NCBI GenBank assembly: GCA_029862045.1
Contig: JAOTYE010000001.1
Span: 62,001 to 126,000, forward strand
Reading direction: 5' to 3'
DNA from: Gammaproteobacteria bacterium
Lineage (GTDB): Bacteria; Pseudomonadota; Gammaproteobacteria; Steroidobacterales; Woeseiaceae
Length of the DNA: 64,000 bases
Of this stretch, positions 1-64,000 are shown piece by piece; the first letter of the stretch is position 1; every line of letters starts with the position of its first letter. A model generated the notes under the pieces. The model worked only from the letters and a program-made list of their open reading frames with translations. It ran no database searches and was not told the DNA's origin. A program made the position numbers and the translations under genes.

Positions 1-507
1 GCCGGCATCGACCGGGCCGATGTAACCGAAGAGATGCGCTCGGTTTCCGACTTCCTGCGACGCCAGTTCGCGCAGCTCCCGCCGCTCACGATCGGCGAAG
101 GTAACGACGAGCGCATTGCGTTTTCGGCCGAGCACAAGCAAATGCGTTTCGTCGCGCCTGCCCCGCAGTATTCCCATGGCGCCGGCCTGATGACGTACAT
201 GCTGGCGGCCGAAAGGGTCGATGGCCGCGAGACGCTGACATTGTCTTACGCACCGTTCGATCCCGGCAGCGACGATTTCGGCGCACCGCTTAACGCGGAT
301 CGCGTGGTTCTCGGCACCGGCTTCGACGCCATCTCGTTCCACTATTACGGCGCCGAGATGCAAGATGAAAGCCCGGACTGGAAACAAAGCTGGCGTGACG
401 ACGCCGAGCGCTATCCGCACGCGATTCGCATCCGCACGCGAACGGAACTCGGCAGCGGCGGCTGGCCGGATCTTCTTTACACGTTGCGTCCCGGTGAGCG
501 CTCATGA
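1..507 (+). CDS. gspJ: Type II secretion minor pseudopilin GspJ (5' truncated by window edge)
   Basis: The reading frame is open from the first base, so the prepilin leader and N-terminal helix lie outside the window. The visible 168 residues look like the globular periplasmic part of GspJ, with alternating polar strands and an FHYYG segment before a conserved-looking DxxRYP region. Position supports the call: its stop overlaps the start of a clear gspK by 4 bp (ATGA), and gspL and gspM follow. GspJ is one of the I-J-K minor pseudopilins at the tip of the T2SS pseudopilus in the periplasm. Sequence similarity alone is weak, so the call leans on gene order. Confidence 0.72.
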   Translation, partial: AGIDRADVTEEMRSVSDFLRRQFAQLPPLTIGEGNDERIAFSAEHKQMRFVAPAPQYSHGAGLMTYMLAAERVDGRETLTLSYAPFDPGSDDFGAPLNADRVVLGTGFDAISFHYYGAEMQDESPDWKQSWRDDAERYPHAIRIRTRTELGSGGWPDLLYTLRPGERS

Positions 508-1382
508 AACGCGGCCGCCTCAATAGCTCGCGGCAACAAGGCGGCATGGCACTGATCGTCGTGCTCTGGCTCGTCGTACTCCTGAGCATCATGGCGGCGG
601 GCCATTCACGCAATGCGCACACCGATACGAAACTCGCGTCGCGTCAGGTCGACTTTGCAAAGGCTCGCGCCCTCGCTGAGGCGGGCATCAATCACATCAT
701 CCTCGACATGCTGGCAGACAATCCGGCGGCGCAACACCCTGTCGATGGCACCGTATTTTCGATCGACATTTACGGCGACGCCGTGACGCTGGCTATTCGC
801 GACGCAACGGGTCTCGTTGACCTCAATGCCGCCGGTCCCGACTTGCTGGGCGCGACGCTGCAGGCCTGCGGCGTTGTCGAACCGCTACAGCGCAAACTCG
901 TCGACGCCATCCTGGACTGGCGCGACAAAGACGATCTTGCGCACTTGCACGGCATCGAGGACGACGATTACCTTGCCGCGGGTGTACCGTGGACCTCGCG
1001 CGATGACGCGTTCGAAAGCGTTGACGAACTCAAATACCTGCCCGGCGTGAGCCAGGCGCTGTATGACCGGCTTGCACCGCTCGTGACCGTGCACTCGCGT
1101 AACAGCAATCTCAACCTTGAATACGCGCCGCCCGCATTGATCACCGCGCTGACCGGCGACGAAGTGCAACCAGCGACATCGGACGGCGCTGAGCAGAAGA
1201 CCCGCGGAGCGCGCAACGGCACGTATCACATCTACTCGAGCGCCGCGGGCGGTTCGGGGACGATCGCGTCGATCGAGGCGGTCATCAACATCTCCCGCTC
1301 GTCCGAGTATCCGTTCACCGTGCTCGACTGGCGGGAACCGCCCCGGGCCGAGTTCCCGCCCCGCGCAGGAGCTCAGGGATGA
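504..1382 (+). CDS. gspK: Type II secretion pseudopilin GspK
   Basis: A 292-residue protein. It opens with a short basic leader ending in GG, followed by MALIVVLWLVVLLSIMA, the prepilin-peptidase cleavage signature. Position +5 of the mature protein is not Glu, which is typical of GspK and unlike other pseudopilins. The body has the D/N-rich alpha domain (LVDLNAAGPD, AILDWRDKDD, near residues 105-150) that caps the pseudopilus with GspI and GspJ and binds calcium in the family. It starts inside the gspJ stop (ATGA overlap) and ends inside the gspL start, so translation is probably coupled. Acts in inner membrane and periplasm. Confidence 0.9.
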   Translation: MKRGRLNSSRQQGGMALIVVLWLVVLLSIMAAGHSRNAHTDTKLASRQVDFAKARALAEAGINHIILDMLADNPAAQHPVDGTVFSIDIYGDAVTLAIRDATGLVDLNAAGPDLLGATLQACGVVEPLQRKLVDAILDWRDKDDLAHLHGIEDDDYLAAGVPWTSRDDAFESVDELKYLPGVSQALYDRLAPLVTVHSRNSNLNLEYAPPALITALTGDEVQPATSDGAEQKTRGARNGTYHIYSSAAGGSGTIASIEAVINISRSSEYPFTVLDWREPPRAEFPPRAGAQG

Positions 1383-2488
1383 ACGTCGACGTCCGCCATG
1401 CGCTGCAGCCTCTCCGGTTTCGATATGCAGCACCGCTGCAACGCCGTTTCGTCGAATTTTGGTCGTGGTGGACCGGCCAACTCCACCCACTGCTGCCGAA
1501 AAACGTGCGCGATGCGATTGCGCAACGCAGACAAAAACTGTTTGTGGAAACGGACGGCAACGAGTTACAGGTTTGTCTGGGCACCTATGCCGACGCTCGT
1601 GAAATTCTGCGCCTTCCGTGCGACGCACCCGATGCGCCGCACAGTGACCTGCCCCGGGATGTGCAGCAGACGATCTTGCTGCTGCCGGCTGACAAGGTAC
1701 TGACCAAATCGTTGACCATGCCGCTCGCAACCGAGGAAAACCTGCGCGAGGTCCTCGCCTTCGAGATGGACCAGCACACGCCGTTCCCGGCATCCAAAGT
1801 TTATTACGACTTTGTCGTCACCGGCCGCGATACCGACGGGCAGAAAATATCCGTCGATCTCGTTTACTCGCCGCAGAGCGCCGTGGATGCGCTCCTTGAA
1901 TCAACATCCCTGCACGGCTTCACAGTCGATGTCGTAACGAGCCGCAGCAGGGACGGCAGCAATCTGCACGGCGTGAACCTGCTGCCGCTCGAACGACGCC
2001 GCAGCAGGCGCATTACCGTTCGCCGGCTCAATGTGGTTCTCGCGCCGCTTGCCGCTGTGCTGCTGGTCGCAGCCATCACAATACCCATCATGCAAAAAAA
2101 CAGTGCCATTCGTAGCGTGGAGGAACAGGTCCAGGCGGCCGCGGTCGCCGCTCGTGAAGGCAGTCAACTGCGCCAGGATCTCGAAAAGATGGCCGACGCA
2201 TCGCGCTTCCTCATCGAAAAGAAACAGTCGGAGGTCCTCGCGGTGCAGTTAATCGACGAGGTCAGCCGGATTTTGCCCGACCACACCTGGGTCGGACGGC
2301 TCGATCTGTCGTACTCCGAACTGCAGCTGCAGGGGCAGTCATCAGCATCGGCGTCGTTGATCGCGATCATCGAATCATCGCCGCGACTCGAGAATGCCCG
2401 CTTCCGGTCGCCCGTCGTGCAGATACCGGGCACGAACATGGACCGCTTTCACTTGTCGGCAGACATCGTAAGGAGCGCGGCGCAATGA
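1379..2488 (+). CDS. gspL: Type II secretion GspL-like / PilN-domain protein
   Basis: A 369-residue bitopic protein. About 215 cytoplasmic residues (MPLATEENLREVLAFEMD and TPFPASKVYYDFV match the actin-like cytoplasmic half of GspL/PilM proteins) are followed by basic residues and one membrane helix around 220-240. Then come a short coiled coil and a PilN/GspL-type ferredoxin-like periplasmic domain. GspL docks the secretion ATPase GspE to the inner-membrane platform and pairs with GspM. Start and stop overlap the neighbours by 4 bp each. A PilN-type name is equally defensible on domain grounds, but context favours GspL. Confidence 0.82.
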   Translation: MNVDVRHALQPLRFRYAAPLQRRFVEFWSWWTGQLHPLLPKNVRDAIAQRRQKLFVETDGNELQVCLGTYADAREILRLPCDAPDAPHSDLPRDVQQTILLLPADKVLTKSLTMPLATEENLREVLAFEMDQHTPFPASKVYYDFVVTGRDTDGQKISVDLVYSPQSAVDALLESTSLHGFTVDVVTSRSRDGSNLHGVNLLPLERRRSRRITVRRLNVVLAPLAAVLLVAAITIPIMQKNSAIRSVEEQVQAAAVAAREGSQLRQDLEKMADASRFLIEKKQSEVLAVQLIDEVSRILPDHTWVGRLDLSYSELQLQGQSSASASLIAIIESSPRLENARFRSPVVQIPGTNMDRFHLSADIVRSAAQ

Positions 2489-3060
2489 TTGCCAAGCTAA
2501 ACGACAATCAGCAGCGGCAGCTCGCGATCGGTATCCTCGCGCTTGTCGTCGCCGCCGTTTTGATGCTGACCATCGGACCGATCTGGGCGGCGAATGCGTC
2601 GCGACAGGCAACGCTGGACCAGGCGTACGAACGCCTGCAACGCTATGAGCAAATCGCGGCCAGGGATAAAGCGCTGCTGCCGCAGTACGAGTCAATTCGG
2701 CACGCGCAGAAATCGTCGGGCAACCACCTGAGAAGCGATACCGTGGCCGTAGCCGGCGCCGAGTTGCAGCGTCGCGTGAAAACCATCACGTCGCAGAACA
2801 ATGCGCAGATCGTCAGCACGCAGATCCTGCCGGCGGCCGATGAACAGGGCTTCATACGCGTAGCACTCAAGGTACGGCTGCGCGGACAGCTGCCCGCCAT
2901 ACTGCAGTCCTTTTACGACATCGAGACCAACGACGTGTACATGTTCGTCGACAAGGTCGCGCTGCGCGACAACCTGGTGGGCCGTAGCCAGTTCAAGGTA
3001 CAGCTGCGGCCAATAGACGCCGAATTCGACCTGATCGCTTATATGCCGGAGACCTCGTGA
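2485..3060 (+). CDS. gspM: Type II secretion protein GspM
   Basis: A 191-residue protein with a short cytoplasmic N terminus, one membrane helix (about residues 14-36), a helical segment (ATLDQAYERLQRYEQIAARD) and a small alpha/beta periplasmic domain. This is the GspM layout: an inner-membrane platform subunit that partners GspL and connects ATPase to pseudopilus. It begins by ATGA overlap with gspL, and its stop touches the start of the next gene. Length agrees with the family. It could be named PilO-like by structure, but placement in a gspJKLM run decides the name. Confidence 0.82.
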   Translation: MIAKLNDNQQRQLAIGILALVVAAVLMLTIGPIWAANASRQATLDQAYERLQRYEQIAARDKALLPQYESIRHAQKSSGNHLRSDTVAVAGAELQRRVKTITSQNNAQIVSTQILPAADEQGFIRVALKVRLRGQLPAILQSFYDIETNDVYMFVDKVALRDNLVGRSQFKVQLRPIDAEFDLIAYMPETS

Positions 3061-3560
3061 TGGGTATCGGGCAAACGAATCGGCCCACCCTGCTGCTGAT
3101 CGCGGCAAATGCCGTGCTCTCAATCGTCATCGCGTTGCAACTGGTGTACCCGGCGCAGCCTAATCTCGCTGCAACGGCAGCGCTGCCCGACTCACCCTCT
3201 GCATTACCGGAATTCGGGGACGTCACACTGAGCCCGCCACGGATGGCCGATCTCGCCGATATGCTCGGGCGGCCCCTGTTCTTTGTCGATCGCCGCTTGC
3301 CCGAACCACGCGTGGAGACAGCACCGGCGGCTCCGCCAACACCGCTGCGCCTGAAACTCGAAGGCGTCGCGATCACCGGCGAGTCGCGCGTCGCGGTGCT
3401 GCGTAATCTCAGTAACAATCAGCTGCTGCAGCTGACCGAGGGTATGGGGCACGACGGCTGGACACTGGACGCGGTCAGCTCGAACGGTGCAACCTTCAGC
3501 CGTGGCGAGCAGGTGAACGAACTGCCGCTGGACCCCGGTAGCAACGGTCCGCGACGCTAG
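3060..3560 (+). CDS. Small inner-membrane GspC/GspN-type secretion protein
   Basis: A 166-residue protein with an N-terminal signal anchor (LLLIAANAVLSIVIAL), a Pro-rich linker and a compact C-terminal domain (residues 95-155: LKLEGVAITGESRVAVLRN, then a GWTLDAVSSNGATF block). That block resembles the homology region of GspC/PulC that contacts the secretin. ATG at 3060 overlaps the gspM stop (TGATG); a GTG at 3057 is the alternative. It sits where gspN is found in many clusters but is shorter than classical GspN, so it is probably a reduced GspC- or GspN-like component closing the operon. Confidence 0.6.
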   Translation: MGIGQTNRPTLLLIAANAVLSIVIALQLVYPAQPNLAATAALPDSPSALPEFGDVTLSPPRMADLADMLGRPLFFVDRRLPEPRVETAPAAPPTPLRLKLEGVAITGESRVAVLRNLSNNQLLQLTEGMGHDGWTLDAVSSNGATFSRGEQVNELPLDPGSNGPRR

Positions 3561-3573
3561 CAGAGACAAGAAA

Positions 3574-3593
3574 ACCTGTCCTTTAGTACAGGT
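3574..3593. promoter_or_regulatory. 20-bp dyad upstream of sco1 operon
   Basis: ACCTGTCCTTTAGTACAGGT is an inverted repeat (ACCTGT...ACAGGT) 82 bp upstream of the first sco1 start codon. A near-identical dyad lies at 19413-19432. Arm sequence and spacing recall LuxR-type or MerR-type operators. The regulator is not in the window. Confidence 0.4.
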
Positions 3594-3674
3594 AAAACTA
3601 CTCGGGCTGGGAGTGGCAGCAACGCCCCGGTTGCCTACACTAGCGTTACCGGATTTTTGATTCGAGGCCGCCGC

Positions 3675-4295
3675 GTGTACTTGAAATACAAGTCTTTATG
3701 CTCACTCGTCGCAGTAGCGACCGTCATTCTCAGCTTTGCTTCGGCGTTGCACGCCAACGACCTGGGCGATGCGCAAGCCGATCGCCTCGCCGCCGAAGAA
3801 AAAGCCAGAAACTACTTCACCAATGTCGAACTCGTGTCGCAGGACGGTGAGCGCCTGCACTTCTACGACGATGTGCTCAGGGACAATGTCGTCGTCATCA
3901 GCTTCATCTTCACCAACTGCCAGGGCGCCTGTCCCTTGATAACGCGCAACATGACGATGATCCGCGACATGCTGCGTGAGAGCGAGCGCGAGCAGATTCG
4001 GTTCATCTCGATCAGCCTCGACCCCGTTCGCGATACGCCGGCCGCGATGAAGGCCTTCGCACAGACGCATGACGCCGACCACCAGGGCTGGCTGTTTCTG
4101 ACCGGCCAGCCTGACAACGTCAACCTGGTCACCAAGCGGCTCGGCACGTATACCGACGAACTCGAAACACATACAACAATGTTACTGGCGGCGAACGTGC
4201 GCGAGGCGCACTGGACCAAGATACCGCCCAACGTGCCGCCCAGCGGCGCCGTCGAACGACTGCGGCTGCTCGTCGAGGATGATGCGGCGCCGTGA
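3675..4295 (+). CDS. Sco1/SenC/PrrC-family thioredoxin-fold copper protein (copy 1)
   Basis: About 206 residues with an N-terminal signal or anchor (SLCSLVAVATVILSFASALHA) and a thioredoxin-like Sco domain. The copper/thiol motif is CxxxC (TNCQGACPL), with the later family His in LETHTTML. Sco proteins deliver copper or act as thiol-disulfide reductases for periplasmic copper enzymes. GTG at 3675 is chosen because GAGG precedes it by 7 bp; TTG at 3657 would only add a short basic extension. The stop overlaps the following cytochrome-PBP gene. The same gene pair occurs in opposite orientation at 5962-8202, suggesting service to the multicopper oxidase encoded nearby. Confidence 0.88.
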   Translation: MYLKYKSLCSLVAVATVILSFASALHANDLGDAQADRLAAEEKARNYFTNVELVSQDGERLHFYDDVLRDNVVVISFIFTNCQGACPLITRNMTMIRDMLRESEREQIRFISISLDPVRDTPAAMKAFAQTHDADHQGWLFLTGQPDNVNLVTKRLGTYTDELETHTTMLLAANVREAHWTKIPPNVPPSGAVERLRLLVEDDAAP

Positions 4296-5934
4296 CCTCC
4301 GCGACGGGGCCGTAGCCGCGCCAATGATCCGACGGGCAGCCGCGGCAACTTTATTGGCCGCCTTCGCACTGCTTGCCGGGCCTGTCGCGACACCCGATGC
4401 TGTCATCGTCGACGAAGGTCTGTCGGCACCGGAAGCACGCGGCAAACACTTATATATAGAGGGCGAGTCGCTTAGCCGCCGCATCATCACTGCACAGGTA
4501 CAACGCACCGAGGCGCCTGCTCCGGCCGCGATCGTGCCGTGTATCAGTTGTCACGGCGCGGATGGCCGCGGCAGTGACGACGACAGCGCCCTTGCCTCGT
4601 CGAACGTCAGCTGGAACGCGATGACATCGCCTGACAAGCATCAGCACGGGCAGCGTGTTCACGCGCCGTACGATGAAGAAACGCTGGCCCGCGCGATCAC
4701 TGCAGGCGTCGATCCGGAAGGCAACTCGCTGGAGGCGATCATGCCGCGCTACAACATGTCCGATGAGGACATGGCCGACCTGATCGCTTATTTAAAGGTT
4801 ATCGATTCGCAGGCGGACCCCGGCATTAGCGCGACGACCATCCGGCTCGGTACCGTGCTGCCGATGCAAGGGCAGCATGCCGGCCTGGGCCGTGCGATGC
4901 GCGACACGATCGAGGCCTGCTTTGGCAATGTCAATGCAGCCGGTGGCGTACACGGGCGCAAGCTCGAACTCGTTGTCGGCTCATGGGGTGCCAGCGACGA
5001 TCCCCCCATCTGGCAAGCGCGGGACCTGCTGGCGGCCGAGCCACTGTTTGCGCTCTTGAGTCCCTATGTTCCGAACTACGATGCCGAGTTGGCGGCGTTG
5101 GCCACGGAGAAACAAATTCCGGTAATCGGTCCCTACACGGTGCTGCCGCCCGTCAACGACAATCGTTACAGTTTTTACCTGCACGCCGGGCTGGCGCAGC
5201 AGGCCGAAACGCTCGTCGAAGCCATTGCCGCTGAATCGGATGCCGGCAAGGTCAAAGTGGGCGTTGTCTACCCGCGGGTCCAGTCTTTCGATTCGCTAGC
5301 CGAAGCCGTCAGCCGACGTGCCAGTGTCCTGGGCCTCGATCCGGTCGTCAGCCCGGATTACCCGCTGAACCAGTTCGATGGTAAAGCAATCGTAGCCACC
5401 CTCCGCGACGCGCAGGTGGATGCCGTCGTGTTCCTCGGCTCAGCCGCGGAGCTGGTGGAACTGGGCGATGCCGCCGAGAGCGTCGGCTGGCGGCCGTATC
5501 TGCTCGCTCCGGGCCTGCTCGCCGAACGCCGGGTTTTTGAACTCCCGCAGAGTTTCAGTGGCCGCGTACTGCTCGCCTATGCCTCACTACCCACGGATTA
5601 CAGCCCGGCGGGTGGCGCCGAGTTCGAGCAGCTGCACGAGGATTATGGCTTTGATTACCAGTACAGCATCGCTCAGATCGCCGCTTACACTGCCGCGAAG
5701 GTCCTCATCGAGGGTCTTGAACGGGCCGGGCGCGGACTCAACCGCGAACGGCTGGTGGACACGCTCGAGAACCTGAACGGTTTTCACGCCGGCCTGGTGC
5801 CACCGATCAGCTACGGCCCGAGCCGTCGCATCGGCACGCTCGGTGCGCATATCATTCGCGTCGACATCGCCGCCAGTCGCTTTGATGAATCGACGCAATG
5901 GATCGCACTGGGCCGGGCAACGGACGGCAGCTGA
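4279..5934 (+). CDS. Cytochrome c fused to type I periplasmic ligand-binding domain (copy 1)
   Basis: A 551-residue exported fusion. Residues 1-35 form a signal region. One c-type haem site, CISCH at 88-92, has a downstream MPRYNMS segment (Met156 as likely axial ligand) and a DMADLIAYLK helix closing a class I cytochrome. From about residue 185 to the end is a Leu/Ile/Val-binding-protein-like domain (Peripla_BP_6): TIRLGTVLPMQGQHAGLG, later NVNAAGGVHGRK. No permease or ATPase genes are near, so transport by an ABC system is unlikely. A redox or ligand-sensing role in the periplasm is inferred. Start overlaps sco1 by 17 bp; Met16 (4324) is an alternative start. Confidence 0.85.
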   Translation: MMRRRDLRDGAVAAPMIRRAAAATLLAAFALLAGPVATPDAVIVDEGLSAPEARGKHLYIEGESLSRRIITAQVQRTEAPAPAAIVPCISCHGADGRGSDDDSALASSNVSWNAMTSPDKHQHGQRVHAPYDEETLARAITAGVDPEGNSLEAIMPRYNMSDEDMADLIAYLKVIDSQADPGISATTIRLGTVLPMQGQHAGLGRAMRDTIEACFGNVNAAGGVHGRKLELVVGSWGASDDPPIWQARDLLAAEPLFALLSPYVPNYDAELAALATEKQIPVIGPYTVLPPVNDNRYSFYLHAGLAQQAETLVEAIAAESDAGKVKVGVVYPRVQSFDSLAEAVSRRASVLGLDPVVSPDYPLNQFDGKAIVATLRDAQVDAVVFLGSAAELVELGDAAESVGWRPYLLAPGLLAERRVFELPQSFSGRVLLAYASLPTDYSPAGGAEFEQLHEDYGFDYQYSIAQIAAYTAAKVLIEGLERAGRGLNRERLVDTLENLNGFHAGLVPPISYGPSRRIGTLGAHIIRVDIAASRFDESTQWIALGRATDGS

Positions 5935-5961
5935 CTGTTTGCCCGACCGGCAATCCCGACA

Positions 5962-7572
5962 TCACTGTACGTCGTACCATCCGTCCCCGAACGGCGTATA
6001 CGTCCTGTTCGCGAGATCCACGGCGAGTATGTGTGCACCACGCGCGCCGATGCGGCGATTCGGGCCATACGTCAGTGGCGGCGTGACGCCGGTCTGGAAC
6101 GTATAAAGTTCCTCGAGGCTCTCGACAAGACGCACCCGGCTCAGGTCACGGCCTGCACGCCGCAGTCCCTCGACCAGCACCTTGGCTGCGGCAAATGCCG
6201 CAAACTGCGCCTGTATATGGTCTTTCGGCAACCCTGCCCGCTCTGCCAGTTGCCGGAATTCCTCGAGTCCCGCGGGCGTCAGGTCGCTGCTGAGTGTCGG
6301 AAAAGCGACCAGGATTTTCCGGTCAAATGCGGCCGGCAAATCAAATAAGGTCTCCGGGATGAGCGATGAGAGCACGTAAACGAGCGGAACCTCTTCCTGA
6401 TCGGCCAATTCGGCAAGCAAGCGCTGCAAATCAGCCTGCCCACCCAGGAAGATCAGCGCTTTGCTGTCAGCTAACCCGCCGGCTACCCCCTGAGCATCGA
6501 ATTCGCCGCCCGTATAGCGCTCGACCTTCGGTGCGGTGCCGCCACCTTGCTGGCGAAGCTGGTCCTTGACCGCGCGCACGAGGCTATCGACACGATCCCC
6601 TGCGGGCCCCGCGACAAGCACCTGGTTCGCCGCGGCCCCATCCGCCAGCGCCCGATCGGCCAGCACCCGCGCCTGCTCGTTGAATCCCGAGTAGAGGTAG
6701 AACGCGGCAGCATCAACGAACGCGTCTCCCGGGTCGAGCGTAAACGGGCCGACGAGCGGGACGTTATCGTCACGCAACAACGTCAGCAACGCCTCGTCCA
6801 GTCCGATCGTATAAGCCCCGACGAGTGCAAACACACCCTCGGCTTTGAACGCTTTTTGCAGGTTGTCCAGGCTGGCCTCGGGCGAGTCACCCAGCGGCAC
6901 GGCCAGTAACTCGATCTTGCGCCCGAAAACGCCTCCCTCTGCGTTGACGTCGGCGAAGTGTCCGTGCAGCACCTGCGCCATGGCCTGGCCGAGCGCGCCT
7001 GCGCTGCCCTGTAACGGCAACAATGTCGCTACCTGTACCCGGCCTGCGTCGATCCCCGGATCCAGGTCGTGCTCGAGAACCTTCATGTAGGCGATGAGAT
7101 CCGCCATGTCCTTGCTGGACATCTGGTAAATCGGCATCACACGATCGAGCTGATTATTCGCCGAATCGACGCCGGCGTAAATCGACCGGGCGAGGCTCGC
7201 GTCGTCGAATGCCGGGTGACGCCGGCCGTTCTCGTGGACGTGGCCATAGGTCTTGACGAGTTCGCTCCAACGGATGTCCGTCGGCAGCACGCCACCCTCG
7301 GGCCGGCCGAGGCCGTCCGAGCCGTGACAGCTCACGCAGGTGATTGCGCTGCCGGGCAAGGTCACCGCCTCGTCGCCGACGACGACGTTTATCGCACCGC
7401 CGCTCGGACTGGTGCCCTCGAAATAAATCTGCTTGCCGCGTGCTTCGGCGTCATCGAGTGCCAGCGCCACTGGCACATACGCCATGCCGGCGAGCAGCGC
7501 GGCCGCCGTCAGCGCCGGGCGCCAGGCGGCCGCTGGAATTCGCCGTTGTCCCGGCCGTCGTGCCGCGGCCAC
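5962..7572 (-). CDS. Cytochrome c fused to type I periplasmic ligand-binding domain (copy 2)
   Basis: A 536-residue paralogue of the 4279-5934 product with the same order: signal segment (ALTAAALLAGMAYVPVALA), haem site CVSCH at 79-83, axial-Met candidate in VMPIYQMS (Met146), then a periplasmic binding domain (VATLLPLQGSAGALG; DVNAEGGVFGRK). Both copies end in a similar block (YGPNRRIGARGAHI here, YGPSRRIGTLGAHI in copy 1). GTG start 3 nt after the sco1 stop. It is the last gene of the giant-oxidase operon and may accept electrons from, or tune, the oxidase. The Leptothrix mof operon also ends in a putative cytochrome c gene, but a binding-domain fusion there is not known to me. Confidence 0.86.
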   Translation of the reverse strand: MAAARRPGQRRIPAAAWRPALTAAALLAGMAYVPVALALDDAEARGKQIYFEGTSPSGGAINVVVGDEAVTLPGSAITCVSCHGSDGLGRPEGGVLPTDIRWSELVKTYGHVHENGRRHPAFDDASLARSIYAGVDSANNQLDRVMPIYQMSSKDMADLIAYMKVLEHDLDPGIDAGRVQVATLLPLQGSAGALGQAMAQVLHGHFADVNAEGGVFGRKIELLAVPLGDSPEASLDNLQKAFKAEGVFALVGAYTIGLDEALLTLLRDDNVPLVGPFTLDPGDAFVDAAAFYLYSGFNEQARVLADRALADGAAANQVLVAGPAGDRVDSLVRAVKDQLRQQGGGTAPKVERYTGGEFDAQGVAGGLADSKALIFLGGQADLQRLLAELADQEEVPLVYVLSSLIPETLFDLPAAFDRKILVAFPTLSSDLTPAGLEEFRQLAERAGLPKDHIQAQFAAFAAAKVLVEGLRRAGRDLSRVRLVESLEELYTFQTGVTPPLTYGPNRRIGARGAHILAVDLANRTYTPFGDGWYDVQ

Positions 7573-7575
7573 GCC

Positions 7576-8202
7576 CTAACCGCCGCCAGACCGGCGATCC
7601 TGCAGTTCGTTAACTACCTGCATGATGCGATCCGGGTTCGGGAAACCGAACAGGCGTTTCCATTCACCGCTGCGGCCGTCTCCGACCAGCACCATCGGCG
7701 GGTGGTCTTCGAAGCTCGTGGTGTAGGCGCCCAGTCCGGTCAGCACATCGTCCACGCTCGACTTCGGCCCGGTCAGCCACACCCAACCATTACCGGCGCG
7801 ATGCTTGGCGGCATACGCCTTGAGGCGCTGTGGTGTATCACGGGTGGGATCGACCGTCATGGAAACCATGATGACCTCCTCGCCCAGCTGGTCGCCGAGC
7901 TTGCCCTGTACCTGCGTGAACAACGCCGAGAGTACCGGGCAGATCGTCGTGCAGGTCGTGTACACGAAATCCATGACGATGATGTTGTCGCCGATGACGT
8001 CGCTGACGAACCGCACCTCGTCGCCGTCCTGATTCAACAGCGCGCGATCCCTGAGGTCCATGTCGGTGAATTCGGCCGCGGGCTCGGTCTTTTGCTGCAT
8101 CATCGCCCGGTGTTTGGCGTGCGGGTCCTCGTCAGCCGGGGCGGCGTACGAAGCCGCCAGCAGCAGCGCAAGAGTGCCGGCAATCAGGTAGCGTGTTGGC
8201 AT
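7576..8202 (-). CDS. Sco1/SenC-family copper chaperone (copy 2)
   Basis: A 208-residue exported protein: signal peptide MPTRYLIAGTLALLLAASYA, then a Sco thioredoxin fold with YTTCTTICPVLS (CxxxC copper ligands) and the family His in FEDHPPMVLVG. Predicted periplasmic, membrane-tethered or soluble. It lies between the prolyl isomerase and the cytochrome-PBP genes in the multicopper oxidase operon, so delivering copper to, or reducing cysteines in, the oxidase is a natural role. Bacillus mnx operons also carry a Sco-like gene. Paralogous to 3675-4295 but clearly diverged. Confidence 0.9.
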   Translation of the reverse strand: MPTRYLIAGTLALLLAASYAAPADEDPHAKHRAMMQQKTEPAAEFTDMDLRDRALLNQDGDEVRFVSDVIGDNIIVMDFVYTTCTTICPVLSALFTQVQGKLGDQLGEEVIMVSMTVDPTRDTPQRLKAYAAKHRAGNGWVWLTGPKSSVDDVLTGLGAYTTSFEDHPPMVLVGDGRSGEWKRLFGFPNPDRIMQVVNELQDRRSGGG

Positions 8203-8219
8203 GGTCTTCGTACTCCTTG

Positions 8220-9206
8220 TCAGTTGCGCGACGCCAGTGGAATCAGCACGTTGATGTCGGCTGCCGCGCGCAGCCTTTCAATTTCTTGCTGCACCGCGGC
8301 CTCCATCTGCTCGGTCCGGACATGCTCGAGCAGTTGTTCGCGGACCTCGTCGAATGGCAAGAGGCGCGACTCGCGGCGTTCCTCGAGGCGAATGACGTGC
8401 ACGCCGAACACCGTCTCGACCGGGTCGGAAATCTCACCCGGCTTTAACGCGAACGCGACCTCTTCGAAGGCAGGCACCATCTCGCCACGTCGGAAAAAAC
8501 CGGTGTCGCCACCGTTGTTTTTGGTCGCATAGTCGTCGGAGAACTCTTCGGCCAGAGCCGCAAATGCTTCGCCGCTGCGCGCACGCTCGAGGATCGGTTG
8601 CATCTGCTTGTGGATCGCCGCGCGATCATCCTGCGTGCCCAGCGGCTTCCAGGTCAGCAGGACGTGGCGCACGCGTACCTGTTCGGGCAACGTCAGGCGA
8701 TTCTCATTGTCATGGTAATAACGCTTGAGCTCCGCGTCTCTGACGTCTGACGCCTCGAGGCGGATGCCGTCGAGGTACCGCTTCGCCGCGATCATGCGCT
8801 CAATGTGCCGGCGAAAACTCTCCTCCGTGAACCCCTCGTCCTGCAGTTTCATATCGAACGAATTGTCGTTGTCAAAGACCGAGCGCAGCTCATCGATATT
8901 CTGCTCGACCTCCGCGGCGTCGACCTTGATCCGTGCCCGCTCGGCCGCCTGGCCCACGAGCGCCTGCTCGATCATGAGGTCCATCGCCTCGCGCCTGAGT
9001 TGCATCAGCAGCTCCAGCTGGTCGCCTCGGGCGCCGACTGCAACGCCCTTCGAGTTACGGTACTCGACATAGAAGCCGTTGAAACGCTGGTAGCTGATCG
9101 TCTCGTCGTTAACCCGTACCGCGTCGCCGGGATAGATGCTTTGCGCACAGGCGCCCGATGCCACGAACAGCGACAGGAGCAGCAGGCTGCGCACGCCTGG
9201 CATCAA
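8220..9206 (-). CDS. Periplasmic parvulin-type peptidyl-prolyl isomerase (SurA/PrsA-like)
   Basis: A 328-residue exported chaperone. A signal peptide (LLLLSLFVASGACA) is followed by a helical SurA-N-like region rich in E and R (about 30-180) and a parvulin domain (about 190-290) with VRVRHVLLTW, LAEEFSDD, GGDTGFFRRGEMVPAFEE and the closing GVHVIRLEERRES. It would help fold exported proteins in the periplasm. The start overlaps the lipoprotein stop by 4 bp, so it is co-translated with the oxidase operon. The Leptothrix mof operon has a prolyl isomerase (MofB) next to the oxidase, albeit of another family, which supports a role in folding the giant oxidase. Confidence 0.92.
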   Translation of the reverse strand: MMPGVRSLLLLSLFVASGACAQSIYPGDAVRVNDETISYQRFNGFYVEYRNSKGVAVGARGDQLELLMQLRREAMDLMIEQALVGQAAERARIKVDAAEVEQNIDELRSVFDNDNSFDMKLQDEGFTEESFRRHIERMIAAKRYLDGIRLEASDVRDAELKRYYHDNENRLTLPEQVRVRHVLLTWKPLGTQDDRAAIHKQMQPILERARSGEAFAALAEEFSDDYATKNNGGDTGFFRRGEMVPAFEEVAFALKPGEISDPVETVFGVHVIRLEERRESRLLPFDEVREQLLEHVRTEQMEAAVQQEIERLRAAADINVLIPLASRN

Positions 9207-11164
9207 TTGGCGGCTTCCTCTTTCGCCACGCTTGGCGCCGCCAGTGCCATCAGGCTCAGGAAGGGCTGATCCGTATAGTCCAGTCCCCTGGACGGCGCAC
9301 TCACAAACACGTAGTAAGTGGCCGGCATGTGGACCTGAACCGTCGCCTCGTAGAGGCCATCACCGAGCGAACGCGCAGGTTTTACGGTCCGGCCGCGGCC
9401 ATCGGAACGGTAGTAGAGAACGGATACATCGGGTACATCAGTGACAGGAGTACCGTTGGATGCGTCCGCAAGCCGAAACTGGATCGTCTTGGTCTCTCCG
9501 ACCGTAATCCTTTTGTCGGACGTCTGGTATTCGACTGCCATCGACGATGCGACATCCTGCTCTGTCTCATCGGGCACGACGCTTGCGCTGAAGCAGTGCA
9601 GGAACTGCGGTGTGTCCATCATGAACGCGACATCATAGTTGCCGGCGACCGGGATCTTTACGCGGCCGCGGTAAACGCCGGGCACTTTTTCATCCAGACT
9701 GCGATCCACGATCTCGATGGCACGGGCGTCGTGACCGTAATTCCGGAAGCTGCCCATCGGCGCGCCCATGCCTTCCATGTAATAGCTTACCGTGCCTTCC
9801 GCCTGGTTCACGATGTAGGCCGCAGCCGCCTGTTTGACGGCAGGCACGATACTGTCGGCGATGCTGATTTCCCCGGCTGTTCCGGGCGGCCGTTGCCCGG
9901 CGGGGATGTACGTCACCGGCGGCGTCTGGGTCCCCTCCAGTTCCGAGAGCGGAATGAGCCCGACGTCCTGCGTGCCGAGCGAGCGCACGTAGGCAAAGCT
10001 GGTCGTGAAATTCACCTGGTACGGCTGCTTGCCGACGGAGATCGAGTGCACCAGGCGATTGGCCGCGGCACCGATAACGTAGACCTTGTTCGTACTCGCG
10101 TTCACGGCCAGACCCCAGCGCCCGCTCTTGTTGAAACGCAATGGCCCGAGTCCGGGTTCGGCCTCGATGCGGCCGCGAATCTCGCGGGTCTCCGGATCGA
10201 TTGCGGTGATCGTGCCGGATTCTGCATCGCTGACGTACACGGTGCTGCCGAGCGACGAGTAGGCAATCGATATCGGCCTCGGACCGGTTTCGAGGTCGGC
10301 CACCTTGGTCAGCGACTGCACGTCGATGACCGATACCGTGCCGCCGTCCCGGTTGCTCACGAACGCATAACGGTCACCGTCGGTGAACGCGATCTCGTGG
10401 TGCCCGGGACCCGTGGGGATGAAAGCGACCGGCGCGAGGTCTTCGGCATCGATGACGGTCACGCCGCTCTTGTCCGCGTCGGCAGCATTGTTGCCAACCC
10501 ACAGGTAGCGCCCATCGCGCTGCAGTTCCACGCGCATCGGGTTGGTACCGGCTTCGATCTCGTGGCTTACCTCGAAGGATTCGGTGTCGACGAGCGCGAC
10601 CTTGCCCGACAGCGGCATGGTCACGAACAGTTTCTTGTTGTCTGTGTTCAACACCCAGTCAGCGCCGGGCCGGCTGAGATTGATCTGTGCGAACAGGTTC
10701 GTCACGCCCGTGATGCCCACCACGGGGTCGATCACGGAGATCGAGGCGTCGCGGTTCATCACCAGCAGGAAATGACTGTTCAGGTCGATCATCGGGCGCA
10801 CGCCGACAATGCCCTGTAAATAGGTCGCAACGCGGTCCCGGCAGCTCATCGGGCGTTCCCCCATCGCCTGCCAGGCCTCGCCCAGGTCCATCCAGGCAGC
10901 CGGGTAGCGGCCTTTGATGGGCTCGCCCGTACTGGCATCGGTCACGCGAAACGTGACGTCGGCCCAGTCGCCGGCGGTAACCGCACCCGTACCGCCCCGG
11001 ATCGGGCGTACCGAAAATTCGACGTTGACACCTTCGCGCGTGATTATGTCGCGCGGTTCCCCGCTATCGGGCTCGGCGTCGCGACTGCATCCGGCTGCCA
11101 GTATCAGCGACATCACGGCAAGCCAGGTAGTTTTTGTTTTCAATAATCGGGCAGTCACCAGCAT
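9203..11164 (-). CDS. YVTN beta-propeller lipoprotein with flanking Ig-like domains
   Basis: A 653-residue lipoprotein. The start at 11164 is preceded by GAAGGAG and gives a lipobox ending at Cys26 (LILAAGC). After an Ig-like module (VTAGDWADVTFRVTDAS) comes a seven-bladed YVTN/NHL-like propeller of repeats such as YAFVSNRDGGTVSVIDVQS and KKLFVTMPLSGKVALVD. A second Ig-like module closes it (VGETKTIQFRLADASNGTP). Such propellers usually mediate protein contacts or hold a d1-type haem; no haem-binding residues are evident, so a scaffold role at the outer membrane is more likely. It follows the giant oxidase after a 140-bp gap holding a strong hairpin. Confidence 0.85.
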   Translation of the reverse strand: MLVTARLLKTKTTWLAVMSLILAAGCSRDAEPDSGEPRDIITREGVNVEFSVRPIRGGTGAVTAGDWADVTFRVTDASTGEPIKGRYPAAWMDLGEAWQAMGERPMSCRDRVATYLQGIVGVRPMIDLNSHFLLVMNRDASISVIDPVVGITGVTNLFAQINLSRPGADWVLNTDNKKLFVTMPLSGKVALVDTESFEVSHEIEAGTNPMRVELQRDGRYLWVGNNAADADKSGVTVIDAEDLAPVAFIPTGPGHHEIAFTDGDRYAFVSNRDGGTVSVIDVQSLTKVADLETGPRPISIAYSSLGSTVYVSDAESGTITAIDPETREIRGRIEAEPGLGPLRFNKSGRWGLAVNASTNKVYVIGAAANRLVHSISVGKQPYQVNFTTSFAYVRSLGTQDVGLIPLSELEGTQTPPVTYIPAGQRPPGTAGEISIADSIVPAVKQAAAAYIVNQAEGTVSYYMEGMGAPMGSFRNYGHDARAIEIVDRSLDEKVPGVYRGRVKIPVAGNYDVAFMMDTPQFLHCFSASVVPDETEQDVASSMAVEYQTSDKRITVGETKTIQFRLADASNGTPVTDVPDVSVLYYRSDGRGRTVKPARSLGDGLYEATVQVHMPATYYVFVSAPSRGLDYTDQPFLSLMALAAPSVAKEEAAN

Positions 11165-11224
11165 TGCTCCTTCACCGTTCTTGTTGCTCGCCGCATTGTG
11201 GAATGTGTCCTTTCCCACAAGACG

Positions 11225-11252
11225 GTGGAGCGGCCCTTGCGAGCCGCTCCAC
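11225..11252 (-). other. Intercistronic 10-bp stem-loop between oxidase and lipoprotein genes
   Basis: GTGGAGCGGC (11225-11234) pairs perfectly with GCCGCTCCAC (11243-11252) around an 8-nt loop, 53 nt downstream of the oxidase stop. No T-tract follows on the minus strand, so it is more likely a processing or 3'-end stabilising hairpin that could lower expression of downstream genes than a full terminator. Confidence 0.55.
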
Positions 11253-11304
11253 GTGTCACTTACCGGGACTTCCCTGTCCACTTGTTTCTCGTCAGGACTA
11301 TTCT

Positions 11305-14300
11305 TCACTCGACCCTGAGGATACCAAACTGGCCGTTGCGATTGCCGCTCGGCGAGTAGTCGCGGTACAGGTAGTCACCCTTAACCGCACCGGTACCGCC
11401 GGCATCGAACAGGATCGGCCAGTGTCCGAAGACGTGGCCCATGCCTTCCTGGCTGCCCATCCACTTGCCTAGCGGGTTGAGGCCGAGCGCCAGCGAACCA
11501 ATGGAGTCCGGGTAGCACAGGCCTGGCAGGCCAAGGTAGGACGTGGGATCTGTATTGGGATCGCCGTCCCTGTCTTCGGACGGGCAGACGTACGGATCAC
11601 GCTGCCACAGGTGGCCGTGCAGGATGAAGGTGCCGTCGCGGTCCGCGGAGGCGCCATTGAGCACGTACATGCGCGTATCGGTTACCGGAATAGCTCCCAA
11701 AGTATCCGCCGTCGCATAGAACACCGGCGTCTGCGGATCGCCCGCCGCGCTCACACCCGTTATTGCCGGGATGGCGTTGGGCTCGCCGGCCACGAGGGCA
11801 TTCGCGTAGAAAGCCTGCTGGTTCGGGATACTGCCGAAGCTGTTCGGTGTACCCGCGTTACCGAAGGGTACATCCGGCGGCAGCTTGAAGCGGAACCAGG
11901 ACGGCTCCATGGCGTAGTTGAAACCGGCATGGCCGCTGTCCTCAGCGCCTTCGCGACCCAGCTCACCCTGGTGGATGTTCTTGATCGCAGAGCCGTCGGC
12001 CCAGCGCAGGTTGGCGATCTTGTGACCGATCGACAGGGCCTCGCGGTAGGTACCGCCGGAGCCGGCGTCGCCGGCAGGTGCCGTTACCGTCACCTGGGCA
12101 CGCGTTGGGCGCGTGGGCGATGGTTGACCTTCCACCTCTAGCCCCTGACCGTCAGGCACCAGCGTACCTTCGGCGACCGTCGCGCCTTCCGGCTCGATCA
12201 CGAGCGCACCGAACAAGCCCTTCTGCGGCTGCTTGACGCGGTCCGCGGACAGCAGGTTGCTGGCACCGAACTCGATGGGTGTCGCCACGATCTCGAAACA
12301 ACGCCTGTTGGCTTGATTCCCTCTGCAGTCGGTAGAGTCGACGTACTCGATGTCGCCGGCATAGTACCGCGCCGTCGATGTGCCGCCAGGAGCGGCCAGC
12401 TGCGGCTGGTTCCTGCCGACCGCTACGCCATCGTCACGACTGGCGTCATAGGTCACGAGTTGCGGGTGTATTCCGGCCCAGCTTCCCGGCCGTACGAGGT
12501 TGTTGTTGAAGAAGTACATCTCGGCGCCAGTACCGAGACCCTCAATGCGCCTCGTAACACTCATCATCATGTCCTGCCAGCCGGCGAGATCCGGCGGCAG
12601 ATCGAACACGACAAGGTTCCTCGCAACCTCCGTCAGGCCACCGGCAGTGTCGTCCACGAAGAGCGCGGGTGTACTGCCATCGGCCAGCTCGGAGAATACC
12701 GGCGTGCCGTCCGCGAAAAAGACCGGTTCATCAGCCGTGGTGACCGCCTGCTTGTTGACCAGGCGGTTACGCAGGGTGACGTCGATGCAGTCGCCGGCGT
12801 TCGCACGCAGCACGAGAGGTTCGACCGGAACGTTCGGCCGCAGCACAACCGGGCAGGTATTCAGCTTGGCATCGAATGTACCACCCGACGTCAGGCAGCC
12901 ATCGAGACCCACACCGGCCAACGCCAGTTCCTCGGCGCATCCATTCAGCGTCGGATTGAACATGCCCGCGTTCCTGCCTCTGGGATTGAAGCACGCACCG
13001 CCGTCTGCAAGTGGCGTAGCCGCGGCTTCGGCCTCCGACATCAGGTCCTCGGTGCGGACGTACATCATTGCGGTCGGGTCGTTGAGTGGACCGGCACCAC
13101 CAGCGAATACCTCCGGTGGGAGACCAGGCTCCGTAATCGTAACGGTCGACACTACCGTGCCACGCCGGTTGTAGACCAGCGTGCCGGGCCCGTCCAGGAC
13201 GCCGCCGACGTTGTCGATCGGTGCCGTGTTCGCCGGAATGATTACGCCGAGATTATTCCCCAGCACCTCGTTCGCGAGCACCGCAGTCACATCGTAGTCA
13301 GCAACTGGCGCATCCTTCGGGCAGACGCCATCGAAGTCCCTGGCGTTCGAGAAGACCGATTGCTTGTCGATGTCATTATTGTCGCCCAGCACCACAAGGT
13401 CAGAGCGCGGTCCGCCATAGGTGCGCAGGATGCCCCAGGTGCCCAGCCAGATGCCATCACGCGTCGCATCCTGGGCGTAGAGGTAATCCACCGTTTGTCC
13501 GGCTTGCTGTAAGGCCGGGGTGAGCGGCGCCTGCAGGCTGAACTGCTCGGAGATGCCGTGCGACTGGAAGTTCCGCCAGCCGGAGTTCGGCGAGCGGCCG
13601 AAGCCTGAACCGTTGGACAGCCACCTGATACCGTGAAGGGTCGTCTGGTGTTGCTCCTCGGTCGCGCCGACCTGGATCTTGACCTTGACCTCGTCGCCTT
13701 CATAGGCACGCATGATCGGGGTGAACGGGTCGCCGATGTTGCGGTCGCAGTTGATACCGTCGCCGTCGTTGCCCTGGCAGTAGGCTCCTGGTACATCTGC
13801 GCCCGTCGGATACGGGGCGTCTCCAAAGCTGGTGTTCAGCTGCGGGATCGCGCGATCGTTGCGGCTCTGGAACGCGAGTGCCAGATCGCCCGCCGGGCCG
13901 TCCGCCTGCGAGCCACCCATCTTACCGTCCGGACCTAGCTTGTTCGGATCGAACACGCGCAGGCCGACCGGCTCGTTACGGTAGTTAACGACCCACATCG
14001 AGCTGTGGCTGATGTTGATGGCTTCAGCACACGGCCGTGGGATGTTCGGGTCGAAATTGCCGGCAGGTCCCGGGCAAGCGCCATGTGCCGTGACAACATC
14101 GGGGAAGCCGCCAGCGGCTTTGAGCTTGAGCGGCGGATTGATCGCGTCCTGCCAGGTGTCCTGGATCAAGGGAGCGGTTGCCTCCGTGACGTTGAATGGA
14201 TCGAGGCTGACGATTTGGGTCCGTACCGGACGCCCGTTCGTGTCGGCACCCACGTAGACGCCCGCCTCGTAAGCATGCTGGAAGTCGCTCATCTCGAAGT

Positions 14301-17300
14301 AGAATTCGCGATGGTCGGGGACCGGCGAGCCTTCCGGCGTGTCGATAATCGCCTGCCAGGTGGTCGGGCCGCCGTCGGTACCGCCCGGGGTTCCATCCCT
14401 CATCGTGATCGGGCGACCGTATAGAGGCTCACCACTCTCGTTGTGGTACCAGGTCGAGCCCTGTGGCTGGGCGAGGATCGTCGAGTACAGGCCGATCTGC
14501 TGGAAGGTCGACGGGCCATAGTGGTCATGCGAGAACGTCAGGCCGAGGCCGCGGTCCACGCCGGCCACATTGTGTACCGGATCGATGAGGATACGCTGAA
14601 TCACCGTGCGTGCGCCGTCGTACTCGTTATGCCCATTCACAAACACGCCACTGCCGAAGAACGGGTGCGGTTGGGCAACGAGGTGCGTCAAGCCGCCCTC
14701 CGTCCCGCATCCCTCAATCAACGGGTCATCACCACAGGGATTCGGCAATGTTGCCACCGGGAACAAGTCGTCGGTATCACTTGACATCGCCTCGACGTTG
14801 AACTCGTTAATCGCGTGGATGCGTTCCTGAACCGCCAGGGGCGCCAGTGCGCCGTCCTCGTAGTTCCAGCCGTTGGCTGCACCGTCGCCCGTGGTCAGAT
14901 CCCACTTCGGCAGGTGAATATGCTGGCCGATGATGTCGGTCGGCGTACGCACCTGGAAGTCATCCAACTCGAATTCGGCCGGCACCAGGTTGGTGTGCAG
15001 TATCTTGCCGCAGTCGAAGGAATTGAAACGCATTACCAGGGGTTCTGGCGGCCGTATCTTGTTGATCGTGGGCAGCACGTCTTCCCAGAGCGCGATGATG
15101 CGCTCCTGCGAATAGTGGTGACCCACCTTGTTGAACACGGCGTCGATCTGCACGTTGGCGAGCTTGTAGGTGCGTGGGTTGTCGCCGTCGAACTCCGTCG
15201 GCCTGCCTCCTTCGTTCCATGTGGCGTCATCGTCATCGCCGTCGAACCATTTCGGCACCCACTGGCCAGGGCCAGGGAGGTCATCATCTACTTCGACCAT
15301 ATATCCGAAGTCATCGACACAGGGGTCGTTGAAAGGACCGGCCGGCACCGGGGGCGAACCGTTCAGCACGAAGAAGACGTCAGCAGTAGTGGGACCGCCC
15401 ACCAGGTTATTGGCCGCACTGGGCCGGTTACGCACGGCCTGGTATGCCATGCTGACCTTCTCGAGCGGCGTGCCCGTCTCGGGGAAATACACCGGTGGTG
15501 CCACCTCGATCACTTTACGGAAGTCGAGGCGGTTCTGCGTATCCAGCGTCCTCGCGCCCGAGGTATAACCGAGCAGGCTGTGGCGCGGCAGGCCGCCGTC
15601 CCAACCGCCGGCTTGTTTCGGATTGTAATCATTGGCTGTGGCACCTGCCTCGGTGAGCATGTCGAGCACCGGCGTAGGCATACGCTGGCCGACGATGCCC
15701 TCTGGGCAGATAGTGTCTCCGGGAGTAGCGCCGACCACCGCACCTTCACCGCAGGAATTGCCGGAGAGCCAGAACGGGAAGCCGGGGCTTACGTCATCGT
15801 CAGTATTGAGCATTTCATCGGCACCGGCGACGCTGATGTAGTCCACGATGGCCTGCGCGGAGTCCGGACCCTGGCCCAGCCCGTTGGGGGGCGTGCGGCC
15901 GGCGACCACACCGAAATCGCCGCGGTCCACCGGTGTCACAGACACCTTGGCCGGCATCTGCGGCATGGGCTTGCCGGGCAGCGGCACGATGGCCGGGATC
16001 GGGGAACCGTCGGGCAGTTCGGCGTCAGGCAGTGCGCGTGCGCCTGCGGCCGGCTGGCCGCTGCGCAGTGCGAACGGCGTCGTGTGGAAGGGATCCGGGT
16101 TGAGGTCGTCGAGGCTTTCATCTACTCCAGGCGTGCCTGGATCGTCCCCAAGCACTCCATCGGGACCCGCTAACCTGGGGTCGTTCTCAAGAATCGGATT
16201 CTGCGGATCAGCAGTTGCCCCCGAGACCGCCAGCACGGTACCGCGCTGGAACGTGTCCATGTTGCGGATGTGATACCACATGCCCTGCGCAAAGTGCGGG
16301 TAGAAGTGGCAATGGAAGATCGCGTCACCGACAGTCTTGTTGCGGTTACCCGCACCGCCGTTCACAAGCTCGTAGGTATGGCCGGAGCCCGGCATGATTT
16401 CCTGCGCATCCAGGTAGTTGGCGTTATCGTCATTCGGATTGAACAGCCACTGGTGGTTGTGCAGGTGGAAGATGTGCTGTTCGAATGCACCGGCGTGCGT
16501 GTTGCGAATCTTGACGAAATCGCCCGTGTACGTGTTGTGAACGTTAGACGGGTCCTCCTGGAACAGCGCGTAATTGTTCACGTCGTCGACGGTGCCAAAT
16601 AGACCATCTATACCCGGGTCGTTCAGCGGCGGATTGGCGACGATAAGGTTACCCATACCGTCGTCAAACTGACGCCAACACTCGGGTGTCAAAATGTTCG
16701 TCGGGTCACACGCTTCGATACCGGTGTTGGCCGGGAAGTTGACCAGCATGCCCGGGTCGCCGACAGTCTGCGAGGCGAGGAAGAACTCCTCGTAAGCGCA
16801 GTCGGCACAGTCATGCATGGGACCAGTGTGCAGGCGGTTGGCGATGATTTCAGAGCCGATACCGCCCGAACCGTAGTTGATCATGAACTGGTCCTTGACA
16901 CCGGCAAGGGTGTATTGCAGCACGGGATTGTTGTACCACAGCGGGAACACCTGCGAGTTGGTCTGCTCGTCATGGAAAATCGATGTGAACTCGCGGAACG
17001 GCTCGAGGCGGTTCGGCAACTGCGGAATTCTCTGGCCGACGCTTTCCAGCGGGTAGGTGCTAGGCGGAAAGCTGCCATCGGTATTCGAACCGACGATGAT
17101 GGCGTTGATGTCGCTGTGCACGAGTTCGTTGCCATCCAGCATGTTGAGGATCGGCAGTCCGGCCTTGCCCTCGGCTATCCAGGGCGCGACATTCGGATAC
17201 ACGGCCTCGTAATCGATGATCGGCTGGCCGCCGGGGTTGCAGTCAACGCCGACGACATCGTCTGTCTCACAGTCTGTCTCGACAAGGCTGGTCGTGGCAA

Positions 17301-18141
17301 GACGCAACTCTTCCTCGGTGACCTGGCTGCGGTACATCCGCGAGCCCTTGGGCTGCACGTTCAGCGCGCCGAACATGCCGAGGCCGAGGTTGCCGGCGCT
17401 GGATTCGCTGCCGAGCGTGGCGCCGTAGCTGTTGATGAGGAAGGCGCCCTCGTGCGGCGTATACAGCTCATAGGTTCGGGATCCGCCCGGCTCTGCCATT
17501 CCCGGGCCGCAAACTGCTGCGCCAGTGGTCGAATCGCCGGTGTTCGCACCGGGATTGGCACCGACCATGCTGCCATCGTCTTCCATGCCGTTCACCAGCT
17601 CGGTGCCCGTCGCATGGAAGCCCGCGCAACGGCCGGCGACCTGGTCATTGTTGATCAATCCGGGGAATGTGACCAGGCCTGTATCCGGGTCTATGACCTC
17701 ACCTTGCTGCGCATTGTTGGGGTTGGCGACAGGTGCCAGCAGGTTCGTGAATTCGACCGTCAGGCACGAGCCCGCGACCGAGCGGATAACGAGCGGACGC
17801 GTCCGCTTGTCGGGCCGCAGCTCGACGTTCCCGGCCGTCAGGTTGGTGCCGGGCACGTCGCCTGTCGGCAACCGTGTGATCGGGTCTACAGCGATCACGT
17901 CGCGCTTGAGCGCATACGTAATCCAGTTCGGGTTCTGCGCACCGAGGCGGTTGAACACGGTCGGGTTGTCGAGCACGACAACGTTGGCCGTGATCGTGTT
18001 CGTGCACGTGACCGCTGCCTGGGCGGTGGGTGCCACAGCGAGCGTGGCCACAAACAGAGCCAGCCAATACAGGCCAAAGCCCAGTTTTGTCAGGATAGGA
18101 TTATTGCGACTGAAAACAGTCCTCAGTTTTGATGCGTTCAC
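11305..18141 (-). CDS. Giant secreted multicopper oxidase, MofA/MnxG-like (candidate Mn(II)/metal oxidase)
   Basis: A 2278-residue exported protein. GTG at 18141 is chosen because GGGAGGAAAG sits 6 nt upstream and a normal signal peptide follows (LYWLALFVATLAVAPTAQA); the frame stays open to 18435 but has no signal there. Multicopper motifs are spread over many cupredoxin domains: HLHNHQW (559-565), HCHFYPH...GM (610-621, with Cys611/His616/Met621 as type 1 copper ligands), HIHLPKWD (about 1071), SHDHYGP (about 1200), TTLHGIRW (about 1497) and LHGHLWQRD plus GHVFGHW near the C terminus. Size and HxH spread resemble MofA, P. putida MnxG and similar Mn oxidases rather than laccases. Substrate is inferred. 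Neighbours are Sco, prolyl isomerase and cytochrome genes. Confidence 0.82.
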   Translation of the reverse strand: MNASKLRTVFSRNNPILTKLGFGLYWLALFVATLAVAPTAQAAVTCTNTITANVVVLDNPTVFNRLGAQNPNWITYALKRDVIAVDPITRLPTGDVPGTNLTAGNVELRPDKRTRPLVIRSVAGSCLTVEFTNLLAPVANPNNAQQGEVIDPDTGLVTFPGLINNDQVAGRCAGFHATGTELVNGMEDDGSMVGANPGANTGDSTTGAAVCGPGMAEPGGSRTYELYTPHEGAFLINSYGATLGSESSAGNLGLGMFGALNVQPKGSRMYRSQVTEEELRLATTSLVETDCETDDVVGVDCNPGGQPIIDYEAVYPNVAPWIAEGKAGLPILNMLDGNELVHSDINAIIVGSNTDGSFPPSTYPLESVGQRIPQLPNRLEPFREFTSIFHDEQTNSQVFPLWYNNPVLQYTLAGVKDQFMINYGSGGIGSEIIANRLHTGPMHDCADCAYEEFFLASQTVGDPGMLVNFPANTGIEACDPTNILTPECWRQFDDGMGNLIVANPPLNDPGIDGLFGTVDDVNNYALFQEDPSNVHNTYTGDFVKIRNTHAGAFEQHIFHLHNHQWLFNPNDDNANYLDAQEIMPGSGHTYELVNGGAGNRNKTVGDAIFHCHFYPHFAQGMWYHIRNMDTFQRGTVLAVSGATADPQNPILENDPRLAGPDGVLGDDPGTPGVDESLDDLNPDPFHTTPFALRSGQPAAGARALPDAELPDGSPIPAIVPLPGKPMPQMPAKVSVTPVDRGDFGVVAGRTPPNGLGQGPDSAQAIVDYISVAGADEMLNTDDDVSPGFPFWLSGNSCGEGAVVGATPGDTICPEGIVGQRMPTPVLDMLTEAGATANDYNPKQAGGWDGGLPRHSLLGYTSGARTLDTQNRLDFRKVIEVAPPVYFPETGTPLEKVSMAYQAVRNRPSAANNLVGGPTTADVFFVLNGSPPVPAGPFNDPCVDDFGYMVEVDDDLPGPGQWVPKWFDGDDDDATWNEGGRPTEFDGDNPRTYKLANVQIDAVFNKVGHHYSQERIIALWEDVLPTINKIRPPEPLVMRFNSFDCGKILHTNLVPAEFELDDFQVRTPTDIIGQHIHLPKWDLTTGDGAANGWNYEDGALAPLAVQERIHAINEFNVEAMSSDTDDLFPVATLPNPCGDDPLIEGCGTEGGLTHLVAQPHPFFGSGVFVNGHNEYDGARTVIQRILIDPVHNVAGVDRGLGLTFSHDHYGPSTFQQIGLYSTILAQPQGSTWYHNESGEPLYGRPITMRDGTPGGTDGGPTTWQAIIDTPEGSPVPDHREFYFEMSDFQHAYEAGVYVGADTNGRPVRTQIVSLDPFNVTEATAPLIQDTWQDAINPPLKLKAAGGFPDVVTAHGACPGPAGNFDPNIPRPCAEAINISHSSMWVVNYRNEPVGLRVFDPNKLGPDGKMGGSQADGPAGDLALAFQSRNDRAIPQLNTSFGDAPYPTGADVPGAYCQGNDGDGINCDRNIGDPFTPIMRAYEGDEVKVKIQVGATEEQHQTTLHGIRWLSNGSGFGRSPNSGWRNFQSHGISEQFSLQAPLTPALQQAGQTVDYLYAQDATRDGIWLGTWGILRTYGGPRSDLVVLGDNNDIDKQSVFSNARDFDGVCPKDAPVADYDVTAVLANEVLGNNLGVIIPANTAPIDNVGGVLDGPGTLVYNRRGTVVSTVTITEPGLPPEVFAGGAGPLNDPTAMMYVRTEDLMSEAEAAATPLADGGACFNPRGRNAGMFNPTLNGCAEELALAGVGLDGCLTSGGTFDAKLNTCPVVLRPNVPVEPLVLRANAGDCIDVTLRNRLVNKQAVTTADEPVFFADGTPVFSELADGSTPALFVDDTAGGLTEVARNLVVFDLPPDLAGWQDMMMSVTRRIEGLGTGAEMYFFNNNLVRPGSWAGIHPQLVTYDASRDDGVAVGRNQPQLAAPGGTSTARYYAGDIEYVDSTDCRGNQANRRCFEIVATPIEFGASNLLSADRVKQPQKGLFGALVIEPEGATVAEGTLVPDGQGLEVEGQPSPTRPTRAQVTVTAPAGDAGSGGTYREALSIGHKIANLRWADGSAIKNIHQGELGREGAEDSGHAGFNYAMEPSWFRFKLPPDVPFGNAGTPNSFGSIPNQQAFYANALVAGEPNAIPAITGVSAAGDPQTPVFYATADTLGAIPVTDTRMYVLNGASADRDGTFILHGHLWQRDPYVCPSEDRDGDPNTDPTSYLGLPGLCYPDSIGSLALGLNPLGKWMGSQEGMGHVFGHWPILFDAGGTGAVKGDYLYRDYSPSGNRNGQFGILRVE

Positions 18142-18628
18142 GAGACTTTCCTCCCTCTGCGCGGGATGTTCGTTGTCAAATGGGAAACGGAAACGTTTAC
18201 AGCGGCGCGGGACGGGGCAGAAAAGAGCAACGATGCATGCCGGCACACTTGGGCCCCGGCGGTTAATGCTGGAATACTGTGTGGTACTCCCTGGCGCATT
18301 TCGTTGTCCTTGTTTCCCCTGGCCGCGGCCCGTCGGCCGTGGCGCGTCGCTGACGGAACTGTCCGACATTCGGGTTCGGATCTTTTGTTCCGTATCGGGG
18401 TGAATACTGCAACGACCCGGCGCTCCGGGCTTCATGCATGCGGTCAGAATTCGCCCGTCCCGTGGACTAGAACTGAGCTAACCCTTCGGCTAGGCGAGTG
18501 CCGGCGGCTGACGCGCCATCTGGCGCGCCAGTCAGAGAAAAAGATCGTGAAAAGCGGAGTACACCCTGCCGCTGACGTCTCAATCAGTCGTGCAAGATGT
18601 ACTCCGTGCCATGAAGGCTATGCTTGTG
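18142..18628 (-). other. 487-bp intergenic leader upstream of the giant oxidase
   Basis: No coding sequence with a credible start was found. The visible signals are a strong ribosome-binding site (GGGAGGAAAG) just before 18141, an imperfect GC-rich inverted repeat at 18508-18535 (GACGCGCCA / TGGCGCGCCAGTC), and a distal 9-bp dyad treated separately. No convincing -35/-10 pair could be placed, so the oxidase may also be read from the promoter upstream of the small secreted gene. Confidence 0.5.
18555..18606 (-). terminator. Possible terminator or attenuator after the small secreted gene
   Basis: CGGAGTACA (18555-18563) is perfectly complementary to TGTACTCCG (18598-18606), 23 nt past the stop of the 18629-19198 gene. 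On the minus strand the stem is followed by CTTTTCACG. The 34-nt loop is long for an intrinsic terminator, so a partial terminator or an attenuator before the oxidase gene is possible. Confidence 0.4.
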
Positions 18629-19198
18629 TTACTGGCAGAGGTCAGCCTTGAAAACGTTCAGCTCGGCGACCTCGTCGCGATCCCAGGTCTCAGGATCGTC
18701 GCTGCAACGAGCGATAAATCCCTCGTCCTGGTTGTTATGGTCGTCGGTAATCCAGACCGTGACCTGGGCGTTGACGGACCTGGCCCATGCCGAAAGCGTA
18801 GGAGTGGCATCGGCAGCCGCCGTACACAGGGGACGGGTTGAGGAAACGTTTGCCACGCCATCCTGCAACACGGGAACGGGGTCTGGTGTGTCCGGATCAC
18901 CGATGTTGTAGCGACCAGGGCCTTTTCCCTTCTCCTGAGCCTGGATTGTCACGCTTTTCAGCGTGGCGTCCCCGAGTACGCTACTCGTATCGGTGATGGT
19001 CGTTTCGACCCGGATTGCCGCGTCCGTTTTGTTGTTTTCTTCCAGGTAGCAAATGCTGAAAACAGTGATGCTGCCCTTGGGGCCATTCTTAACTGCCTTG
19101 CCAGGTCCGGCAAACACATTACTCGACAGGACCAGAGCCAGTACCAGTGACACCGGAGTGGCGATTCCCATCCATTTATTCTTATGCTGTTTATTCAT
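18629..19198 (-). CDS. Small secreted protein of unknown function, upstream of the giant oxidase
   Basis: 189 residues, not recognised. A classical signal peptide (VSLVLALVLSSNVFAGPGKA) is followed by a beta-rich mature part: ITVFSICYLEENN, AAIRVETTITDTS and QVTVWITDDHNN read as an Ig-like or beta-sandwich fold. Four mature cysteines (near residues 53, 119, 175 and 188) could form two disulfides. It lies in the same direction as, and 487 bp upstream of, the giant oxidase and may be co-transcribed with it. It has a 5' leader with unusual secondary structure. A secreted accessory or substrate-presenting protein is conjecture. Confidence 0.75.
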   Translation of the reverse strand: MNKQHKNKWMGIATPVSLVLALVLSSNVFAGPGKAVKNGPKGSITVFSICYLEENNKTDAAIRVETTITDTSSVLGDATLKSVTIQAQEKGKGPGRYNIGDPDTPDPVPVLQDGVANVSSTRPLCTAAADATPTLSAWARSVNAQVTVWITDDHNNQDEGFIARCSDDPETWDRDEVAELNVFKADLCQ

Positions 19199-19344
19199 GT
19201 CAATTCACTCCTCAAGGAGATTTTTTTAATCGTAAGATGAGTTCACAACCCCTGGTCGTCTGGAACAGACGATTGCTTCATCATCTTGATGAATAAACAC
19301 CGAGGTGGGTTGTGCAGCGGACTGGTGTTTGTAGCGCAATTATA
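19199..19344 (-). ncRNA. Structured 5' leader (three-way-junction-like) of the small secreted gene
   Basis: On the minus strand a closing 8-bp stem, CACAACCC with GGGTTGTG (19307-19314 with 19244-19251), encloses two perfect hairpins: TTCATCA/TGATGAA (19277-19293) and CGTCTG/CAGACG (19257-19271, 3-nt loop). Beyond the closing stem, CTCC-TTGA-GGAG can fold over the ribosome-binding site of the gene starting at 19198. A -10-like TATAAT lies at 19339-19344. The layout resembles a riboswitch with a sequestering platform; no known class was recognised. Confidence 0.42.
19339..19344 (-). promoter_or_regulatory. Probable -10 element for the small secreted gene
   Basis: TATAAT on the minus strand, about 140 nt upstream of the start codon at 19198. 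At 17-bp spacing the -35 position (GTCGCC) is poor, which would suit an activated promoter. The dyad at 19413-19432 lies about 90 bp upstream of the expected transcription start. Confidence 0.45.
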
Positions 19345-19547
19345 AGCGTCGGGGCGCCACCGGCGACATCATGCGGCAGATCAGAAGATACCGGTACTGC
19401 GGATCAGATCTGACCTGTCCTTTCGGACAGGCTCGTCAGGAGCAGGGCCGGTAAGGGCTGGCGCGGCCGCGCGACCCTTTTTGCCGCCTGAAGCAGGCGG
19501 TCTCGATTAAGGCTGCGGGTGTCCCGGACCGATATTATGTCCAGACC
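19345..19547. other. Intergenic region between fabB stop and the small-secreted-gene promoter
   Basis: No gene seen. It contains a perfect hairpin CCGCCTG-AAG-CAGGCGG at 19484-19500 whose only T-run lies on the 5' side of the plus strand, so it is not a canonical terminator for fabB. It also contains the 20-bp dyad at 19413-19432. Confidence 0.5.
19413..19432. promoter_or_regulatory. 20-bp dyad related to the one upstream of sco1
   Basis: ACCTGTCCTTTCGGACAGGC shares its first 11 bases and the ACAGG right arm, at the same spacing, with 3574-3593. The inner CCTGTCC/GGACAGG arms are perfect. As RNA on the minus strand the same sequence would be a GAAA-tetraloop hairpin, so it could act as DNA operator or as a fabB 3' hairpin. 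Confidence 0.38.
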
Positions 19548-20759
<1,212 letters not shown>

Positions 20760-20768
20760 TGCTTTGTC

Positions 20769-21320
20769 CTAGAAATCGTCAGTAGAAGTGAACAAACCGA
20801 CTCGAAGATCTTCTGCCGTGTAGATCTCGCGACCGTCAACGGACATCGTGGCATCGGCGATCGCCATATTCAACTTGCGTGTGATGACGCGCTTGATGTC
20901 GATCTGATAAGTGACCAATTTGGCTTTTCGCAGCACCTGACCCGTGAACTTGACCTTGCCCGAGCCGAGCGCCCTGCCCCTGCCCGGCAAGTCTCTCCAA
21001 ACGAGGAAAAACCCGACGAGTTGCCACATCGCGTCAAGGCCGAGACAGCCCGGCATGACGGGATCGCCCTCAAAATGGCAGTCGAAAAACCAAAGGTCGG
21101 GCCGGACGTCGAGCTCGGCTTTGATTTCACCCTTGCCGAATTTGCCACCGTCATTCGAAATATGCGGGATGCGGTCGAACATGAGCATCGGGGGCAGCGG
21201 CAGGCGGCCGTTGGATGGCCCGAACATCTTGCCGTGGGCACACTCGAGGAGGTCCTCGTAGCTGAACGAATTTGGCCGTCCTGTCGATTCGAGGGCAGCT
21301 GTGTTGCTTGCATTGGTCAT
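20769..21320 (-). CDS. fabA: 3-hydroxydecanoyl-ACP dehydratase/isomerase
   Basis: A 183-residue enzyme that dehydrates 3-hydroxydecanoyl-ACP and isomerises the trans-2 to the cis-3 product, opening the unsaturated branch of fatty acid synthesis. The active-site loop [21 protein letters not shown] is intact, with its catalytic His. The start at 21320 (MTNASN) is chosen because GGAGAGA lies just upstream; the frame is open 12 codons further. It sits first in a fabA-fabB operon. Product length is slightly above E. coli FabA because of an N-terminal extension. Confidence 0.95.
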
Positions 21321-21458
21321 TGTCTCTCCAGCGCACCGGCGGCTGGTTGGGGTCATTGCGCAGGTATGCGCATTTTCGCTATCACGATGTTACCGATTGG
21401 GAGGGGCCGGGGCTTTCGAATACGCGCCAATGTGGAAGTGGGGGCCCTGCTGGCGTCT

Positions 21459-23168
21459 TTACCGGGTTGGAAAATCCATCTTGTCCACGATCGCCTGGAA
21501 CCGCGGTTCGTGCCGGATAGGATCGAACGCGGGCGCGGTTGGCAAAAAGATCATATTCGACGATCGTTGCCGATAGCTTATTTCGATCTCATCCAGAGCG
21601 CACTCGATATCTTCCAGACCCATGCAGGCGAAAGCGATGAATAGCGGATCGACGTTGACACCGGTAGGAGGGTTTCGCAGCGTGCCGAGGATTTGTCTGG
21701 CCTCCTCCTTCCGGCCCGCTAGACCATACGTCCACGCACAGGTCGGAGTCAGCATCCGATGAAAACGTCCACCAATTTCACCGGCCAGGGCATCACACTG
21801 ATTTGCGGCCAGTTCGAACTGGCCGTTTAGCACGTTGTCCCATGAGATGACTATTCGCGCGTAGAAGAACGGTGGCGCCAGTGCTATCGCTTGCTCCAGA
21901 TGCCTGATCGAATCATCCGGCCGCCGACAGTGGAAATTGTAAACACCAAGATTGAAGTGCATGGATGGATTGAATGGGTCACGCTCGCGCGCCGATTCCA
22001 GCAGGGCCAGCCCGCCATCACAATCCTTGTGTATCAGGACGCGGAACCCACCGTACATGGCCAGGCCGTCAGCATTGTTCGGGTCCAGTTCGAGCCCACG
22101 CTCGAATTCGGCCTCTGCAGCCTGCCAGTCCCATTCAAACTGGTACAGCACGCGTGCCATCGCGATTCTCGCATGCACCAGTTCGGGATCCAGTTCCACT
22201 GCTTTTTGCGCCAGCCAGCGTGCCCGCAAATAGGCATCGCCGTGCGTAACGTGCAATGACAGTGCCAGGGTAGAGTACATCTCAGAGAGGAAGGCGTAGC
22301 CCGGCGCGAATGACGGATCGAGTTCGATGACTCGCTCGGCGGCCTGGATAGCCTCTTCCCCACTACTAGCGCGCATGATTCGTACTTTCAGATACGCCTC
22401 CAACGCCTCCGGCTCAACGCGTTTGCGTTCTCGCTCCTGCATGACTGGTGCATCCATGCTGGCACCTATGCCACGGACCATCGCCCGGGCCGCATCGCCC
22501 TGTAGCGCGAGCACATCTTGCATGTTTCCTTCGAAGCTATCGGCCCACAGGTGATGATCGGTCGCGGCCTCGATTAGCTGCGCGGTGATGCGTACGCGGT
22601 TTCCGGAACGAAGCACGGATCCTTCCACGATCGCATCCACGCCAAGTTCACTGGCGATCTCGGGCAGCGTCTTGCTGGTGCCCTTGTACCGCATCACCGA
22701 CGTGCGGGAGATGACCTTGAATGCCGCAAGCTCGCTTAGTTCGGCGATCAATGCTTCGGTCATTCCGGCGGCAAAGTAGTCCTGATCAGGATCAGCGGAA
22801 AGATTGTCGAGCGGCAAAACCGCGAGGGCCTTGATTCCGTCCGGTGAGGCGGGTGGAGAATAAGGTGCTTCCGGTTCCGACGGTACCAGCCAGACGAGTA
22901 CGGCCACGATCAAAACAGCCAATGCGCTCGCACCGACGTATCGCCGCGCCTTGCGCCCGAGATCCCGCGACCAGGCGAGGTACATCGCCACGGGAAAACC
23001 GGCGATAAAAAGAATGGCGAGATACTTGCTGGCAACGTCCGCCGCACGCTCGCCCCAGAGCGCGTCGATCAGAAATGCAAGTATCTCGGTCCCGCCCCAG
23101 GCGATCGCAATATACAAGGCGGCCGTTTGAAAGACATTGCGGCGCTTGAGTTCTTTGACGATAGCCAT
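21459..23168 (-). CDS. Membrane-anchored TolB-N/TPR protein
   Basis: 569 residues. Three predicted membrane helices lie in the first 120 residues (ALYIAIAWGGTEILAFLI; AILFIAGFPVAMYLAW; ALAVLIVAVLVWLV). A domain resembling the TolB N-terminal or FlgO-like fold seen in adenylate-cyclase-associated TPR proteins follows (IKALAVLPLDNLSADPDQDYFAAGMTEAL...VDAIVEGSVLRSGNRVRI). About 300 residues of TPR helices complete it (LEAYLKVRIMRASSGEEAIQAAERVIELDPSFAPGYAFL and later repeats). No cyclase catalytic domain or DNA-binding domain is present. Expanded families of such proteins occur in some gammaproteobacteria; function unknown, perhaps protein-complex assembly. Start at 23168 (MAIVKELKRRNVF) matches the family N terminus. 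Confidence 0.8.
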   Translation of the reverse strand: MAIVKELKRRNVFQTAALYIAIAWGGTEILAFLIDALWGERAADVASKYLAILFIAGFPVAMYLAWSRDLGRKARRYVGASALAVLIVAVLVWLVPSEPEAPYSPPASPDGIKALAVLPLDNLSADPDQDYFAAGMTEALIAELSELAAFKVISRTSVMRYKGTSKTLPEIASELGVDAIVEGSVLRSGNRVRITAQLIEAATDHHLWADSFEGNMQDVLALQGDAARAMVRGIGASMDAPVMQERERKRVEPEALEAYLKVRIMRASSGEEAIQAAERVIELDPSFAPGYAFLSEMYSTLALSLHVTHGDAYLRARWLAQKAVELDPELVHARIAMARVLYQFEWDWQAAEAEFERGLELDPNNADGLAMYGGFRVLIHKDCDGGLALLESARERDPFNPSMHFNLGVYNFHCRRPDDSIRHLEQAIALAPPFFYARIVISWDNVLNGQFELAANQCDALAGEIGGRFHRMLTPTCAWTYGLAGRKEEARQILGTLRNPPTGVNVDPLFIAFACMGLEDIECALDEIEISYRQRSSNMIFLPTAPAFDPIRHEPRFQAIVDKMDFPTR

Positions 23169-23297
23169 GGCTGGGTTCGCTGACGTATGCGTCCACAATT
23201 ATAAGTACTTGCGACCGACCCGGCCTTTCGGCTTACCCCTATTTCTCAGGATTCACGCTGGTGCTATTTCTTTGAGGCAGAGCATTGTTTTAGGGGA

Positions 23298-23765
23298 ATG
23301 CTGTTGATATCAGAACGCAGTGTTGGCGATTGGCTCATACAGGTCCCAGGCTGGCTGTTGCTGGCCTATCTGATCTACGCCCAGGCGATTCCAGCATTCA
23401 GTTATGAACTTGGTGTCCAAATGGGCACGCAGGAATCCGCCGACCAGGTGACTGCCGTCGGCACCGCATACTGGTACGGCTTCGCGTTCGGCGACCTTGT
23501 CATTTACATACCACTACTCGCTGCCGGCCTGACAGGACTCTGGAAACTGCACGACTGGGGCCGGTTTGTGATGGGCGCGGCACTCGGTATCACGGTGTAC
23601 TGGCCAGTCGTGTCATTGGCGGCCGTGGTCAAAGCTCGCGGCGCCGCGGGCTGGAATCTGAATGACGAAACGGCTTACTGGATCGTGCTGCCGCTCATCA
23701 CTCTCTGGGGGCTCTGGGGCCTTTGGTGGGTCGTTCGCCTCAGGTCTTATCGTAGTCCAGAATGA
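23298..23765 (+). CDS. Small polytopic membrane protein of unknown function
   Basis: 155 residues with about four predicted membrane helices (VPGWLLLAYLIYAQAIPAF; YGFAFGDLVIYIPLLAAGLTGLW; MGAALGITVYWPVVSLAAV; YWIVLPLITLWGLWGLWWVV). AGGGGA precedes the ATG. It is divergent from the TPR gene with a 129-bp shared upstream region, and its 3' end overlaps the paaE stop tail-to-tail by 26 bp. No family was recognised; no catalytic residues stand out. Confidence 0.7.
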   Translation: MLLISERSVGDWLIQVPGWLLLAYLIYAQAIPAFSYELGVQMGTQESADQVTAVGTAYWYGFAFGDLVIYIPLLAAGLTGLWKLHDWGRFVMGAALGITVYWPVVSLAAVVKARGAAGWNLNDETAYWIVLPLITLWGLWGLWWVVRLRSYRSPE

Positions 23766-24810
23766 CAGCGTCACTGACCGGACGTGACTGACACGCGAGT
23801 ATGAATCCCTTTTCGACTTCCCAGGATTCGAGGCCGTAGTTGGTCGCCATCGTGACCTCGCCGTCACGCACGTGACAGCGACAGGTGGCGCATACGCCAC
23901 CTTTGCACGAATACGGTAATTCGATGCCGTGTTCAGCCGCAGCATCGACCATGTTTTCGTCGCCGCGCTGCATTGCAAATTCTTTCTTGTGACCATCCAT
24001 GATCACCGTCACAGTCGCCTGATTCGCCGTTTTAATCGTGACAGATGCCTTCGCCTTGCCCCCCTTGCGTGGCACACCAAAGCGTTCGGCATGCACGCTT
24101 GCCTTGTCGAACCCAAGGGCAACGAGCGTCTCGGTGACGGTCTTGATCATCGTGTCGGGGCCGCAGACGAACGCCTCGACCGGGTCCAGACCGGCACAGA
24201 ATCGTTCATACAACTCCCGAACTTTGTCTGCATCAAGGCGCCCTGCCGCGATCGGAAACTCCTGGTCTTCCTGGCTGAATACGAAGTGCAATTGCAGGCG
24301 CTCAGGATACAAATTCTTGAGCGCGTACAGATCCTCGATGAACATTGTCGTCGACTGTTTGCGGTTGCCATAGAACAAGACGAAACGGCTGTGCGGCTCG
24401 ATTTGTAATACGGACTTGATCATCGACAGCACCGGAGTGATACCACTTCCGGCGGCGAAGCCGATGTAATCTTTCGCATTCGCTGCATCGAGATCGACAT
24501 GAAACTGCCCGGTCGGCGGCATTGCGTCGAGCGTGTCGCCGACAGCAAGTTCGTTTGCTGCAAACTCCGAGAACTGCCCGCCCGGTTGCACGCGAACGCC
24601 GATCTCGAGCGGCCGTTCGCCCTGACCGGAGCAGATACTGTAGGTGCGGCGCAGCTTTTTGCCGTCGACCGTAGTCTGAAATGGCAGGTGCTGGCCGGGC
24701 AGAAACTCGTACTCGCTCGCGAATTCCTCCGGCACGCTCAATGCTATGCGCACCGAGTCTTTGGTCTCGCGGTCGAGCCGTTCAATAGTGAGTGGGTGAA
24801 ACTGTCTCAT
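23740..24810 (-). CDS. paaE: Phenylacetyl-CoA epoxidase, NADPH-dependent reductase subunit
   Basis: 356 residues. A ferredoxin-NADP reductase-like half (FAD motif RTYSICSG, nucleotide region GFAAGSGITPVLSMIKS, FVCGPDTMI) is followed by a plant-type 2Fe-2S domain with CKGGVCATCRC and a fourth Cys in ILACQS. It passes electrons from NADPH to the diiron PaaA subunit for ring epoxidation of phenylacetyl-CoA. It is last in paaX-I-A-B-C-D-E, starting directly after the paaD stop. Confidence 0.95.
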   Translation of the reverse strand: MRQFHPLTIERLDRETKDSVRIALSVPEEFASEYEFLPGQHLPFQTTVDGKKLRRTYSICSGQGERPLEIGVRVQPGGQFSEFAANELAVGDTLDAMPPTGQFHVDLDAANAKDYIGFAAGSGITPVLSMIKSVLQIEPHSRFVLFYGNRKQSTTMFIEDLYALKNLYPERLQLHFVFSQEDQEFPIAAGRLDADKVRELYERFCAGLDPVEAFVCGPDTMIKTVTETLVALGFDKASVHAERFGVPRKGGKAKASVTIKTANQATVTVIMDGHKKEFAMQRGDENMVDAAAEHGIELPYSCKGGVCATCRCHVRDGEVTMATNYGLESWEVEKGFILACQSRPVSDAVILDYDKT

Positions 24811-25299
24811 CTAGATGCACTTGAAGTATTCGAAGGGTTCGAGGCAGTCGATGCACTTATACGACGCCTTGCACGCGGTCGAACCAAACTCGCTGACAAC
24901 CGCAGTATTGACGGAATCGCAGCGCGGACACGCGATATTGCGATTGCCCTGCAACAACTCGCGTTTGCTCGCGCCCTGCTCGGGTGGCGCGATGCCGTAC
25001 TCTTTGAGCTTGTCGCGGCCTTCTTTGCTGATCCAGTCCGTGGTCCAGGGTGGCGACAGCACTCTTTTGATAGAGACATCGACGCCATGCTTGTGCAAGG
25101 TATCGATCACGCTCTGCTCAATGACTTCGGTGGCCGGACATCCCGAATACGTTGGTGTTAGTTCGACGATGACTTGCTCGTCGATGGTCACGCCGCGGAC
25201 GATGCCCAGATCGGCAATCGTCAGCACCGGAATCTCAGGGTCAGGTACTACGCTGAGCCAGTCCAGTACCTGTTCGCGACTGATGCCGATCGCTACCAA
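24811..25299 (-). CDS. paaD: Phenylacetyl-CoA epoxidase assembly protein PaaD (MIP18/DUF59)
   Basis: 162 residues: an N-terminal DUF59/MIP18 domain (VPDPEIPVLTIADLGIVRGV, TYSGCPATEVIE) and a C-terminal zinc-ribbon-like segment with paired cysteines (IACPRCDS ... CKASYKCIDCLEPFEYFKC). PaaD is required for epoxidase maturation, probably for iron-sulfur or diiron assembly. TTG at 25299 overlaps the paaC stop; no better in-frame start is present. Confidence 0.93.
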   Translation of the reverse strand: MVAIGISREQVLDWLSVVPDPEIPVLTIADLGIVRGVTIDEQVIVELTPTYSGCPATEVIEQSVIDTLHKHGVDVSIKRVLSPPWTTDWISKEGRDKLKEYGIAPPEQGASKRELLQGNRNIACPRCDSVNTAVVSEFGSTACKASYKCIDCLEPFEYFKCI

Positions 25300-26051
25300 G
25301 TCGCACCCGGGTGCGTTCGTTGCAGGTACTGCATCTCCGCAATCATGAAACCAAGGTGTTCGCTATGGCGGCCTTGTTTGCCACCGGACGCCATCCATTG
25401 ATCCTCAGGCATATCGAGAGTTGCCTGACTGATAATCAACTCGACGTTTGTCATCCACTGCGCGTGAATCGCCTCGAGGTGTGGGCCATCGAAAAACTCG
25501 GCGAAAATGCCATCAATCTCATCAGCCGCGAACATCTCGCCCGTGTATGGCCAGAGATTGTCGAGCGAGCCTTGCACACGCTGATGACTCTCCTCGGTAC
25601 CGTCGCCGAGGCGCAGGAACCATTGCGTGTTATGGCGCAGGTGGTAGCGAATCTCTTTCTCGGCACGCGCCGAGATCTCGGCGATCCGGGTATCGGCGCA
25701 CTTCGTCAACGCCTCGAGCTGCAACAGATAGAAGGACTCGAAAAGCACGAGCTTCGTGATTGAGTCGCCAAAGTGCCCGTTCGGCTGCTCGATCAGCAGG
25801 AAGTTTCTGAATTCATTTTCGTCGCGCAGGAATGCAAAATCATCTTCACCGCGACCGTTGCCTTCGATTTCACCGGCATAGGTGTAGAACATGCGCGCCT
25901 GGCCGATGAAGTCCAGCGCGAAGTTCGCATTGGCCAGCTCTTCCTCGAGTTCCGGGTAGGCCGCAACGAGCTCGACCATGCGCTGGCCAAGGATCAACGC
26001 GTTATCGCCAAGCCGTGAAACGTAAGCGAGCAATGCCTGGTCGGCGTTCAC
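25293..26051 (-). CDS. paaC: Phenylacetyl-CoA epoxidase structural subunit PaaC
   Basis: 252 residues of a ferritin-like helical fold (LGQRMVELVAAYPELEEELANANFALDFIGQARMF). It pairs with PaaA as its non-catalytic partner in the PaaABCE multicomponent oxygenase. GTG start at 26051 overlaps the paaB stop by 4 bp (GTGA). Length and the EKEIRYHLRHNTQWFLRLGDGTEES block are typical of PaaC. Confidence 0.94.
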   Translation of the reverse strand: MNADQALLAYVSRLGDNALILGQRMVELVAAYPELEEELANANFALDFIGQARMFYTYAGEIEGNGRGEDDFAFLRDENEFRNFLLIEQPNGHFGDSITKLVLFESFYLLQLEALTKCADTRIAEISARAEKEIRYHLRHNTQWFLRLGDGTEESHQRVQGSLDNLWPYTGEMFAADEIDGIFAEFFDGPHLEAIHAQWMTNVELIISQATLDMPEDQWMASGGKQGRHSEHLGFMIAEMQYLQRTHPGATW

Positions 26052-26335
26052 AGGTTCTCCACACCATCAGGCATTTCGTAAAACGTCGGGTGCCGGTAGA
26101 TCTTGTCCTCTGCAGGCTCGAAGAACGCGGCCGACTCGGCCGGGTCCGAGGCAACGATCTGGCTCGAACGGATTACCCAGATGCTCACACCTTCATTGCG
26201 CCGCGTGTACGTGTCGCGCGCCGCATCGAGTGCCATCTGATCGTCAGCCGCATGAATGCTGCCGGCATGCCGGTGACTCAGGCCCGACTTGGCACGGATA
26301 AAGACTTCGTAGAGAGGCCATTCTTTGTTGGTCAT
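26048..26335 (-). CDS. paaB: Phenylacetyl-CoA epoxidase subunit PaaB
   Basis: 95 residues, the usual PaaB length. MTNKEWPLYEVFIRAKSGLSH followed by HAGSIHAADDQMALDAARDTYTRR is diagnostic. PaaB bridges PaaAC dimers in the epoxidase. The start at 26335 is chosen on family alignment; the frame is open upstream to 26488 but that part is unrelated sequence between paaA and paaB. Confidence 0.95.
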   Translation of the reverse strand: MTNKEWPLYEVFIRAKSGLSHRHAGSIHAADDQMALDAARDTYTRRNEGVSIWVIRSSQIVASDPAESAAFFEPAEDKIYRHPTFYEMPDGVENL

Positions 26336-26372
26336 ATCAAATCCTTGTCGCCCGCTGGAGCGGGCTCCTACA

Positions 26373-27362
26373 TCAAGCTGCTTTTGCGGCTCGTTTTTCG
26401 GCGTAGGCGCCGGCCGCTTCGCGGACCCAGGCGCCATCGTCATGAGCTTTGCGGCGTTTCGCCAAACGCTGTTTGTTGCACGGCCCATTACCCTTGATCA
26501 CCTCGATGAATTCCTGCCAGTCGATTTCGCCGTGACCGTAATGGCCCGTCTTCTTATCGAGTACGCATTCATCATCCGGCACCTTGAGGCCCAGGAACTC
26601 GGCTTGCGGCACCGTGACGTCGATGAACTTTTGCCTGAGTTCGTCGTTAGAGAAGCGTTTGATCTTCCACGCCATCGATTGCGCGGAGTGCTTGGAGTCC
26701 TTGTCGCTCGGGCCGAACATCATCAGTGACGGCCACCACCAGCGATTGAGCGCATCCTGCGCCATCGCCTTTTGCTCGGCTGTGCCTTTGCACAACTCGA
26801 CCAGGATGTCGTAGCCCTGGCGCTGGTGGAAACTCTCTTCTTTGCAAATGCGGACCATCGCCCGCGAGTACGGACCGTAAGAGCAACGGCACAGCGGAAT
26901 CTGATTCATGATCGCGGCACCATCGACAAGCCAGCCGATCGCGCCGATATCCGCCCACGTCACTGTCGGGTAATTGAAGATACTCGAGTACTTGGCTTTG
27001 CCGGATAACAAATCACCCACCATCTCATCGCGCGAAACGCCGAGCGTCTCGGCCGCGCTGTAGAGATACAACCCGTGCCCCGCTTCGTCCTGAATTTTCG
27101 CGAGCAAGATCGCCTTGCGTTTTAATGAGGGCGCGCGAGTTAGCCAGTTGCCCTCCGGCTGCATGCCGATTATCTCGGAATGCGCATGCTGCGAGATCTG
27201 CCGAATCAGCGTGCGCCGGTAGGCCTCGGGCATCCAGTCCTTGGCTTCGATCTTCTCCTCGGCATCGACGCGTTTTTGAAACGCAGCGAGGTCGGCGGCA
27301 GCTTCGAGCCCGTCGCCCTTCGCGTCAGATTGTCCTTTTTGATCAAGGCCTTGTGTGTACAT
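26373..27362 (-). CDS. paaA: Phenylacetyl-CoA 1,2-epoxidase catalytic diiron subunit
   Basis: 329 residues with bacterial multicomponent monooxygenase ligands: [21 protein letters not shown] (ExxH) and [15 protein letters not shown] (ExxH) place the diiron centre. It epoxidises phenylacetyl-CoA with O2 and electrons from PaaE; the resulting epoxide is the substrate of the PaaG isomerase and PaaZ hydrolase. First structural gene after paaI. paaG, F, H, J and the ligase paaK are not in this window. Confidence 0.96.
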
Positions 27363-27444
27363 GAATACAGTCCCGTCGCGTCGTTACGCGTGCCGCGCCA
27401 ATGTGTCACAGATTTTTGATTTATTCAATCGTTTTTGTATCGGT

Positions 27445-27870
27445 TTAGCTGTCGAGCAGGCGCTCGGCCCGACTCACCGAGCGGCCGCGAAACAATGCGA
27501 CGATCTTCTTGTCCTGGTTCAACACTTCGACCGTATAGAAACCAACACGCTCACCGCGCAGTTCCTCACGCGCGACTGCGCGCAGATCGTCGTCGCGTTT
27601 GACCGGACGAAGAAATTCGATATGCCCCGATCCGGCCACGGTGAGATCATCGTAGGCGTTACAGGCGAATGCGAACGCCGAGTCAGCGAGCGTAAAGACA
27701 AGACCGCCATGGCAGATGTCGAAACCGTTCACCATGTCGTCACGCACGCGCATCGTCGCGATCGCGGATCCGGGTTCCGGCACGTGCACCTCGATCCCGA
27801 GCGCCTTCGACGCTTTGTCATTGGCGTACATTTTGTCGGCGCAGGCACGTGCCCGCTCGAGTTCGTCCAT
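27445..27870 (-). CDS. paaI: Hotdog-fold acyl-CoA thioesterase PaaI
   Basis: 141 residues of the PaaI/YdiI hotdog family. GFDICHGGLVFTLADSAFAFACNA carries the catalytic Asp and substrate loop, and a second strand block reads HIEFLRPVKRDDDLRAVA. It hydrolyses dead-end phenylacetyl-CoA or hydroxylated CoA esters to rescue CoA. Start at 27870 (MDELERA) lies 20 bp after the paaX stop; upstream frame is unrelated. Confidence 0.93.
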   Translation of the reverse strand: MDELERARACADKMYANDKASKALGIEVHVPEPGSAIATMRVRDDMVNGFDICHGGLVFTLADSAFAFACNAYDDLTVAGSGHIEFLRPVKRDDDLRAVAREELRGERVGFYTVEVLNQDKKIVALFRGRSVSRAERLLDS

Positions 27871-27890
27871 GTGTGAAGACCTCCGTGGTG

Positions 27891-28817
27891 TTAGCCGCCC
27901 TGAGCGAGTCCGCCAAAGCGCTGCATGAAACTTCTGTCCGGTTGTGGCAATGGTCCGCTGGCCGTTTCCATTGTTTCTGATAAATAGTTGTCGGCTTGTG
28001 CATAAACAGCCAGATACAGGTTTCTGCAAAGTTGGTAGGCAGCCGTACCATGCCAACCGGACGGCAGCAGCTCCGCTGGCAGCTGCGGGTCGCGCAACAA
28101 CACCTTGCGATACTCCTGGATCAGCAACGTGCGGACCAGGAACGCTGTTTTCGGCGACACCTTGGCGTCTTTGCCGTACGCGGCGATCAACGGCCGGAAT
28201 CGAGTGACGAATCCGGCATAACGTTCGTCGATGTCCTCGAGGTTCCAGCTCTCCTGCGCCAACTTACGCATTGCCGCATCATTGCCGACCGTTTGCCCGG
28301 TCATGATAACCAGCTCTTCCGCAACGCCAAGTCGTCGCAACGTAATATCGAGGTCAGCCGTGTCCGGCGCCGGATGCGCGAGCACCCCGGTCGATAACGC
28401 ACCAAAGCCCAGCCAACCGCACTCCTTTCGTACCGAGTCCCTCGTCGCGGGTTCGAGTCCGGAAAGAAGTATCAGGCACCACTGACCGTCCCACGTCGAA
28501 TCCGGCTCGCCATAGATCTTGTGCGTTGCCTGCTCGAACTCTTCTCTGCCTTTGTCAGTCAGGCTGTAGTAACTGCGACGACCGATCAGCGTGGACCGCA
28601 ACCAACCGTCCTGAACCAGCCGGAAGACCGAGGTGCGCACGAGGCGTTCACTGATTCCAAAGTGCTCCATCACCTCAATCAGGCCGCCGAGCCAGACGGT
28701 GCCACCGCGTGGGGCGATCGAATCGCCGAAGACGGTCGTAATCAGCGAGCCCGTACGCAACGTGCGCCGGGAACGAAACTCGGCAACAAGGTTTTGGCTG
28801 GCGGATTCAATCGTCAT
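27891..28817 (-). CDS. paaX: Phenylacetyl-CoA-responsive transcriptional repressor PaaX
   Basis: About 308 residues. A winged-helix N-terminal domain (SLITTVFGDSIAPRGGTVWLGGL, RLVRTSVFRLVQDGWL, GRRSYYSLTDKG) and the long PaaX-type C-terminal domain are present. PaaX represses paa operons and releases DNA on binding phenylacetyl-CoA. Start is either 28817 (MTIESAS) or 28844 (MLGAQ); the former agrees better with E. coli PaaX length. It is the first gene of paaX-I-A-B-C-D-E, opposite paaZ. Confidence 0.92.
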   Translation of the reverse strand: MTIESASQNLVAEFRSRRTLRTGSLITTVFGDSIAPRGGTVWLGGLIEVMEHFGISERLVRTSVFRLVQDGWLRSTLIGRRSYYSLTDKGREEFEQATHKIYGEPDSTWDGQWCLILLSGLEPATRDSVRKECGWLGFGALSTGVLAHPAPDTADLDITLRRLGVAEELVIMTGQTVGNDAAMRKLAQESWNLEDIDERYAGFVTRFRPLIAAYGKDAKVSPKTAFLVRTLLIQEYRKVLLRDPQLPAELLPSGWHGTAAYQLCRNLYLAVYAQADNYLSETMETASGPLPQPDRSFMQRFGGLAQGG

Positions 28818-28854
28818 CGTCGGGTGCGCTTGCGCTCCAAGCATCTGACCGTAT

Positions 28855-28869
28855 ATTGTGATACCGATT
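28855..28869. promoter_or_regulatory. Candidate PaaX operator between paaX and paaZ
   Basis: ATTGTGATACCGATT agrees at 11 of 15 positions with the PaaX recognition sequence as I recall it for E. coli (WWTRTGATTCGYGWT). It lies in the short divergent region 28818-28901. GATAC here also has an inverted GTATC partner at 28892-28896. Confidence 0.4.
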
Positions 28870-28901
28870 TTTTCAATTCTAACTCTATTTTGTATCTTGC
28901 A

Positions 28902-30950
28902 ATGAAACTCGGCAATCTTGTTCAGGATCAATGGGTCGAAGGTGACGGTGACGGACGGATTCTGACGTCTGCCGTGACCGGCGAACCCGTGGCAACGATT
29001 ACGAGCGACGGCCTCGACTTTGCGGCGATTCTCGATCACGCGAAATCGGTCGGCGGTCCAAGTCTTCGCAAGCTCACGTTTCACGAACGCGGTGACATGC
29101 TCAAGGCGCTCGCGAAACACCTCAACGACATCAAGAAAGAGTTCTATGCGTTGTCGACGCAGACCGGTGCAACTCGCAGGGACAGCTGGCCTGACATCGA
29201 TGGCGGCATTTCGACGATGTTCGTGTTTTCGAGCAAGGGCCGGCGCGAGATGCCGAACGACCACGTGTACCTCGATGGTGGTGTCGAACAGCTATCCCGA
29301 GAAGGCACGTTTGTTGGCCAACACATCTTTACGCCCAAGCTCGGCGCTGCCATTCATATCAATGCCTTCAACTTCCCGTGCTGGGGCATGCTCGAAAAAC
29401 TCGCGCCGACATTGCTCGCCGGCGTACCCGCCATCATCAAACCCGCATCGAGCACGGCGTACCTGACCGAACTCATGGTCAGGCGCATGATCGAGTCCGG
29501 CATACTGCCACCTGGCAGCGTGCAGCTGATTTGCGGCGGCGTCGGCGACCTGTTCGATCACCTGACCTGCCAGGACACGATCGCGTTTACGGGTTCGAAG
29601 ACGACAGCCGAGATGCTGCAGCTACATCCACGTGTGGTCAGCGAGTCTGTCGCATTTACAGCCGAGACCGATTCGCTGAATATGTCGATCCTCGGTCCTG
29701 ACGCGACGCCGGGCACGCCTGAATTCGATCTCTATATCAAAGAGGTCACCAACGAGATGACCTCGAAGGCCGGGCAAAAGTGCACGGCGATCCGGCGCAT
29801 CCTCGCACCATCGGCGATAGCCGCTGATGTCGTCAGGGCGTTGTCGAGCGCGCTCGGTGAAATTCGTATCGGCAACCCGGGCAGCAAGGAAGTCGACATG
29901 GGTGCGCTGGCGAGTCAGGGCCAGCGTGACGAGGTTCGAGAACGCGTTACAGACCTGTCGGCCGAAGCGGAAGTTGTCTTCGGCGGGACCGACGACTTCG
30001 AACTGGTCGACGCCGACAGCACGAAGGGTGCGTTTTTCATGCCTACCCTGCTGCACTGTGAGAAACCCTTGTCATCGAAGGCCGTCCATTCGGTCGAGGC
30101 GTTCGGCCCGGTGAGTACGGTATTGCCCTATGACTCGATTGATGAAGCGATCGAACTCGCGAAACTCGGTGAGGGCAGCCTCGCCGGTTCGATCATCACG
30201 AATGACAATGCTGTCGCGCGTGAACTCGTACTCGGCACAGCCGCGTATCACGGCCGCATGGTTATTATTAACCGGCATTGCGCGGCGGAATCGACCGGGC
30301 ACGGTTCGCCCCTGGCCCACCTCGTGCACGGTGGCCCCGGGCGCGCTGGCGGCGGCGAGGAGATGGGTGGCGTACGCGGCGTGCTGCATTACATGCAACG
30401 CACGGCGATTCAGGGATCACCCGAGACCTTGTCCGTCATCGGCCACCGCTGGATCCGTGGCGCGGACCAGAAAGACCCGGGCGTGCACCCGTTTCGCAAG
30501 ACCTTCGAGCAGCTCGAGATCGGTGACACGTTCAAGAGCAAATCTCGCGAGGTCACGCTTGATGACATCGATCACTTCGCCGAATTTACTGGCGACAATT
30601 TCTACGCGCATATGGACGAGGAAGCAGCGGCCAGGAACCCGTTCTTCGAGGGGCGTGTCGCGCACGGTTACCTGATCGTCTCTTTCGCAGCAGGGCTATT
30701 TGTCGATCCGGACTTCGGGCCTGTGCTCGCCAACTATGGCGTCGACGATTTGCGCTTTATTCAGCCGGTCAACTACGGTGACTCGCTCAAAGTGCGTCTC
30801 GCTTGCAAACAAAAAACCTTGCGCGGCGATAGTGGCTACGGCGAGGTTCGCTGGGACGCCGAGGTCACGAACCAGGATGACGAGATCTGTGCGCAATACG
30901 ATGTGCTGACGATGGTCGCGACCGACGAGCATTGGGAATCAGTGCGGTAA
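28902..30950 (+). CDS. paaZ: Bifunctional oxepin-CoA hydrolase / 3-oxo-5,6-dehydrosuberyl-CoA semialdehyde dehydrogenase
   Basis: 682 residues. An aldehyde dehydrogenase domain (about 1-520; NAFNFPCWGMLEKLAPTL, AFTGSKTTAEMLQLHP, and catalytic Cys in GQKCTAIRR) is fused to a MaoC-like R-hydratase domain (about 540-680; FAEFTGDNFYAHMDEEAA, FEGRVAHGYLIVSFAAGLF). PaaZ opens the oxepin-CoA ring and oxidises the aldehyde. ATG at 28902 gives E. coli PaaZ length; no clear ribosome-binding site precedes it. Transcribed away from paaX. Confidence 0.95.
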   Translation: MKLGNLVQDQWVEGDGDGRILTSAVTGEPVATITSDGLDFAAILDHAKSVGGPSLRKLTFHERGDMLKALAKHLNDIKKEFYALSTQTGATRRDSWPDIDGGISTMFVFSSKGRREMPNDHVYLDGGVEQLSREGTFVGQHIFTPKLGAAIHINAFNFPCWGMLEKLAPTLLAGVPAIIKPASSTAYLTELMVRRMIESGILPPGSVQLICGGVGDLFDHLTCQDTIAFTGSKTTAEMLQLHPRVVSESVAFTAETDSLNMSILGPDATPGTPEFDLYIKEVTNEMTSKAGQKCTAIRRILAPSAIAADVVRALSSALGEIRIGNPGSKEVDMGALASQGQRDEVRERVTDLSAEAEVVFGGTDDFELVDADSTKGAFFMPTLLHCEKPLSSKAVHSVEAFGPVSTVLPYDSIDEAIELAKLGEGSLAGSIITNDNAVARELVLGTAAYHGRMVIINRHCAAESTGHGSPLAHLVHGGPGRAGGGEEMGGVRGVLHYMQRTAIQGSPETLSVIGHRWIRGADQKDPGVHPFRKTFEQLEIGDTFKSKSREVTLDDIDHFAEFTGDNFYAHMDEEAAARNPFFEGRVAHGYLIVSFAAGLFVDPDFGPVLANYGVDDLRFIQPVNYGDSLKVRLACKQKTLRGDSGYGEVRWDAEVTNQDDEICAQYDVLTMVATDEHWESVR

Positions 30951-31102
30951 GAAATTGATCGCGCGTTACTTCGGCCCCAGTGAGATATCGATCAAAACGC
31001 GTGTAGCTTCCCGCATGGCTCAACCGGCCATATTATGCGGCCCGGCGACCTTCTTAGAACTACGTTCGCCTCGTACGCTGCTCCGTTGGGAGACTGACGC
31101 CA

Positions 31103-31582
31103 TCACAGCGGTAATGCCGTCTCGTACTTGATCTGCCTGAGCGTAAAATCGGAGTGCACCTGTGACACGCCGCGAGCATTGAATATAACGTTTTCCAGAA
31201 AGTCGTCGTAGGCAGAAACGCTGGATGTCGCCACGCGCAAGATGACGTCGGCTGCACCCGTCGTAAAAAAACACTCCATGACCTCCGGCTGTTTGCGCAT
31301 CAATTCCGCAAACTCTACGCTCAATGCCTTGGAGTGACGCTTCAAAGAAATGTGTGCGAACACGGTTTCGCCGATACCGACCTTGATCGGATCGAGGATT
31401 GCCGAATAACGCAAAATAACCCCAGCTTCCTCAAGCCTCTTTACTCGACGCCAACAGGCTGACGGGGATAGCCCGACTTCTTGTGCCAGGTCCTGATTGC
31501 TAAGCCGCCCGTCGGCCTGCAGGACCCGCAGGATATTGTGTTCGTAGCGATCCAATGGCACCGCCTCATTTTGGTTTTTCAT
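31103..31582 (-). CDS. Lrp/AsnC-family transcriptional regulator, divergent from the beta-phenylalanine operon
   Basis: 159 residues: HTH (ILRVLQADGRLSNQDLAQEVGLSPSACWRRVKRLEEAGVI) and a RAM ligand-binding domain (IGETVFAHISLKRHSKAL ... MECFFTTGAADVILRVATSSVSAYDDFLENVIF). Members form octamers that wrap DNA and usually sense amino acids. It is divergently transcribed from a MIO-type amino-acid lyase/mutase gene, so phenylalanine or beta-phenylalanine is the natural guess for its ligand. Start at MKNQN (31582) or five codons earlier. Confidence 0.9.
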   Translation of the reverse strand: MKNQNEAVPLDRYEHNILRVLQADGRLSNQDLAQEVGLSPSACWRRVKRLEEAGVILRYSAILDPIKVGIGETVFAHISLKRHSKALSVEFAELMRKQPEVMECFFTTGAADVILRVATSSVSAYDDFLENVIFNARGVSQVHSDFTLRQIKYETALPL

Positions 31583-31595
31583 GCTCACGTGGACC

Positions 31596-31666
31596 ATTCC
31601 TTTCTAAATATCTCAAAATATGAAGAATCCTTTCTATTTTAGTCAATTTGCGAGAATAAAGGAAAG
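31596..31666. promoter_or_regulatory. Phased repeat elements in the Lrp/aminomutase divergent region
   Basis: ATTCCTTTCTAAAT (31596-31609) and AATCCTTTCTATTT (31626-31639) are direct repeats 30 bp apart. An inverted relative, AAAGGAAAG (31658-31666), follows after another roughly 30 bp. The region is AT-rich against a GC-rich background. Three-turn phasing fits wrapping by an Lrp octamer. Confidence 0.5.
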
Positions 31667-31729
31667 CTTTTTGCGGCTAAATCAGCGTAAGCTACCACTA
31701 CGAGAAACACCGCCAGGTAGGATTTTGAC

Positions 31730-33346
31730 ATGATTCCCGAAGCCGTTAGCTCGACAGGATCGACCATTATTCCCGACGGCGTCAGCCTGACCGCCACGTC
31801 GATTGCGGAGGCTGCCCGCGATTTCGATTGCCGCATTGAACTGACTCCCGAAATCCGTGAGCGCGTTATTGCCTCGCGTGCCCTGCTCGACGAATTTGTG
31901 GACTCAGGCCGGGTCATCTACGGCGTGACGACGAGTGTCGGTGGCTTCGTTAACTGGCTGGTTCCGCCGGCACATGCCGAAGAGACGCAAAACAACATCA
32001 TGCGTTCTGTGCAAAGCAACTGCGGCCCCAATCTCGACGATCACTATGTGCGAGCGTCGATGCTCGCGCGCATTAACTCTCTGAGTCGTGGCTACTCCGC
32101 GATATCGATCGAGAACCTCGAAAAATATGTGCAGATGTACAATCGTGGCGTCTTGCCCTGCATTCCCGAAAAAGGATCATTGGGTACCAGCGGCGACCTC
32201 GGCCCGCTGGCATGTATCGGCCTTGTCGGCACAGGCCAGTGGCGCGCGAAGTTCGACGGCGAAATCATGTCTGGCGCCGAAGCACTGCAAAAGGCGGGCA
32301 TCGAGCCCATGAAGCTCAGCTACAAAGAGGGGCTTGCCCTTATCAACGGTACTTCGGTAATGACCGCTGTTGCCGCCTGCCTCGTCGCGGAAACCATAGA
32401 CCTGATCAAAGCGTACACGCTGGCCACCTGTTTGAGCCTGGAAGTGCACAAAGCCAAGATCATGCCGTTCAGTCCTGCCGCGCATCGGCAAAAACCGCAT
32501 GTCGGACAGGGACAAATTGCCGATTGTATTTATCGCACGCTCGACGATAGCAAGATGATCGTTCAGGATGCCGAGGTCGAAAAGTGGCTCAGAAATCTCG
32601 CCACCGACACACCTCTCGGTCTCGACCAACAGATCGAAGACGTTTACTCAATCCGCGCCACGCCGCAAATCATGGGGCCGGTGATCGATACGGCGTTGTT
32701 CGTGCGGCAAACAGTTGAAACCGAGATCAATTCATCGAATGACAATCCGCTGGTCGTCGTCGAGGACGGCGATGCCGTTCACAATGCCAACTTCCACGGC
32801 CAATACATTGCCAATGCGATGGATCAACTCGCGATCGTTCTGGTCAACATGTGCAACCTGTCGGATCGGCGTAACAATCGACTGCTTCACCCGAGCCTGA
32901 ATGGAGATTTGCCGCCATTCCTGGTCAAGGAGAACCCCGGGGTACGCATGGGGCTTATGGGCGGGCAGTTCCTGGCCACCTCGCTAACTGCTGAAATTCG
33001 CCAGATGTGTACGCCCATGTCGATTCAGTCGCTGCCATCGACCGGTGACTTTCAGGACCATGTCAGCTTCGGACTGGTTGCCGCCCGGCGTACGCGGGAC
33101 ATATTGGATAATGCACGTCATATCCTCGCCTTCGAACTGATTTGCGCCTGCCAGGCAGCGGATATTCGCGGAGTCGATCAACTAAGCTCTGCCACGCGTA
33201 CACTGCATGGCATGGTGCGCAAACACGTACCGTATCTCGACCACGACGTGCCTTTGACCGATTACCTCGAAACGATCGCCGCCATGTTTGCGAGTGGTGA
33301 GTTTCTACAAGCGGTGCCGCAAAATGTCGACAGCTATAACTGGTAG
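31730..33346 (+). CDS. MIO-dependent aromatic amino acid aminomutase (phenylalanine 2,3-aminomutase-like)
   Basis: 538 residues of the histidine/phenylalanine ammonia-lyase family. The self-processing triad that forms the MIO electrophile is Thr153-Ser154-Gly155 (GSLGTSGDLGPLA), not the common Ala-Ser-Gly; Thr-Ser-Gly is what I recall for Pantoea phenylalanine aminomutase (AdmH/PaPAM). The Tyr loop reads YGVTTSVGGFVNW, with S-x-GGF where lyases usually have GFG. SSNDNPLV and NANFHGQYIANAMDQ are conserved. Predicted reaction: L-phenylalanine to beta-phenylalanine. TAGGA precedes the ATG by 9 nt. The next gene, an aminotransferase, starts inside this one. A phenylalanine ammonia-lyase making cinnamate is the main alternative. 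Confidence 0.85.
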   Translation: MIPEAVSSTGSTIIPDGVSLTATSIAEAARDFDCRIELTPEIRERVIASRALLDEFVDSGRVIYGVTTSVGGFVNWLVPPAHAEETQNNIMRSVQSNCGPNLDDHYVRASMLARINSLSRGYSAISIENLEKYVQMYNRGVLPCIPEKGSLGTSGDLGPLACIGLVGTGQWRAKFDGEIMSGAEALQKAGIEPMKLSYKEGLALINGTSVMTAVAACLVAETIDLIKAYTLATCLSLEVHKAKIMPFSPAAHRQKPHVGQGQIADCIYRTLDDSKMIVQDAEVEKWLRNLATDTPLGLDQQIEDVYSIRATPQIMGPVIDTALFVRQTVETEINSSNDNPLVVVEDGDAVHNANFHGQYIANAMDQLAIVLVNMCNLSDRRNNRLLHPSLNGDLPPFLVKENPGVRMGLMGGQFLATSLTAEIRQMCTPMSIQSLPSTGDFQDHVSFGLVAARRTRDILDNARHILAFELICACQAADIRGVDQLSSATRTLHGMVRKHVPYLDHDVPLTDYLETIAAMFASGEFLQAVPQNVDSYNW

Positions 33347-34619
33347 CCTGCCTGATTCGCCAGCTGGAATAACTGCAAGATACCTTGAACGAACCCGGCT
33401 CAGCGCCAAGAATTATGCGCTAACCTGCAAGCTAATGCCTGGCGGCACATCGCGTCAGGCCTCGTTCTGGAAACCTTATCCGCTGACGATCGATCGCGGC
33501 AGTGGTGCACGTTTCCATGACATTGACGGTCACTCCTATCTCGACCTGATAAACAACTATACGGCGATGGTCCATGGCCATGCCTATCCAGCCATCGTCG
33601 CGGCAACTCAACAACAGATCGCCAAGGGCACGGCCTGGGCTGCGGCAAATGAACCACAGAGCCGTCTCGCCGCACTTATCGTCGATCGCATACCATCAGT
33701 CGAGCAGGTTCGCTTCACCAATTCAGGATCTGAGGCCGGTGCCCTCGCCTTCACCATCGCGCGGATAATCACCGGCAGAACGAAGTTGCTGATGGCACGC
33801 TATGGTTATCACGGTTCGCCGCTTGAATTCGAGGTCGGGTTCTTCGGCAACGAGGGTCCGATCACACACCTGGCGACCTACAACGACCTGGCGGAATTCG
33901 AAGCTGTGCTCGATGAGCATGGTCATGACATCGCCGCTGTTTTTCTTGAGCCGGTCATGGGCGCAAGCGGAATTATTCAGGGCGATCCGGACTTTCTTCA
34001 TGGTGTGCGGGCAGCCGCTCATAAGGCAGGGGCATTATTCGTGCTCGATGAGGTGCTGACGCTGCGATTCAGTAGCGGTGGCTGTCAGGCCGATATAGGT
34101 ATCGAGCCGGACCTGACGATGCTGGGCAAGATCATTGGCGGTGGATTCCCCGTCGGGGCCGTCGCCGGCAGCGCAGACACGTTGCGAATATTCGATCCAG
34201 CCGATATGAAGGTCTTTCATACGGGCACGTTCAACGGGAACCCGGTCACAATGGTCGCAGGTGAGGTATCGCTGCGCGAGTTGACGCCGGATCGCATCGA
34301 GCGCATGGAACATCTGTGTAAATCTTTGCAGTCGGGTCTCATTGCTGCGGCGAATCGGCATGGTCTGCCTTTTTCGACAAACCGCTATGGATCTTGCCTG
34401 AACATCTACTTTAGCCAGTCCGCCCCCGAATTCTCGGTGCTGCGTGATGACGACCTTCTGATGGACAGATTTCACCTTGCCTGTATCAATCATGGACTCT
34501 TTATTGCGCAGCGTGGCCTGATCGCCTTGTCGACCGTCATCACAGAAAAAGACATTGCGGAGGCGCTAGAACGTGCCGACATGGCCATGTGCGATGTGGT
34601 AGCAGAAACAGGGGAATGA
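33324..34619 (+). CDS. Class III PLP aminotransferase, beta-phenylalanine aminotransferase-like
   Basis: 431 residues of the GSA-aminomutase/class III family. KLMPGGTSRQASFW opens the domain, NSGSEAGALAFTIAR holds the phosphate loop, LFVLDEVLTLR carries the Asp that binds the pyridine, and LGKIIGGGFPVGAVAGS carries the PLP lysine. Length and the PYPLTIDRGSGARFHDIDGH block resemble Variovorax beta-phenylalanine aminotransferase more than HemL. Predicted reaction: beta-phenylalanine plus 2-oxo acid to 3-oxo-3-phenylpropanoate (benzoylacetate). ATG at 33324 overlaps the aminomutase gene by 23 bp and its TGA overlaps the thiolase ATG, indicating tight coupling. hemL is unlikely given this context. 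Confidence 0.82.
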   Translation: MSTAITGSLPDSPAGITARYLERTRLSAKNYALTCKLMPGGTSRQASFWKPYPLTIDRGSGARFHDIDGHSYLDLINNYTAMVHGHAYPAIVAATQQQIAKGTAWAAANEPQSRLAALIVDRIPSVEQVRFTNSGSEAGALAFTIARIITGRTKLLMARYGYHGSPLEFEVGFFGNEGPITHLATYNDLAEFEAVLDEHGHDIAAVFLEPVMGASGIIQGDPDFLHGVRAAAHKAGALFVLDEVLTLRFSSGGCQADIGIEPDLTMLGKIIGGGFPVGAVAGSADTLRIFDPADMKVFHTGTFNGNPVTMVAGEVSLRELTPDRIERMEHLCKSLQSGLIAAANRHGLPFSTNRYGSCLNIYFSQSAPEFSVLRDDDLLMDRFHLACINHGLFIAQRGLIALSTVITEKDIAEALERADMAMCDVVAETGE

Positions 34620-35827
34620 TGATGTTCGAACAGGTTGAGATTCCATACGGTTGTTACTGGTCTTCACCATTCGTGCGCTGGCAGGGGTCGATGCAGCATC
34701 TGCACGCGCTTAAGTTTGCTGCTCACGTCGCCCGCCGCGAGCTTGCCAAACGCGACATAGACCCGGAGTCGTTTGACGCCGGCGTTTTCGGCATGAGCGT
34801 CTATCAGCATCAGTCGTTCTACGGAACACCGTGGTTCATGGGTCTGCTCGGCGCGCCGCAAGCACCGGGGCCCACTGTGTCGCAGGTCTGTGCCTCGGGC
34901 GTCCGGGCCCTGCTCATGGGCGCCCAGGAAATTGGCAGCGGCCTTGCAAAAACAGTGCTGACTGCTACGGCGGATCGATGCTCGAACGGTCCACACACGT
35001 ACTACCCGGCCCAATCGGGACCCGGTGGGACCGGTGTTGCCGAGAATGTCGTACTCGACAGTTTTAATTGCGACCCGCTCGGCAAGCATGCCATGTTGCA
35101 AACCGCAGAAAATGTCGCTGCGAAGTTTTCGATTTCAACTGCCGAGCAACATGACGTCGTGTTACGGCGTTACGAACAATACAAGGATGCGCTCGCGGAC
35201 GATCGGGCTTTTCAGAAACGTTACATGGATTTGCCGTTCGCCATACCCGACCCGCGATTCCGCAAGACGGTCGAGGAAATTGACGGCGATCAGGGAGTGA
35301 CTGAATCAAAGGCCGATGGTCTGGCAAAACTCAAACCTGTTGTGGACGGTGGCACGGTCACATTTGGCGGCCAAACTTATCCTGCAGACGGCAACGCGGC
35401 CATCGTTATCGCGGATAGGGACAACGCCCGGGAGCTTGCCACCGATACCGCCGTGCAGATTCGAATTCTGAGCGTCGGGCAATCCCGGGCAGAATTGGGA
35501 TATATGCCAGAGGCGCCTTATGGCGCTGCTCATTCTGCTCTGCAACGGGTAGATTTGTCGTTCGACGATATGGACGCCATCAAGACGCATAACCCGTTCG
35601 CGGTGAATGACATCGTGTTTGCACGCAAGGCCAACGTGGCCCTGCAAGACATCAATAATCTCGGCTGCTCGTTGATTTGGGGACATCCGCAGGCGCCCAC
35701 TGCGATGCGATCCATCATTGAACTCATCGAGGAACTGGTCATGCGTGGTGGTGGACGCGGATTGTTTACGGGTTGTGCAGCGGGTGATTCGGCCATGGCC
35801 CTGGTCCTGGCCGTGGAGAATCGCTGA
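34616..35827 (+). CDS. Thiolase, candidate benzoylacetyl-CoA thiolase
   Basis: About 403 residues of the thiolase superfamily: nucleophilic Cys in VSQVCASGVRALLMGAQEI, THNPFAVNDIVFARK in place of the NEAFA loop, catalytic His in IWGHPQAPTAMRSI, and a second Cys in the C-terminal loop GLFTGCAAGDSAMA. Predicted to cleave benzoylacetyl-CoA with CoA into benzoyl-CoA and acetyl-CoA. Start is one of three consecutive ATGs at 34616, 34619 or 34622; AGGGGA favours the last, coupling favours the first. Unlike the two-subunit thiolase of the acetophenone route as I recall it, no DUF35 partner gene is adjacent. Confidence 0.8.
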   Translation: MMMFEQVEIPYGCYWSSPFVRWQGSMQHLHALKFAAHVARRELAKRDIDPESFDAGVFGMSVYQHQSFYGTPWFMGLLGAPQAPGPTVSQVCASGVRALLMGAQEIGSGLAKTVLTATADRCSNGPHTYYPAQSGPGGTGVAENVVLDSFNCDPLGKHAMLQTAENVAAKFSISTAEQHDVVLRRYEQYKDALADDRAFQKRYMDLPFAIPDPRFRKTVEEIDGDQGVTESKADGLAKLKPVVDGGTVTFGGQTYPADGNAAIVIADRDNARELATDTAVQIRILSVGQSRAELGYMPEAPYGAAHSALQRVDLSFDDMDAIKTHNPFAVNDIVFARKANVALQDINNLGCSLIWGHPQAPTAMRSIIELIEELVMRGGGRGLFTGCAAGDSAMALVLAVENR

Positions 35828-35846
35828 ATTGCTCCCGGAGAAGCGG

Positions 35847-37667
35847 ATGAACCCGGAATTCGCACCTGCCGAAGTAGACATCGAACACATCCCGGATGGC
35901 GGACTGATACTGCGCTCTCCTATGGAACTGGAACCCTACGCGGCAAACCTGTGCTCGTACCTCGTGGGTTGGGCGGAACAGGCGGCAGACCGGACATTCA
36001 TTGCTGAGCGAGCGGCAACGGGCGAGTGGCGCCATCTAAGCTATGACGATGCGCTCAATTCGGTTCGGGCGCTGGCCCAGGGATTGATGGATCACGACGT
36101 GAGTGTGGATCGGCCGCTCATGATTCTTTCCGAAAACAGCATTGACAATGGCTTACTACAGCTTGCTGCGATGTTCGTCGGCTTGCCCGTGGCACCGGTG
36201 TCGCCGGCCTACTCATTGATGTCGTACGATTTTGGTAAACTCAAGCACGTTTTCGATTTGCTGCGGCCGAAAGTAGTATTTGCATCCGACGGCGAGTTGT
36301 TTCGCAAAGCGCTGTCTGGCCTGAATCTGCAAGACGTCACCGTCGTCGTGACGGGACACGTACCTGACGGAATCGACGCAATACCGATAGGTGAATTACT
36401 GGCAACAGAACCGGCGCCAGCCGTCGATGAGGCGTTCTCCCATGTTGGCCCGGACACGGTCGCAAAAATTCTCTTTACGTCCGGATCGACCGGCATGCCG
36501 AAGGGAGTCATCAACTCACATCGCATGATGTGTTCCAACCAGCAGGCGATGGCCCAGGTCTGGCCGTTTATTACTCGCCGCCCGCCCGTACTCGTCGATT
36601 GGCTGCCCTGGAATCACACGTTCGGCGGCAATCACAATTTCAATATGATTTTGCGCAACGGTGGGACACTTTATATCGATAGCGGAAAACCAGCTCCGGG
36701 CCTGTTCGAGGCTACAATTGAAAATCTCCGCGAGATCGCACCGACCGTGTATTTCAACGTGCCACGCGGATTTCAGATGCTGGCACCGTTTCTGGAAAAA
36801 GACGCAGGCCTTCGCGATCAGTTTTTTTCAAACCTCGACACAATATTCTATGCGGCCGCTGCGCTGCCGCAGGATCTCTGGGAGCGTATCGAAAACCTGT
36901 CGATTGCAGCGATTGGCAAGAAGGTCGCCATGACCTCGGCCTGGGGTCTGACAGAGTCCGCACCGCTCGCCACAAGCATCCACTTTCCCGCTACGGGTGC
37001 CGGCGTGATCGGTCTGCCGGTGCCGGGGACCGAGCTGAAGATGCTGCCGAGCGAAGGCAAGATGGAACTGCGCTTGCGCGGACCCAACATGACGCCAGGT
37101 TACTTCAGGCGTGACGATCTTACCGCTGCAGCTTACGACGAAGATGGCTTTTACCGGACCGGCGATGCCGGCAAATTTGTTGATCCTGACGATCCGGCCA
37201 AGGGCATACTGTTCGACGGTCGCGTTGCCGAAGATTTCAAATTGCTTACCGGCTCATGGGTAAATACAGGGATGGTCAGGGTGGCCGCAATATCCGCTTG
37301 TGCTGAGGTGATTCAGGATGCCGTAGTCACAGGGCATGACCGTGACGAAATCGGCTTGCTGATCATCCCGAACGTCGCGGGTATGGCGAAGATCGCAGGC
37401 CTCAGTACCGAGGCACCATTGCCCGAGCTGCTGGGCAATGCGACAGCCCGGCAGACACTGTGCGATAGCCTCGCTGCACACAATTCGCAAAACCCGGCCA
37501 CGAGCACACGCATTGCCCGTTTGCTGTTTCTTGATGAGCCCCTGAGCATCGATGCCGGTGAAATCACTGACAAGGGCTACGTCAATCAGCGCGCTGTTCT
37601 CGAGCGAAGGCACGCCCTCGTGGAGCAGCTCTACAGCGATGATGCTGCAGTAATCCTGATCAACTAG
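35847..37667 (+). CDS. Aromatic acyl-CoA ligase (feruloyl-CoA synthetase-like), candidate benzoylacetate-CoA ligase
   Basis: 606 residues of the adenylate-forming family. P-loop FTSGSTGMPKGVINSHRMM, adenine motif MTSAWGLTESAPLAT, FYRTGDAGKFVDPDD hinge region, and a C-terminal lysine segment DAGEITDKGYVNQRAVL typical of feruloyl-CoA-synthetase-like enzymes. In this operon the expected substrate is 3-oxo-3-phenylpropanoate made by the aminotransferase, to give the thiolase its CoA ester. Start at 35847 has GGAG upstream and lies 19 bp past the thiolase stop. Ligation of benzoate, cinnamate or 4-hydroxybenzoate is possible; no other ligase for these acids is visible in the window. The stop overlaps the convergent hemerythrin stop. 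Confidence 0.82.
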   Translation: MNPEFAPAEVDIEHIPDGGLILRSPMELEPYAANLCSYLVGWAEQAADRTFIAERAATGEWRHLSYDDALNSVRALAQGLMDHDVSVDRPLMILSENSIDNGLLQLAAMFVGLPVAPVSPAYSLMSYDFGKLKHVFDLLRPKVVFASDGELFRKALSGLNLQDVTVVVTGHVPDGIDAIPIGELLATEPAPAVDEAFSHVGPDTVAKILFTSGSTGMPKGVINSHRMMCSNQQAMAQVWPFITRRPPVLVDWLPWNHTFGGNHNFNMILRNGGTLYIDSGKPAPGLFEATIENLREIAPTVYFNVPRGFQMLAPFLEKDAGLRDQFFSNLDTIFYAAAALPQDLWERIENLSIAAIGKKVAMTSAWGLTESAPLATSIHFPATGAGVIGLPVPGTELKMLPSEGKMELRLRGPNMTPGYFRRDDLTAAAYDEDGFYRTGDAGKFVDPDDPAKGILFDGRVAEDFKLLTGSWVNTGMVRVAAISACAEVIQDAVVTGHDRDEIGLLIIPNVAGMAKIAGLSTEAPLPELLGNATARQTLCDSLAAHNSQNPATSTRIARLLFLDEPLSIDAGEITDKGYVNQRAVLERRHALVEQLYSDDAAVILIN

Positions 37668-38233
37668 GCGACAAAAGTTTTCTCACTCACGTATTGGCTG
37701 AGCTTTTCCGCCAGCGCCCGGTATTTGGCCGGGATGCCGTTTTTGGTGTCCTCGTCAAGGACGCGCTGAAAATCATCACTCACTCGTTGCATCGTGTCCG
37801 CGGGAATAATCTGCTCCGCCATCGGAAACAACACATGGTCTTCTTTAAAAATATGTTCCCGCAGAAGATTGACGTAGTCGAACACATTGCGAACGACATC
37901 AGCTGCAGCGCTTTCGTTACCCGACTTCATCTGCTCGGCAGCCGATCGAAATGCGGCAGTGTACTGACGGCCCTCGTCGTGTTCTCGCAACATGACTGCT
38001 ACCGGTCCTGAATCCTGTGGCATGTCTCTCGCTGTCATTGCTACGAACAGAATGTCTTCTTCCTTGCGGTGGTGACATTTATCGGCGAATCCTGCAACGA
38101 ATTCGGCCGCATCGAGAAAAAAATCAGGGCTTACGACAGCGCCGCTGTCCAGGTGCGCCGCCGCCTCGTCCAGGCAGTCGAGAACTGCAACAATAAGACG
38201 ATGCTCGTCGCTGAGAATTTCTGTCGGCGTCAT
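37664..38233 (-). CDS. Hemerythrin HHE-domain protein in the benzoyl-CoA reductase operon
   Basis: 189 residues, all-helical, with the HHE cation-binding ligand spacing: LSDEHRLIVAVLDCL, FADKCHHRKEEDILF, MLREHDEGRQY and LREHIFKEDHVLFPMAEQ. Such proteins bind O2, NO or iron. The start lies 5 bp after the bcrD stop, so it is the last gene of the bcrCBAD operon. Probably it buffers oxygen around the oxygen-sensitive reductase. ATG at 38233 is chosen because the domain begins there. Confidence 0.88.
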   Translation of the reverse strand: MTPTEILSDEHRLIVAVLDCLDEAAAHLDSGAVVSPDFFLDAAEFVAGFADKCHHRKEEDILFVAMTARDMPQDSGPVAVMLREHDEGRQYTAAFRSAAEQMKSGNESAAADVVRNVFDYVNLLREHIFKEDHVLFPMAEQIIPADTMQRVSDDFQRVLDEDTKNGIPAKYRALAEKLSQYVSEKTFVA

Positions 38234-38238
38234 GTGCT

Positions 38239-39225
38239 TTACTCTTTGTTGGCTGAATTCGAAATCTCGTCCGCGGGACAGGTACTGCTCTTGGGTTCGG
38301 CCACGGTAGTCATCGGACAATCGACGCTTTCCCGGCCGAGGTCGACCGCAAGAACCGGCTTCCCTGCATCGTATGCATCCATGTCGGAAGTCGGGACGCC
38401 ATGCTTTGCCTGCAGCAGCTTGTCGTAGCGAAATGCTCCCCAGAGGGCGGCACCAATAGCGCCCGCATAGATCGACTCCGGATGATTCAGCACTTTCACT
38501 TTCAGCTTCTGCTCGATCACCTGCTCCTTCATCGCTTCAATCAGACCTTCATCCATGGCAAGGCCGCCGGTTACAAGCACCGACCCTTCGCGGGCCTTGA
38601 TGGATTTCAGAAGTTTGACGAGCCGACCTGCCATGGCAACATGAATACCTTTGAGGATGTTCGCTGTAGTAATGCCTCTCGATATCATGTTGATCACGTC
38701 GGTCTCTGCGAGAACGGCACAAATACTGCTGACGATTTCGGGATTGTCAGCAGTCTTCGAAATCGTGCCAACTTCCTCAAGCGAAACGCCGAGGTAGCGC
38801 GCGATGTTTTCGAGAAACTGTCCTGAACCCGAGGCACACTGGCTCGTCATCTTGTAAGTCAGCACCTTACCGCGCTCATCAGTCGCAATCGCCCTGCCAT
38901 GCAAGGCTCCCGCGTCAATGACGGCATTGATGCCCGGCTGAAGATAGATTGCGCCGCGTGCATGGGTCGTCATCGAGTAGAAGTGGCCAGTGCGAAACGG
39001 AATATTCTCACCGTCGCCGGTTGTCGCCACGTAATCGATTGCATCCGCGTCGAGGTCGAGTTCCGCCAGCATGCCCTCGAAAGCCTCTTTGGCGAGCACC
39101 ATCGGGTCGCGCCTGCGAATCCGACTGCAATGCCTGGCCAGCCATCTTGGCTCCCCGTCCGACACGTCAAACAGGACGGTCTTGACTGCGCCGGTGCCGA
39201 GGTCGATTCCTGCTGCAAGTGTCAT
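38239..39225 (-). CDS. bcrD: Benzoyl-CoA reductase ATPase subunit delta
   Basis: 328 residues of the BadF/BadG/BcrA/BcrD ASKHA ATPase family. GIDLGTGAVKTVLFD is the phosphate-1 motif, TSQCASGSGQFLENIARYLG and SSICAVLAETDVINM carry the two cysteines that bind the bridging 4Fe-4S cluster, and VLVTGGLAMDEGLIEAM is the adenosine motif. With BcrA it couples ATP hydrolysis to electron delivery into BcrBC. About 40 residues past the core (from HGVPTSDMDAY) form a tail not seen in the 282-residue Thauera protein as I recall it. Start at 39225 follows bcrA by 14 bp. Confidence 0.92.
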   Translation of the reverse strand: MTLAAGIDLGTGAVKTVLFDVSDGEPRWLARHCSRIRRRDPMVLAKEAFEGMLAELDLDADAIDYVATTGDGENIPFRTGHFYSMTTHARGAIYLQPGINAVIDAGALHGRAIATDERGKVLTYKMTSQCASGSGQFLENIARYLGVSLEEVGTISKTADNPEIVSSICAVLAETDVINMISRGITTANILKGIHVAMAGRLVKLLKSIKAREGSVLVTGGLAMDEGLIEAMKEQVIEQKLKVKVLNHPESIYAGAIGAALWGAFRYDKLLQAKHGVPTSDMDAYDAGKPVLAVDLGRESVDCPMTTVAEPKSSTCPADEISNSANKE

Positions 39226-39239
39226 GTCAGATCCCTTGT

Positions 39240-40553
39240 TCAGTGCAATACGACACGTTGCGCGAATGTGGCCGCACCCAGCGCGCCCGTATAGATAGAG
39301 TCCGGGTTCACGTTCATCTGGACTTTGCCGTAGTTCTCCCAGGCGAGTTCCTTCAGCACAGCCACGGCAGCTTCGTTCTTGGCAACGCCGCCGGTGAAAG
39401 TGAACTGGTCCCTGATACCGCCCGACCTTGAAAGGATCGACATCGCACGGAGAATGATCGCCCGGTGCAGGCCGGAAACGATGTCCTCCCGCTTCTCGCC
39501 CATGGATAATCGGTCGCGCAATTCCGCGCCTGCGAAAACGGTGCATGTGGAGTTGATGCGTACCTTTCGCGTCGCTTGCATTGCCATCGGCCCCAGTTCA
39601 TGCAGGCCGAGATTCATCTCATCGGCGATATAGCCGAGATAGCGGCCGCAACCCGCCGCACAGCGATCATTCATCTGAAAACTCTCGACGATACCGTTCG
39701 GATCAACCTGTATCGCCTTGGTGTCCTGGCCGCCGATGTCCAGCACGGTCGCTGTTTTCGGGTGCATGATGTGAGCGCCGAGCCCGTGGCACAGGATTTC
39801 GGAACGGATGTGTTCCTTCGAGAACGGCAGGGTAGCCCTGCCATAACCGGTGCCGACAACATAAGTCTCTTCGAACGCGGTACCCAGCACATTCTCAAGC
39901 GGCGCTCGTAAATCGCCGCGCAGCCTGGTGAATACCTCCGATCGCTTGCAGGTGCGTTCAAGCGCACTCATGAATTTCGCCTCGTCAGCACCGCTGCCGA
40001 TACGATTCTCGACCTCGATGATCGAGCGATCAAAGACATTCAGCATCGACTCGAAGCTGATTCTGCTGTCCTGGCTGGTCGACTCCGACGCGTTGGAATA
40101 CTGTGAGCCGGCGATGTCGCGGAAAAAGTCTGACTTGCGAGATGATCCGGGTTCGTACAGCTTCGGCGCTTCATCGTTGAGCTGCCGAAAAACCGCGGCG
40201 AGCAACGACCGGGTTTCCGCGCCGTCTTTTCCGAGACGATCGTCGTCTGAGCTCTCGACACAGGCTCGCTCGAGCTCGGCGAGTTGCTCCAGGTATTGCT
40301 CGAGGCGAAAATCCTGTTCGAAGTTGTTCAGGAAATTTTCCAGGTCATCTTTCAGGGCAGGCAGGTCTTTCAGCAACTCGCGAAACAGAAAAAAGCGCGC
40401 ATCCAGAAATGCTTCCTGCTTGGCGACCTCCGCGGCGATTCCGTAGTTCGAGCGTGAGTTCGTAATGCCACGCCCAAGCACTGTTTCGTCGCCGCCCAAT
40501 ACGATCGCCTTGGTCGTGGTCGAGCCGAGATCAATGCCGATAAACGTCTTCAT
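39240..40553 (-). CDS. bcrA: Benzoyl-CoA reductase ATPase subunit alpha
   Basis: 437 residues. ASKHA ATPase motifs [36 protein letters not shown] and [14 protein letters not shown] are present. Cluster cysteines lie in [19 protein letters not shown] and [14 protein letters not shown]. Length matches Thauera BcrA, including the central insertion (about 60-190) that separates BcrA from BcrD. Forms the electron-activating module of class I benzoyl-CoA reductase, taking electrons from ferredoxin. The start overlaps the bcrB stop by 4 bp. Confidence 0.94.
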
Positions 40554-41857
40554 GCTGCCGTTCTCGAGTCGCCGCGGGCCTTCTTCTGCTCGATCATCTG
40601 GAAGTAGCTCTCGAGCCGGTTCTTGACATTCGCTGGTGAGAAATAGCGGGGATCGACCAAATCAGTTTCGATAAATCCTGCCGGCTTGCCGGTACGCTCT
40701 TCGATCTCTCGCAGCATGAGTAGCTGCCCTGCCGAAAAGCTGTTGCAGCTCTTGATCGAGTTATTGAGGAAGCCATCCGCATTGTACTCTTCCATATAAT
40801 CGCAGAGCATATCGACCCGCGCCGGCAGGCTGTGATTCGTGTAACAGCCGAGACAATAGTCGGCGAGCGTCTCTATCGGGTTGTCGGGGTCGTGTCGAAA
40901 ACCATAGTCGTAGACACCACCCACCTTGGTATAGGAACTCGCGACGACAACAGCGCCTTCGTCATAAAACATCTTCCAGAAGTCACGGAAATGCGTCCAG
41001 TTCGGCGGCCCTTCTACAACGAGGCGTATGCGTTCTTCGTCCATGACACCTTCCGGCGTGACAGGACCAAGACCCTGCTCGATTCGATCCGCCACCTCTT
41101 TTCGGAGGGCAACGTAATACGCCGTCGCTTCTTTACTGCCTCGAAACGCCGAGAAGATCGGTCCGCAATAGTAGATACCGCCGAAATAGGCATCGATCGG
41201 CGACGGACGATTCTTCGCCGACTGCAGAACCCAGACAAGGTCGTCCTCTGCTTTGGCAGACTCTCTGAGGTTTTCCCGCAATCGATCGATGTCGAACTTC
41301 ACGCCACTGACACGTTCGAGCGTCGGGATAACCTGTTCCTTCAACTGCATGACGACGAAGTCACGCATGTTGTCGGTGATCTTACCGTCAGCCTGATAGG
41401 GAACGTGTAACATTGCTGTTTCACAATCGTATTGATCGCGCACAAGTTCGAACCATTTCATGAAAGTAAAACAACCGGTGTAAGACAGCAGCAGTACGTC
41501 CGGTGTCGGCAACGGCTTGCCGGTTGGCCCGAGCTGGCCCTTCGCCATCATGCCGAGATCGCTTTTTACGTAGCTGCAGACGTCTTCGGAGTGGCCGGAG
41601 CGTTCTGCCTCCATAACGTAGCCACCGCTTTTCTTCCGCATTGCAGACTGCAGCGCATTGATTTCGGGCAAATTTCGCACGAAATCAAAACACATCAGCA
41701 ATTCATTGAGATTGCCGGGTACGAATGTCGAGGAGACTTTCTTGCCTTCCTCGTGAGCCGTAGATAGCGCATCGAAATTCGCGCCAATCATCGCCTTTTG
41801 CAAAAGCATGGACTCTTCTTTTTGTACGTCTGCTTGTTGGCTCGCGGCGGTAGTCAT
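40550..41857 (-). CDS. bcrB: Benzoyl-CoA reductase subunit beta
   Basis: 435 residues of the 2-hydroxyacyl-CoA dehydratase / BcrB-BcrC family. Conserved cysteines occur in [34 protein letters not shown] and [10 protein letters not shown], some binding a 4Fe-4S cluster at the substrate site. With BcrC it reduces benzoyl-CoA to cyclohexa-1,5-diene-1-carbonyl-CoA. ATG at 41857 overlaps the bcrC stop by 4 bp. Order bcrC-B-A-D is that of Thauera. Confidence 0.94.
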
Positions 41858-43020
41858 GCGGCGCTCCAAAGTTTGATCGAATCCGCGAACGTGCCTGCCT
41901 GCTCACGAATAGGTTGTAGTTGTCCCGAGTTCTCGGCGAATTTGAATGCCGTATACGGGATGCCATGAGCGGCCAGTGCATTTTGCAGCATCGGTCTGTC
42001 GAGCAGCGCCGGATCGCAAAAACTCGGGCTCGCAAATATGACACCCTCTGCCCCGCTCCTGCGTACGGAATCGACCAGGTATTTGCCCTTGTCCTTCTTG
42101 TTCGGCACGTATTTGCAGGACGTCTCTGATGAATAAGTGATAAATGCGTCGCTCAGGTTATGGATTGGATCACCATCCATCGGGACTTCGTGAAGAAGCC
42201 AGCGCGCAACCAGCATGAAGTCATCATCGACAACATAGCAGCCGGCCATCTCGATGGACTTTAACAATCCCAATGGCGGTTGCTCACAGAACAGTCCGTT
42301 GATCACAACACGGCAGTTGTCCCGGACGGGGCGTTCAACCGCTTTGGCTGCTGCTATGTAGTCGTGGACGAGTTGCGTGTGCTCGTCGACCGGCAGCAAC
42401 ATGCCGGCACGCATCAGGAGATAGACTTCCGGTGTCGGCACTTGCCAGGGCTCCGCGGAGCGATAGGCATAGAGTTCAGCGATCACCTGACGATTCTTGT
42501 TGTACAAATCGATCGAAGCGCGAATGTCGTCGTCGCTGATTTCGTGACCCGCCAAATCAGAAAGTGCGTCGCGAAAGCCTTGCAATTCCCGCGTGTAGAA
42601 GACCCCGCCGATATCCCGATGGAAATTCTGCGGAACATCGAAATAACGAATCAGCTTGTCCTGAAACTTGAGCTGCCACATGCCGGAAAGATTTCGGATG
42701 ACATCGCAGGTACTTGGAAAAAGCATGCCGTCGAGGCAGTCGAGCCTGCCCGTAATGGCGAGTTCGATCGTTGACCGGGGAATTCGGCAGATGTAGCTCT
42801 GGTAGTAGGCATCCCCATGAATGACGTCCAGCTGATCGCCACCACCGAGAATCCCGACCGGCAACATGCCAGCGGCATGAATCAGCTCGCGCGGCACGTA
42901 GACCGGCATGTGCCCAATTACCTTGCGGTTTGCGCCAGCCTCCTTCCATGCACGGACCGACGTGAAATCCAGGTCCTCGTACAGATCCTGGCAACGTTCA
43001 ACGATGTTTTCCAAAGCCAT
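41854..43020 (-). CDS. bcrC: Benzoyl-CoA reductase subunit gamma
   Basis: 388 residues, same family as BcrB and the Thauera BcrC length. KVIGHMPVYVPRELIHAAGMLPVGILGGGD is the family N terminus; cysteines in SYICRIPRS, LFPSTCDVIRNL and ASPSFCDPALL are candidate cluster ligands. Supplies the other half of the ring-reducing module. It is the first gene of bcrCBAD-hemerythrin. The promoter region contains the 22-bp operator shared with the oah/korA region. Confidence 0.94.
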   Translation of the reverse strand: MALENIVERCQDLYEDLDFTSVRAWKEAGANRKVIGHMPVYVPRELIHAAGMLPVGILGGGDQLDVIHGDAYYQSYICRIPRSTIELAITGRLDCLDGMLFPSTCDVIRNLSGMWQLKFQDKLIRYFDVPQNFHRDIGGVFYTRELQGFRDALSDLAGHEISDDDIRASIDLYNKNRQVIAELYAYRSAEPWQVPTPEVYLLMRAGMLLPVDEHTQLVHDYIAAAKAVERPVRDNCRVVINGLFCEQPPLGLLKSIEMAGCYVVDDDFMLVARWLLHEVPMDGDPIHNLSDAFITYSSETSCKYVPNKKDKGKYLVDSVRRSGAEGVIFASPSFCDPALLDRPMLQNALAAHGIPYTAFKFAENSGQLQPIREQAGTFADSIKLWSAA

Positions 43021-43043
43021 GATCGGGTTTTTCCCATAAAAGT

Positions 43044-43065
43044 GGTATAATCGTACCGAATTACG
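43044..43065. promoter_or_regulatory. Operator A in the bcrC / GNAT-rrf2 divergent promoter
   Basis: GGTATAATCGTACC followed directly by GAATTACG. It differs at only 2 of 22 positions from 45508-45529. TATAAT at 43046-43051 with TG one base before it (extended -10) would serve the rightward GNAT-rrf2 transcript. Leftward, TTGACG and TACGAT at 17-bp spacing would serve bcrC. Binding here should affect both directions. Confidence 0.65.
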
Positions 43066-43170
43066 CTTTTAACGTCAAATCAAGCCAAACCGGCCCTGGA
43101 CAGCGCCGCACGGCGGCCCTCCGGGGTGTTACGATTGGCCGGACCCCGGCGACAACATAAGGTTTTTGAA

Positions 43171-43632
43171 TTGCACAAGGAAAAACCCGTCATCACTGTT
43201 CATGTCGCCGACGCAGCTGATATCGACGCTGTCGCGGCTCTGGACGCCGCAATAACCGGGACTGAAAAAGCGACTTACTGGAACGACATCTTCGAACGCT
43301 TCGCCGGCATAAACCAGCGTCGGAAACGTTATTTCCTGGTTGCAAAATCGGCTAACGACGAGCTGCTCGGATTTATCGTCGGGGAGATTCGTGCCTGGGA
43401 GTTCGGCTCCCCGCCCTGTGGCTGGGTACTCGCATTGAGCGTGACGCCCGATCAGCGGCAGCAAGGAATTGGCACGCTCCTGTTCGAGGCTTTGTGTGCA
43501 CAGATGAAAAAGGACGGTGCGACAACCATTCGTACAATGGTGCTCGGCAACGATAAAACGAATCTGTCGTTCTTCCGCGGCGAAGGACTTGCGGCGGGAC
43601 CCTACATCGAACTCGAGAGGCGGCTGGACTGA
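43171..43632 (+). CDS. GNAT-family N-acetyltransferase
   Basis: About 153 residues with a standard GNAT core: ITVHVADAADIDAVAALD (beta1), VLALSVTPDQRQQGIGTLLFEAL (acetyl-CoA P-loop R/Q-x-x-G-I/G) and NLSFFRGEGLAAGPYIELER (C-terminal). Substrate unknown. TTG at 43171 with AAGG 8 nt upstream is preferred; a GTG at 43126 is possible. Its stop is 1 bp before the rrf2 start, so the two form an operon divergent from bcrC. A role in acylating small molecules or proteins when aromatic CoA esters accumulate is conjecture. Confidence 0.8.
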   Translation: MHKEKPVITVHVADAADIDAVAALDAAITGTEKATYWNDIFERFAGINQRRKRYFLVAKSANDELLGFIVGEIRAWEFGSPPCGWVLALSVTPDQRQQGIGTLLFEALCAQMKKDGATTIRTMVLGNDKTNLSFFRGEGLAAGPYIELERRLD

Positions 43633-43633
43633 C

Positions 43634-44059
43634 ATGAAGTTGCAAAAAGCGAGCCGTTACGCGTTATTTGCAGTCCTGCACCTGGCCAGCGAACCGGAAA
43701 GGCAGTTTTCCACAGCCGAGATCGCGGAGAGTTACGGTGTCTCCATTCACCACCTGGCAAAAGTCATGCGGACACTTGTGCGCAGCGGGCTCATTGAGTC
43801 GGTTAGAGGCGTGGGTGGCGGCTATCGTTTCTCCGGCAATGTGCGGCGTACGACACTCTGGGACGTCATCCACGAATTCGAATCCCTGGAATCAGGCATC
43901 GACACGCCGGACGAGCTGCGTGGTAACGCAGAAATTGTTGTCACCGGCCTGGACGCAGTCATGAATGAGATCGACGGACTGAACCGGTCGACGCTCGATT
44001 CAATTACGCTGAAGACACTGCTCCGCTACGGTGTCGAGAATCTCGACAACGCACCGTAA
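43634..44059 (+). CDS. Rrf2-family transcriptional regulator, BadM-like
   Basis: 141 residues: Rrf2 winged helix (KLQKASRYALFAVLHLASEPERQFSTAEIAESYGVS with HHLAKVMRTLVRSGLIESVRGVGGGY) and a dimer helix. It contains no cysteine at all, so it cannot hold the Fe-S cluster of IscR/NsrR types. BadM of Rhodopseudomonas, which represses benzoyl-CoA reductase genes, is also Rrf2. Position between the bcr and oah/kor units and the matching operators at 43044 and 45508 make it their probable regulator, also controlling itself. The effector could be benzoyl-CoA or another CoA ester. Confidence 0.9.
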   Translation: MKLQKASRYALFAVLHLASEPERQFSTAEIAESYGVSIHHLAKVMRTLVRSGLIESVRGVGGGYRFSGNVRRTTLWDVIHEFESLESGIDTPDELRGNAEIVVTGLDAVMNEIDGLNRSTLDSITLKTLLRYGVENLDNAP

Positions 44060-44075
44060 GCACTGTCGCGATACA

Positions 44076-44324
44076 TCAGCCGTTCAGCATCTCGTATTTT
44101 TGCTGTAGTTCTTCCTCGGATTCCTCAAAGTCCGGGTTCGGCACGATGCATTCCTCTTCAGGGCAAATGAGCAGGCATTGCGGCTCATCTTCGGCACCAA
44201 CACATTCCGTGCACTTGAAGGCATCAATGATATAGATCGGCTCACCGGCGCTGATTGCTTCGTTTGGACACATTGGCTCGCAAGCGTCACAGGCTGTGCA
44301 CACGCTGTTGATCATCAGTGCCAT
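44076..44324 (-). CDS. 2[4Fe-4S] ferredoxin, electron donor to benzoyl-CoA reductase
   Basis: 82 residues. Two clusters are implied by CTACDACEPMCPNEA and by CTECVGAEDEPQCLLICPEE; the second has the insertion typical of Alvin-type (Chromatium/Thauera) ferredoxins, followed by an acidic C-terminal tail. Thauera bcr clusters encode such a ferredoxin, reduced by 2-oxoglutarate:ferredoxin oxidoreductase and oxidised by BcrABCD. Starts at 44324 with AGAGGA upstream, 13 bp after the oah stop. Confidence 0.93.
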   Translation of the reverse strand: MALMINSVCTACDACEPMCPNEAISAGEPIYIIDAFKCTECVGAEDEPQCLLICPEEECIVPNPDFEESEEELQQKYEMLNG

Positions 44325-44337
44325 CGGTCCTCTGCTC

Positions 44338-45468
44338 CTACTTAGCCGCTCTCGCTGCGGGCAACAGACTTGTCGTAAGCTCATCGGTCCAGGGTTCTCC
44401 GGCCCCCAACGCCCGCCTGAGACCGATGAAGTCAATCTCGCGTTTGCCATCGGCCGGTTCGTTAAATGCTCTGAAACCGGCACGCGCCTCGGTCATCATA
44501 TTCAGTGCCAGCCAGGCGCGTGAATTCTCTCTGTTGGCATTCCATGCGTTCAACTTCGGTTTGCGTAATTCCTCGAGCGTTTTTGTCAGACATTCCGGAA
44601 ACATGTGAATGAATTTCGCACAATGGCGCTCTGTCATTTCATCCAGCAAGCTCAGATCGACGCTGCCTTGCTTGAGCAATACTTTTCCGGCATCGAGCGC
44701 CTCCCCGGTCTTTGCTTCGCCATGCACAATGCGGCCCCAATCATCCAGATATCGCTGCGTCTCGACCAACGGATTAGGCACATATTCGCCGTCGACTTTG
44801 AGCGCCGGAACCAGATCCGAGATGATGCCCATCCGGTATGCCTTGTGAGCAGACCAGGGCTCGCAGAGTATGCCTGAGACCATGGCTTGCTCAGCACCGA
44901 TCATGAGCGGCAGAAAATCCGTCGCGCCACCAATCGGGGCCGAGCCATGCTTTGGGCCAGCCTGACCGAAACGTGCGAGATCCTGTGCAATCGAGAAATC
45001 ACAGGCCATGCCTATTTCCTGACCGCCTCCAATGCGCATGCCATTGACCCGGCAAATGACGGGTTTGTCACAACTCAGGATCGCCGAGACCATGTCATTG
45101 AACAAGCGCATGTACTGGCGATATTCCTGTGGATTGCCCGCGTAGTATTCGGCGTACTCTTTCGTGTTGCCCCCAGAGCAAAATGCCTTGTCGCCGCTGC
45201 CCGTGAAAACCACCGTAACGACATCACGCATCGCGCTCGCCCGGCGAAACGCCAGAATGACGCCTTTGATCATCTCGGTCGTGTACGAGTTGTACTGCTT
45301 GGGGTTGTCGAGCGTTATCCAGGCATGGAAGAGTCCATCGAGTGCGGTTCCACCCGGACAGTGCGCCTGTCGACGCTCGAGTGTCACACCCGGGACGATG
45401 ACATCTTGCGTCAGATCGTAGTTCACCAGTTCTCTATCGGAGTCACTCTTGGCTGCCAGGGCATTCAT
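44338..45468 (-). CDS. oah: 6-oxocyclohex-1-ene-1-carbonyl-CoA hydrolase
   Basis: 376 residues, longer than ordinary crotonases and equal to the Oah/BamA family. The oxyanion hole is formed around AFCSGGNTKEYAEYYAGNP and the helix CRVNGMRIGGGQEIGMACDFS; GQAGPKHGSAPIGGATDFLP is a diagnostic block. It adds two waters and cleaves the ring to 3-hydroxypimelyl-CoA. Start at 45468 has AAGGAG 8 nt upstream. Operon oah-fdx, divergent from korAB-dch-had. Upstream is operator B. Confidence 0.94.
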   Translation of the reverse strand: MNALAAKSDSDRELVNYDLTQDVIVPGVTLERRQAHCPGGTALDGLFHAWITLDNPKQYNSYTTEMIKGVILAFRRASAMRDVVTVVFTGSGDKAFCSGGNTKEYAEYYAGNPQEYRQYMRLFNDMVSAILSCDKPVICRVNGMRIGGGQEIGMACDFSIAQDLARFGQAGPKHGSAPIGGATDFLPLMIGAEQAMVSGILCEPWSAHKAYRMGIISDLVPALKVDGEYVPNPLVETQRYLDDWGRIVHGEAKTGEALDAGKVLLKQGSVDLSLLDEMTERHCAKFIHMFPECLTKTLEELRKPKLNAWNANRENSRAWLALNMMTEARAGFRAFNEPADGKREIDFIGLRRALGAGEPWTDELTTSLLPAARAAK

Positions 45469-45507
45469 CAACTTCTCCTTGCTGCACTTGCTTTTCACGA
45501 ATATAAC

Positions 45508-45529
45508 GGTATTATAGTACCGAATTACG
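45508..45529. promoter_or_regulatory. Operator B in the oah / korA divergent promoter
   Basis: GGTATTATAGTACC followed directly by GAATTACG, the twin of 43044-43065. CGGTATTATAGTACCG is nearly a perfect palindrome. On the minus strand it contains TATAAT with TTGCTA exactly 17 bp upstream, a good sigma-70 promoter for oah. It ends 24 bp before the korA ATG, so a bound repressor would block both genes. Confidence 0.68.
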
Positions 45530-45553
45530 ATAATAGCAACGAAGGCACTGTAA

Positions 45554-47278
45554 ATGACAGGTCAGCCCGGCATGTCCTTTTCCGTCGCCCTGCTGGGGAA
45601 GGGTGGCGCCGGTGTCATTACTGCCGGCGACATGCTGCTGGCGGCGGCGGCACGTTGCGGATTGTATGGCCTGATGATCCGCGCGGTAGGACCGCAGATC
45701 CGCGGCGGGGAGTCGGCGGCTCTTGTGCGCTTGAGCTCGGTCCCGGTCGAATGTCTCGATGACCGCTTCGATGTGGTGCTCGGCATCGACTGGAAACAGG
45801 CCGAACAGCTGCTTTCAGAAATCGCCGTTGATGCAGACAGCATTGTTGTAACCGACCCGGCTGAAGATGCTGTGCCGCACTCGATTGCTGCATCAGGAGC
45901 GGTGCTGCGGCAACTCGAGATGAAGGAGCTTGCCGAATCGGTGAGTGGTGGCCGTGTGAACATGGTGGCACTAGGCTATGTGGCCGGCCTCGCCGGCATT
46001 TCTCAGGAAGCGATCCGGCATGCCATCGAAAAGAATATCGGCCGCAAGGGACGCCAGGCAGTCGACGTAAGCGTCGCAGCAGCGATGCTTGGCTTCTCGC
46101 GGTCACAGCGTTCGGCAGCACCGCAGACAGGCGGCGGACAAGCGGGCAATCGCTGGATGATAAGCGGCAATCATGCGACCGGGCTGGGCGCGCTGCGCGG
46201 CGGCGTGCGCTTTGCCGCGGCCTACCCCATTACACCGGCAACCGAGATTCTCGAGTGGCTCGCGCCGCGCCTGAAGGACGCCGGCGGAACCTTGACACAG
46301 GCAGAAGACGAACTCGCTTCGATCAACATGGCAATCGGTGCGTCGTATGGCGGCGTGCCTTCACTGACGGCAACCTCAGGTCCGGGCTTGTCTCTGATGA
46401 TTGAGGGACTCGGCCTCGCGGTATGTGCTGAAATTCCGCTCGTCGTCGTCAATGTCATGCGTGCGGGACCGTCCACCGGCATTCCAACCAAGCCGGAACA
46501 ATCGGATTTCAATGCAGCGATCTATGGATTACATGGCGATGCGCCGCATATCGTCGTGGCGCCGAACTCGGTGACCGACTGCGTCTATACGACGCAATGG
46601 GCCGTGCATCTCGCCGAAGCAACTCAGGCGCCGGTCATCGTTCTGTCAGATCAGTTTATCGGTCAGGCGATCGTCGTCGCCGATCCGGTGCCGGCGATTT
46701 CTTTTTTCACCAAGCGAAAAGTCGCCGAGGAGATACCCGAGGCGTTCGAACGCTACGCAATAACGGCCGACGGGATTTCCCCAATGCCGCTGCCCGGAAC
46801 AGCAGGCGGTCAATATACGGCCGACGGTCTTGAGCATAGCGCTGCGGCAAAACCTTCGGGCATCGCGAGCGACCACAGCGCGCAGCTCGACAAGCGCGCC
46901 AGGAAGATTGCCGATTTCGACTATGGCCAGCACTGGGCGGACATCGAGGGTGCGGGTGAACTCGCGATACTGACCTGGGGCTCAACGGCGAGTGTAGTCC
47001 GGGAGGCCTTGCAAAGGTTGCCGGACAAGGTGACCGGCCGCCTGAAACTCATAACGCTGCGACTGCTGCTGCCGGTCAGGCAAGAGGATATGGCCGCCGC
47101 CCTCGATGGCGTCAATCGCCTCCTGGTGATCGAGCAGAATCACACGGGCCAGTTGTATCGCTTCTTACGCGCGTGGTATGACCTGCCGGCAGACGTCGAT
47201 ACAGTGCATCGACCCGGACCCGGTGTATTCAGACCGGGCGAGATAGCCACGAGGATAGATGCATGGTGCGGCGAATGA
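45554..47278 (+). CDS. korA: 2-oxoacid (2-oxoglutarate):ferredoxin oxidoreductase, fused gamma-alpha subunit
   Basis: 574 residues. A gamma domain (1-190; GKGGAGVITAGDMLLAAAARCG, IRAVGPQIRGGESAALVRLSS) is fused to an alpha domain (from about 200; GVRFAAAYPITPATEILEWL, ATSGPGLSLMIEGLGLA, AGPSTGIPTKPEQSDF). With KorB it oxidises 2-oxoglutarate to succinyl-CoA and reduces ferredoxin, the electron source for benzoyl-CoA reduction in Thauera. Substrate is inferred from context; a pyruvate or indolepyruvate enzyme is less likely here. First gene of a seven-gene rightward operon. Confidence 0.9.
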   Translation: MTGQPGMSFSVALLGKGGAGVITAGDMLLAAAARCGLYGLMIRAVGPQIRGGESAALVRLSSVPVECLDDRFDVVLGIDWKQAEQLLSEIAVDADSIVVTDPAEDAVPHSIAASGAVLRQLEMKELAESVSGGRVNMVALGYVAGLAGISQEAIRHAIEKNIGRKGRQAVDVSVAAAMLGFSRSQRSAAPQTGGGQAGNRWMISGNHATGLGALRGGVRFAAAYPITPATEILEWLAPRLKDAGGTLTQAEDELASINMAIGASYGGVPSLTATSGPGLSLMIEGLGLAVCAEIPLVVVNVMRAGPSTGIPTKPEQSDFNAAIYGLHGDAPHIVVAPNSVTDCVYTTQWAVHLAEATQAPVIVLSDQFIGQAIVVADPVPAISFFTKRKVAEEIPEAFERYAITADGISPMPLPGTAGGQYTADGLEHSAAAKPSGIASDHSAQLDKRARKIADFDYGQHWADIEGAGELAILTWGSTASVVREALQRLPDKVTGRLKLITLRLLLPVRQEDMAAALDGVNRLLVIEQNHTGQLYRFLRAWYDLPADVDTVHRPGPGVFRPGEIATRIDAWCGE

Positions 47279-48108
47279 GCGTCGCCGCACCATGCAAACT
47301 CAAGGCCAGCGACTACAAGTCAGGCACCAAACCGGTCTGGTGTCCCGGTTGCGGTGATTTCCATGTCCTGGCAAGCCTTACCAAGGCCATCGCGGCCTTG
47401 GCACTTGTACCCGAGAATTTGGCGGTTGTATCAGGGATTGGCTGCTCCTCGCGTATCCCGGCATACCTGAACTGTTATGGTTTCCACGGCGTGCACGGAC
47501 GAGCGTTACCGTTGGCGACTGGCCTGAAAGTCGCACGACCTGACCTGACCGTTATTTGCGCCGGAGGTGATGGCGACGGCTTTTCGATCGGCGGGAACCA
47601 TTTATTGCATGCCTGCCGGCGCAACGTGGACATTACTTACGTGGTTATGGACAACGAAATTTACGGCATGACCAAGGGGCAGCCCTCGCCCACTACTGCG
47701 CCCGACTGGGACTCTGAACTGGCGCCCGGAGGTACTGGTGTCTCACCGTTTCACCCGCTCGTGATTGCGCTTGCATCGGGTGCCAACTTTGTTGCTCGGA
47801 CATTCGCGGGGGACGTCAAAGGCACCACGAGAACATTGGCCGAGGCTATCGGCCACCCCGGCTTCTCGTTCGTGCAGATACTGAGCCCCTGCGTCACGTT
47901 TCGTCCGGACCAGCGGGAATGGAAGAACAAGGTGCACCCGCCTCCCGTGACATTTACGACAGATCCGGCTCAGGCAGCCAGGCGCGTCATGACCGACGAT
48001 GGATTCAATATCGGTGTCTTGTACAAAGGTTCCCGCGACATATATGGACAGGCGGTTGAGCGCAACGCTGAATTCGAGCGCGACCTCGACGCGGAGTTTC
48101 TGGTATGA
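47275..48108 (+). CDS. korB: 2-oxoacid:ferredoxin oxidoreductase beta subunit
   Basis: 277 residues with thiamine-diphosphate and cluster motifs: VWCPGCGDFHVLASL, VSGIGCSSRIPAYL, GDGDGFSIGGNHLLHACRRN, VMDNEIYGMTKGQPSPTT. Forms KorAB. ATG at 47275 overlaps the korA stop (ATGA); an upstream GTG lies inside korA. The stop overlaps the ferritin-like gene start by 4 bp. Confidence 0.92.
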   Translation: MSVAAPCKLKASDYKSGTKPVWCPGCGDFHVLASLTKAIAALALVPENLAVVSGIGCSSRIPAYLNCYGFHGVHGRALPLATGLKVARPDLTVICAGGDGDGFSIGGNHLLHACRRNVDITYVVMDNEIYGMTKGQPSPTTAPDWDSELAPGGTGVSPFHPLVIALASGANFVARTFAGDVKGTTRTLAEAIGHPGFSFVQILSPCVTFRPDQREWKNKVHPPPVTFTTDPAQAARRVMTDDGFNIGVLYKGSRDIYGQAVERNAEFERDLDAEFLV

Positions 48109-48638
48109 GCAATACTGGTAAGAATGCATCGCAGAACTTCACGCAGACCGAGCTGTTGGTCCACGCGCTGGTCATCGAACTGGAAGCCGTGCAGAGCTAC
48201 AAGGATCTGGCGGAGCAGATGGAGCAGTGCGGCAATACTGAAGTTGCCGCGTTGTTCGACAAGATGTCGAAACTGGAGGCCGAACACGCGGAGAAGATTC
48301 GCGAGGCAGCGGGAGACGTGGAGCTTACTGAGCTTCCACCATGGGAATATCGCTGGCCAGGCCTCGAGCCTCCCGAGAACATCGATCTCGCGGGCGTGCA
48401 TTATCTGATGACGCCGCATCAGGCACTCGAGCTTGCGCTGGAAAACGAATTGAGCGCGATGGCGTTCTTTGACGCAATCGCACATGACAGTACGGATGAT
48501 CAGGTCGGCTCGCTGGCACAGGAGTTCGGTGACGACGAGCGCCAGCATGTCGCCTGGATGAAAGAATGGCTGGCGAAATATCCGCCGCCAGATGATGACT
48601 GGGACTACGACCCGGATCCACCGGCGGCGATTGACTAG
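48105..48638 (+). CDS. Ferritin-like diiron protein (rubrerythrin-type domain)
   Basis: 177 residues. A four-helix ferritin-like domain with paired carboxylate ligands: LVIELEAVQSYKDLAEQM with KLEAEHAEKI, and LALENELSAMAFFDAIA with FGDDERQHVAWMKEW. There is no rubredoxin domain. The C terminus is rich in Pro and Asp. Such proteins reduce peroxide or store iron. It lies between korB (4-bp overlap) and dch, so it is co-expressed with the anaerobic ring-reduction enzymes, and oxygen or peroxide protection is the likely purpose. Confidence 0.85.
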   Translation: MSNTGKNASQNFTQTELLVHALVIELEAVQSYKDLAEQMEQCGNTEVAALFDKMSKLEAEHAEKIREAAGDVELTELPPWEYRWPGLEPPENIDLAGVHYLMTPHQALELALENELSAMAFFDAIAHDSTDDQVGSLAQEFGDDERQHVAWMKEWLAKYPPPDDDWDYDPDPPAAID

Positions 48639-48652
48639 CCTGGAGCCTGCAC

Positions 48653-49438
48653 ATGACAGACAGTCCACTCAAAGCCTGGCTCGACCGCGACGAACAGGTA
48701 TTGCGGCTGCAACTGGCGCGACCGAAAGCGAATATCATCGATGCCCGGATGATTGACGCCCTGAGCGCTGCGCTGGATGCGCATGCAAACGACAAACGCC
48801 TGTTGGCAGTCATTCTCGACGCGGAGGGCCCACATTTCAGTTTTGGCGCCAGTGTCGAGGAGCACCTGCCGGACCAGTGTGCGGCAATGCTCAGGAAGAT
48901 AAACTCGCTGGTCATGCAGATGCTTGAGTACCCGGTGCCAATTGTCGCCGCCGTGCAGGGTCAGTGCCTCGGCGGCGGCCTCGAAGTCGCATGTGCGGCC
49001 AGCCCGATCATCGCCGCACCAGACGCACAGCTGGGCCAGCCGGAGATTTCGCTCGCGGTAATTGCACCGGCAGCGTCTTGCCTGTTGCCGGAGCGCGTCG
49101 GTCAGCCGCACGCAGAGATGTTGCTGTTTTCCGGCAAGAGCATTGACGCACAGAAAGCGAAGACTATCGGCCTTGTCGACCAGGTCAGCGAGTCACCCAG
49201 TGAAGCGGCATTGGCCTGGATAGACGAGAATATCATCGGCAAGAGTGCGAGTTCACTGCGCTTTGCGGTAACTGCTGCGCGCCAGGATTACATCGAACGC
49301 ATCAGGGTCAGGCTCGAGATCGTCGAAAAAACATATGTCGAGGAGCTGATGCAAACCAAAGACCCGATCGAAGGCCTCAATGCATTTCTCGAGAAACGCA
49401 AACCGATCTGGGGAAACGACCCGGAGGGAGCCGACTAA
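48653..49438 (+). CDS. dch: Cyclohexa-1,5-diene-1-carbonyl-CoA hydratase
   Basis: 261 residues of the crotonase family. [36 protein letters not shown] (oxyanion loop) and [20 protein letters not shown] (second oxyanion residue) resemble Thauera and Azoarcus Dch more than fatty-acid hydratases. It hydrates the dienoyl-CoA made by BcrABCD to 6-hydroxycyclohex-1-ene-1-carbonyl-CoA, the substrate of Had encoded next. The stop overlaps the had ATG by one base. Confidence 0.92.
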
Positions 49439-50508
49439 TGACTGCACATCGCTGGGTAATGGAGCAGCCGGGGACGCCGCTTACGCGAGTTGAATTCGAT
49501 CTGCAGGAACCCTCGTCAAACGAAGTCATCATCGAGATCGCCGGCTGCGGCGTATGCCATACAGACCTCGGATTCTTTTACGACGGTGTCAGGACCAAGC
49601 ACCCGTTACCGCTGACACTCGGTCACGAGATGAGCGGCCGCGTCATCAAGACCGGAAAGGATGCTGCAGAATGGCAGGACAAGACAGTAATCGTGCCCGC
49701 AGTCATACCCTGCGGGTCGTGCGACCTCTGTGATCGGGGTCGTGGCACGATCTGCAGGAAGCAGAAATCACCGGGCATCGATATGCATGGCGGTTTCGCC
49801 ACGCATATCACGGTGCCGTCGGCCGGGCTGTGCGCGATCGATACCGCACGGCTGGCCGAAGTCGGCATGGAGCTCGCGGATGCAAGCGTCATCGCAGACG
49901 CGCTGACAACGCCCTACCAGGCTGTCGTGCAAGCGGAAATCGAAGCCGGAGATCTGGCAATCGTCATCGGCGTCGGCGGTGTCGGCGGTTACGCGGTGCA
50001 GATCGCGGCTGCAAAAGGCGCAACAGTTGTTGCTATCGACATCGATCAGGCGAAGCTCGATCAACTCGACGGCTACGGCGCCAGCATGAAAATCAATGCG
50101 GGAAACGTACAAGGCAGGGATGTCCGCGACGCCATCCGGCAATTCGCGAAGGACAATAAGCTGCGTCAAACAGAGTGGAAGATTTTCGAATGTTCCGGTA
50201 CTGCAGCAGGTCAAACCACTGCCTTTGGCCTGCTAACCTACGGTTCCTGTTTGTCCGTCGTAGGTTTTACGATGGACAAGGTCGAAGTTCGCCTGTCCAA
50301 CCTGATGGCATTTCATGCGCGTACGCTCGGCAACTGGGGATGCCTGCCGGAGCATTACCCCGATGCGCTCGAGTTGGTCCTGACCGGCAAAGTCTCCATG
50401 CTACCGTTCATCGAACGGCACGATTTGTCCCAGATCAACGAGATATTCGCCAGAGCTCATGACGGCCAACTCACCCGTCGCGCCATCCTCATTCCGGACG
50501 CATCGTGA
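49438..50508 (+). CDS. had: 6-hydroxycyclohex-1-ene-1-carbonyl-CoA dehydrogenase
   Basis: 356 residues, zinc-dependent medium-chain dehydrogenase. Catalytic zinc: [12 protein letters not shown] and [11 protein letters not shown]; structural zinc: [18 protein letters not shown]. Rossmann loop: [20 protein letters not shown]. It oxidises the hydroxyenoyl-CoA with NAD+ to the 6-oxo product that Oah hydrolyses. Position directly after dch fixes the name among alcohol dehydrogenases. Confidence 0.93.
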
Positions 50509-51512
50509 TGCATGGCCCCGCCAGAGAATTCGACACCCGGCCACTCGTGCCCGACGATCTGCAGCGCGTCATCGAAATCGACAGCCAATACACCGGACGC
50601 CGGCGCGAAGGTTTTTACCGCACACGACTGCAAGCCGCCCAGGCCGAGCCGGCAAATTTCGTGTACCTGGGGTGTGAAGAAGAGGGTGTACTGCAAGGTT
50701 TTCTGCTGGCACGTCTACAGGAGGGCGAGTACGGAACGAGTAATCGCTATGCATCCATGGACGCGATCAGCGTCGATCCTGCAATGGCAGCAAGAGGGAT
50801 GGGCCGCTCGCTGCTGCACGCCCTCGATGAAATTCTGCGTCACAAGAACATCGACACAATTTATTCCCAAGCCGACTGGCATAACTTCCCAATGCTGAAG
50901 TTCTTTGGCGGTTGCGGTTTTTCGCTGGCAGCGCGCCACATACTGGAAAGAGCTGCTACCAATCTACCCGACTTCGAGTATGTCAATGATCTGATTGAGG
51001 AATCCGCACAACTCGGTGACGCAAACGACTATAGCGATCCCCAAGGCGATCAACGCGGCACACTTGCGCGCGACCTCATACTGTGCCGCTCGATGCGCAA
51101 ATCCGACCTGGACGCGATAGTGAAAATTGACCATCGCACGACAGGCCGCGACCACCGTCCGTACTACGAACAAAAAATGGCGGAATTGCTTGGCGTATCC
51201 GGTATCCGCGTATCGCTTGTTGCAGAACAGGACGATCATGTCGTCGGTTTCGTCATGGCCAGAGTAGACTTCGGAGAATTCGACCGCATCGAGCCAGTTG
51301 CCGTACTGGACAGTATCGCGGTAGATCCCGGTTTTGCGCACCACCTTGTCGGTACCGCGTTGCTGTCACAACTGCTCGCGAATCTGTGGTCTCTGCAGAT
51401 CGAACATGTGCGCTCCGAGACCGATGCAGAGCACTTCGATGTACTGCAATTTTTGCAGCGTAACGGGTTCTCTATCTCCCAGCGACTCGCCTTCGCGCGG
51501 CAAGTCGCCTAG
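50508..51512 (+). CDS. Tandem GNAT-domain N-acetyltransferase
   Basis: 334 residues made of two GNAT domains in series. Domain 1 (about 5-150): REFDTRPLVPDDLQRVIEID, SVDPAMAARGMGRSLLHALDE. Domain 2 (about 185-334): ILCRSMRKSDLDAIVKIDHR, SIAVDPGFAHHLVGTALLSQLL. The two start alike (DLQRVIEID / DLDAIVKID), indicating internal duplication; the second acetyl-CoA loop has lost the usual R-x-x-G-I-G pattern and may be non-catalytic. ATG at 50508 overlaps the had stop. Substrate unknown; it belongs to the kor-dch-had operon. Confidence 0.82.
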   Translation: MHGPAREFDTRPLVPDDLQRVIEIDSQYTGRRREGFYRTRLQAAQAEPANFVYLGCEEEGVLQGFLLARLQEGEYGTSNRYASMDAISVDPAMAARGMGRSLLHALDEILRHKNIDTIYSQADWHNFPMLKFFGGCGFSLAARHILERAATNLPDFEYVNDLIEESAQLGDANDYSDPQGDQRGTLARDLILCRSMRKSDLDAIVKIDHRTTGRDHRPYYEQKMAELLGVSGIRVSLVAEQDDHVVGFVMARVDFGEFDRIEPVAVLDSIAVDPGFAHHLVGTALLSQLLANLWSLQIEHVRSETDAEHFDVLQFLQRNGFSISQRLAFARQVA

Positions 51513-51538
51513 CTCATAGGACAACGATACCCACAGGC

Positions 51539-52348
51539 ATGGCTCAGACCAGATCGCAGTCAATACCGGCGCGGCCATCGGCGACAATTGTCCTGTTGCG
51601 TGATTTCGGCCGTGGTCCCGAACTGTTGATGGTCAGACGGCGCGCGGGAGATGCGTTTGGCGACAATCATGCATTTCCGGGTGGTGTCCTCGATGCGGAT
51701 GAGTCATCTGCTCGCGCATTTTGCCGCGGCGTAACTGCGGACGAAGCTGACGCCATGCTGCGGGTTGCGGAGGGCGGCCTCGACTTCTATAGCGCCGCGA
51801 TCCGGGAACTCTTTGAAGAAACCGGGATGTTGCTGGCGCGAAACCGCGACGGAGACTGGGCAACCGACAGCCCCGGTTTGCAGGAACTTCGCGAAAAAGT
51901 CGATCAGACAACGCTGGCCTGGCCGGTGTTTCTGGGCGAGCAGGAACTGCTCATGGCCTGCGATGCGCTGCATTACTTTGCGCATTGGGAAACACCGCTG
52001 GACAGGCCAAAGAGATGGTCCACACGCTTTTTCATTGCCGAGGCACCGTCGGCACAAGACGCCAGTCACGATGGAAGCGAGCTGACAGACGTTCGTTGGA
52101 TGACAGCGGCAGAGGCGTTATCATCCGCACGAGAAGGCGACATGAAACTGCCCTTCCCGACTATCAAGACCCTGGCGATGCTTGCTGAATTCAACACAGT
52201 CGATTCCCTGCTGGATTGGGCACGAACAAGAGCCCGGGATGGAGTCGACAGAATACGCCCTGTTGCGTTGCTCGAAGATGGCGTAGCACGATTCGTCATT
52301 CCCGGCGATCCCGATTATCCAAATGATGACGATATCGTCCTGAATTGA
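51539..52348 (+). CDS. Nudix hydrolase (NUDT19/NUDT7-like, candidate acyl-CoA diphosphatase)
   Basis: 269 residues. ATIVLLRDFGRGPELLMVRR and HAFPGGVLDADE open the Nudix fold; after an insertion of about 45 residues the catalytic half reads AAIRELFEETGMLLAR (REUxEExGU intact). This split arrangement is that of NUDT19-like enzymes, several of which hydrolyse CoA and acyl-CoAs to 4'-phosphopantetheine esters. Last gene of the korA operon, 26 bp after the GNAT stop. Cleaning up stalled aromatic CoA esters is a plausible inferred role. Confidence 0.8.
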   Translation: MAQTRSQSIPARPSATIVLLRDFGRGPELLMVRRRAGDAFGDNHAFPGGVLDADESSARAFCRGVTADEADAMLRVAEGGLDFYSAAIRELFEETGMLLARNRDGDWATDSPGLQELREKVDQTTLAWPVFLGEQELLMACDALHYFAHWETPLDRPKRWSTRFFIAEAPSAQDASHDGSELTDVRWMTAAEALSSAREGDMKLPFPTIKTLAMLAEFNTVDSLLDWARTRARDGVDRIRPVALLEDGVARFVIPGDPDYPNDDDIVLN

Positions 52349-52359
52349 GGATATTTTCC

Positions 52360-53388
52360 TTATAAGACCTTCAGGGTGTGGCGTGGTTGCATCCGCAGTG
52401 GCGGCAGGCCCGCAACTTCTCGCAGCGCGGCGGTTACATACTGCTCGATCATTTTGCCGCGCCATGACGTGGCGAAATCCGTATTGTCCATCGGTCGTGC
52501 GATCTTATGCGCGGCGCGCGCGATTCTTGCGATTCCATGTTCGGTAATCTTGTTGCCAACGAGCACCGACTCGGCTTCCGCAACGGGGATCGGTGCGGAA
52601 CCGACTGCACCGAGGTACATGGACGCACGAGTAACAACATTGTTATCGTCAGTCCAGACGGCCGCCGCGACCGACAGCGTTGAGAAATCGATCGAACCGC
52701 GCCGCCGGAGTTTCCAGAACGCAGACCGGCAATGAGCGTCATCACTCGTGCCCGGCACGACGACTTCGGTCAATATTTCATCAGGCTGCCTGGACAAATA
52801 GTCGATGCCGTCATCGACATAGAAATCCCTGAGCGGCAACTCGCGCTCTCTCGCCACCGACGCCAGTCTTACCTTTGCGTCGAGTGCGCAGAGCATTGGC
52901 GCTGAGTCACTGGCAGTGTGCGCCCAGCATCGCGGCGACTTGGTTGCCACCCAGCAGATCTCGCCCTCTTCCTTCAGACAGAAGTCAATCGAACGGCGCC
53001 ACTCCTCGGTCTGGTTGTAATAGTTACAACGCGTATCGACACACAGATTGCCACCAATTGTGCCCATGTTTCTAAGGGGCGGTGACGAGATCGAGGCAAC
53101 GGCTTTGGCAAAAGCCGGGAAGCGGTCACGAATATTGTCATCGCGAATGATATCGGCCAGCGTTGCCGTCGCACCAATACGGATGTCTGAGCTGTTGCTG
53201 TCGATAATGTCGAGATCTGGAATCGACATCAGGCTGACAACGGTCTCAGCTTTCTGATGGCGTCGTTTCATGTTCGGCCACAGGTCAGTGCCTCCGGCAA
53301 CAACCCGCACATCGCCTGCGGCGATCAATTTCAGCGCTTCCTGAATTGTTTCAGGTGACTGCAGATTAATCGGTGGTAAGCGTAGCAC
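52360..53388 (-). CDS. hcrB: 4-hydroxybenzoyl-CoA reductase, FAD subunit with extra 4Fe-4S loop
   Basis: 342 residues of the molybdopterin-dehydrogenase FAD-binding family (LIAAGDVRVVAGGTDLWPNM, SSPPLRNMGTIGGNL). Between the two FAD motifs is a Cys-rich insertion (CVDTRCNYYNQTEEWRRS, then IDFCLKEEGEICW and SPRCWAH), the extra 4Fe-4S site that marks 4-hydroxybenzoyl-CoA reductases. Electrons enter here and flow to the Mo subunit to remove the phenolic OH. GTG at 53388 has AGGAG 7 nt upstream and overlaps hcrA by 23 bp; a frame start at 53415 is less likely. Confidence 0.92.
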   Translation of the reverse strand: MLRLPPINLQSPETIQEALKLIAAGDVRVVAGGTDLWPNMKRRHQKAETVVSLMSIPDLDIIDSNSSDIRIGATATLADIIRDDNIRDRFPAFAKAVASISSPPLRNMGTIGGNLCVDTRCNYYNQTEEWRRSIDFCLKEEGEICWVATKSPRCWAHTASDSAPMLCALDAKVRLASVARERELPLRDFYVDDGIDYLSRQPDEILTEVVVPGTSDDAHCRSAFWKLRRRGSIDFSTLSVAAAVWTDDNNVVTRASMYLGAVGSAPIPVAEAESVLVGNKITEHGIARIARAAHKIARPMDNTDFATSWRGKMIEQYVTAALREVAGLPPLRMQPRHTLKVL

Positions 53389-55924
53389 TGCTGTGCTCCT
53401 TGAGAGCCTCGTCACGCTCTTTCATCGTGCCGGATGACGAGCGCAGGCTCTTTCTCTTTGCCTTCGGATCGTTCGCGGCGCGGCCGTCACCGCCCTGCTC
53501 CGGCGTGTGCACGATGAGGGGTTCGCCGAAATCGATGTCCGGAAACTCCGCAGGACCCACTCGTGCCTCGTGACCCGTCGCCTGCGCATGCAATCCTTTC
53601 AGTACCAGGTCGGGATGTATCGGTACCTGATCGACGCGCACGCCGACGGCATCGAAAATCGCGTTGGCTAATGCCGGCGTGATCGGCAGCAATGGTCCCT
53701 GGCCGGCTTCCTTCGCACCGTATGGACCGCGCTCATCATCGGTCTCGATCATGTAGCAGGTCATTTCCGGCATGTCGTGAAAGCCGGGGCTCTTGTACTC
53801 GAGCATCGACGGAAACTTGTGCACGAGCGACGATGAGAGGTGCTTGGGCAGACGGCGGAACGCCTGTTCTTCCATCATGGCCTCGCCGAGTCCCATGTAG
53901 ACACTGCCTTCTATTTGCCCGAGTGCGAGCACCGGGTTCAGCGCACGTCCGATATCATGAGCTATCCAGACTTTGTCGACGTCATACAGTCCGGTTTTCG
54001 GATCAACCTCCACCTCGAGGACAGCAGCCGAATACGAATAGGTCGGCGACGGACCAACGCCCGCGCCACGGAATCGTCCCGGCGAGCGTGGCGGTATGTA
54101 AGACCCGGTCGTGCCGAGCGTGCCAAAACGTGATTCGGCAATGATGACGGCCTCGTTAAACGCAATTCCTTTGTCTGGATCGTGCGCCGGAAATACCCGA
54201 CCTCCTGTGAATACCAGAGACTCTGCCGGGACCTCCATGTGCTCGCTAACGGCGTTGGAAATTTTATCGCGTGCTCTTTCGGCAGCCTGTTTTGCGGCCT
54301 GACCAACCATCAGCGTTACTCGCGACGAGTAGCTGCCGAGATCCACCGGTGTCAGATCGGTATCACCAACGCACAGGCGAATATCCCTGATATCGATGCC
54401 CAGCACTTCGGCAACCACGACGGCCAGCACGCTATCAGAACCCTGCCCGATCTCCGTTTCGCCGCAGAACACAGCAACATTGCCGCTACGGTCGAGCTTG
54501 ATCTGCACTCCCGACTGCGGCATGTGGTTCCAGTAAATCGGCAGTCCAGCCCCTGTCATGTAGGCACTGCACGCGATGCCGAGCCCGCGACCCTCGGGTA
54601 GCTTGCCGTAGCGCGCTTTCCATCCGCTGCCCTTGACGACCGCGTCGATACATTCCTTCAATCCTATGGTGCCGATACGCAGCCAGTTGGCAGTGATCGT
54701 ATTCGGTTCGACGAGATTGCGCAGGCGCAGCTCCGCAGGATCGATGCCGAGTTCATGCGCCGCTTTGTCCAATTGCACTTCGTATGCAAATCGTGGTTGC
54801 GGCGTGCCATGACCGCGCTTGGGCCCACACGGTGGTTTATTAGTGAACGCCCGTGCGCTTTCGAACCAGTAATTCGGAAGTTTGTAGGTCGTCGTTTGCA
54901 AGGCACCGGTATAGAACGTACTTGCGACGCCGTAACTGCCGAATGCACCGCCGTCCAGTGTTGTGCGCAAATGCTGCGATGCCATGGTGCCGTCTTGACG
55001 GAATCCCGTTTTTAAATTCATCTGCACCGGATGCCGACCACGATGGCAATAGAAAACCTCTTCGCGTGTCAGCGTAATCTTGACCGGACGACCGAGCTTG
55101 AGCGCCAGCTTCGCAACCACAGCTTCGTGGTTAAATGGATCGCTCTTGCCACCAAAGGCACCACCGTTCGAACAGGCAATGACGCGAATGCGTGAGCTCG
55201 GAATACCGAGAGTCTTCGTCAGTGCCCGATGTACGTAATGCGGGCACTGCGTCGATGAATACACGGTTACGCGATCGTCATCTTCGGCAACCGCCACCGA
55301 CGAGTGCTGCTCCAGCGCGAGATGATTACTGCCCTCGTAAAAGAAATTATCTTCCAGTATAAGATCGGCTTCTTCGAAACCTGCTTCGACTTCACCGAAT
55401 TTCAGCGAGACTTTTTTGTGAATATTCCCTTCGTCCGCATAATCATGGATTTGCGGTTCCGGCGTCGCGAGAGCTTCGGCTACGCTGGCAATTGTCGGTA
55501 ATGGCTCGTATTCGACTTTGACTGCGAGCGCAGCTGCATGCGCTATGTCTTCGGTGACGGCCGCAACAGCTGCCACCGAATCACCGACGAAGCGCACCGT
55601 ATCAATGGCAAGTGCGTGCTCGTCCTCCGACACCGGCATGATGCCGAATGAGTCGGGCATTTCCGCACCGACCAACGTTCCGAGCACGCCGTCCATGGCC
55701 AGCGCGGCAGATAAGTCGATGTCCCTGATGCGTGCGTGCGGCACCGTGCTGCGGACGAGTTTTACGTAGACGGTACGAGGAAAGTGCACGTCGTCAGCAA
55801 AACGCGTCTGACCAGTTACTTTCGCGCGGCCATCAACGCGGCGAAATGGTTTACCGACGAGATTGAATTCGGTTTCCGTTGCGTCACCTTGCTCTTCCGG
55901 CGGTTTGGATAGTGCCTTGGCCAT
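53366..55924 (-). CDS. hcrA: 4-hydroxybenzoyl-CoA reductase, molybdenum subunit
   Basis: 852 residues of the xanthine-dehydrogenase Mo family: NLVGKPFRRVDGRAKVTGQTRFADD (N-terminal), IACSNGGAFGGKSDPF (Mo-cofactor loop), CGETEIGQGSDSVLAVV, and GPYGAKEAGQGPLLPITPALANAI near the catalytic Glu. Reductively dehydroxylates 4-hydroxybenzoyl-CoA to benzoyl-CoA. It exceeds the roughly 770 residues I recall for Thauera HcrA, chiefly through a charged C-terminal tail of about 80 residues after LVLKGLHAQA. Genes run hcrC-A-B in this operon, downstream of boxC-boxB. Confidence 0.92.
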   Translation of the reverse strand: MAKALSKPPEEQGDATETEFNLVGKPFRRVDGRAKVTGQTRFADDVHFPRTVYVKLVRSTVPHARIRDIDLSAALAMDGVLGTLVGAEMPDSFGIMPVSEDEHALAIDTVRFVGDSVAAVAAVTEDIAHAAALAVKVEYEPLPTIASVAEALATPEPQIHDYADEGNIHKKVSLKFGEVEAGFEEADLILEDNFFYEGSNHLALEQHSSVAVAEDDDRVTVYSSTQCPHYVHRALTKTLGIPSSRIRVIACSNGGAFGGKSDPFNHEAVVAKLALKLGRPVKITLTREEVFYCHRGRHPVQMNLKTGFRQDGTMASQHLRTTLDGGAFGSYGVASTFYTGALQTTTYKLPNYWFESARAFTNKPPCGPKRGHGTPQPRFAYEVQLDKAAHELGIDPAELRLRNLVEPNTITANWLRIGTIGLKECIDAVVKGSGWKARYGKLPEGRGLGIACSAYMTGAGLPIYWNHMPQSGVQIKLDRSGNVAVFCGETEIGQGSDSVLAVVVAEVLGIDIRDIRLCVGDTDLTPVDLGSYSSRVTLMVGQAAKQAAERARDKISNAVSEHMEVPAESLVFTGGRVFPAHDPDKGIAFNEAVIIAESRFGTLGTTGSYIPPRSPGRFRGAGVGPSPTYSYSAAVLEVEVDPKTGLYDVDKVWIAHDIGRALNPVLALGQIEGSVYMGLGEAMMEEQAFRRLPKHLSSSLVHKFPSMLEYKSPGFHDMPEMTCYMIETDDERGPYGAKEAGQGPLLPITPALANAIFDAVGVRVDQVPIHPDLVLKGLHAQATGHEARVGPAEFPDIDFGEPLIVHTPEQGGDGRAANDPKAKRKSLRSSSGTMKERDEALKEHSSATLTTD

Positions 55925-55933
55925 TTGGCGTTC

Positions 55934-56503
55934 CTATTTTGGAATCTCGGTGCCCATGAATAATTCTTCGTCCGGCCGCCAATCGTCACCCCGTTTCTTC
56001 GCAGCTGCCCATTTGACCGCTTCCACAATGCGGTTGTACCCGGTGCAGCGGCAGATATTCCCTGACAGCGCTGCGGTGATTTGTTCGTCGTCGGGATCGG
56101 CTTCTTTCTCCAGCAGCGCTTCCGCCACCATCAGAATGCCGGGCGTGCAATAGCCGCATTGCGCGGCACCGAGATCGGCAAACGTTTCCTGCAACGGATG
56201 CAGATCATTACCGTGTTGCAGCCCTTCGACCGTTTCGATCGACTTGCCGACGACGTCCGTCGTAATCTGCAAGCAGGACAACACCGGCTGCCCATCGACC
56301 AGTACGGCGCAGGCACCGCACTCGCCCAGCTCACAACCGTGCTTGGTGCCGGTCAGCTTGCATTCCTCGCGCAGGACTTCGAGGAGCGTGTGGTTAGTTG
56401 GAAAAACGACCGGATAGTCGTCGCCATTGACCTTGAGAACCGCACCGGTCATTCCGTCCGGAATACCGCTACCATCACCTTTGATTCTTTTCTCAGCCGG
56501 CAT
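55934..56503 (-). CDS. hcrC: 4-hydroxybenzoyl-CoA reductase, 2[2Fe-2S] subunit
   Basis: 189 residues: plant-type 2Fe-2S domain (TKHGCELGECGACAVLVDGQ ... SCLQI) and a helical second 2Fe-2S domain (AAQCGYCTPGILMVAEALL ... NICRCTGYNRIVEAV). This is the small subunit of xanthine-dehydrogenase-type enzymes; with hcrA and hcrB it forms HcrABC. Starts 12 bp after the DUF4863 gene stop and ends 9 bp before hcrA, within one operon. Confidence 0.94.
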   Translation of the reverse strand: MPAEKRIKGDGSGIPDGMTGAVLKVNGDDYPVVFPTNHTLLEVLREECKLTGTKHGCELGECGACAVLVDGQPVLSCLQITTDVVGKSIETVEGLQHGNDLHPLQETFADLGAAQCGYCTPGILMVAEALLEKEADPDDEQITAALSGNICRCTGYNRIVEAVKWAAAKKRGDDWRPDEELFMGTEIPK

Positions 56504-56515
56504 CCCGGGTCACCG

Positions 56516-56992
56516 TCAGGGCGCGGTGCGCGTGAAGTCGATGGCGCCGTCGGGAAGCAAATACAGCACGATTGCCTTCCCGGCGCTCACGGTTGGATAA
56601 TGTTCCGATTCCGGTTCATAAACCATCCAGCCCTGACCCTGGCCATCAAACTCAGCACCGGTCGATACGGGAATGATCATGTCGATCTCGCCATTCGGGT
56701 GCCCGTGATACGGCCCCCGAATATCGTTCATCTCAACGACGTCGATGGAGAAACCATTGGTGTCGGGACCTGCTTTGATGATGCGACCGAATTTAATTCC
56801 GCCCTGCTCATGATCGCAGAGCCAGCCTTCGTCGATACCTTGCCGGCATAGTTCGGCAAGGTCATCAAATGCCTCACCACCGGGCGGGAAGTTCTCGTTC
56901 AGGAACACCTGCAAGCTATCGTCGAGCGGCTGTCCGGCAATGCGTGCCGTAATCGTTGCTATCGCCTCAGCAAAAGCCCGTTGAGCAGTCAT
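56516..56992 (-). CDS. DUF4863 / 4-hydroxylaminobenzoate-lyase-like protein
   Basis: 158 residues. A short helical N-terminal part (FAEAIATITARIAGQPLDDSL, FPPGGEAFDDLAELCRQGI) leads into a small cupin-like barrel with GPYHGHPNGEIDMIIPVS (His/His/Glu metal-ligand-like) and VSAGKAIVLYLLPDGAIDFTR. I recognise this as the family of PnbB-type 4-hydroxylaminobenzoate lyases (DUF4863), often found beside box genes. No nitrobenzoate reductase is present, so in this operon it may act on an oxygenated intermediate of the box pathway. Start at 56992 follows the boxB stop by 10 bp. Confidence 0.75.
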   Translation of the reverse strand: MTAQRAFAEAIATITARIAGQPLDDSLQVFLNENFPPGGEAFDDLAELCRQGIDEGWLCDHEQGGIKFGRIIKAGPDTNGFSIDVVEMNDIRGPYHGHPNGEIDMIIPVSTGAEFDGQGQGWMVYEPESEHYPTVSAGKAIVLYLLPDGAIDFTRTAP

Positions 56993-57002
56993 CGCTCTGA
57001 CC

Positions 57003-58442
57003 TCACGCCGCGACCTTGACGTACTCAAAGTCGCCAGGTTGGCCATTGATACCGGCTCTCGGTGCGGAGATCCAGGTGGCGTACTTGCCGGGTGTGGTTT
57101 CCGGCCGCATAAGCGACAGGATGTACTCGAGATCAGCATCGGACGCGAGCCATTCGTCCTTACGTTCATTCCACTCGATCTCCGGGACGACTTCGCCCTT
57201 GTTTGTCACAAAGACGTCCGCAAACTCGCCAACGGCACGATTGAACGCGCGATGTGGCAAAAACAGGGAATGATCGATTTCGTGCGTTTGAAACACACGA
57301 TTCCATCGTTTCATGACTTTCTCACAGTCATCGATGAAGTCATCGGCAAGACGGGCGTTGATCGCGTTCAATGCATGCGTAGCAACGATCTGCACCTGAC
57401 CGTCGACGATCTGAGCGACCGGATAAGTATCACTCTCCAGCTGGTGGTCGTCATCAATCCGTGGCTCGTGGAAGCGACCTTTCAGACTCGCATTGAAGGA
57501 ATTCGCCGCGTTCGTTGATATTTCAGCGCCGAATAAGTCAAGCGTAACCGAAAAATGGAAATTGATTTTCTTCTGAATGGTCGGCAGATCGATACCCCCA
57601 TGTTTGCGTACGCCTTCGATCTCCATCGGGTCCGTAATGCCATTCTCTTTCATAATCTCGCAGGTACGCTGAATGACGCGCTCGACACCCGTCCGACCAA
57701 CGAACATGTGATGACCTTCCTCGGTCAACATGAAGCGAGTTGTTCGTGCGAGCGGATCCCAACCCGAGTTCGCGAGCGACTCGAGCTGCATCTTGCCGTC
57801 GCGGTCCGTGAACGTCGTAAACATGAAGAACGACAACCAGTCCGGCGTCGCCTCGTTGAAGGCACCGAGGATGCGCGGCCTGTCGGCGTCACCGGAGCGG
57901 CGCAATAACAGGTCCTCGGCCTCTTCCCTGCCATCGCGACCGAAATACTTCTGCAGCAGGTAGACCATGGCCCAGAGGTGACGACCTTCCTCGACGTTTA
58001 CCTGAAAAACATTGCGCATGTCATAGAGCGATGGCGCGGTCTTGCCGAGATACCTTTGTTGCTCGACTGACGCGGGTTCGGTATCACCCTGAATGACGAC
58101 GAGGCGCCGCAACATTGCACGATACTCGCCGGGAACGTCCTGCCAGACCGGTTCGCCTTTGTGCTGGCCGAATGCGATCGTGCGCCCTTCCTCTTTTGGC
58201 GCCAACAGAATACCCCAGCGGTATTCCGGCATTTTCACATAGCCGAATTTTGCCCAGCCTTCGGAATCCACGCCAATGGCGGTACGCAAGTACACCTCGT
58301 AGTCCTGGAAGCCCTCCGGCCCCATGGTTTTCCACCAATCGATGTATTTCGGGTACCAGGCCTCCAGCGCTCGCTGCAGTCGTGCATCCGACGCCAGGTC
58401 GACGTTGTTAGGAATCAGTGCTGCGTAGTCGACTTCAGACAT
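57003..58442 (-). CDS. boxB: Benzoyl-CoA 2,3-epoxidase, oxygenase subunit
   Basis: 479 residues, the BoxB length. Diiron ligand helices include NVEEGRHLWAMVYLLQKYFG and LTEEGHHMFVGRTGVERV. Epoxidises benzoyl-CoA with O2 and electrons normally supplied by the BoxA reductase; boxA is absent from the window. It follows boxC by 2 bp. The VPEIEWNERKDEWLASD segment and C terminus are typical. Confidence 0.95.
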   Translation of the reverse strand: MSEVDYAALIPNNVDLASDARLQRALEAWYPKYIDWWKTMGPEGFQDYEVYLRTAIGVDSEGWAKFGYVKMPEYRWGILLAPKEEGRTIAFGQHKGEPVWQDVPGEYRAMLRRLVVIQGDTEPASVEQQRYLGKTAPSLYDMRNVFQVNVEEGRHLWAMVYLLQKYFGRDGREEAEDLLLRRSGDADRPRILGAFNEATPDWLSFFMFTTFTDRDGKMQLESLANSGWDPLARTTRFMLTEEGHHMFVGRTGVERVIQRTCEIMKENGITDPMEIEGVRKHGGIDLPTIQKKINFHFSVTLDLFGAEISTNAANSFNASLKGRFHEPRIDDDHQLESDTYPVAQIVDGQVQIVATHALNAINARLADDFIDDCEKVMKRWNRVFQTHEIDHSLFLPHRAFNRAVGEFADVFVTNKGEVVPEIEWNERKDEWLASDADLEYILSLMRPETTPGKYATWISAPRAGINGQPGDFEYVKVAA

Positions 58443-58444
58443 GA

Positions 58445-60127
58445 CTAGACTCTCCCGCGATCAAATTTGGCACGTTTACCTGTGCCATAAAGCTTTAGTG
58501 CACCCTCACTACCTGCGGCGTTCGGGCGTTGAAAAATCCAGTTTTGCCAGGCACTCAGACGACCGAATATCTTCGTCTCGAGGGTCTCCGGGCCGGCGAA
58601 CCTAAGATTCGCTTCCATGCCAGTCAGAGCATCGGGTGAAAAACTCGCACGCTCTTCGAGTAGCAGGCGAATCTCATCCTGCCAGTCCATATCGTCGGGT
58701 GCATACGTGATCAACCCTGCTTCCAGCGACTCGAGTGCATCGAGGTCCCTGCCGACAAGCTCATGCACGTTGTCGAGACTTTCGGCATCATCGAGAAAAC
58801 GCGTTTCAAGGCGCGTAAGGCCGTTCGACATACGCAAGGTACCGAAGCTAAGTTCGCCGAGTTGAATCGTTGCGGCCGGACGGTCGTCCAGCTGCCCGTC
58901 CAGCATGTAGCTCCGATCTACGGCGAACAGCAGGTCCGCCAGCATGCCGACAAAGCAGCTGCCCTGTTCAACAAAAGCAAACGTCGTTCTCGACGTGACA
59001 TCGAGCCGTTTGTAGGCCCTTTGCATGTACAACAGGATTTCGCGGACAAACCAGTCGTCCCGGTTTGCATCGAGTAGTGCATCGTAGGCCGCAACCCGCG
59101 AGCTATCGCCAGACGTTTTGATAATCAGCGTTCCCAGAGTCGGTTCGTTGAATCGCAGATGCAGTAGCGCATCGTCCATCGCCCGGACTACGGCGAGTGG
59201 CCAGAAATTGACGCCCTGCTTTTTGATTTCATTCACATCGGCAGGCGCATCGCTGTCAGGTGCTTCGATATCCAGTGTCGCGCTGCGACCATCGTGATCG
59301 AGGGAAACAGTAATGAACGGATAGCGGATTTCGTTTTCGTCTTCGCTTCGTTCGAGACGATCGAGAGTAATGCCGGCTTCGCCTTCAGGGCGATCCGACA
59401 ATGCCGCAAGTCCGAGTGCTTTTTCGGTGACCCGCTCGTCGAAATTCGAACGTGGCACGATTTCGTCAACCAGCCGCCAATCGACAGCACGCTTGCCCTT
59501 CATGCCCTCTTCCAGCGTGCAGAAGACGTCGGCCAGATCGCGACGAACCTTGCGCTTGTCGACGACGCGCGTCAGGCCACCTGTGCCCGGCAATACTGCA
59601 AGCATAGGAACCTCCGGTAATGAAACCGCCGCGTTGCCGTCATCGATGAGCATCAGGTACTCGGTTGCAAGCGCCAGTTCGTAGCCGCCGCCGGCCGCCG
59701 TGCCGTTCAGCGCCGCAACATAGGTTTGTCCGGAATGATGACTCGCGTCTTCTATCGAATTCCGCGTCTCATTGGTGAATTTGCAAAAATTGACTTTGTG
59801 CGAGTGGCTTGAGGTGCCCAGCATGCGGATGTTTGCGCCGGCACAGAACATGCCCTGGATGCCGGAACTGATAATCACGGTCCTGACCTCGGGGTGTTCG
59901 AAGCGCAGCCGTTGTACCGCGTCGTAAAGTTCGATATCGACGCCGATATCGTAGGAATTGAGCTTCAGTTCATACCCGGACCCGGCGGGGCTGTTTTCAT
60001 CGACGGCCATGACGAGTCTGGCCACCGGACCAGCAAAGGAAATTGACCAGTGTCGATAGCCATCTGGCGACGTGCGGAAGTCGAGCCGTCCGATCTCCTG
60101 GCCAGCAGATTCAGGAAGTTTATGCAT
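58445..60127 (-). CDS. boxC: 2,3-epoxybenzoyl-CoA dihydrolase
   Basis: 560 residues of the large crotonase-type BoxC family. FCAGANIRMLGTSSHSHKVNFCK and YVAALNGTAAGGGYELALATEY form the active-site loops, and MLAVLPGTGGLTRVVDKRKVRR is a BoxC block. It opens the epoxide ring and releases formate, giving 3,4-dehydroadipyl-CoA semialdehyde. ATG at 60127 lies in an AT-rich stretch with no strong ribosome-binding site. First gene of boxC-boxB-DUF4863-hcrCAB. Confidence 0.94.
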   Translation of the reverse strand: MHKLPESAGQEIGRLDFRTSPDGYRHWSISFAGPVARLVMAVDENSPAGSGYELKLNSYDIGVDIELYDAVQRLRFEHPEVRTVIISSGIQGMFCAGANIRMLGTSSHSHKVNFCKFTNETRNSIEDASHHSGQTYVAALNGTAAGGGYELALATEYLMLIDDGNAAVSLPEVPMLAVLPGTGGLTRVVDKRKVRRDLADVFCTLEEGMKGKRAVDWRLVDEIVPRSNFDERVTEKALGLAALSDRPEGEAGITLDRLERSEDENEIRYPFITVSLDHDGRSATLDIEAPDSDAPADVNEIKKQGVNFWPLAVVRAMDDALLHLRFNEPTLGTLIIKTSGDSSRVAAYDALLDANRDDWFVREILLYMQRAYKRLDVTSRTTFAFVEQGSCFVGMLADLLFAVDRSYMLDGQLDDRPAATIQLGELSFGTLRMSNGLTRLETRFLDDAESLDNVHELVGRDLDALESLEAGLITYAPDDMDWQDEIRLLLEERASFSPDALTGMEANLRFAGPETLETKIFGRLSAWQNWIFQRPNAAGSEGALKLYGTGKRAKFDRGRV

Positions 60128-60250
60128 TATATTTCTGTTTCATGTTACTGTTGGCTAGAAACATGCATGATAACATACGTTCTCCGCTGCCAGGCAAGGT
60201 TCTTTCTCGCAATTCCACGACTGAGTAACAAATTGGCAACACTCTCCAAA
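60128..60250. promoter_or_regulatory. Divergent boxC / bzdR-like regulator promoter region
   Basis: 123 bp, with an AT-rich stretch on a GC-rich background. TGCA occurs at 60123-60126 and 60164-60167, the latter inside the perfect palindrome CATGCATG (60163-60170). TGCA repeats are the core of BzdR and BoxR operators in Azoarcus. The spacing here is wider than the close pairs I recall, so this is only suggestive. Confidence 0.4.
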
Positions 60251-61138
60251 ATGAGCGATATCGAGTCCGGCCGCCTGCTCGAGCGACTGGGTGAGCGCGT
60301 ACGCAGGCTCAGAACACATCGTGGCATGACCAGAAAAGCCCTGGCACAGGAATCGGACGTATCGGAGCGATATCTGGCACAACTCGAGCAGGGTCAAGGC
60401 AACATGTCGGTGGTCCTGCTGGCGCGCGTTGCGATGGCACTACGAACCGAACCGAGTGACCTGCTGCGATCGCGCGAACGGCAGACTGCCGAAGAGATAT
60501 TGATCGCCGATCTGTTGCGAGAGCTGAGCCCGGATAATCACAAGGCATTTCTACAAATGCTGACGGATCACTTCTCGATTCCCGTCGAATCCCGCCAACG
60601 CATTGCACTCGTCGGTCTGCGAGGGGCAGGAAAGACGAGTCAGGGGCAAAAACTGGCCGAGCACCTCGAATTTCCTTTCGTGCAACTTGGTAGCGAGATC
60701 GAAAAGCTGGCAGGGATGAGCACGTCGGAAATATTCGCGCTATCCGGAGCAACGGGATATCGTCGCCTCGAAGAAAGAGCATTGATGCAGACCTTGAAGC
60801 ACTACGACCAATGTGTTCTCGAGACGCCCGGAAGCATCGTGATGGATCCCAGGCTACTGAATACGTTGTTGACGACATGCTTCGTCGTTTGGTTACATGC
60901 GCGACCTGAAGAGTATATGCGTCGCCTCATTGCATTGGGTGACGTCCGACCCATGGAGCATCAGGCGGACGCCATGGCCGACCTGCGGCGCATACTTGCA
61001 GAACGCAATGAGCGCTATTCCCAGGCACACGCGTCGCTCGACACAAACGACAAATGCGTCGCGGACTGTGTGGCTGAACTGATTCGGATCATACCAAGAG
61101 GAATGAAGCACACGATGAACGATGCGCAGGAAGCCTGA
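60251..61138 (+). CDS. BzdR/BoxR-type benzoyl-CoA-responsive repressor (XRE plus shikimate-kinase-like domain)
   Basis: 295 residues. N-terminal XRE helix-turn-helix (ERVRRLRTHRGMTRKALAQE, ERYLAQLEQGQGNMSVVLLARVA), a linker, and a C-terminal domain like shikimate kinase (IALVGLRGAGKTSQGQKLAEHL with a P-loop; PFVQLGSEIEKLAGMSTSEIF). This architecture is specific to BzdR/BoxR, which bind benzoyl-CoA through the kinase-like domain and repress aromatic-CoA operons. Start at 60251 gives the family length; the frame is open to 60050 but enters boxC. Divergent from boxC and followed after 3 bp by a ferredoxin gene. Confidence 0.93.
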   Translation: MSDIESGRLLERLGERVRRLRTHRGMTRKALAQESDVSERYLAQLEQGQGNMSVVLLARVAMALRTEPSDLLRSRERQTAEEILIADLLRELSPDNHKAFLQMLTDHFSIPVESRQRIALVGLRGAGKTSQGQKLAEHLEFPFVQLGSEIEKLAGMSTSEIFALSGATGYRRLEERALMQTLKHYDQCVLETPGSIVMDPRLLNTLLTTCFVVWLHARPEEYMRRLIALGDVRPMEHQADAMADLRRILAERNERYSQAHASLDTNDKCVADCVAELIRIIPRGMKHTMNDAQEA

Positions 61139-61141
61139 CAG

Positions 61142-61462
61142 ATGGCGAGAATAACGTATGTCGAGTTCGACGAAACCGCACACGCAGTTGACGTCCCGTC
61201 AGGATTGAGTGTCATGGAAGGCGCTATCAACAACAATATTCCGGGCATTGAGGCAGAGTGTGGCGGCATGTGCAGTTGCGCGACCTGTCACGTCTATGTG
61301 GATCCGGCCTGGACCGAGGCAACAGGTTCGCCTGGGGATATCGAGCAAGGGATGCTTGAGAGCGCTTGGGATCTGCAGGATACAAGCCGCCTGTCCTGTC
61401 AGATTGAGGTTGGCGACGAACTCGATGGCCTCATTGTTCGTATGCCCGAATTGCAAATCTAG
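61142..61462 (+). CDS. Adrenodoxin-type 2Fe-2S ferredoxin
   Basis: 106 residues. Cluster ligands in [15 protein letters not shown] and a fourth Cys in SRLSCQIEV are the vertebrate-type (adrenodoxin/FdxB) pattern. N terminus [25 protein letters not shown] is typical. Such ferredoxins serve oxygenases or Fe-S assembly. It lies directly after the BzdR-like gene and before a second ferredoxin; since boxA is missing, it is a candidate electron carrier for BoxB. Confidence 0.92.
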
Positions 61463-61511
61463 CTTGAGTTCGAATGGCTTTGCGAACTCACTGCGTGCGA
61501 GGGTCCCAAGA

Positions 61512-61835
61512 ATGACGTTTGTCGTTACCGAAAGTTGCATCAAGTGCAAGCTGACCGACTGCGTCGAAGTCTGCCCGGTAGACTGCTTTCACGAAGGTCC
61601 CAACATGCTCGTGATCGATCCTGAAGAGTGTATCGACTGCACTTTGTGCGAGCCCGAATGCCCTGTCGAGGCCATTTTCTCCGAAGACGAACTGCCTGAC
61701 GATCAAAAGCAGTATTTAGGGTTGAATGAAGAGCTCAGCAAGAACTGGCCCGTCATCACCGAAATGAAGGATCCGCCAGCGGATGCCGACGACTGGCGCG
61801 AGGTCAAAGACAAGTTTCAGTATTTGGAAAAATAG
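61512..61835 (+). CDS. fdxA: 7Fe-type ferredoxin FdxA
   Basis: 107 residues. [23 protein letters not shown] and [20 protein letters not shown] carry ligands for a 3Fe-4S and a 4Fe-4S cluster, as in Azotobacter ferredoxin I; the C-terminal tail ([14 protein letters not shown]) is family-typical. Start at 61512 is fixed by homology. A general low-potential ferredoxin, here next to the box/hcr genes, where HcrB or a BoxB reductase could use it. Confidence 0.93.
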
Positions 61836-61881
61836 AAAGTATGTGGGTTTCCTTCTGTAAACAAATTCAAAGGAACTAGGT

Positions 61882-62436
61882 ATGAATGTTGAACTTCGGA
61901 ATAATCTTGTGGATGTTTTTCTCGAGACGGGACGTGCCCACCACGCAGCCTTCGCGGCTACGGATGGTGTCGACCCGGAATGGCCAATTTGGTATGCCGA
62001 GCATCTGCAGACACCGATCGCCGACGCGCTGCGGACACCGTTCACGAAAAGCCAGCTTATCTATTGTTTGATGGATGCCGATTTCGAACAGACCGCGCGT
62101 GCCCCGGAGAGCGACTGGCCCGAGTTTTACGCTAAGCAATTCATCGAGCGTTATGCTCAAAGCCCCGCCCCGGCCAAGGACAAGCTGGCACTCTATCATT
62201 CACGCAGTTGTCCCTTCTGTGTCTTTGTCAGGTCGGCAATCGATCGGCTGGGGCTTGACGTCGAGCTTCGAGAAATTTTCGAGGACGCTCGTTATCGCGA
62301 CCAACTCGTAGCAGCCCGGGGGCGCGCAACGGTGCCCGTGCTGCGGATCACTTCCCCGGACGGCGAGGAAAGGTGGATGCCCGAGTCACGGGACATCGTA
62401 CGCTATCTCGAGACGATGTCTGAGCGATCAAATTAG
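61882..62436 (+). CDS. Glutaredoxin-like domain with N-terminal helical repeat domain
   Basis: 184 residues. The C-terminal half (100-184) is a glutaredoxin/GST-N thioredoxin fold with CPFC at 110-113 and TVPVLR (cis-Pro). The N-terminal half is an unrecognised helical domain with an apparent internal repeat (DPEWPIWYAEHL at 31-42; ESDWPEFYAKQF at 76-87). AAAGGA precedes ATG at 61882. It follows fdxA by 46 bp in the same direction. A thiol-redox role linked to the ferredoxins is inferred; the substrate of the N-terminal part is unknown. Confidence 0.82.
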   Translation: MNVELRNNLVDVFLETGRAHHAAFAATDGVDPEWPIWYAEHLQTPIADALRTPFTKSQLIYCLMDADFEQTARAPESDWPEFYAKQFIERYAQSPAPAKDKLALYHSRSCPFCVFVRSAIDRLGLDVELREIFEDARYRDQLVAARGRATVPVLRITSPDGEERWMPESRDIVRYLETMSERSN

Positions 62437-62481
62437 AGGTAGCGCTAAATTCTTGTCCGTGTACGCCTCTCATCGCCTGCA

Positions 62482-63768
62482 TCAATAATCTGTGTTGCTT
62501 TCGATTGGCATATGCCCTTCACGAAGTGGCAGTTCGGCTGCCGGTCGACTTTCTTCACACTCACCCATTCGACCAACCAATCGACCGTAACGACGCGCGA
62601 GCGGTGCCGCGCTGACACCATGCAATAGCACGCTCAATGCAACAGTGATGACTGTGACCGCTAGCAGTTCGTCGCGGTGTGGCACATCAGATTCCTCCAG
62701 AATAAGCAGCACAAACAGGATCGATGCAAGACCCCGCGGGCCAAACCAGCCGAGAAAAAGGTGCGACGGCAACCCCAGGCCGGACCCAAAGAGTGAAATC
62801 GCGATGGGAACCATCCGAATCACCGTCAAACTCAACACGGCGTACAGAAAAACTATCGGATTCAGATGCGCAATACCTTCCGGCAATAGTGCTGCGCCAA
62901 AGATCAGGAAGGTAATCAGCATCAGGAGTTGACCCTCGCTCTCCATGAACTCGAACAAGAAGGTGCAGGGATGGCGGATGCTGTGGCCGAAAACCATGCC
63001 ACCGATGAACGCCGCAATGAACCCGTTACCGCCAATCAGTTCCGCGAGAACGTAGGTCAACACGGCGAGCGACAGGATGCCGATACCCTGAAACGCCGGG
63101 CTCGTCCAGCCGCGCTCAATCGTTGTATCGAGCAATCGTGCTCCAACGTAACCAATCACGACGCCTGCGAACGGTCCGATAATGACCTGCAACAATCCAA
63201 AACGAACCCACTCACTTGCCTGCGTTGCACCTTGCGCAGTACCAGCTAGTGCCGCGAGAAGAAGAACGGCTGGCAGAGCGATCCCGTCGTTGAGTCCGCT
63301 TTCGATATTGATTGCCTGACGAATTCGAACCGGCACGGCTCTTGCGGATATCACTGATTGCCCAAGCGCAGCATCGGTTGGCGCCAGCAGTGCCGCCAAC
63401 AATGCTGCCTCCCACAATGAAAACGACGGAAACAACTGTGTGGCAACGATGGTTCCCGCCAGGATCGCCAACGGTAATCCGATGATCAACATGCGGGTGG
63501 GCAAGTTGTGGTCCAGTCGGACGCGATCAAGATCGATACGTGCGGCATCTGTGAACAACACGAGAATGAGCGTAAATTCCGCAATGACGTGGATGGCCGA
63601 GTGACCCACGTCGACGTCAGCCAGGTTCAGTCCGCCAGTCCCCACTGCGAAACCGAAACCAACGAAGACCAGGGGTGCAGTGACGATCGTTCCTCGCAGT
63701 CGACCGGAGATTAACGAGTACAGCAACAGTCCGCCGACGATGATGGCGAGTGATAGCAAGTCCATCAT
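62482..63768 (-). CDS. CPA1-family cation/proton antiporter
   Basis: 428 residues with about 12 hydrophobic segments spread over the whole protein and the CPA1 signature around LFTDAARIDLDRVR, APTDAALGQSVI and NIESGLNDGIALPAVLLL (the N-D pair involved in transport). Na+/H+ or K+/H+ exchange across the inner membrane is expected. There is no RCK/TrkA-C regulatory domain at the C terminus. Two ATGs (63768, 63765) are possible starts. No link to the aromatic genes is apparent. Confidence 0.88.
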   Translation of the reverse strand: MMDLLSLAIIVGGLLLYSLISGRLRGTIVTAPLVFVGFGFAVGTGGLNLADVDVGHSAIHVIAEFTLILVLFTDAARIDLDRVRLDHNLPTRMLIIGLPLAILAGTIVATQLFPSFSLWEAALLAALLAPTDAALGQSVISARAVPVRIRQAINIESGLNDGIALPAVLLLAALAGTAQGATQASEWVRFGLLQVIIGPFAGVVIGYVGARLLDTTIERGWTSPAFQGIGILSLAVLTYVLAELIGGNGFIAAFIGGMVFGHSIRHPCTFLFEFMESEGQLLMLITFLIFGAALLPEGIAHLNPIVFLYAVLSLTVIRMVPIAISLFGSGLGLPSHLFLGWFGPRGLASILFVLLILEESDVPHRDELLAVTVITVALSVLLHGVSAAPLARRYGRLVGRMGECEESRPAAELPLREGHMPIESNTDY

Positions 63769-63795
63769 GGGCTCCGGTGCCGGACGCCTCCACTT

Positions 63796-64000
63796 CTATT
63801 CATCACGGGCAACAGTAAACTCGAATTCTCGCTTCAAGATCGCGGCCAATTCGCGTCCCGCCTCTGCAGACATCGCTGTCAACGGCGGGCGTACATTGGC
63901 CCATCGTGCATCGCCCGTGGCGATTGCGAGCAAGCGTTTTTGCGCGGGAATCGGGTCATAGTCCTGCATTAGCAACCGAAAGCGCTTTACCGTTTCGTGC
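63796..64000 (-). CDS. DapA-family aldolase, C-terminal fragment (cut by window edge)
   Basis: The last 68 codons of a leftward gene running off the right edge. The C terminus reads with an FRLLMQDYDPIP segment and NVRPPLTAMSAEAGREL, matching the RPPL-containing end of dihydrodipicolinate synthase / N-acetylneuraminate lyase family proteins. Catalytic Lys and Tyr lie outside the window, so the exact aldolase cannot be named. Stop codon at 63796-63798, 27 bp downstream of the antiporter start. Confidence 0.65.
   Translation of the reverse strand, partial: HETVKRFRLLMQDYDPIPAQKRLLAIATGDARWANVRPPLTAMSAEAGRELAAILKREFEFTVARDE

Follow-up and report, generated by a model that had tools for sequence, protein, structure and literature searches.

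A block of four genes that is probably a peripheral catabolic module for L-phenylalanine was identified at positions 31730–37667 of the window (the whole 64,000-nt stretch of DNA analysed). Judged from the gene sequences, which suggest both the enzyme substrates and the direction of flow, the block would convert L-phenylalanine to benzoyl-CoA without passing through cinnamate or phenylacetate. This route, via β-phenylalanine and benzoylacetate, was put forward in the original prediction and is the best supported interpretation. It is backed by the relatives of the predicted mutase (MUT) and the aminotransferase (AT), by conservation of the block across classes, and by its co-occurrence with genes that consume benzoyl-CoA. 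With somewhat less confidence, we consider it likely that the conversion is redox-neutral and carbon-conserving, yielding benzoyl-CoA and acetyl-CoA via (S)-β-phenylalanine and benzoylacetate, and that the block is an Lrp-controlled, horizontally moving module carried by uncultured proteobacteria of marine and sediment origin and, in diverged form, by one MAG titled Deltaproteobacteria, serving both oxic (Box) and anoxic (Bcr) metabolism; MUT would then be the first catabolic aromatic MIO aminomutase. Known roles of MIO aminomutases lie in the biosynthesis of antibiotics, enediynes, and taxol, and to our knowledge no aromatic one has previously been assigned a catabolic use. No description of the pathway was found in the open-access literature searched, in line with the original prediction, whose author knew of no described catabolic pathway of this form.

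Organization of the gene block

The block and its divergent neighbor comprise the following genes:

31103..31597, minus strand: Lrp/AsnC-family regulator, divergent from the block (PF01037/PF13404)
31730..33346, plus strand: MUT, MIO enzyme, predicted L-phenylalanine 2,3-aminomutase forming (S)-β-phenylalanine (TIGR04475, AdmH/PaPAM similarity, motifs)
33324..34619, plus strand: AT, class III PLP aminotransferase, predicted to convert (S)-β-phenylalanine to benzoylacetate (VpAT/MesAT/StoTA similarity, arginines, tree)
34616..35827, plus strand: THI, thiolase, predicted to convert benzoylacetyl-CoA and CoA to benzoyl-CoA and acetyl-CoA (PF00108/PF02803, motifs)
35847..37667, plus strand: LIG, AMP-forming aryl-propanoid acyl-CoA ligase, predicted benzoylacetate-CoA ligase (PRK12582)

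All four block genes are intact, and the gene set named in the original prediction was confirmed by the family assignments (MIO enzyme, PF00221; class III aminotransferase, PF00202; thiolase; acyl-CoA ligase, PRK12582). The start of AT was taken as the ATG at 33324; the longer ORF begins at 33288. The genes had been described as overlapping and as lying in reaction order. Overlap was found at two of the three junctions, MUT/AT (23 nt) and AT/THI (4 nt, ATGA), whereas a 19-nt gap separates THI from LIG. The claim about order was wrong: the genes run MUT-AT-THI-LIG, whereas the reactions must run MUT-AT-LIG-THI, because a thiolase requires a CoA ester and the ligase step has to come first. A 132-bp intergenic region (31598–31729) separates MUT from the divergent Lrp gene. 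A promoter and terminator scan gave matches at chance level.

Proposed pathway and related routes

Phenylalanine is one of the common amino acids of proteins. In the proposed pathway, L-phenylalanine would be isomerised by MUT, on its MIO group, to (S)-β-phenylalanine, which AT would transaminate to benzoylacetate. LIG would then form benzoylacetyl-CoA at the cost of ATP, which may pull the two near-equilibrium steps and outpace the spontaneous decarboxylation of benzoylacetate to acetophenone. Finally, THI would split benzoylacetyl-CoA and CoA into benzoyl-CoA, to be taken by Bcr (anoxic) or Box (oxic), and acetyl-CoA. The side-chain carbons would thus leave as acetyl-CoA with zero loss of CO2, and no oxidoreductase would act before benzoyl-CoA.

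The known anaerobic degradation of phenylalanine proceeds through phenylpyruvate, phenylacetyl-CoA, and phenylglyoxylate to benzoyl-CoA (PMC9765128). It shares the end product and the downstream Bcr genes with the proposed pathway, but takes more steps, several of them oxidations, and releases two carbons as CO2. In the degradation of acetophenone and ethylbenzene by Aromatoleum aromaticum (Apc, Bal, and an unidentified thiolase, with EbA2314 and EbA5319 as candidates), benzoylacetate is likewise converted by a CoA ligase and a thiolase through benzoylacetyl-CoA to benzoyl-CoA (PMC4729919). There, benzoylacetate arises by carboxylation of acetophenone, whereas the block starts at an amino acid and no Apc carboxylase genes were found in or beside it in the window; LIG is likened to Bal by its predicted reaction. 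If the proposed pathway is true, it provides a four-enzyme entry for phenylalanine that keeps all carbon, requires neither oxygen nor extra oxidation, and feeds ring cleavage under oxic as well as anoxic conditions. MIO aminomutases would then gain a place in primary catabolism, (S)-β-phenylalanine aminotransferases and benzoylacetate-CoA ligases would acquire a physiological function, and THI would become a candidate for the missing benzoylacetyl-CoA thiolase.

The predicted aminomutase and the aminotransferase

The top NCBIfam model for MUT is TIGR04475 (D-β-phenylalanine mutase); its score of 732.1 bits falls short of the cut-off of 800, yet leads the next-best model by 275 bits. The best solved relative is AdmH/PaPAM (3unv, 566 bits, vs. 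318 for tyrosine mutases), to which MUT shows 54% amino acid identity (504 aa), in agreement with the PaPAM type originally assigned. Aligned with 3unv, MUT has the motifs of AdmH: the MIO triad TSG (153–155), the catalytic-Tyr segment IYGV, and DFQD. The tyrosine-selective position is occupied by Val, not His, in MUT and all its relatives, which disfavours tyrosine as the substrate. In andrimid biosynthesis, AdmH/PaPAM provides β-phenylalanine for an NRPS, whereas MUT adjoins catabolic genes. AdmH is reported to form (S)-β-phenylalanine (PMC3903478). Since MUT is closest to AdmH and AT is closest to (S)-β-phenylalanine aminotransferases, the stereochemistry of both steps fits, and MUT is predicted to be an L-phenylalanine 2,3-aminomutase producing the (S)-isomer. 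EncP serves as an ammonia-lyase, although its active-site architecture is described as that of an (S)-PAM, so sequence does not discriminate between mutase and lyase activity in MUT; an EncP-type lyase route to benzoyl-CoA, absent from the original prediction, competes seriously for the first step.

The best solved relatives of AT are 4ao9 (VpAT, 271 bits), 6iz9 (266), 2yku (265), and 6k8h (261); VpAT, MesAT, and StoTA rank at the top and all outscore the best GSAM (248). These three also rank first by fold with the AlphaFold model (pLDDT 84.8). Arg45, Arg398, and Lys270 (P0002 numbering) are invariant in the alignment and correspond to the VpAT substrate arginines Arg41/Arg398 and the PLP lysine; both arginines are missing from HemL (L054). 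In the tree, AT forms its own clade (99/99), sister to VpAT/MesAT (96/94) but outside that clade proper, and it shares only 39% amino acid identity with VpAT. The predicted resemblance to β-phenylalanine aminotransferase is thus borne out, and AT is a putative (S)-β-phenylalanine aminotransferase yielding benzoylacetate. Assignment to HemL (glutamate-1-semialdehyde aminomutase) was rejected on the score (285 bits vs. the hemL cut-off of 527), the fold ranking, the arginines, and the tree. In Variovorax, Mesorhizobium, and Paraburkholderia, VpAT and MesAT allow β-phenylalanine to serve as a nitrogen source, with acetophenone arising by decarboxylation of the keto acid (PMC6150868). The (S)-selective transamination of β-phenylalanine to a β-keto acid is the same, but no mutase and no dedicated ligase or thiolase are described in those systems.

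Benzoyl-CoA genes and recurrence of the block

Genes for benzoyl-CoA consumption lie downstream of the block:

37664..38320, minus strand: hemerythrin-domain protein, convergent with LIG (PF01814)
38239..43020, minus strand: bcrDABC, ATP-dependent benzoyl-CoA reductase, the anaerobic benzoyl-CoA consumer (TIGR02261, 02259, 02260, and 02263, all over cut-off)
44338..50508, mixed strands: lower benzoyl-CoA pathway and electron supply, with oah (minus), 2-oxoacid:acceptor oxidoreductase alpha/beta (plus), cyclohexadienecarbonyl-CoA hydratase (plus), and had (plus) (TIGR03200, 03710, 03189, and 03201 over cut-off)
57003..61138: boxB (minus), boxC (minus), and a BzdR/BoxR-type regulator (plus), the aerobic benzoyl-CoA consumer (TIGR03225, TIGR03222, and PRK08154 over cut-off)

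The block had been said to abut bcr and box genes. This holds for bcr, from which it is separated by the single hemerythrin gene, but is loose for boxB/boxC (57003–60127), which lie 19 kb away. A hemerythrin-domain gene also stands beside bcr in L004.

Copies of the block occur in further genomes with 59–93% protein identity; therefore the four-gene grouping is not due to chance. They are found in Gammaproteobacteria and Alphaproteobacteria and, in diverged form, in the MAG titled Deltaproteobacteria. The search of genomes for a conserved block, suggested with the original prediction, thus found it across classes. The complete MUT-AT-THI-LIG arrangement was found in the window and five other loci (L003, L006, L007, L013, and L026), and L005 has it with a second MUT inserted. 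All close copies come from uncultured genomes. MUT opens the block and is its most constant component, accompanied by the divergent Lrp gene even where other members are missing (L011, L012, and L019). The Lrp gene lies divergently 5' of the block in most relatives as well; its product is likely the regulator of the block and probably an amino-acid sensor.

Of 196 genomes from the order, five have MUT, and AT is present in precisely these five. All five carry boxB (13/196 overall; Fisher p 5.6e-7, uncorrected for relatedness), and three carry bcrC (9/196 overall; Fisher p 6.5e-4, likewise uncorrected). Among 20 genomes examined individually, boxB was over cut-off in 16 and bcrC in 14. G602 and G603 have MUT without boxB or bcrC over cut-off and without the module AT, THI, and LIG. 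G600, G606, and G610 have MUT, THI, and LIG, with VpAT-type aminotransferases (53–58%) in place of the module AT. G595, G601, and G549 have MUT-AT-LIG and no THI homologue, so another thiolase must serve there. In a phylum-wide sample of 399 genomes, MUT reached the threshold in the window genome alone, so this sample gave no comparison.

The thiolase, the ligase, and alternative readings

THI reached no cut-off of the named thiolase equivalogs BktB (116.5 bits vs. 725), PcaF, PaaJ, FadA, and PhaA. Its residues Cys92, HNPF (325–328), GHP (356–358), and Cys387 are invariant, and its AlphaFold model (pLDDT 71) indicates only a general thiolase fold. Relatives of THI also occur in unrelated-looking clusters; because four genomes without MUT have them beside other genes, THI was rejected as a pathway-specific marker. 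A hydantoinase-type gene pair by the THI homologue in G610 (L045) was first taken for Apc and then dropped, as its best model is caprolactamase (684 bits vs. 348 for ApcC). LIG belongs to PRK12582 (feruloyl-CoA-synthetase type; 807.6 bits, cut-off 777) and is 44–48% identical to plasmid genes annotated as feruloyl-CoA synthase. Benzoylacetyl-CoA and benzoylacetate are the presumed substrates of THI and LIG, respectively.

The main rival is a catabolic twin of the enterocin pathway, in which MUT would be an EncP-like ammonia-lyase, LIG would form cinnamoyl-CoA, an unlinked hydratase and dehydrogenase would lead to benzoylacetyl-CoA, and THI would cleave it. EncP makes cinnamate despite its (S)-PAM architecture, and enterocin producers use a ligase, a hydratase, and a thiolase (PMC8773403, PMC6413883). 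The named relatives of LIG are feruloyl-CoA synthases, relatives of THI and LIG adjoin a fused hydratase/dehydrogenase in G422, and THI shares 39% identity with a thiolase of a type II PKS cluster that also has an aromatic ammonia-lyase. The enterocin route of Streptomyces maritimus (EncP, EncH, EncI, and EncJ) resembles the block in starting from L-phenylalanine with a MIO enzyme, in its aryl-propanoid CoA ligase, and in releasing benzoyl-CoA from a C6-C3 CoA ester, but it is biosynthetic, passes through cinnamate, and has a hydratase and no aminotransferase. In the block, an aminotransferase would replace the hydratase and dehydrogenase, and the product would go to Bcr or Box. Consistent with the original prediction that these steps are skipped, no hydratase (including the enoyl-CoA hydratase of the enterocin set) or dehydrogenase gene was found inside the window block or any copy. 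A cinnamate route would also offer no explanation for the AT gene that is conserved between MUT and THI, and in the order sample AT is present wherever MUT is and nowhere else. We regard this route as unlikely.

Considerably less probable is that the block degrades exogenous β-phenylalanine or other 3-amino-3-aryl acids from peptides or antibiotics, with MUT running backwards or as a side branch. MIO mutases are reversible, AT, LIG, and THI alone would be enough, and TRAP transporter genes lie by the L016 and L018 copies; however, the first position and constancy of MUT with its divergent Lrp gene argue against it. A biosynthetic role, supplying β-phenylalanine for a natural product, is very improbable, and so is activation to β-phenylalanyl-CoA before transamination. 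NRPS clusters are the other known setting of AdmH-type mutases, and one such mutase on a Roseibium plasmid lies next to NRPS genes, but no NRPS or PKS genes were found near copies of the block, and bcr adjoins it in the window, L004, and G605. A CoA-dependent β-transaminase is on record (PMC3149608), but both carboxylate-site arginines are kept in AT, as for a free acid. Equally improbable is tyrosine or another aryl-alanine as the true substrate, leading to 4-hydroxybenzoyl-CoA: a 4-hydroxybenzoyl-CoA-reductase-like gene set is present in the window (52360–56503, below cut-off), but the Val at the selectivity position of MUT speaks against it, and AdmH acts on phenylalanine.

Gene organization and identity of the encoded enzymes

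Four intact, co-directional genes at 31730-37667 of the window encode a MIO enzyme predicted to be an aminomutase (MUT), a class III aminotransferase (AT), a thiolase (THI) and a CoA ligase (LIG).

31103-31597, divergent from the block: Lrp/AsnC-family regulator
First gene: MUT, 538 aa
Second gene: AT, 431 aa, counted from ATG 33324
Third gene: THI, 403 aa
Fourth gene: LIG, 606 aa

MUT and AT overlap by 23 nt and AT and THI by 4 nt; a 19 nt gap separates THI from LIG. The original prediction placed the genes in reaction order, which fails for the last two: THI precedes LIG on the DNA, and LIG precedes THI in the reactions.

The closest solved structure to MUT is the (S)-beta-Phe mutase AdmH (PaPAM; 566 bits, 54% identity); tyrosine mutases reach 318 bits and the top-scoring classical histidine lyase 259. 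MUT carries a TSG triad and a DFQD motif and, like its relatives, has Val where tyrosine enzymes have His. Because its TIGR04475 score (732) lies under the cut-off of 800, MUT is AdmH-like rather than a proven member of that family.

Four proteins head the solved relatives of AT, namely VpAT, StoTA and two constructs of MesAT, with all glutamate-1-semialdehyde aminomutases (GSAM/HemL) ranking below; a comparison based on an AlphaFold model (pLDDT 84.8) puts this group first as well. ATs of the block's own type (module ATs) form a single clade (99/99) with the VpAT/MesAT group as sister (96/94). Equivalents of VpAT Arg41 and Arg398 are invariant across module ATs and missing from HemL; the roles of these arginines are taken from the published VpAT structure. 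A second, VpAT-type aminotransferase (47% to VpAT) is encoded elsewhere in the window's genome (L049; G000:C33:80197-81393), adjoining an acetyl-CoA acyltransferase gene.

THI conserves the thiolase residues Cys92 and Cys387, the HNPF box and GHP, and falls in no named thiolase equivalog. LIG scores over the PRK12582 cut-off and shows 44-48% to genes annotated as feruloyl-CoA synthase. In genome G422, a TetR gene separates a THI relative (59%) from a LIG relative (47%) and a fusion of enoyl-CoA hydratase with hydroxyacyl-CoA dehydrogenase, a setting that phenylpropanoid beta-oxidation would lead one to expect. A type II PKS cluster on a Pseudonocardia plasmid (L061; NZ_CP013856.1 62824-79972), reminiscent of enterocin biosynthesis, contains an aromatic ammonia-lyase together with a THI relative (39%) that shares the motifs of THI. 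Both contexts fit THI as a 3-oxo-3-arylpropanoyl-CoA thiolase. THI relatives in G477, G512 and G610 adjoin B12-type mutase and molybdenum-hydroxylase genes; the family is therefore not limited to aromatic substrates. Three catabolic-looking loci (L043, L044, L045) combine an HNPF-type thiolase with B12-dependent acyl-CoA mutase, acyl-CoA dehydrogenase and xanthine-dehydrogenase-family genes, and L045 also has caprolactamase-like genes.

Proposed pathway

We infer substrates for all four enzymes: MUT would convert L-Phe to (S)-beta-Phe, AT would transaminate this to benzoylacetate and Glu, LIG would form benzoylacetyl-CoA (ATP to AMP), setting the catabolic direction, and THI would release benzoyl-CoA and acetyl-CoA. 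AdmH yields (S)-beta-Phe (PMC3903478) and beta-Phe transamination, where known, is (S)-selective (PMC6150868), so the stereochemistry of MUT and AT is compatible. Benzoylacetate decarboxylates spontaneously to acetophenone (PMC6150868); prompt activation by LIG therefore makes sense.

MUT might instead act as an ammonia-lyase feeding a cinnamate route. EncP has an (S)-PAM-type architecture, yet enterocin biosynthesis uses it as an ammonia-lyase (PMC6413883, PMC8773403), and AdmH has lyase activity at elevated temperature (PMC3903478), so sequence cannot separate mutase from lyase. This route, the main rival, is less likely than the benzoylacetate route: it would give AT no explanation and would require hydratase and dehydrogenase genes outside the block, unlinked to it. 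AT is the gene that discriminates between the two routes; that it occurs in exactly the genomes that have MUT speaks most strongly for benzoylacetate as the intermediate.

Each single step of the benzoylacetate route has precedent; the four-step combination was not found described in the open-access papers searched. Anaerobic Phe degradation is known to pass through phenylacetyl-CoA and phenylglyoxylate (PMC9765128). We file the block as a predicted new peripheral pathway into benzoyl-CoA, made of known enzyme families.

Distribution and conservation of the block

MUT and module AT occur in an identical set of 5 of the 196 genomes of the window's order (Fisher p 4e-10, ignoring relatedness), spread over three families. 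The aerobic marker boxB is present in 13 of the 196, including all five with MUT (p 6e-7), and bcrC, of the anoxic ATP-dependent benzoyl-CoA reductase, in nine, including three of the five (p 6e-4), both Fisher tests again ignoring relatedness. MUT reached threshold in none of the 20 other genomes listed from the window's genus, which suggests horizontal transfer of the block. Genomes G602 and G603 have MUT and lack boxB, bcrC over cut-off, module AT, THI and LIG; they are natural controls for the association of the block with benzoyl-CoA pathways. G600, G606 and G610 carry MUT, THI and LIG without module AT, and each has a VpAT-type aminotransferase (53-58% to VpAT). Such genes also occur in genomes that possess module AT (the window's genome G000, G596 and G597), so this finding is supportive, not decisive. 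At L011:12273-14748, a genome that lacks box and true bcr has its mutase close to a benzoyl-CoA-reductase/hydroxyacyl-CoA-dehydratase-like pair, which a TetR gene precedes.

Scanning a single genome for each species yielded 18 loci. MUT-AT-THI-LIG is complete in the window and at L003, L006, L007, L013 and L026; at L008 the contig ends within THI, and L005 has an extra MUT inserted. Other arrangements are MUT-AT-LIG (L010, G549, and L004 with a near-identical counterpart in G523), MUT-THI(-LIG) (L009, L015), AT-THI-MUT2 (L018) and, among diverged copies, MUT-AT-MUT2 with or without THI (L014, L016, L017). A divergent Lrp gene is present at nearly all loci. Block, bcr and box share one contig in G594 and G595, as do a bcr cluster and the diverged module in G605, the genome of L014 (a MAG titled Deltaproteobacteria). 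L004 carries XdhC-type maturation genes after LIG.

Second MIO mutase paralogues within blocks (L005:3107-4690, L014:9962-11581, L016:10016-11617, L017:2354-3955, L018:9953-11587) retain the MIO triad, and their selectivity position is again Val; they may serve the other enantiomer, another substrate or a heteromer. The first mutase copy of L016 (6762-8497) is broken into two reading frames, through a frameshift or assembly error. On a Roseibium plasmid, an NRPS cluster (L060; NZ_CP045635.1 1363-22913) has an AdmH-like mutase accompanied by a methylaspartate mutase E gene and an amino acid racemase.

Genomic surroundings

Upstream of the block lie paaX, paaZ and paaABCDE. On the downstream side, a hemerythrin-domain gene comes first, then bcrDABC, oah, genes for a 2-oxoacid:acceptor oxidoreductase and a dienoyl-CoA hydratase, and had; farther on lie a gene set resembling 4-hydroxybenzoyl-CoA reductase and, with a BzdR-type regulator, boxB/boxC. 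Oxic and anoxic consumers of benzoyl-CoA are therefore found within the same 30 kb. The reductase-like set (52360-56503) is a three-subunit molybdenum enzyme, every subunit of which scores below curated cut-offs. A 2376-aa protein (11305-18435) gave zero matches in a Pfam search at E up to 1e-5. At 4279-7572, two proteins on opposite strands each combine cytochrome c and periplasmic binding domains in one chain.
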